Virus record (IMG/VR): IMGVR_UViG_3300025450_000158 | Location: 1-20,200 of that record | DNA from: a virus | Length of the DNA stretch: 20,200 nt | Strand: one strand, 5' to 3' | Shown: positions 1 to 20,200 of the stretch, in pieces | How positions within the stretch are numbered: the first letter of the stretch is position 1 | Layout: each line of letters opens with the position of its first letter | Program-made: the position numbers and the translations under genes | Notes under the pieces: model-generated | The model's database searches: none | What the model was told of the DNA's origin: nothing | What the model saw: the letters and a program-made list of their open reading frames with translations, nothing else

Positions 1-33
1 TATTTCAACCAAAAATAATAAGGAAAATTAAAA

Positions 34-366
34 ATGGCAACAGGTCGATTTACAACACCCCAGGCTTCGATACAGCTTGGAACAACAAATACTACATTGT
101 ACATAGTACCCGCTGGTTACTATAGTGTATTCAATGTTTCATTGACAAATACTGGTACAACAGCGGTGACAATTCAATTAGCACTTTCGGCAACTAGTAC
201 ACCAGGTACAAGTGACTGGATCGAATTTGGTACAACTATTGCTCCAAAAGGAGTTTTTGAGCGTACCGGTCTAGTAGCAAATGCTGGTTTATATGTAGTA
301 GGCTTGTCTAGTACGGCTGCACAAGTTAACGCAACTGTGTACGGTATCGAAACTTCAACATCATAA
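34..366 (+). CDS. Small beta-rich putative virion protein
   Basis: A 110-residue protein rich in Thr, Ser, Ala and Gly, with alternating hydrophobic stretches typical of a beta-sandwich and no transmembrane segment or signal peptide. It has no catalytic motif that I recognise. Small proteins of this composition lie beside fibre genes in T4-like phages and are usually virion-associated (decoration or fibre-accessory proteins); that role is inferred from composition and position only. The ATG at 34 is supported by AAGGA at 20-24. The next gene, an S74 fibre, starts 20 bases after the stop, so the two are probably co-transcribed from a promoter upstream of the window. Confidence 0.6.
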   Translation: MATGRFTTPQASIQLGTTNTTLYIVPAGYYSVFNVSLTNTGTTAVTIQLALSATSTPGTSDWIEFGTTIAPKGVFERTGLVANAGLYVVGLSSTAAQVNATVYGIETSTS

Positions 367-386
367 TAGTATAAGAGAGATAACAT

Positions 387-1520
387 ATGGGACGATATAA
401 TACGGTAATAGCGACGTCAACCGCTATCGCAGGCACATATACAATGCCAGCACCTTTTGCTGGTATTCAAGAACTTGGAGGTACAGCACCCTATACGGTT
501 ACAATGCCTAGCCCTGTGTTATTTCCAGGTACTACACAAACTTTTTACAATACAACAAGCGGCGTAGTAACATTGTCATTGAGCGGTGTAACTCCTGCAG
601 GTAACATTATAGGACCAGCAACTAACAATACATCTGTTCAAACTTATGCTATGCCTACTGGTGCAATTTTTACAGTTTACTCAGATGGTGTAAATTGGTT
701 AAGTATAAACAATGACAGCGGTGGTCCATTCTATGCTACTACAGGTAGTTTTAGTGGAGTGTTGACCGCTACTGGCGGCATTTCAGCTACTACAGGTGGC
801 AACAATCAAACTTTTAGTACAACTGGTAGTGCTACAATCAGTTTAAGTTCGGGCGGTATTGGTAGTATTGCCAACATGACCATTGGTAGTAGTAGCCCTC
901 AATCGGGTGCATTTACATCTTTAAGTGCCAGCAGTGCTGTAACACTAACTGGCGGTGGTGCTGCAACAGCTTATAATACATCGGGTGCAGCGTTATTAGT
1001 AACAGGTGGTGCTGGTATTAGCGGTGCTTTGTATACAAACAGTACAGCACAATTTGCCAATACATTAACTGTAACTTCAGGCGGAGCAAGTATTACAGGA
1101 AGTGTATCATTACCAACTTCTAGCGGTACTACACTTACTGTAAGTTCAACAGCCCAAGGTTCAAATGCCAGTACTGGTAACGCATTGCAAGTTGCAGGTG
1201 GTGTAGGTATTCAAGGAACATTATATACTGTAGGTTTAACAGAAACATCTAGTATAGCATTTAAAGAAAATGTTATGCCAATTGGTAATGTATTAGATCG
1301 AGTAATGAACCTAGTTGGTGTCACTTATGATCGTAAAGAAGGTCGTAAAAACGAAGCTGGTTTAATTGCTGAAGAAGTTTATAAAGTTATTCCAGAAATT
1401 GTTAGCACTGACAAAGAAGGCAAACCTTACGGTATTCAATATACAAAATTATCAGTATATTTGTTAGAAGCTATTAAATCATTGAAACAAGAAATCAATG
1501 AATTAAAGGGATCAAAGTAA
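387..1520 (+). CDS. Tail fibre/adhesin with C-terminal Peptidase_S74 chaperone domain
   Basis: A 377-residue fibre-type protein. Residues 1-285 are almost entirely Gly/Ser/Thr/Ala/Val, with a repeated unit ending in LLVTGGAGISGALY (about 203-216) and again LQVAGGVGIQGTLY (about 267-280), a repeat style common in cyanophage and pelagiphage fibres. Residues from about 286 form the intramolecular chaperone domain (Peptidase_S74): S288 and K293 have the Ser-x4-Lys spacing of the self-cleavage dyad, followed by KENV, the GLIAEEV segment (325-331) and a C-terminal coiled coil (about 359-375). By family knowledge this domain trimerises, helps the shaft fold and is then released by autoproteolysis. 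Unlike the next three fibres it has almost no Trp and a diverged SSIAFK motif instead of SDxRxK. Confidence 0.85.
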   Translation: MGRYNTVIATSTAIAGTYTMPAPFAGIQELGGTAPYTVTMPSPVLFPGTTQTFYNTTSGVVTLSLSGVTPAGNIIGPATNNTSVQTYAMPTGAIFTVYSDGVNWLSINNDSGGPFYATTGSFSGVLTATGGISATTGGNNQTFSTTGSATISLSSGGIGSIANMTIGSSSPQSGAFTSLSASSAVTLTGGGAATAYNTSGAALLVTGGAGISGALYTNSTAQFANTLTVTSGGASITGSVSLPTSSGTTLTVSSTAQGSNASTGNALQVAGGVGIQGTLYTVGLTETSSIAFKENVMPIGNVLDRVMNLVGVTYDRKEGRKNEAGLIAEEVYKVIPEIVSTDKEGKPYGIQYTKLSVYLLEAIKSLKQEINELKGSK

Positions 1521-1521
1521 C

Positions 1522-2553
1522 ATGGCAAATTTGCAAAGCACTACGGCTACCTCGTTAACAATTAACAGTAACACAGTTTGGACCACAAATAATACAACTG
1601 GTCAAAACTCAGGTGTTAGTGCCGACTTGATTGGCGGTTATGACATAAGATATATTTCTTCGTGGAATAGTTTTAATAACGGTGTTTGGCAAAATATAAA
1701 TAGTTTCAGTTTGGGCGGATCTACAAGTAACTGGTACCCTATGATTATCGATGGTGCTAGAAATGCTGACGGTACTAACGGTCTTGACATCAGACGTTTA
1801 AGTGTTCACCAAGATGGAAGTAGTTACGGTGCATTTTTTGGTACTATTCGTTATCGTGCAGGAACTACTAACTTCTGGGAAGTTACAGAAAACTGGGGTT
1901 CAGGAACTTACTATCCATTTTTAGCAAACGTACAATGTTCTACTACAGATACTAAGGTAGCTGTATGGTTGCGTGGCGGACTAAGTTATTACTATAGATT
2001 CCATAGTGCTGAATCTTTTACAGATAATAGTGCTACAGTTCCTAAGAGTTTTAGTGGCGGCACTGTTACCAGTGTTGCTAGTAGTAGTATTCCTAGTTCA
2101 AGTCATTATTATCAACATAATATATGTAGTCAAGGTTACAACTTAGGACAAAGCGGTTATGGTTGGGGAACAGTATGGAGTGTTAACACAATCAGTACTA
2201 GTTCTGACCTTAGATTAAAAGAAAGTTTTGACGTTAGTTTTGGTTTAGAATTTGTTATGTTACTAAAACCCAAGAGCTTTACTTGGAAAGCACATCCGCA
2301 TTGGGATGAACCTGTAGTTAACAGCATTGATACAAGACGTCATCATGGATTTGTAGCTCAAGAAGTTAAAGAAGCAATGGATCAATTAGGCATAACAGAA
2401 GATGAATTTGGTGGGTTAGATACACGAAATCCAGATTTCTATTATGTTAGATATCAAGAATTTGTTCCAATTTGCACACAAGCTATACAAGAACAACTAG
2501 CAGATCTAGCCGATGCTGAAGCACGAGTAGCAAGATTGGAGGCAATGGTATAA
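1522..2553 (+). CDS. Trp-rich tail fibre with S74 chaperone domain, paralogue 1
   Basis: A 343-residue fibre, first of three tandem paralogues. A short N-terminal segment (LQST...VW...G...GYDIRY, about 4-44) is shared with the next two and probably attaches to the virion or to a partner fibre. A central region (about 70-160) with DIRR, FxxxxRYR, WExxENW and WLRGGLSYYYRF is shared too and may be the receptor-binding part. The S74 domain starts at SSDLRLKE, with S228 and K233 as the likely self-cleavage pair, then HGFVAQEV (275-282) and a terminal coiled coil. Eleven Trp residues in 343 is far above the normal frequency. The stop overlaps the next start by one base (TAATG). Confidence 0.85.
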   Translation: MANLQSTTATSLTINSNTVWTTNNTTGQNSGVSADLIGGYDIRYISSWNSFNNGVWQNINSFSLGGSTSNWYPMIIDGARNADGTNGLDIRRLSVHQDGSSYGAFFGTIRYRAGTTNFWEVTENWGSGTYYPFLANVQCSTTDTKVAVWLRGGLSYYYRFHSAESFTDNSATVPKSFSGGTVTSVASSSIPSSSHYYQHNICSQGYNLGQSGYGWGTVWSVNTISTSSDLRLKESFDVSFGLEFVMLLKPKSFTWKAHPHWDEPVVNSIDTRRHHGFVAQEVKEAMDQLGITEDEFGGLDTRNPDFYYVRYQEFVPICTQAIQEQLADLADAEARVARLEAMV

Positions 2554-3587
2554 TGGCATCATTACAAAGTACAGCCGTAACAGGATCACTTACCGCAGGC
2601 GGATATGGTGTTTGGTATCATGGAAACGATGGCACTGGAACGGGTCTTAACGCAAACGATATTTGGGGATATGACCTAAGATACTTAGACGCAAATCGTC
2701 GATTAACTTACGTAGATTTAACAAGTGGTAGTACTGGTACATTTTATCCTATGACATTTGCTTCGGCAGGTGTTGCTCCTGCTAACAATACAAATTCCAA
2801 TCAATGGGGTTCTGGTGTTAGCGCACTACATATTCGTCGTACAAACGTTCACCAAGAAGGTGGAGGTTACGGTAGTTTATTTGGACGCTTGCGTTATCGT
2901 TCTTCACAGTGGGGACATCATCAGTCTTTCTGGGAACTAACGGAAAACTGGGGCAATGGAAGCTATTACCCTTTTATAGCGGGAGCAGCACTACAAGGCG
3001 AAACAAGTTATGCTTGTATTTTCCTTAGAGGAGGTTTAAGTTATTGGTATAGATTTGATAGTCCAGACCAATGGGAAAATTCTTCAGTGGCAACAACAAA
3101 GCCATTTCCTAACTACAATAATACAACACTAACTGTAAGTTCAGTGACTACATCTAGTATTCCAAGCAATGCTAGATACTATGCACAAGGTGTTAGTGTC
3201 AAAAGCGGATACAATTTTGGGGATTCAAACTTTAGATGGAACGTAGTATATGCAACAGCAACTAATGCTAGCTCTGATGCAAGAATAAAAGAAAATATTG
3301 GAGTAGTATTAGGAACAGAATTTTTAAGTTTATTGAAACCTGTAAGTTATGTTCGAATAGGAGATGCTGATCAACGCAGAGCTCATGGGTTTGTAGCACA
3401 GGAAGTCAAAGAAGCTATGGATCAATTGGGTATTCCGCTGTTTGGCGGATATGATGATGCTAGTCCAGATAAGTTAGCATTGCGTTACAGTGAATTTATA
3501 TCAACATTAATTAAAACTCTACAAGAAAAACGCGAAAGAGTTGTAGCTCTTACAGCTAAAATTACAGCATTAGAGGGTAAGGCATAA
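2553..3587 (+). CDS. Trp-rich tail fibre with S74 chaperone domain, paralogue 2
   Basis: A 344-residue paralogue of the preceding gene with the same order: N-terminal LQST segment, GYDLRY (39-44), central HIRR/RYR/WELTENW block (about 93-134), FLRGGLSYWYRF (157-168), then the S74 domain beginning SSDARIKEN, with S241 and K246 as the predicted cleavage pair, and a HGFVAQEV segment. It has nine Trp residues. The copies differ widely at synonymous positions and in loops, so the duplications are old or diversified by recombination. The start is supported by GGAGG at 2538-2542 and the TAATG overlap with the upstream stop. The copies may give alternative adhesins or a hetero-oligomeric tip; the sequence does not distinguish these. 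Confidence 0.85.
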   Translation: MASLQSTAVTGSLTAGGYGVWYHGNDGTGTGLNANDIWGYDLRYLDANRRLTYVDLTSGSTGTFYPMTFASAGVAPANNTNSNQWGSGVSALHIRRTNVHQEGGGYGSLFGRLRYRSSQWGHHQSFWELTENWGNGSYYPFIAGAALQGETSYACIFLRGGLSYWYRFDSPDQWENSSVATTKPFPNYNNTTLTVSSVTTSSIPSNARYYAQGVSVKSGYNFGDSNFRWNVVYATATNASSDARIKENIGVVLGTEFLSLLKPVSYVRIGDADQRRAHGFVAQEVKEAMDQLGIPLFGGYDDASPDKLALRYSEFISTLIKTLQEKRERVVALTAKITALEGKA

Positions 3588-4687
3588 TGGCATCGTTAAA
3601 ATCAACTAATATAGCAACCAGTGCAACTGTTGGCGGCGGGGCAGTTTGGCACACAGGTAATCAAGGCAGTACAAGCGGAGCAGATACAGGTTTAAATGCT
3701 GGACAAATTTGGGGTTGGAATGACTACGAGTTTGACATTCCATCTAGGACCACTGCACTTACATTAGGTGGCAACACTAGTAACTATTATCCAATTATAT
3801 TTGCACAAAATGCATGGGATGCTGGAAGTTATGGAACGCCTCTTATTATGGATATCCGTCGTACAGATGCTGACCAAACAGCTGACGGTGCAGGCACCGG
3901 TACATTCTTCATGAAGTTGAAGTACAGAGCAACTAACTGGGGATTCCATCAGAATCACTGGGAAATTTTAGAAAACTATGCCAGCCCAACCGCAACACAA
4001 TATCCATTTGTTGCTAACGTAGCACAACCTGGAACCAGTGCCTGGCTGGGCGTATGGATGAAAGGCGGTTTGCACTATCACTTTGCGTTTGGTACGCAAG
4101 CAGCTGTATTTGATAGTAACTGCACTACGTCACGAAACAAAGGTGTAGGTAACGGATCTGGCAGTTATTTAAACGGTGATAGTTTCTGTTGGGAAAACCC
4201 AACACTAACTGGTGGTGGTGTAGGTTATCAAACTACATTAAGTGTTCCTAGTTATGCTACCTACTTCCAACAAGATTTGTGTTCAAAAGGTTATGACTTA
4301 GGACAAAGTAGTTTCCGTGCAAGTAACGTATATGTAACTAGTACTAGCATAAGTTCTGACGAAAGAGTTAAAGACAATTTCGGTGTTACATTTGGAACAG
4401 AATTTATAGAATTATTAAAACCAGTTAGCTATACATTTAAAGGCGACTGGGACGATGGTAAATTACACTATGGTCTACTAGCACAAGATGTTAAAGATGC
4501 TATGGATCAGTTAGGAATTACAGAAGACGAATTTGCTGGATACGATGGAAGAAATCCTGATATGTTAAGCCTGTTGTATGATGAATTCATTCCTATTATT
4601 GTAAAAACCATCCAAGAAGAAGAAAATATTATGACAAATTTAAAAACAAGAATATCAGCATTGGAGGCAAAACATGGCGGTGTATAA
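3587..4687 (+). CDS. Trp-rich tail fibre with S74 chaperone domain, paralogue 3
   Basis: A 366-residue third paralogue, slightly longer because of an insertion at about 176-215. It keeps the N-terminal LKST segment, an IWGW motif (41-44), the central DIRR/YRATNW/HWEILEN block (about 89-130), WMKGGLHYHF (157-166) and the S74 domain starting SSDERVKDN, with S257 and K262 as the predicted autocleavage pair. The tail EAMDQLGITEDEF of paralogue 1 reappears here as DAMDQLGITEDEF. A C-terminal heptad-like helix ends the protein. It has ten Trp residues. The last 14 bases overlap the next gene. Confidence 0.85.
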   Translation: MASLKSTNIATSATVGGGAVWHTGNQGSTSGADTGLNAGQIWGWNDYEFDIPSRTTALTLGGNTSNYYPIIFAQNAWDAGSYGTPLIMDIRRTDADQTADGAGTGTFFMKLKYRATNWGFHQNHWEILENYASPTATQYPFVANVAQPGTSAWLGVWMKGGLHYHFAFGTQAAVFDSNCTTSRNKGVGNGSGSYLNGDSFCWENPTLTGGGVGYQTTLSVPSYATYFQQDLCSKGYDLGQSSFRASNVYVTSTSISSDERVKDNFGVTFGTEFIELLKPVSYTFKGDWDDGKLHYGLLAQDVKDAMDQLGITEDEFAGYDGRNPDMLSLLYDEFIPIIVKTIQEEENIMTNLKTRISALEAKHGGV

Positions 4688-4970
4688 TCTTATAAAATCT
4701 GCAGATTCAAGCAGTGTTACTATTTTAAATAACGGTATTGAAGTAAGTCTCTACACAGATGTTTTTGATACTGGCACAGATATTCATGGCTGGGGCGGCT
4801 GGAAAGGCTCTCCTGATCAAATCGCATTTGCATTATGCTATGATTATACTAAAGATTTAGAAAAATCCAAAGCAGCTTATCCTACCTTAGCTCAACTCAT
4901 AATCAACGCGGCACCTTTTGAATTAAACATAAGTACTGGGTCTATAGATTTTGCACTTAGCCAGATTTAA
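4674..4970 (+). CDS. Unknown 98-residue protein following the fibre genes
   Basis: No family recognised. The protein is soluble-looking, with a central aromatic/glycine segment GWGGWKG (about 39-45) and an acidic N-terminal half. The start at 4674 lies inside the end of the third fibre gene (14-base overlap) and has a clear GGAGG at 4663-4667, so translation is plausible and coupled to the fibre. Its place at the end of the fibre run suggests a fibre-assembly or hinge role, as for small genes after T4-type fibres, but this is position only. It is the last gene before the hairpin at 4976-4997. Confidence 0.6.
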   Translation: MAVYNLIKSADSSSVTILNNGIEVSLYTDVFDTGTDIHGWGGWKGSPDQIAFALCYDYTKDLEKSKAAYPTLAQLIINAAPFELNISTGSIDFALSQI

Positions 4971-4975
4971 TCCCG

Positions 4976-4997
4976 TTAAGTGCTATCTAGCACTTAA
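4976..4997 (+). terminator. Perfect intergenic hairpin, possible terminator or mRNA processing site
   Basis: The sequence TTAAGTGCT...AGCACTTAA forms a perfect 9-bp stem with an ATCT loop. Six T residues (5005-5010) follow after a 7-base gap that contains the GAGGA ribosome-binding site of the next gene (start 5011). The gap makes a classic intrinsic terminator uncertain; a transcript-stabilising or processing stem-loop is as likely. It sits at the boundary between the fibre run and the enzyme run and occupies most of the largest plus-strand gap in the window. Confidence 0.5.
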
Positions 4998-5010
4998 TTG
5001 AGGATTTTTT

Positions 5011-5697
5011 ATGTCTGTGAAAATTGGTTGGTTTGTAAACAGTGAACCAGCATGGAACGAGTTGGTATATCAACAACCCGAACCGTTAGCATTGAATCAA
5101 GATCATTCTGCTCAATATGTTCGTTGTCCTGCTACAGCACATTATTGTAAAAATACGTTTATAATTAGATCAGGTTACGATCTACATCTACGTTTTGATA
5201 AAAATACCAAAACGATCAAATATATCGACGGCAGTCTCGATCCTAGTTATGTAAAAGAATTACTAGTTCAATTTCACCCCAACGAGTGGCGCAACCCGCA
5301 CACTCCTATTTTTCAACTACATTTAGATAATGGATTTGTTGCAGACGAACCTGTCTGGATGGAAGTTTTTCCAGCATTTTATCAAGCTCCTAAGATTCCG
5401 GGACATATAATTCCAGGAACATTTGATATCTATAGTTGGCAACGTATGCTTAGTTATAGTTTTGAATGGATGAATCCTGACGAAGACTATCACATTAGTC
5501 GAGGTGATCCACTGTATAGTGTTAGATTCAGATCAAGGGATCCGGGAGATAGTTTTAAAATCGAAACAATTAAAATGGACGACCGATTAAAAAACGATAT
5601 TGGAAAATGTCAAGGTGTTAAGTTTGCTTTAAAAAATTATAGCTGGCGCCTAATGGCCTTAAATAGAACACTACGCCCAAGGAGATACATTAAATGA
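5011..5697 (+). CDS. Unknown 228-residue protein at the head of the enzyme cluster
   Basis: No family confidently recognised. The protein has seven Trp residues, no signal peptide and no transmembrane helix. Features include PATAHYCKNTFIIRSGYDLHLRFD (split here: PATAHY about 40, SGYDLHLRFD about 54-63), a VWMEVFP segment (about 117), an IPGTFDIYSW stretch (about 136-145) and RGDPLYSVRF (about 165-174), a mixed beta-rich layout. ATG at 5011 has GAGGA at 5000-5004, six bases upstream. The stop overlaps the next gene by four bases (ATGA), so it is translated together with the 2OG-oxygenase-like and halogenase genes and probably belongs to the same function. It could be an enzyme, a carrier or a substrate-binding partner. 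Confidence 0.65.
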   Translation: MSVKIGWFVNSEPAWNELVYQQPEPLALNQDHSAQYVRCPATAHYCKNTFIIRSGYDLHLRFDKNTKTIKYIDGSLDPSYVKELLVQFHPNEWRNPHTPIFQLHLDNGFVADEPVWMEVFPAFYQAPKIPGHIIPGTFDIYSWQRMLSYSFEWMNPDEDYHISRGDPLYSVRFRSRDPGDSFKIETIKMDDRLKNDIGKCQGVKFALKNYSWRLMALNRTLRPRRYIK

Positions 5698-6470
5698 ATA
5701 TGGAATTAATCGACATTTATCCTGTTAAAATTGCTACTTATGATCTAAAGCAATTATTAACAGTTGATGAATTTATTTCACTACAAGACGCAATTGAAAA
5801 TACAAGTGCAGATACACACGAACGTTTGAAAAAACCACAAAGCCCGCCAGCAACAACTGACAGTACTTTGTTTTTAAATGAAAATCATTCTGCTCTTATG
5901 AAAGTTAAAAAAGATTTTCATGAAAGTTGTATTGCACTTCATGAAGCAAAGTTTCCAAATTTAGCTGGAAAGTTTCATGTTTACGATAGTATTTGTAAAG
6001 GTATTGTTATTAACTCAATGACAACAATGCAAGATACTATGAGCAACTATCCATGGCACTATACTGGAATTGCTGTTATTAGAGCTCCTGAAACTTTACC
6101 CGAAGGACAAGGGGATATTGTGTTTGTTGATCCACTACCTGTTAGTGAAAAAGGCGACCAACATGGTGTAATTGCAAAACGCGGCAATATGACTATATTT
6201 CCATCATGGTTGAAATATCGTTTTAGACCAATTGCGTATCAAGAAACTGAATACGATACTGTCATGATACTAGTTATGAATAGTTTTGTTGTTCATGAAA
6301 GATTAGAAGACTATGCAGCTAAAGAACGTGCGGCCTATAAAGGCGAACCAACAGAAGCTCCACTATTCCAATTAGGGCCAACAGGTGATCGCGGAGAAAC
6401 TGAAATTGATATTAAACCTCCTACAGATAGTTCACTTCCATCTGAGGGGATAGATATTGGCCGTTTCTGA
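5694..6470 (+). CDS. Degenerate 2OG-Fe(II) oxygenase-like protein (probable pseudoenzyme)
   Basis: A 258-residue protein whose middle follows the pattern of the small 2OG-Fe(II) oxygenases elsewhere in this window (YP near the N-terminus, PWHYTGIAVI, GDIVFVDP, a gap, MTIFPSWL, then a final beta strand with MNSF). The catalytic residues do not line up. PWHYTG (120-125) has only one His where relatives have HxH; Y175 stands where FPSWLxH relatives have the distal metal His; and no Arg precedes the last strand, where relatives use one to bind 2OG. It also has a roughly 50-residue charged tail after about 205. It may be a scaffold or substrate-recognition partner of the intact oxygenase just downstream. 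AAGGAG at 5679-5684 favours the ATG at 5694 over the one at 5700. Confidence 0.65.
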   Translation: MNMELIDIYPVKIATYDLKQLLTVDEFISLQDAIENTSADTHERLKKPQSPPATTDSTLFLNENHSALMKVKKDFHESCIALHEAKFPNLAGKFHVYDSICKGIVINSMTTMQDTMSNYPWHYTGIAVIRAPETLPEGQGDIVFVDPLPVSEKGDQHGVIAKRGNMTIFPSWLKYRFRPIAYQETEYDTVMILVMNSFVVHERLEDYAAKERAAYKGEPTEAPLFQLGPTGDRGETEIDIKPPTDSSLPSEGIDIGRF

Positions 6471-7030
6471 TGAAACACATTGTAGTTGACAACATCGTAC
6501 CTTTACCTTTGCAAGATCAATACGAATATGCTTGCCAAGGGTTTAGCTGGAATTATCTTATATCTACATATAAAGGTACAAATCCAGGTTCTAAGGAAAC
6601 TGAAGAAATATACGATGTTGGCCAACTAGTTTACCCTATTCATTTTAGAGATTATACGACTAGCTTTTACTCTCAATTAGATCCGTTAATATCGGCTATA
6701 TCAAAGATTAAACCTTTATATAAAGATTTGCTAAAAATAAAAGCCAATCTGTTGTGGAGAACTAGAGATTCCAATAACCGTTGGAATACACCACATACTG
6801 ATATAGATAGTGTTGCCAATAAGGATGACATTTTTTGGTCATGTGTGTATTATGTAAATGACTCGGACGGTGATACTTGTTTATTTTACGAAAACGAAGT
6901 AGTACGAGTATCACCTAAAAAAGGCCGAGCTGTATTATTTCCTTCTAGTTTGTTACATGCAGGATCTAATCCTACTGTAAGCCAGCAACGTGTGGTCTTT
7001 AATATAGTATGGAAAACAACACATGATTAA
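6470..7030 (+). CDS. 2OG-Fe(II) oxygenase (HxD...H type)
   Basis: A 186-residue double-stranded beta-helix oxygenase. The metal triad is readable as H109-x-D111 in TPHTDID and H163 in FPSSLLHAGSNP; R174 in QQRVVFNIVW is placed to bind the 2OG C5 carboxylate. CVYYVN (125-130) and LFPSS are the usual flanking strands. The family hydroxylates or otherwise oxidises amino-acid side chains or small molecules using O2, 2OG and Fe(II); the substrate cannot be read from sequence. Its start overlaps the previous stop (TGATG) and its end overlaps the halogenase start by 8 bases. It resembles the 184-residue oxygenase at 12675-13229 more than the PF13759-like ones. Confidence 0.8.
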   Translation: MKHIVVDNIVPLPLQDQYEYACQGFSWNYLISTYKGTNPGSKETEEIYDVGQLVYPIHFRDYTTSFYSQLDPLISAISKIKPLYKDLLKIKANLLWRTRDSNNRWNTPHTDIDSVANKDDIFWSCVYYVNDSDGDTCLFYENEVVRVSPKKGRAVLFPSSLLHAGSNPTVSQQRVVFNIVWKTTHD

Positions 7031-8531
7031 AAAAATTGTTATTGTCGGAGGCGGAACAGCAGGCTGGATTGTAGCTAACTGTATGCAATCATTTACTTTA
7101 GACGATATGGAAATTAGTCTATTAGAAAGTGATAAATTACCTACAGTTGGAGTCGGTGAAGGAACTAGTAGCCACTTTTGGGCATTTTTAAATCGTTGGT
7201 GTCCTTGGTTAAATGAAGCAGAATTTATTCGAGAAACAAATGCTACATTTAAAATAGGCAGCAGATTCGAAGACTGGACACATCCAGGTAGTGTATATAC
7301 AACTCCTAACGATAATATCGGACATCCTATGGAGTCTAATAACTATTGGCCTCCAGATTTTGATGCTATGCGAGCTTATGCTGTCTTGCACGGGTTATCA
7401 ACAAACCCTAGTATTCAAAGTAAATTGATGGACACATTAAAAAGTCCTTATTTTTCAGGACAAAGCACTGGACATAGTTACCACTTTGACGCTGCCTTAG
7501 CACTAAAATATTTTCATAGTAAAGCAGAAGCTGCAAATATTAAAAGAATTATCGGAACAGTAGTAGATGCAGATGTAGAAGAATCTGGTCTAGTCAAATG
7601 TTTGAATTTAGATGATGGCAGAAAAGTCTATGCTGATATGTTTATCGACTGTACAGGCTTTTTAAGATTATTTCCTAAGATATTTAATATTAAATTTATT
7701 AGTTGGAAGGAACATATCCTCGTAGATCGCGCCATTAACTTTCCTATCCCAATTAAAGAAACTGAAAAAATACCTACACATACACTAAGCAAAGCCATGC
7801 CAAACGGTTGGCTATGGCGAGTACCTACTTTTACCAGATATGGATCTGGTTACATTTATAGTAGTGATCACATTACAACTGATCAAGCATTTGATACACT
7901 ACAAAAAGACTTTGGTGCAGATAGATATCTACAAGAAATTAAGTTTGATACAGGATATTTAGAAAAAGGATGGGTCAATAATGTTTTATTCAGCGGATTG
8001 TGTGCTGGATTTGTTGAACCTATGGAAGCAACTAGCTTGCACAGTAGTATATGTAACCTATTAGTGTTCATGAAAGACTATTTTAGACCCGACATGGATT
8101 TACTTGATACAAATTTACATAAACGCTACAACGAAAATTACTGGAAACCCTATTGGGAAAGTGTACGAGATTGGATATTACTACACTACATGGGCGGAAG
8201 AGAAGATACTGAATTCTGGCGCACAGTGAAGAATATGAAATTGCCTGATAGTCTTGAAAGTAAAATGCAACTATGGAAATTTAGACTACCAAGAATTATT
8301 GAAACTAGCCACATGGATCAAGTGTGGCAACATACACTAGTATACGGTGTGTTAGACGGTTTAAAATTGTTAGACAAAAATCTAGCAAAAAAAGAATTAG
8401 CCTACTACGATTTAGAACATATAGGTAAAGAGATTTACGAAAAATATAATAATTTAGCAAATAAATTATATCTAGGAGCAAAGGATCACAGGAGACATTT
8501 AACTGAGATTAGAAACGGGGCCAGTACATGA
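7023..8531 (+). CDS. Flavin-dependent tryptophan-halogenase family protein 1
   Basis: A 502-residue protein of normal family length (Trp_halogenase, PF04820). The N-terminal FAD-binding loop GGGTAGW is at 9-15 and GVGEG at 43-47. K77 in ETNATFK is in the place of the catalytic Lys of PrnA/RebH. GWLWRVP (262-268) fits the halogenase WxWxxP signature that keeps the FADH2 oxidation site apart from the halogenation site. E335 in EPMEATS corresponds to the conserved Glu that pairs with the Lys. All key residues are present, so activity is likely. The enzyme needs reduced FAD from a reductase, and none is encoded here. Preferred halide and substrate are unknown; the related cyanophage enzyme VirX1 prefers iodide. 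It overlaps the second halogenase by 4 bases. Confidence 0.88.
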   Translation: MIKKIVIVGGGTAGWIVANCMQSFTLDDMEISLLESDKLPTVGVGEGTSSHFWAFLNRWCPWLNEAEFIRETNATFKIGSRFEDWTHPGSVYTTPNDNIGHPMESNNYWPPDFDAMRAYAVLHGLSTNPSIQSKLMDTLKSPYFSGQSTGHSYHFDAALALKYFHSKAEAANIKRIIGTVVDADVEESGLVKCLNLDDGRKVYADMFIDCTGFLRLFPKIFNIKFISWKEHILVDRAINFPIPIKETEKIPTHTLSKAMPNGWLWRVPTFTRYGSGYIYSSDHITTDQAFDTLQKDFGADRYLQEIKFDTGYLEKGWVNNVLFSGLCAGFVEPMEATSLHSSICNLLVFMKDYFRPDMDLLDTNLHKRYNENYWKPYWESVRDWILLHYMGGREDTEFWRTVKNMKLPDSLESKMQLWKFRLPRIIETSHMDQVWQHTLVYGVLDGLKLLDKNLAKKELAYYDLEHIGKEIYEKYNNLANKLYLGAKDHRRHLTEIRNGAST

Positions 8532-9973
8532 AGAAATTTTTTATAGCAGGTGGTGGAACAGCAGGGTGGGTAGTAGCTAGTATGTTAGCTGCACTTTATA
8601 AAGGTTGTGATATTACTTTGGTAGAAAGTCAAGATATTGGCACTATTGGTGTTGGTGAAAGTACAACTCCTGCTATATTAGATTTTTTAAATCTCAGCGG
8701 AATTAATCTAATTGATTTTATAAATTATACCGACAGCACTATTAAAGTTGGAATTAATTTTGAAAATTGGACAGGCACTGATAACAAATATTTTCACGGT
8801 AATAGAGATTATCTACACAGCTTTGATCTTACTAAACAAAATGATTTCTGGGGAGTAAGTTACTTACACGATTTTTTAGAAGACGAACACAAGTACAGTA
8901 ATTATGTAAGAGATAATCTAGTTCCTTTTAATCGTAAAGGATATCAAGTTGGCGCCCATGCTCTTCATATCAATGCCAACAAATTAGTAGAATATTTGCG
9001 TAAATTCTTACAAGGAAAAGTAACTGTAAAAGAAGGGTTGATTACAGAAGTTAAAAAAGACGAACAAGGAATCTCTAGTGTAAAATTAGAAAGCGGTGAG
9101 GTATTTTCTGCAGATGTTTATTTTGATTGTACTGGATTCAAGCGTGTAATACATCAACATGTCGATTCAAAATGGCATAGTCTTAAAGATTTGCTACCAG
9201 TAAATAGGGCTATCCCAAGTCCATTTGATTGGAACGATCCTATGAATACTACACACTCTAGTGCATTGTCATCTGGATGGGTATGGCAAGTTCCGTTAAG
9301 CAATCGTGTAGGTTCAGGATACGTATACAGTGAAGAGTTTAGCAAGGACCCAGAAGCAGAATTTGTAGAATATATTAAACAAAAATATAATCGAGTTGTA
9401 GAACCTACACGTACAATTAAATTCGAAGCAGGGTATGTAAAGAACCCTTGGTCAAAAAATGTGGTATGTGTCGGTTTAAGTAGCGGGTTTGTAGAACCAT
9501 TAGAAAGCACAAGCATACACATGATGTTTCATCAGATTATGTGTTTTTCTCAACTATATGATGGCTTAATTAGTGCTAACATCAATAATGTTTACAATAG
9601 TTATATGATAGACATGTACGATGATACAGCTAGCTTTGTTAAAATGCACTATCTTGGCGGTAGAAATGATACTGAATTTTGGAAGTATATGCAGAATTCA
9701 AAAAATACTCCTAGGCTAGACAACTTATTATCTATATGGAATAATCATTTCCCAACAGCAGATCATATTGGACAAAATAAAGACCGTGTAGTCGGTTATA
9801 GATTGTTTGCATTACCTGCCTGGATACAAGTATTAGTTGGGATGAAAATTATTGACAAGTCTTTGATTAAAAAATATATCGATTTTAATCAAATACCTAA
9901 GAGTGAAGTAGTAGAAGAACAGTTAGTTACACAACGAGAGTTCTTAAAGGCTATACAAAATCGGGCCCAATAA
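8528..9973 (+). CDS. Flavin-dependent tryptophan-halogenase family protein 2
   Basis: A 481-residue member of the same family. The FAD loop GGGTAGW is at 8-14 and GVGES at 41-45. K73 (STIK) is the predicted catalytic Lys. WVWQVP (251-256) is the halogenase signature, and E326 in EPLESTS is the conserved Glu. It is clearly diverged from halogenase 1 and shares more with halogenase 3 (LPVNRAIP / LPIDRCIP, QVPLSNRxGxGYxYS, 481 residues each), so the two neighbours are not a recent tandem duplication. It is the last plus-strand gene of the group; its 3' end overlaps the convergent minus-strand hydroxylase by 23 bases. Confidence 0.88.
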   Translation: MKKFFIAGGGTAGWVVASMLAALYKGCDITLVESQDIGTIGVGESTTPAILDFLNLSGINLIDFINYTDSTIKVGINFENWTGTDNKYFHGNRDYLHSFDLTKQNDFWGVSYLHDFLEDEHKYSNYVRDNLVPFNRKGYQVGAHALHINANKLVEYLRKFLQGKVTVKEGLITEVKKDEQGISSVKLESGEVFSADVYFDCTGFKRVIHQHVDSKWHSLKDLLPVNRAIPSPFDWNDPMNTTHSSALSSGWVWQVPLSNRVGSGYVYSEEFSKDPEAEFVEYIKQKYNRVVEPTRTIKFEAGYVKNPWSKNVVCVGLSSGFVEPLESTSIHMMFHQIMCFSQLYDGLISANINNVYNSYMIDMYDDTASFVKMHYLGGRNDTEFWKYMQNSKNTPRLDNLLSIWNNHFPTADHIGQNKDRVVGYRLFALPAWIQVLVGMKIIDKSLIKKYIDFNQIPKSEVVEEQLVTQREFLKAIQNRAQ

Positions 9974-10562
9974 CCCAGCCAACTAAAGACTTTCTTACAC
10001 CTTTAGTAACAGGAGTTACGCTATGAGGTAAGAACGAAGGGAAGAACACAATCTCATTTTGTTTTAATCTAACAATATTACCAGGATTGGAATCGTGAAA
10101 TACTAAATTTCCACCTTCAAATTCACTAGGATCATTTAGTTGGATACTGAAAGATAACTTTCTGCATCTACCGTTTTCTCCTTTAAGAGTTGCATCGGTA
10201 TGCATGTCGTAAAATCCTTGATCTTCCGAACGATATATAGAATACTGTAGTGTTTGAATATGTGTTAGTGCAAACTTATAATAGCCAGCATTAACTTCAT
10301 TTACAGCATCGGATAATCTTTTATAGATGTTGTCAAATGTAGGAGTTTCTTCTAAGAATACGATATCTGTTCTGCGAAGTCGACTATTTCTAGATCCACC
10401 GTTTTCTTTTATCTTAGCAGAAATTATTTGCTCAGGATGTTGAGATATATAATTTTCTATAAAATTGTGTTGCTCTTGAGTAAAAATATCTCTTGATACA
10501 ACACACCATGCATCTTTAGTTTTAGATGGATGTTCTAAAGCCCACATATCACTTATTGCCAA
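9951..10562 (-). CDS. PKHD-type 2OG-Fe(II) hydroxylase (YbiX/PiuC-like)
   Basis: A 203-residue oxygenase ending the minus-strand operon. The triad is H121-x-D123 (YDMHTD) and H180 (FLPHSVTPV), with R190 (GVRKSLVGW) as the 2OG-binding Arg. LSFSIQLND, EFEGGNL and VFFPSFLPHSVTPV are hallmark strands of the prolyl-4-hydroxylase-like PKHD family. PKHD hydroxylases are frequent in marine T4-like phages; their substrates there are unknown. The start overlaps the upstream methyltransferase gene by 14 bases, and the 3' end overlaps the plus-strand halogenase 2 gene. No terminator hairpin is visible at the junction. Confidence 0.87.
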   Translation of the reverse strand: MAISDMWALEHPSKTKDAWCVVSRDIFTQEQHNFIENYISQHPEQIISAKIKENGGSRNSRLRRTDIVFLEETPTFDNIYKRLSDAVNEVNAGYYKFALTHIQTLQYSIYRSEDQGFYDMHTDATLKGENGRCRKLSFSIQLNDPSEFEGGNLVFHDSNPGNIVRLKQNEIVFFPSFLPHSVTPVTKGVRKSLVGWVIGPDFV

Positions 10563-11469
10563 AAGATCCTGGTAGATTCTTTGGAATGTTTACACTAGTT
10601 CTAAAACTCATTAAGTTTTCGTCGATTATAAAACCAAGTTCTAGCTCAGTTTTTTCTTCCATAATTGTATATTGGTTAAATCTTAAAAAACTATTACCCC
10701 AGTGACGTTCAATCGAAGGACGATACAAATTTAAACGAGAGCCGTTAGATACTATATAAGGCTTGACCCATATACTATCGATTCTAGTAGATTTTTTGAA
10801 TACGTTACGTTGTTCTAATATACCTTCGGGGTAATTGTAAAAATCCCAAGGACCAAAATTAAGCCAATCATTATGGTCGTCTGGTATTACATCCTCGACA
10901 ATAGTTTGCCCAGTTTGCATTGCTTCTTCAAATGTAGAACCTAAAGAATGTATATAGTTTATAGAATCAACATTGTCGCTATCATAAAATTTAAATTCAA
11001 ATCCAAAACTATCAGGTACTAGTTTACCATCAGGCTTGAGCCATTTTTTAACATCGTTTAATGTATGCAGACACATTTCGTCTAATAAAAATGGTCCAAA
11101 AATTTCATGAATAATTACATCTACCTGTTCAGGCAACTCTAGTGCCCAACTGGCAGATTCTATAATTTCAAGATTATCTAATTTTTCTTCGTCTTTTAAT
11201 TTTTGCAATACTTGTACGGCTACTGGATTTGCTTCGACAGCATACACTTTACTAGCGCCTGCTCGGATAGCATACAAAGATAGTAAACCTAATCCTGCAC
11301 CGATATCTAACACAACTTTTCCCTTGCAAGAATGTTTGATAGACTTTTCGTAGAATAAATTTCTAGTCTTATCTGTCATTAATCCTCGATACGAGCCAAC
11401 ACCTGTGTAATAGGCTTGTATTTGCCCCATTCTAAAATTTTGAAAATCTTCTAGTTGTTCTTTATTCAT
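10549..11469 (-). CDS. Protein arginine methyltransferase-like enzyme (class I SAM-dependent)
   Basis: A 306-residue protein with a full PRMT-like architecture. The N-terminal helix region has YY (20-21) and LMTDKTRNLFY (30-40), like the PRMT segment before motif I. Motif I, VLDIGAGLG, is at 53-61, and E79 in VEANP is the ribose-binding acid. The double-E loop HEIFGPFLLDE has E122 and E131, nine residues apart as in PRMT1 (E144/E153). RHW (255-257), in the C-terminal beta-barrel, matches the THW loop. The family transfers methyl groups from SAM to arginine guanidine nitrogens of proteins. PRMTs are mainly eukaryotic and rare in phages. The double-E pair argues for a guanidine substrate; a small-molecule substrate is possible. 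It overlaps both neighbours (4 and 14 bases). Confidence 0.82.
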   Translation of the reverse strand: MNKEQLEDFQNFRMGQIQAYYTGVGSYRGLMTDKTRNLFYEKSIKHSCKGKVVLDIGAGLGLLSLYAIRAGASKVYAVEANPVAVQVLQKLKDEEKLDNLEIIESASWALELPEQVDVIIHEIFGPFLLDEMCLHTLNDVKKWLKPDGKLVPDSFGFEFKFYDSDNVDSINYIHSLGSTFEEAMQTGQTIVEDVIPDDHNDWLNFGPWDFYNYPEGILEQRNVFKKSTRIDSIWVKPYIVSNGSRLNLYRPSIERHWGNSFLRFNQYTIMEEKTELELGFIIDENLMSFRTSVNIPKNLPGSFGNK

Positions 11470-12077
11470 TTTAAGTCCACATTAAAAGCGATACATCTTC
11501 GTTCGCCGTCACCCTTGAAAGGATAAACTGTATGCATTATATATGCCGGAAATATGTACATATCCCCTACTCTTGGACAAATTGCTCTTGGGCCAAGATT
11601 TTGTAAACTAGGAACATGAAAATTGCCAAATATAAAATGCAAACAACCATCCAAGCCGTTATTACCATTTTTTTGTATAGTGTTGTATGAGTCTTGAATT
11701 TGTTTTGGAACTTTAAGATATAAAATACCACTGAGTAATGCATCGTGTGTATGTACTGGATTATAGTCACCGGCATATTGACTAACAATCCAAGATTTTC
11801 TAACTTCTAAATGCCTAGCTTCTATGTTTCTAAAAAATGGATCATAACTAGATTTTAAATAATCCACAACATATGGTAGTACATCAAACGATTCTGAAAA
11901 CTCAAATTCTCGTTGTTCGCCTTCTTGTATTAGCCCAGCTAAAATAGGGCTCATGTCTGCACCTGTTTTAAGGTATTCGTCAGACTCTTTTAATAAACTA
12001 TCTATTTCAGTTTGTTTTAATTTGGCCTTTAAAATATCTAAGGACCAAAGTTTACTAATCTCAGCAAATCTAGCCAT
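11466..12077 (-). CDS. 2OG-Fe(II) oxygenase, PF13759-like (HTHD motif)
   Basis: A 203-residue oxygenase of the small TIGR02466/PF13759-like kind. NPVHTHDALLSGILYLKVP (106-124) carries the proximal metal ligands (H109, with H111 or D112 as partner). H182 in YIMHTVYPF is the distal His, and R193/R194 precede the last strand IAFNVDL to bind 2OG. PRVGDMYIFPAYIMH (168-182) is the usual FPxxxxH segment. It has an acidic, helical N-terminal third and a longer loop between the ligand strands (about 125-165) than its neighbours, perhaps a substrate lid. The 8-base overlap with the upstream oxygenase gene and 4-base overlap with the PRMT-like gene show coupled translation. Confidence 0.82.
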   Translation of the reverse strand: MARFAEISKLWSLDILKAKLKQTEIDSLLKESDEYLKTGADMSPILAGLIQEGEQREFEFSESFDVLPYVVDYLKSSYDPFFRNIEARHLEVRKSWIVSQYAGDYNPVHTHDALLSGILYLKVPKQIQDSYNTIQKNGNNGLDGCLHFIFGNFHVPSLQNLGPRAICPRVGDMYIFPAYIMHTVYPFKGDGERRCIAFNVDLK

Positions 12078-12690
12078 TTAATAATTCCTTTTTAATTAAT
12101 TGCTTTAAGGACGAACGCATAGTATTGAAACTAATTGTAATTCTTTCTTTAGTTTTGTTTCTTTCTGTATAATGTAATAACCAGCTAGGAAATAATACTA
12201 GCATTCCGGGCTGACATGGAAATTCTATTTGTCCAGCGCCGTATGTTGTTTCTTTAGCTAGTATGTCGTTCATTTTAAAAGGGCGAAGCGGAGTTTCAAA
12301 AAACAAACTACAACTACCAGATTCTGCATATGGGTAAAATGCTCCGCTTATAACACTACCTTCATGTCTGTGAGGAGTTACTTTACCATCTTGTCCAATG
12401 ATATTAAACCAACTATCAGTGACCACACAAGTCTCTAACCCAGTTTTATCAGTATAAGTATCTAGGGCAATTTGTACGTCTGTAAAAAAATCAGATAATT
12501 CAGGAACATTTTTTAAATTCTGGTCAGCACCGCCGTAACTAGATTGGCCGTTTACGACTAATACATGCTCACGAGTATTCATAGACCGTATTGTATTAAC
12601 TAGTGTTGAATTGGTATGTTTGGTAAAATCAAAACCTATAACAATAGTTGGAAATAATTCGTAAACTTTATGATTTATTTTCTTTTCCAT
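12070..12690 (-). CDS. 2OG-Fe(II) oxygenase, PF13759-like (HRHEGS motif)
   Basis: A 206-residue protein starting with the family's ELFPTIV segment (11-17). TPHRHEGSVISGAFYPY (105-121) supplies the proximal metal ligands (H107/H109), FPSWLLH ends in the distal H173, and R183 in ERITISFNT is the 2OG-binding Arg. SCSLFFETPLRPF matches the SGxLxFxxP strand of the family. It is paralogous to the genes at 13226, 15833 and 11466 and to the degenerate plus-strand gene at 5694. The family has no agreed substrate. The start overlaps the upstream gene by 16 bases. Confidence 0.84.
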   Translation of the reverse strand: MEKKINHKVYELFPTIVIGFDFTKHTNSTLVNTIRSMNTREHVLVVNGQSSYGGADQNLKNVPELSDFFTDVQIALDTYTDKTGLETCVVTDSWFNIIGQDGKVTPHRHEGSVISGAFYPYAESGSCSLFFETPLRPFKMNDILAKETTYGAGQIEFPCQPGMLVLFPSWLLHYTERNKTKERITISFNTMRSSLKQLIKKELLNG

Positions 12691-13229
12691 ACTGTATTCA
12701 ATGTTAACCTATATTGATCGGCTTCTAATGGCGGTTGTGTACCTACATGCGGAATAATACTATCAAACATAGCAACTCTTCCGGGAACAAAATCCGATAC
12801 AAATTCAATATCAGATAAATCATTAGTTCTCCATACTGTGGGACAGTGCCAGTTTACATTCCAAGAGACATTTAAATAATAAAGAACACTAACAAAGCCT
12901 TCAGTTCTTGAATCGCTATGATAGCGAAGTCGATCAATTGGTGTTGCTAAATTCATCCATGACCTGCTAAACTCGTAGTCTTTTAGCTGATCAGTAACGA
13001 CTTTCATACCGGGTAAACTAAACAATCCAAATGATTTTAAACTTTCTTCGGTCCATAGAGATTTAATTAAAAAACTGGCTTTTTGATCTGTTAGTAGTGT
13101 ATCAAAACCGGTCGAAATCATAAACGGAATTTGTCTTATTTGCTCAAACAAACTGCAACGTTCGTGATAACTTAATAAATTATCATAAAGTTTAATGCTA
13201 TGTCCAGATTGTGTAGTATGTTCTTTCAT
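12675..13229 (-). CDS. 2OG-Fe(II) oxygenase (HxD...H type)
   Basis: A 184-residue oxygenase with H104-x-D106 (RYHSDS), distal H161 (IIPHVGTQPP) and R174 (QYRLTLNTVWK). VSVLYYLN (113-120) is the strand after the first ligands, and PGRVAMFDS (149-157) the strand before the distal His. The ending TVWK parallels IVWK of the plus-strand oxygenase at 6470-7030, so these two look like members of one subfamily on opposite arms of the cluster. Four-base overlap (ATGA) with the upstream gene. Confidence 0.82.
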   Translation of the reverse strand: MKEHTTQSGHSIKLYDNLLSYHERCSLFEQIRQIPFMISTGFDTLLTDQKASFLIKSLWTEESLKSFGLFSLPGMKVVTDQLKDYEFSRSWMNLATPIDRLRYHSDSRTEGFVSVLYYLNVSWNVNWHCPTVWRTNDLSDIEFVSDFVPGRVAMFDSIIPHVGTQPPLEADQYRLTLNTVWKRK

Positions 13230-13801
13230 ATAAAATTAAAAGCAATTGATATTCTAGCATCATTTTTATCAGTTGTCAAGTTCTGTCCTACACTATGACG
13301 AACCCAACTAGGAAATATTACCAATTTTGATTCTTCTGGCTCTAGCATCAATGCCTGAGCGGTATATTCATTTTCTTGTTCAAAAAATTGGAGGAAAAAT
13401 TCACTATCGTCTTGTCTTTCTAAAATAAGATCACCACAATTTACAGGACATTTTACATAATAGGTACAACTAAAAAATGACAAAGTATGATTGTGAGATA
13501 TATTATAATTGTTTCGATTGTTTACATTGAACCAATAATTAGATAACTTAGGAATCCTGCTATTTCCAAATTTTTCATATATAACTTTTAATCTGCCTTG
13601 TATTTCAGCAATTAGTTTTTCGGTAACAGGTCCAACAGGTTTAGATAACGGGCGACTTTGCCACCCTCCATTATTGCTTACTTGTATAGGTGTATTTTTT
13701 TCAGAATAAATTTTTCTGCATTCTTCAATCAACTGAGCATTGTCTATATTTGTAATATAGTCTTCGTATATTTCTGTTGGGAATAAAAATGCACTTTTCA
13801 T
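13226..13801 (-). CDS. 2OG-Fe(II) oxygenase, PF13759-like (HNH motif)
   Basis: A 191-residue PF13759-like protein. The N-terminus FLFPTEIYED is the family opening. SHNHTLSFFSCTYYVKCP (102-119) holds the proximal ligands (H103/H105), FPSWVRH gives distal H169, and R183 in ARISIAFNF binds 2OG. YWFNVNNR (89-96) matches the WxN strand typical of the family. All essential residues are present. It lies directly downstream of halogenase 3 with a 4-base overlap, which suggests that halogenation and oxidation act in one pathway or on one target class. Confidence 0.83.
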   Translation of the reverse strand: MKSAFLFPTEIYEDYITNIDNAQLIEECRKIYSEKNTPIQVSNNGGWQSRPLSKPVGPVTEKLIAEIQGRLKVIYEKFGNSRIPKLSNYWFNVNNRNNYNISHNHTLSFFSCTYYVKCPVNCGDLILERQDDSEFFLQFFEQENEYTAQALMLEPEESKLVIFPSWVRHSVGQNLTTDKNDARISIAFNFI

Positions 13802-15243
13802 CGTAATATACTATCAATAAATTTTCTATGATCTACAGCCCTAGTGAGATCTTGTGCCCTACGCTGTCTAATAGAGTAGGATTCTTGCCTAGCACGTTCT
13901 AATAAATTTCTTTGTGTTAATATTTTCTTTATTTTATCTCTATTGCATTTTTTAAGACCTACTGCAACTCTTGTAAAATTTCCAAAACTAAACATTACAC
14001 CTAAACTATCATAAAATGTTAAAAAATCCATTTGAGCTTTTTCATCTAGATCTGCAACTATGCTTGGAGTATTATTGGTCATATAACGCCAAAACTCGCT
14101 ATCTGTTCTCTTTGTAGTATAACAGAATCTCAAATACAAGTATACATTTTCATAAAATTCTTGCATAATTTTATTGTAATTAATTCTATCTAAACTACAA
14201 TAACCTAAACTGTTTAAATGTACAAACTGCCTAACTTGCTCAACTGTGTGATGTATGTTTGTTGCTTCTAATGGTTCTGTGAATCCGCTTGCTAGTCCAA
14301 CAGCAATACAATTTCCAACCCATTGATCCTTCCAGTATCCGCTTTTAAAAGATAGTACACGGCTAGTGTTGGTTAAATCTTTTTGATAAGTTTGTTTAGT
14401 CCACTGAGAAAATTTACTAAATGCTTCATCGTCGGATGTAAATTCGCTAGAATACAAATAACCTGCTCCCCAACGATTGCTTAACGGTACTTGTAGTATC
14501 CACCCATCTGCGCTTGCTTCTGACGTTGTATAAGGAGGTTGTTTTGTAAATTCATATTCAACTGGATTAGGAATACAGCGGTCGATTGGCAACCAATCAC
14601 TTTTGTCAACCCACTCTGTATTCATGTGTTTCATCAGTACAGTTTGAAATCCGCTAGCATCTATATAAAAATCAGCTGATAATTTACGCCCGTCATTTAG
14701 TACTATATGATCTATATTTTCATTATTCTTTACTACTGAGTCTACAACACCGTCTGTAATAGTTAATTCATTTCGAAATTTATTTTCAATATAACGACTA
14801 AACAATACAGCATCTATATGTAGTGCTTGTCCTGCATTTGGATCTCCAGGAATTAATCCATTGTCCATATATGCGGCATTATACGAAGTATCTGAATCAT
14901 ACTGGTTGTGTGCAATGTCATAAGCAGCTACTAAATTGTAGTAACTGTCTTGATACTGGCTAAAATTATGATAATAATGTTTACCATCATTTAACCAATT
15001 TTTAAATTTAAGTCCTAATTTAACAGTGGCATTAACATTTTTAATTAGTTCTTCTCTTGTAATTCCTACAAGATCTAAATATTCATAAATTACAGGAGTA
15101 AGACTTTCCCCAACACCAATTCCAGGTTTGCTGTGGTCATATACTAGTGTAACATCTACATTAGATTTCCAATATTTTTTAATATAAGTGGCGGCCATAA
15201 TACCTGCGGTACCCCCACCTACAACTAAAATTTTATAAGTCAT
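13798..15243 (-). CDS. Flavin-dependent tryptophan-halogenase family protein 3 (altered WxW motif)
   Basis: A 481-residue halogenase homologue on the opposite strand from the other two. The FAD loop GGGTAG is at 9-14 and GVGES at 43-47. K75 in NVNATVK is the predicted catalytic Lys, and E326 in EPLEATN the conserved Glu. The signature reads GWILQVP (247-253): the second Trp of WxWxxP is replaced by Leu (L250), while halogenases 1 and 2 keep both. The family therefore fits, but the activity could be altered (different halide or substrate, or oxidation instead of halogenation). It is flanked by 2OG oxygenases with 4-base overlaps on both sides. A disabled enzyme is less likely because the Lys-Glu pair is intact. 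Confidence 0.85.
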   Translation of the reverse strand: MTYKILVVGGGTAGIMAATYIKKYWKSNVDVTLVYDHSKPGIGVGESLTPVIYEYLDLVGITREELIKNVNATVKLGLKFKNWLNDGKHYYHNFSQYQDSYYNLVAAYDIAHNQYDSDTSYNAAYMDNGLIPGDPNAGQALHIDAVLFSRYIENKFRNELTITDGVVDSVVKNNENIDHIVLNDGRKLSADFYIDASGFQTVLMKHMNTEWVDKSDWLPIDRCIPNPVEYEFTKQPPYTTSEASADGWILQVPLSNRWGAGYLYSSEFTSDDEAFSKFSQWTKQTYQKDLTNTSRVLSFKSGYWKDQWVGNCIAVGLASGFTEPLEATNIHHTVEQVRQFVHLNSLGYCSLDRINYNKIMQEFYENVYLYLRFCYTTKRTDSEFWRYMTNNTPSIVADLDEKAQMDFLTFYDSLGVMFSFGNFTRVAVGLKKCNRDKIKKILTQRNLLERARQESYSIRQRRAQDLTRAVDHRKFIDSILR

Positions 15244-15836
15244 TTAGTTAAAGCAAACCACGAAGACAATATATACTTGGTGTCTTTAAGTGGAGGATTG
15301 CCCCTGTGTGTATGCGTAAACGAACTAGGAAATATAACAACAGTCCCTTGACGAGGAGGAATTCTCACACTTTGATGAATGAATTCTGTTTCGCCACCGT
15401 CATTGATGTCGTTCAAATAGATAATAATACTTAAAAGTCGATTGGCTTCTTGTATACTGTTTTGTTCATGATGCCACATATGATAACCTTGACCAGGTTT
15501 TGTACGCTGTATCTTAAATGGCAATATTTGTAAATTTTTAGCAAGATGACTAACACCATTTACCGTGTCTGCATACATGGCAATACATTTAGTTACCGCT
15601 TGTATTGCAGGACCAGCTAACTGTCCATTAGTCAACATTCGATTAGTGTCTAGTTCTTCTCCTAGATAGTATTGTTGATCGTCCTTGGCACTGATAGGAA
15701 CTTGGTCTACTTCTTGTCTGTTAATAGTTAAATCGTAACCATTTAAATATTCAAAGTAAGAACAAACTTTATTACAATACTCTTTTGATAGCTCATTAGG
15801 AAAAACTCCAATTAAATTTTCTATAGTCGATGTCAT
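15240..15836 (-). CDS. Prolyl-4-hydroxylase-like 2OG-Fe(II) oxygenase with HxE motif
   Basis: A 198-residue P4H-like oxygenase. GYHMWHHEQNS (117-127) supplies the proximal ligands, best read as H122-x-E124, with Glu in place of the common Asp. LSIIIYLNDINDGGETEF (135-152) is a very characteristic strand-turn-strand. FPSSFTHTHRGNPP (169-182) gives the distal His (H177 most likely, H175 possible), and K187 in TKYIL takes the 2OG-binding position, where P4Hs use Lys instead of Arg. The family hydroxylates Pro or other side chains in proteins; the phage substrate is unknown. Translation is coupled to both neighbours by ATGA overlaps. Confidence 0.85.
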   Translation of the reverse strand: MTSTIENLIGVFPNELSKEYCNKVCSYFEYLNGYDLTINRQEVDQVPISAKDDQQYYLGEELDTNRMLTNGQLAGPAIQAVTKCIAMYADTVNGVSHLAKNLQILPFKIQRTKPGQGYHMWHHEQNSIQEANRLLSIIIYLNDINDGGETEFIHQSVRIPPRQGTVVIFPSSFTHTHRGNPPLKDTKYILSSWFALTK

Positions 15837-16450
15837 TCGTTATCCTCGTAATGCGAACTAACGCTATTTTTTCCAAGATTACGAACATTAAAATTATAAG
15901 CAACACTGATTCGTTCGTCGTCAGTTAAATTATTAGGCGTAGTACCATGTATTGTACTACTTCTAAACACAATACACAACCCCTCTTCCGGATCTATGCA
16001 AGTTTGGGTACTATTATCCACAGTTGGCCCAGCATGATCCGGATCAATTGAATGCATTTGAGGGCATGGATGCATAAACATCAGTTGTCCACTACCTTTT
16101 GGTGCTCGGGGATAGTATACAGCACTGATGAAACTGTTTGAATGGCCATGTGGAGGATGAGTAGTAGCTGTGGCTGTACTAATGTTGGCCCAACTATCCG
16201 CAATATACAGCTCATTAAACTCTATATCGTATCCACATTCTTTTACAAAATCAAATACAGCACTTTTTACAAAATAATTTACTTTTTCAAATTCTTTAAA
16301 TTTATGAACACCTGTTTTAGTTTGAAAAAAGTTAGAGCTACTAGTTAATAATTTGTCTTTGACAACTTCTTTAACATCAGCATGTATGGAAAAATCTAGA
16401 TTATTATAAAACCCTACGGTAGTAGGGAACATACGAACAATTTCTTTCAT
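15833..16450 (-). CDS. 2OG-Fe(II) oxygenase, PF13759-like (HGHSNS motif)
   Basis: A 205-residue PF13759-like oxygenase opening with RMFPTTVGF (6-14). HPPHGHSNSFISAVYYPRAP (98-117) contains the proximal ligands H101/H103, SSTIHGTTPNN gives distal H168, and R180 in ERISVAYNF binds 2OG. DSWANIS (85-91) matches the SWxN strand of the family. It is the first oxygenase of the minus-strand cluster, between the Nudix gene (4-base overlap) and the P4H-like gene (4-base overlap). Confidence 0.83.
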   Translation of the reverse strand: MKEIVRMFPTTVGFYNNLDFSIHADVKEVVKDKLLTSSSNFFQTKTGVHKFKEFEKVNYFVKSAVFDFVKECGYDIEFNELYIADSWANISTATATTHPPHGHSNSFISAVYYPRAPKGSGQLMFMHPCPQMHSIDPDHAGPTVDNSTQTCIDPEEGLCIVFRSSTIHGTTPNNLTDDERISVAYNFNVRNLGKNSVSSHYEDNE

Positions 16451-16896
16451 ATCAACTCCACTAAGTCGAATACAGTTTGAAGTTTTGTACGTATTGTTTT
16501 GCTCGAAAAGCTATTACGCAGACCTTGGTGTAAGGGTTTAGGCGCACGGTCGATAGTTGCCCATGCCCAAGCAATGTGTTCATCACTTAGTTCAGGAACA
16601 AATTCTTTTTCTATAACACAGAGATAGGTATGAAAGTTAAACACTTTATCATTTGATACAAATGTTTCTAACGGAATTGTTTTTAAGATTTTTGGTATTG
16701 TACCAATTTCCTCAGCAATTTCTCGTTGTAAGCCCTGCCATGGAGTTTCGCCAGTGATATTAGTACCACCAACTAAACCCCAAGTTCCTTCATGCTTGCC
16801 ATGTGCTTTTTGTAACAGTAAGAATCTTCGTGTAGATTTGGCGTAGAACAATGCTCCGCTACAAACTATCGATTCTTTTACAAGACTAGACTCCAT
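16447..16896 (-). CDS. Nudix hydrolase
   Basis: A 149-residue Nudix-fold protein. The Nudix box runs from G44 to about T66 (G-x5-E-x7-REIAEEIG): G44, E50, R58, E59, E62, E63 and G65 fit the GX5EX7REUXEEXGU pattern, which gives the Mg-binding helix. GTWGLVGGT before the box and AWAWATID (109-116) near the C-terminus are typical of MutT-like and mannosyl-hydrolase-like members. It would cleave a nucleoside diphosphate linked to another group (modified NTP, NDP-sugar, NADH or ADP-ribose); the substrate is not evident. It joins gp15 (19-base overlap) to the oxidative-enzyme run, so transcription probably continues from the morphogenesis genes. Confidence 0.88.
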   Translation of the reverse strand: MESSLVKESIVCSGALFYAKSTRRFLLLQKAHGKHEGTWGLVGGTNITGETPWQGLQREIAEEIGTIPKILKTIPLETFVSNDKVFNFHTYLCVIEKEFVPELSDEHIAWAWATIDRAPKPLHQGLRNSFSSKTIRTKLQTVFDLVELI

Positions 16897-18314
16897 TGAC
16901 CTGATGTATATACACCCTCAAAACTCTTTGCCCAGGAAACTCCGTTCCACAGGTATTGTACTCCAGTGTATATATTCGTTTGCCACACTAAGGTGTCTTT
17001 GTCTTGGTTTGCGTGGAAAACTACAGTCCATGTTTCCCCTGTCCACTCGATGATGTCGTTTACTTCTGCTACGAAATCATGTCCATAGATGTCCTGCCAT
17101 GCACTAGCACCTTTGCCTGGTGCATTGTGTGTACTACCTATTTCGTCAATTATCAAGTATCGTGTGCCCACAGCAATAGGCTGATCTGTATCTTGTTTTT
17201 GAGGACGTTTTGGATTAAATGATTGTGGATTTATAATAGCATCAAATGTGCCAGGACTATTAGGTCTATAGCAATGTGATAAATCGTAACCTAATTCGTG
17301 ATCTAGTAAACCCGCACTATCAATTCCTGTGTTAGATGTAAGTGTATCAGGATTCCATTGAACATGCATGATTGTATAGTTCAACGGATCGATAGCCACA
17401 GTACCTACAATTTGACTACCATTTGCTTGTGTTAAAAATAGTCTACTTGAACCTGCAACATATTTTCCAGGGTATTGTTGCATAATGGCCATCCAGTCTA
17501 CTGGTGTGCCTTGACGTTCTGGAATATCTAATGTAGGCTCCAATGGAACTGTACTTTCGTGTGGCTCTAATAAAATAGCTTGATTGTTGTATACTTCTAA
17601 TTTATAACCAGTAATACTGATAGTCAATTCGTCAAATTGATTTTGAAAAGTTGTAGTCGATCCTAATGGGTCGCTTGATGAACCTAACCCTTCAATATAA
17701 GTTCCGCTATTAACAGCAGAACCATGCATGTTATTAATAATTTTTGTAATAACACCCAAATGTTTGACCTTAACTGGCGGATTAATCCATATAGGAGTAT
17801 CTAGTGTTATGGTAGCAATGTCAATTGGTGTGTCATTGCCTACAGGAACTGTTCGACTATCCCAGTTAATATCATTTAAGTTTAATACAGTTAAACTGGT
17901 CCAGTCAATATAATTGTCTGTAGTTTGTAGTTCTAGACTAGGATTGAACAAGACTAAAATCTGTTCAAGTATTTGTAATTTTTGATCTGTATTGGCACTC
18001 CAAATATCGCACTTCATAGTAAGTTTGAATGGTGTTGGCATCAAACGTTCAATGGTATAATTTTTACCTTGTTCAGGCAAGTATTTGTTAGTGCGAGGAT
18101 CTATAGCACGTTCGCGAATATTAACTGTATCTACAAAAGTTTGATCAGCTAGTCTATCTCGATCCAATGCTAGAGCTGTAACATAGATACTGATACGTGG
18201 AACAGAGTTTACAATATTTTCACTGTTTTGTCTAATAATGCTAGCTACTTGACGTTCAGCATCTCCATACATTACAGGTATACGATGTAAACTACCGTCA
18301 CCGTATTTTACCAC
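16878..18314 (-). CDS. 15: T4 gp15-like tail sheath stabiliser and completion protein
   Basis: A 478-residue protein when read from the GTG at 18314. It matches T4 gp15 in order: RIPVMYGDAERQ (like VPITYASKE), VPRISIYV (like LPRINLHL), PTPFKLTMKCDIWSANTDQKLQILEQIL (split by position, about 93-120) and a WINPPVKV strand. In T4, gp15 caps the tail tube and sheath and joins the tail to the neck. Residues beyond about 250 form an extension absent from T4 gp15 but of a kind I associate with cyanophage-type homologues. The true start is upstream: in-frame codons from 18380 to 18315 encode QFFYDAQIRRYITQ and RAFSNFV, matching the start of T4 gp15, but no ATG, GTG or TTG precedes them before the TAA at 18401-18399. 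The GTG at 18314 has no ribosome-binding site. Confidence 0.85.
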   Translation of the reverse strand: MVKYGDGSLHRIPVMYGDAERQVASIIRQNSENIVNSVPRISIYVTALALDRDRLADQTFVDTVNIRERAIDPRTNKYLPEQGKNYTIERLMPTPFKLTMKCDIWSANTDQKLQILEQILVLFNPSLELQTTDNYIDWTSLTVLNLNDINWDSRTVPVGNDTPIDIATITLDTPIWINPPVKVKHLGVITKIINNMHGSAVNSGTYIEGLGSSSDPLGSTTTFQNQFDELTISITGYKLEVYNNQAILLEPHESTVPLEPTLDIPERQGTPVDWMAIMQQYPGKYVAGSSRLFLTQANGSQIVGTVAIDPLNYTIMHVQWNPDTLTSNTGIDSAGLLDHELGYDLSHCYRPNSPGTFDAIINPQSFNPKRPQKQDTDQPIAVGTRYLIIDEIGSTHNAPGKGASAWQDIYGHDFVAEVNDIIEWTGETWTVVFHANQDKDTLVWQTNIYTGVQYLWNGVSWAKSFEGVYTSGQWSLVL

Positions 18315-18433
18315 AAAATTACTAAACGCACGAATAGTCTGCGTAATATATCGTCTGATTTGCGCATCGTAGAAGAATTGTATAATAGTACAACGGCGTT
18401 AAACCGAAGCCTCCTTGTTTATATAGATGTGCA
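18315..18433 (-). other. Gene 15 5' region with disrupted reading frame
   Basis: On the minus strand this 119-base stretch between the gp14 stop (TAA, 18436-18434) and the GTG used for gp15 holds the conserved gp15 N-terminus in two frames. The gp15 frame gives QFFYDAQIRRYITQ from 18380 on. A second frame, 18426-18379, gives LYKQGGFGLTPLYYYT, which reads like the preceding piece of the same protein. A +1 step near 18379 would join them. An ATG overlaps the gp14 stop (TAATG, ATG at 18434-18432) but reaches a stop after 11 codons. AAGGAGG (18416-18410) is a strong ribosome-binding motif with no suitable start at normal spacing. Confidence 0.6.
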
Positions 18434-19888
18434 TTATAAATCCGCCTTTGGTCTAAGCACTTTGCTGATGCTTTGTCTTTGTTCTTCTCTATCGTTGTAT
18501 AAGGTAATAGTCCATTGTCCAGCGTAAGGAATTGTCTGTTGTTCACCGCCAATTACAGGTAAATTAATTCTTAACAACAATGGACTTGATGGAGTTTTTC
18601 TATAAGTTGTAATTAAGTTTGGATAATCACTGACAGCATAATCAATTAGTATGTTGTCTAGTTTTAAAACTACATAAATTCCCACTGGAGCAGATGGTAA
18701 AGTTGTACTGATAAGACTAACTCCTGCATCAATTTGATCTTGTGTAAATGTTGCAAATGTTGTGGCAATTGCATCTGAATAAGTCCAAAGATTATTGTTG
18801 ATAAATCCAGTTTTAAGTGTGCTACGAGTATCAGTTTGTGTCATAGTCATGCGTACACTATCTTCTACAGCTACCCATCCGCCTGTGCCAGAATCAAATC
18901 TAAACAATCTGTTAGGTAAGAAATCTACACGCAAGAAAAAGTCATTGTTAGCTGGCGCCGCTGGAAAATTAACACCAAATCCAAACGCATATCCGTTAAC
19001 TGGAAAACCATCTCCAACCAAGTATCCTGTATAACCTGTACGCAATGGTACACCGTACGTACCACTGGCAAGTTGTCCTGCATTGCTAGCATTGACAGTT
19101 TCATCATCTGCGGCCTGTAGTGTAGTTTGCCCGCCAGTAGCACTGGCCGCAAGAGTATAAAATTGACGAGTTTCATAACCACTCTTAGGAGCATCTGCTT
19201 CAGCTTGGGCAACAACTTGATTGTTAATTTCAATTTCTTTATTATATGTACTGAGCAAATCTTTAAGAGTAGTTCCTGCAACTGGATCTCCATTGGCATC
19301 CAAGGCTTGCTGATTAAAGATTTGTGCAAATTGCTGACTATCTGTAATTCGTTTAAGTTTTAATCTGTACAAATGTGGATACCAAGTTACGCTAAATCCT
19401 TCGCTAGCACGGCCTACATCTTCGATTACATAATAACGTGGTAAACTAAAGTCAAAATCGTTAAGAGCAAAATCGTCACGCAAATGCGGAAGTTCTATAA
19501 CGTCCCCACTGATAGGTTTGCGCCCAATATACTTGATAAAATCGTTAATGTGTATGGTCATGTACAGGGTATCGTTGTCAATAAACAGGCCAAATTGGCT
19601 CAAATTAAAATCAATATTTTGTACATTATAAAGCCCGCGAATTCTGTAGATTTCCGAGTCGTATTTTCTGTCACGATTTTCTAAAAATAGCAAATCTTGT
19701 ATGTTTGTTACTGCTGTATTAGCATAATTAGGCTGATCAGCTGTAGCATTAGCTGGGTCTGTACCAGCACCTAAGTATTTGTGCAGATAGACATCGGTTC
19801 CGCCAGCTTGAAACATCTCGCTGGCTTGGCGGTCAATGAACTTGTAGTCATTGCCCTTTTCTGGTTTATAAAGTGATAAGCGTGGCAT
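18434..19888 (-). CDS. 14: T4 gp14-like neck protein
   Basis: A 484-residue protein, about twice the length of T4 gp14 (256). Residues about 97-180 (DTLYMTIHINDFIKYI, GRKPISGDVIELP, YYVIEDVGR, WYPHLYRLKLKRI) correspond to the core of gp14, including the GxxPxxGDxIxxP turn. The middle (about 270-380) carries YLVGDGFPVNG, FFLRVDFLPNRLFRFD and VRMTMTQTDTRSTLKTGFINNN, a segment I associate with gp14-like proteins of marine T4-like phages. Gp14 with gp13 forms the neck that closes the head after DNA packaging and binds the tail. The ATG at 19888 lies only five bases after a late-promoter motif and has no visible ribosome-binding site, so the mRNA may be nearly leaderless. Confidence 0.75.
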   Translation of the reverse strand: MPRLSLYKPEKGNDYKFIDRQASEMFQAGGTDVYLHKYLGAGTDPANATADQPNYANTAVTNIQDLLFLENRDRKYDSEIYRIRGLYNVQNIDFNLSQFGLFIDNDTLYMTIHINDFIKYIGRKPISGDVIELPHLRDDFALNDFDFSLPRYYVIEDVGRASEGFSVTWYPHLYRLKLKRITDSQQFAQIFNQQALDANGDPVAGTTLKDLLSTYNKEIEINNQVVAQAEADAPKSGYETRQFYTLAASATGGQTTLQAADDETVNASNAGQLASGTYGVPLRTGYTGYLVGDGFPVNGYAFGFGVNFPAAPANNDFFLRVDFLPNRLFRFDSGTGGWVAVEDSVRMTMTQTDTRSTLKTGFINNNLWTYSDAIATTFATFTQDQIDAGVSLISTTLPSAPVGIYVVLKLDNILIDYAVSDYPNLITTYRKTPSSPLLLRINLPVIGGEQQTIPYAGQWTITLYNDREEQRQSISKVLRPKADL

Positions 19889-19893
19889 AATGA

Positions 19894-19901
19894 TATTTAT
19901 C
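19894..19901 (-). promoter_or_regulatory. T4-type late promoter motif for gene 14 operon
   Basis: Read on the minus strand the bases are GATAAATA, one mismatch from the T4 late consensus TATAAATA. It lies 5 bases before the gp14 ATG, so a start site 5-7 bases downstream would fall at or next to the start codon. It could drive the whole minus-strand operon (gp14, gp15, Nudix, oxygenases, halogenase 3, PRMT). It could also be a chance match in AT-rich DNA; the back-to-back pairing with the plus-strand motif raises confidence. Confidence 0.5.
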
Positions 19902-19905
19902 GAAG

Positions 19906-19912
19906 CTAAATA
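19906..19912 (+). promoter_or_regulatory. T4-type late promoter motif for gene 13
   Basis: CTAAATA on the plus strand is the variant late-promoter core described for marine T4-like phages such as S-PM2. It lies 17 bases before the ATG at 19930, with GAGGA at 19918-19922 as ribosome-binding site, a standard arrangement. It is divergent from the minus-strand motif at 19894-19901. Confidence 0.55.
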
Positions 19913-19929
19913 TGTATGAGGAACTAATT

Positions 19930-20200
19930 ATGGACGATTTCGCACCTACAACGCTATCCGACCCAACAGCTGAAAGAAATAAGGTATTTGACTATGTCAA
20001 ACTAATGCTAGGCGACGGCATGGTTGAGGTGGAATTAGACCCAGCACACTATGAAGCGGCCCTGGATAGAGCATTAAATCGCTATAGACAAAAAAGCCCA
20101 AATGCTGTGGAAGAAAGCTATTTGTTTATAGAACTAATTCAGGATACAAATGAATATAAATTGCCCGACGAAGTTATTGAAGTTCGTCAGGTATTTCGTC
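19930..20200 (+). CDS. 13: T4 gp13-like neck protein, 5' part (runs off window)
   Basis: The open frame from ATG 19930 continues to the window edge (90 complete codons). After a short acidic start, VFDYVKLMLG, VEVELDPAHYEAALDRALNRY and YLFIEL align with the T4 gp13 N-terminus ([36 protein letters not shown]). Gp13 works with gp14 to complete the head neck. In T4, genes 13, 14 and 15 lie on one strand; here gene 13 is divergent from genes 14 and 15. GAGGA at 19918-19922 supports the start. The gene is truncated by the window, not by mutation as far as visible. Confidence 0.65.
   Translation, partial: MDDFAPTTLSDPTAERNKVFDYVKLMLGDGMVEVELDPAHYEAALDRALNRYRQKSPNAVEESYLFIELIQDTNEYKLPDEVIEVRQVFR

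Follow-up and report, generated by a model that had tools for sequence, protein, structure and literature searches.

A Trp-rich S74 fibre domain occurs with a halogenase and PRMT-like methyltransferase cassette in three phage lineages

Introduction

Halogenases have been annotated in phages for a long time, but there is no agreement on what they act on biologically; proposals in the literature include antibiotic protection, secondary metabolites and capsule decoration (PMC2984593, PMC9964418, PMC7824862). The window analysed here, a whole stretch of 20,200 nucleotides from an uncultured virus (IMG/VR record IMGVR_UViG_3300025450_000158, positions 1 to 20,200), carries three tandem Trp-rich S74 fibre genes beside an island of halogenase and oxygenase genes. 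This raises the question of whether the fibres are the substrates of the enzymes, as a sequence-only reading had proposed.

Results

Gene layout of the island

In keeping with the proximity noted by that reading, the halogenase gene closest to the fibres (7023-8531) is encoded on their strand, about 2.3 kb further downstream, within a run of mostly overlapping genes. The features of the window are:

387..1520, +, fibA: Trp-poor S74 fibre, beside the cassette core but not part of it (PF13884, 41.4 bits; 1 Trp)
1522..2553, +, fib1: Trp-rich fibre with a C-terminal S74 chaperone behind a novel N-terminal domain (11 Trp)
2553..3587, +, fib2: Trp-rich S74 fibre (9 Trp)
3587..4687, +, fib3: Trp-rich S74 fibre (10 Trp)
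4674..4970, +, sm: 98-aa DUF6166-like protein, overlapping fib3
4970..5012, +, RNA hairpin and trailing T run at the sm-g5011 junction (fold -14.6 kcal/mol, z -5.15)
5011..5697, +, g5011: dUTPase-fold accessory protein (phrog_17480)
5694..6470, +, ox5694: degenerate 2OG-oxygenase-like protein lacking the usual iron ligands (alignment)
6470..7030, +, ox6470: 2OG-Fe(II) oxygenase (PF13640, 36.1 bits)
7023..8531, +, hal1: flavin-dependent halogenase, cassette-exclusive clade (PF04820, 325 bits)
8528..9973, +, hal2: flavin-dependent halogenase, cassette-exclusive clade (PF04820, 323.5 bits)
9951..10562, -, 2OG-Fe(II) oxygenase in the island's variable portion (PF13640, 60.6 bits; no orthologue in L189)
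10549..11469, -, PRMT-like methyltransferase, cassette core (profile match to CARM1)
11466..12077, -, 2OG oxygenase, common to L189 only (PF13759; 48% in L189)
12070..12690, -, 2OG oxygenase, variable (PF13759)
12675..13229, -, FlmC-like 2OG oxygenase, common to L189 only (48% in L189)
13226..13801, -, 2OG oxygenase, variable (PF13759)
13798..15243, -, hal3: halogenase not belonging to the cassette core (PF04820, 302.6 bits)
15240..15836, -, 2OG oxygenase, variable (PF13640, 54.8 bits)
15833..16450, -, 2OG oxygenase in all three lineages (PF13759, 67.6 bits; 44% in L189, 38% in L196)
16447..16896, -, Nudix hydrolase, island border (phrog_1198)
16878..18314, -, gp15-like tail sheath stabilizer, core gene (phrog_227, phrog_11196)
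18434..19888, -, gp14-like virion structural protein, core gene (phrog_11591, 301.6 bits; the gene number is a label assigned in this analysis)

L189 and L196 are the two other lineages described below. The sm gene is present in all three; against PF19663 it scored 22.7 in the window, below the cut-off of 27, and its L189 orthologue scored 29.5, above it. The hairpin at 4970-5012 is possibly an attenuator or terminator; it was absent from the list produced by a terminator scan of the window, an Rfam search gave no match, and it was not conserved in L189 or L196. In the ox5694 orthologues (3/3 lineages) a Tyr replaces the distal His and the HxD is missing. The neighbouring ox6470 has no orthologue in the other lineages, its slot in L189 being occupied by a different 2OG gene, and the FlmC-like gene matched NCBIfam NF052475 below the cut-off (E 3.4e-10). 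The island is hypervariable among gp15 loci, most of which have the Nudix gene following gp15.

Trp-rich fibres of the window

The Trp counts first claimed were borne out: fib1, fib2 and fib3 (343, 344 and 366 aa) contain 11, 9 and 10 Trp (3.2, 2.6 and 2.7%), and the preceding S74 fibre has one in 377 aa. The conserved Trp motifs also exist, although they are less uniform across the copies than the same reading had it: the WExxENW-type motif is WEVTENW in fib1, WELTENW in fib2 and WEILENY in fib3, and GGLSYYYRF is exact in fib1 alone, with GGLSYWYRF and GGLHYHFAF in the other two. Peptidase_S74 (PF13884) was matched at 38-44 bits in all four fibres, and at the C terminus of the three Trp-rich ones at 38.4-43.8 bits, compared with a curated Pfam cut-off of 22. 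The Ser-x4-Lys pair was found in all four as described (S288-K293, S228-K233, S241-K246 and S257-K262), and the Peptidase_S74 match starts at this pair each time. We take it to be the catalytic pair of S74 autocleavage, predicted here from sequence. Both residues are invariant in all seven Trp-rich fibres of the three lineages. The conserved S74 Ser and Lys are also named in PMC7824862.

To place these Trp contents, 71 IMG/VR loci were taken as input, and 65 of them yielded a control set of 67 S74 proteins. Trp content in this set had a median of 0.49%, a 90th percentile of 0.93% and a maximum of 2.34%, so that none of the 67 reached 2.6%; the maximum came from a locus without a halogenase (L089). 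Ten S74 proteins of gp15-related phages, for which the longest ORF covering each S74 match was taken, contained 0-1.02% Trp.

Trp richness had itself been read as the mark of a modification target. This part of the proposal is unsupported, because only two of the 31 Trp-bearing alignment columns hold Trp in all seven fibres, Trp is exchanged for Tyr or Phe at other conserved positions, as in structural aromatics, and phages lacking such Trp-rich fibres commonly have halogenases. Trp richness as proof of a target was therefore dropped.

An AlphaFold model of the fibre built from the seven sequences reached a pLDDT of only 45.5 and was not used. A PDB search with the fibre profile gave weak matches only, to S74-type tail-fibre chains, together with one weak viral outer-capsid match (E 0.26). 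In tblastn searches against phages, which covered the N-terminal domains of fib1, fib2 and L196, fib2 and L196 had no match and fib1 a single weak partial match to a Vibrio phage (E 0.009). None of 57 pattern matches in GTDB genomes was confirmed, and the phage collection contained no full-length match to the domain.

A conserved cassette in three lineages

Only three lineages, all uncultured water-borne phages, were found to have the fibre domain, each with the same cassette: fibre(s), the DUF6166-like, dUTPase-fold and degenerate 2OG proteins, hal1, hal2 and the PRMT-like methyltransferase. Its genes mostly overlap and keep their order on the fibre strand, while the remaining island is exchanged between lineages. 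L189 has the cassette in the same order as the window, and its fibres are 43.6, 44.4 and 41.1% identical to fib1, fib2 and fib3. L196 is compact, its eight genes from fibre to Nudix gene all being cassette or 2OG orthologues; it has a single fibre protein carrying the domain once, 45.8% identical to fib2 over 273 aa.

Four separate IMG/VR scans, with the fibre domain, g5011, hal2 and the PRMT-like enzyme, led to the same three lineages, with same-virus contigs of the window counted as one. The scans detect relatives through short patterns only, and absence outside the three lineages is therefore not proven. The domain was present in 3/28 records, and halogenases in 3/3 of these. Among 26 gp15-related records, the long-enough ones chosen from 80 gp15 loci (plus L005), 15 had a halogenase and one the fibre domain, which was thus missing from 14 of the 15 halogenase-bearing records. 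Two of those 14 (G002 and G004) are fragments with a gp15 99-100% identical to that of the window. In G003, whose gp14 is the same and whose gp15 is 99% identical, the halogenase, the PRMT-like gene and the Trp-rich fibres are all missing, and a relative of fibA is present; relatives of fibA, gp14 and gp15 are widespread without halogenases.

Every lineage found with this fibre type thus carries the enzyme island, and no lineage was found with the fibre type alone. Linkage of fibres and enzymes in a cassette is very likely. Judged by these comparisons, it is narrower and tighter than first claimed, extending to hal1, hal2, the PRMT-like enzyme and the accessory proteins; hal3 and most of the hydroxylases differ among the three lineages.

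Cassette enzymes and accessory proteins

All three halogenases scored far above the PF04820 cut-off of 21 and contain GGGTAG, presumably the flavin motif. In a tree of 57 sequences, hal1 and hal2 each fell in a clade of three exclusive to cassette phages (support 99/97 and 100/99), and hal3 grouped with L055, L080 and S-SRM01. In the hal2 scan of IMG/VR, identity fell from 49% within the three lineages to at most 36% outside. A Lys, a Glu and WxWxxP are invariant in both orthologue sets (K77, E335 and W263-W265-P268 in hal1; K73, E326 and W251-W253-P256 in hal2); we assume these to be the catalytic residues and the halogenase signature, respectively. In hal3 a Leu takes the place of the second Trp of WxWxxP. 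An S74 gene was present at 4/63 more distant halogenase loci and a phrog_863-type fibre at 0/63, the latter by a model of our own that is possibly insensitive, and the idea that halogenase clusters generally lie beside fibres was dropped.

The PRMT-like enzyme matched CARM1 with an E value of 2.6e-28 as a profile and 7.3e-21 as a single sequence, and among the 60 PDB matches listed all were arginine methyltransferases. It is 55% and 49% identical to its orthologues in the other two lineages. E122 and E131 are invariant and align with a CARM1 loop that we take to be the double-E loop of PRMTs. H256-W257, by name a presumed candidate for the THW loop, is also invariant but lies beyond the aligned stretch, which covers residues 9-163 of the profile only; the remainder of the protein is divergent. 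Its closest relatives act on proteins, and the enzyme therefore points to a protein substrate; by sequence similarity, this suggests that its own substrate is a protein.

The g5011 protein is 61-62% identical in the other two lineages. Its AlphaFold model (pLDDT 71.8) matched dUTPases in Foldseek (E 7.6e-5), with a VIA-align Z of 9.1 and an rmsd of 3.1 over 128 residues. A dUTPase function was considered and dropped, the model-based assignment being one of fold only. Profile comparison with a family of 262-aa cyanophage proteins aligned 35 columns only (probability 66.9%). Intermediate sequences match both models, and the two families are therefore likely to be related, though this kinship is weakly shown.

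Discussion

Are the fibres the substrate?

The constant pairing of the fibre domain with hal1, hal2 and the PRMT-like gene suggests that these phages may chemically modify proteins that contact the host. The proposal that the fibres are enzyme substrates thus gains comparative support from cassette linkage, but not from Trp content, and we put the chance that the Trp-rich fibres are direct substrates at about even. A co-inherited cassette of an adhesin and its own modifying enzymes is likewise an evenly balanced reading, against which stand the small number of lineages (three) and the fact that linkage leaves the substrate unnamed. On such a cassette, the fibre would be made, folded and released by its own S74 chaperone. 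Halogenation of exposed aromatic side chains on the fibre domain (or, with lower likelihood, their hydroxylation) would then fall to hal1 and hal2 and methylation of fibre Arg to the PRMT-like enzyme, and a 2OG enzyme may hydroxylate the fibre. Substrate docking could be aided by ox5694 and g5011, and the modified surface could alter receptor binding or stability. If so, phages would vary their receptor-binding proteins chemically as well as genetically, and proteins able to direct halogenases to folded protein targets would be of use as tools. More tentatively, adhesins of some aquatic phages may carry aromatics halogenated and Arg methylated by enzymes of their own cassettes, and the tail fibre encoded next to VirX1-type phage halogenases may likewise be the native substrate of those enzymes.

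An unlikely alternative is that the enzymes make or tailor a small molecule during infection (a free Trp derivative, an antibiotic-like metabolite or a sugar decoration) and that the fibre co-travels because it and the enzymes suit the same host. PF04820 includes free-Trp halogenases, the S-SSM7 halogenase has carbamoyltransferase and sugar genes as neighbours, the SSM6a halogenase cluster was predicted to yield a halogenated metabolite or to decorate the capsule (PMC7824862), and the S-CREM1 authors proposed pyrrolnitrin-like protection (PMC9964418). However, profile searches revealed no carbamoyltransferase or sugar gene in the cassette, the PRMT-like enzyme belongs to its core, and hal1 and hal2 are confined to phages that have this fibre domain.

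It is improbable that another protein is modified, whether in the virion (neck, baseplate or fibA) or in the host, at its surface or in its cytoplasm, with the fibre merely co-occurring. The PRMT-like enzyme suggests a protein substrate and names none, and VirX1-type halogenases accompany an unrelated fibre type; yet among the structural proteins it is the fibre domain that follows hal1 and hal2 exactly, which the widespread fibA, gp14 and gp15 do not. Least probable is chance linkage at a fibre-to-neck hot spot that gathers enzymes for unrelated targets, with Trp richness purely structural: the island's hypervariability, the known variable g15-g18 region of cyanomyoviruses (PMC2984593) and the tolerance of Tyr or Phe at most conserved Trp positions favour it, but cassette genes stay while their neighbours turn over, the four scans converge, and fibres and enzymes are jointly absent from G003.

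Comparison with known systems

The phage enzyme shares with CARM1, PRMT1 and PRMT8 the Rossmann core and both aligned double-E Glu residues; it differs in being phage-borne and in its divergence beyond residues 9-163. Direct modification of the fibres would have parallels in flavin-dependent RiPP brominases, described as acting on Trp within ribosomal peptides with recognition outside the modified site (PMC10858898, PMC10286304). Those act on a precursor peptide with a leader rather than a 340-aa adhesin, and their activity is demonstrated where that of the cassette is inferred; membership in RiPP systems was considered and dropped. QhpG and LodB, flavoprotein maturases of tryptophylquinone enzymes, also act on peptidyl Trp (PMC7876137). 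They are described as hydroxylating rather than halogenating, and hal2 and hal3 resemble them weakly (33 bits, far under the family cut-offs of 240 and 400 bits). The hyperplastic g15-g18 region of cyanomyoviruses (Millard 2009, via PMC2984593) likewise places variable enzyme genes next to gp15 in aquatic T4-like phages; the window's island instead lies between gp15 and the tail fibres, and in G027 a sheath-like gene is found beyond gp14, on the other side.

A close parallel is the locus of VirX1 in cyanophage Syn10; VirX1 matches 6qgm over all 530 aa. In seven cultured cyanophages (Syn10, P-TIM40, P-RSM6, S-WAM1, S-SZBM1, S-CREM1 and Sf-FR1), VirX1-type halogenases, VirX1 included, come directly after tail-fibre genes: a phrog_863 fibre and a phrog_1787 protein precede them at 7/18 loci, chosen to spread genera (78 records, 60 listed). 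As in the window, a halogenase follows a fibre and a small protein, 2OG oxygenases come after it, and four of the seven have a 262-aa protein remotely resembling g5011. For S-SZBM1, a published study (PMC9146016) reports that it detected no long tail fibre protein. In contrast to the window, phrog_1787 is the small protein at these loci, the fibres are of the phrog_863/Gly_rich_2 type rather than the Trp-rich S74 domain, the halogenases belong to another clade and no PRMT-like gene was seen at these loci. The strict link between halogenase pair, PRMT-like gene and fibre, together with the fibre-side position of VirX1, makes the question of the halogenase target testable by mass spectrometry in cultured cyanophages.

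The Trp-rich fibre domain and its enzyme cassette

A model of the N-terminal domain of the Trp-rich fibres, searched against the ORFs of 202 loci, matched three lineages only: the window's virus, L189 (IMGVR_UViG_3300040807_000922) and L196 (IMGVR_UViG_3300010885_014443). The same model matched 3 of 28 whole records; no GTDB genome was confirmed to carry the domain, and the phage collection yielded nothing beyond one weak partial match. The sequence-only reading had proposed these fibres as possible targets of the neighbouring enzymes and suggested a survey of fibre type against enzyme island; the flavin-dependent halogenases hal1 and hal2 and the methyltransferase were present in all three domain-bearing lineages.

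L189 had the window's gene order, and each fibre was nearest its own counterpart (43.6, 44.4 and 41.1% identity). It encoded orthologues of the 98-aa protein (43%), the dUTPase-fold protein g5011 (62%), the degenerate 2OG-like protein ox5694 (43%), hal1 (57%), hal2 (55%), the methyltransferase (55%) and three 2OG genes (44-48%); its core genes gp15 and gp14 were 40% and 50% identical to those of the window. No such orthologue of the third halogenase, hal3, or of five 2OG genes (ox6470, ox9951, ox12070, ox13226, ox15240) was found in L189. The L196 cassette was compact, with a single 811-aa fibre (one domain copy plus S74) followed by the 98-aa protein, g5011 (61%), ox5694 (32%), hal1 (34%), hal2 (49%), one 2OG gene (38%), the methyltransferase (49%), a Nudix gene and gp15. 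Because this Nudix gene is 85% identical to the window's and adjoins a gp15 of 41% identity (L196 9949-11746), the junction suggests a recombination border of the island.

The window, an IMG/VR virus record of 20,200 bases, also lies within longer contigs from other samples (IMGVR_UViG_3300025773_000007, 62,496 b; 3300006127_000014; 3300025411_000752), and its arrangement is thus unlikely to be a single-assembly artefact. The plus strand carries, from the left, the S74 fibre fibA, the three Trp-rich S74 fibres, the 98-aa protein, g5011, the 2OG-like protein, a 2OG oxygenase, hal1 and hal2; from fib1, the first Trp-rich fibre, to hal2 these genes all overlap, bar a single 40-base gap. This gap, which separates fibre from enzyme genes, contains a strong RNA hairpin and an accompanying T run (4970-5012; z -5.15). 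The predicted hairpin may lower enzyme expression relative to the fibres; it was not conserved in L189 or L196. The minus strand carries gp14-like and gp15-like virion genes and the Nudix gene at the right end and, inward of Nudix, a series of 2OG-Fe(II) oxygenases plus hal3 and the methyltransferase.

Co-inheritance of fibre and enzymes

Four IMG/VR scans, using the fibre domain, g5011, hal2 and the methyltransferase, recovered the same three lineages each time. The g5011 scan gave one extra distant partial match (L202, 22%), and in the hal2 scan identity dropped from 49% to 36% or less across 63 further loci. A tree of 57 phage halogenases placed hal1 and hal2 in separate three-member clades (99/97 and 100/99, respectively), both exclusive to cassette phages. 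hal3 clustered with L055, L080 and S-SRM01; the fibre domain was detected in none of the three. The window's gp15 was nearer to many cassette-free phages (up to 99%) than to L189 or L196 (40-41%). The cassette is therefore patchy on the core genome, as would be expected of a unit exchanged or lost whole. The gp15-related phage G003 appears to represent a natural replacement of the region: its gp14 bit score equals the window's own (1097) and its gp15 is 99% identical, and beyond Nudix it carries different 2OG genes and keeps a fibA-type S74 fibre (0.6% Trp), with no halogenase, PRMT-like gene or Trp-rich fibre in the locus. Counting against the fibre-halogenase reading, halogenases are common in phages lacking this fibre: 15 of 26 gp15-related records carried a halogenase and only 1 of 26 the fibre domain, an S74 gene was present in 4 of the 63 distant halogenase loci, and the lineages with the cassette are few (three). 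Taken together, these comparisons showed what is very likely a discrete cassette, in which the Trp-rich S74 fibre domain is co-inherited with a pair of exclusive halogenases, a PRMT-like enzyme and three accessory proteins.

Candidate substrates and enzyme activities

The earlier Trp counts (11, 9 and 10 in the Trp-rich S74 fibres versus 1 in fibA) were exact, as was the Ser-x4-Lys pair in all four S74 fibres. Control S74 proteins (n = 67, from 65 of 71 IMG/VR loci supplied) had a median of 0.49% and a maximum of 2.34% Trp, with 0/67 at 2.6%; those from gp15-related phages (n = 10) had 0 to 1.02%. Across the three lineages, the Trp-rich fibres, seven in all, contained 2.5 to 3.3%, the L196 value being computed on its 342-aa C-terminal part. 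An S74 protein with 2.34% Trp in L089, whose 11 kb locus has no halogenase, counts against the fibre-halogenase reading. Two of 31 Trp-bearing alignment columns were Trp in 7/7 fibres (fib1 W20 and W119) and a further two in 6/7; since so few are invariant, and Tyr or Phe takes the place of Trp in some copies at several other columns, most of the Trp residues seem structural. Should Trp be the target, the foremost candidate sites would be W20 and W119; Tyr, Arg and Pro are further candidates, and R112 is invariant.

All 60 PDB matches listed for the methyltransferase (10549-11469, minus strand) were arginine methyltransferases, the best among them being CARM1 (E 2.6e-28, profile of three orthologues), and both Glu of the double-E loop were aligned and invariant. 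Known PRMTs act on proteins, so this PRMT-like enzyme provides the strongest hint of a protein substrate. The enzyme is nearly absent from the phage collection, where the sole match was a fragment (24% coverage). We infer, at about even odds, that the fibre is the direct substrate of the cassette enzymes. No open-licence PMC paper proposing tail fibres as halogenase targets was found among titles and abstracts, PRMT/tail-fibre searches included.

The g5011 model (pLDDT 71.8) adopted a dUTPase fold, with a Foldseek E of 7.6e-5 and a Z of 9.1. ox5694 (5694-6470) has no 2OG-oxygenase iron ligands in any of the three lineages and is probably a pseudo-enzyme; both proteins may be non-catalytic helpers. 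The g5011 family also has members in halogenase-free 2OG islands, e.g. that of G003. dUTPase-fold-like proteins (phrog_17480/phrog_7084) form a large divergent family across the 2OG-oxygenase islands of phages, whether or not a halogenase is present:
Window 5011-5697, g5011
L015 (G003) 3916-4695, family member
L204 (Syn10) 10069-10857, family member
A distant g5011 relative (L202 9845-10579, 90 kb contig) adjoins a 2OG-like gene, with no halogenase recognised within the 20 kb examined.

Comparison with known systems

We also surveyed 18 cyanophage halogenase loci taken from 78 matching phage records. In seven, one or two halogenases came directly after a phrog_863 tail fibre and a phrog_1787 protein, and 2OG genes came next:
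Phages: Syn10, S-SZBM1, P-TIM40, S-CREM1, Sf-FR1, P-RSM6, S-WAM1 (all cultured)
Loci: L204 6469-10085 (Syn10), L213, L214, L216, L217, L219, L220
One of the two Syn10 halogenase genes is VirX1, which matches 6qgm over 530 residues; the fibre and phrog_1787 upstream bear on its native substrate. In S-SRM01 a tail protein flanks the halogenase on one side and an annotated adhesin tip on the other. In the remaining 10 of 18 loci the halogenase had no annotated tail fibre next to it; S-PM2, S-RIM44 and Sf-CH3 each have an annotated virion structural gene that starts about 2 kb from it. By coordinate comparison, in at least 20 of 33 records a phrog_1787 match lay upstream of the VirX1-like match, at most about 2 kb away (S-RIM44 and Sf-CH3 via a second halogenase); in the other 13 (S-B64, S-H35, Sf-CH11, Sf-CH1a, S-MbCM6 group) none was among the 60 (of 90) matches listed. 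The S-RIM2 group has phrog_1787 relatives in records outside the VirX1-like matches. From these counts, a fibre-side halogenase is a recurring, not universal, theme in cyanophages.

Against NCBIfam, hal2 (8528-9973) and hal3 (13798-15243) were weakly similar to QhpG and LodB. Because these tryptophylquinone-enzyme maturases act on peptidyl Trp, hal2 and hal3 could possibly catalyse hydroxylation rather than halogenation.
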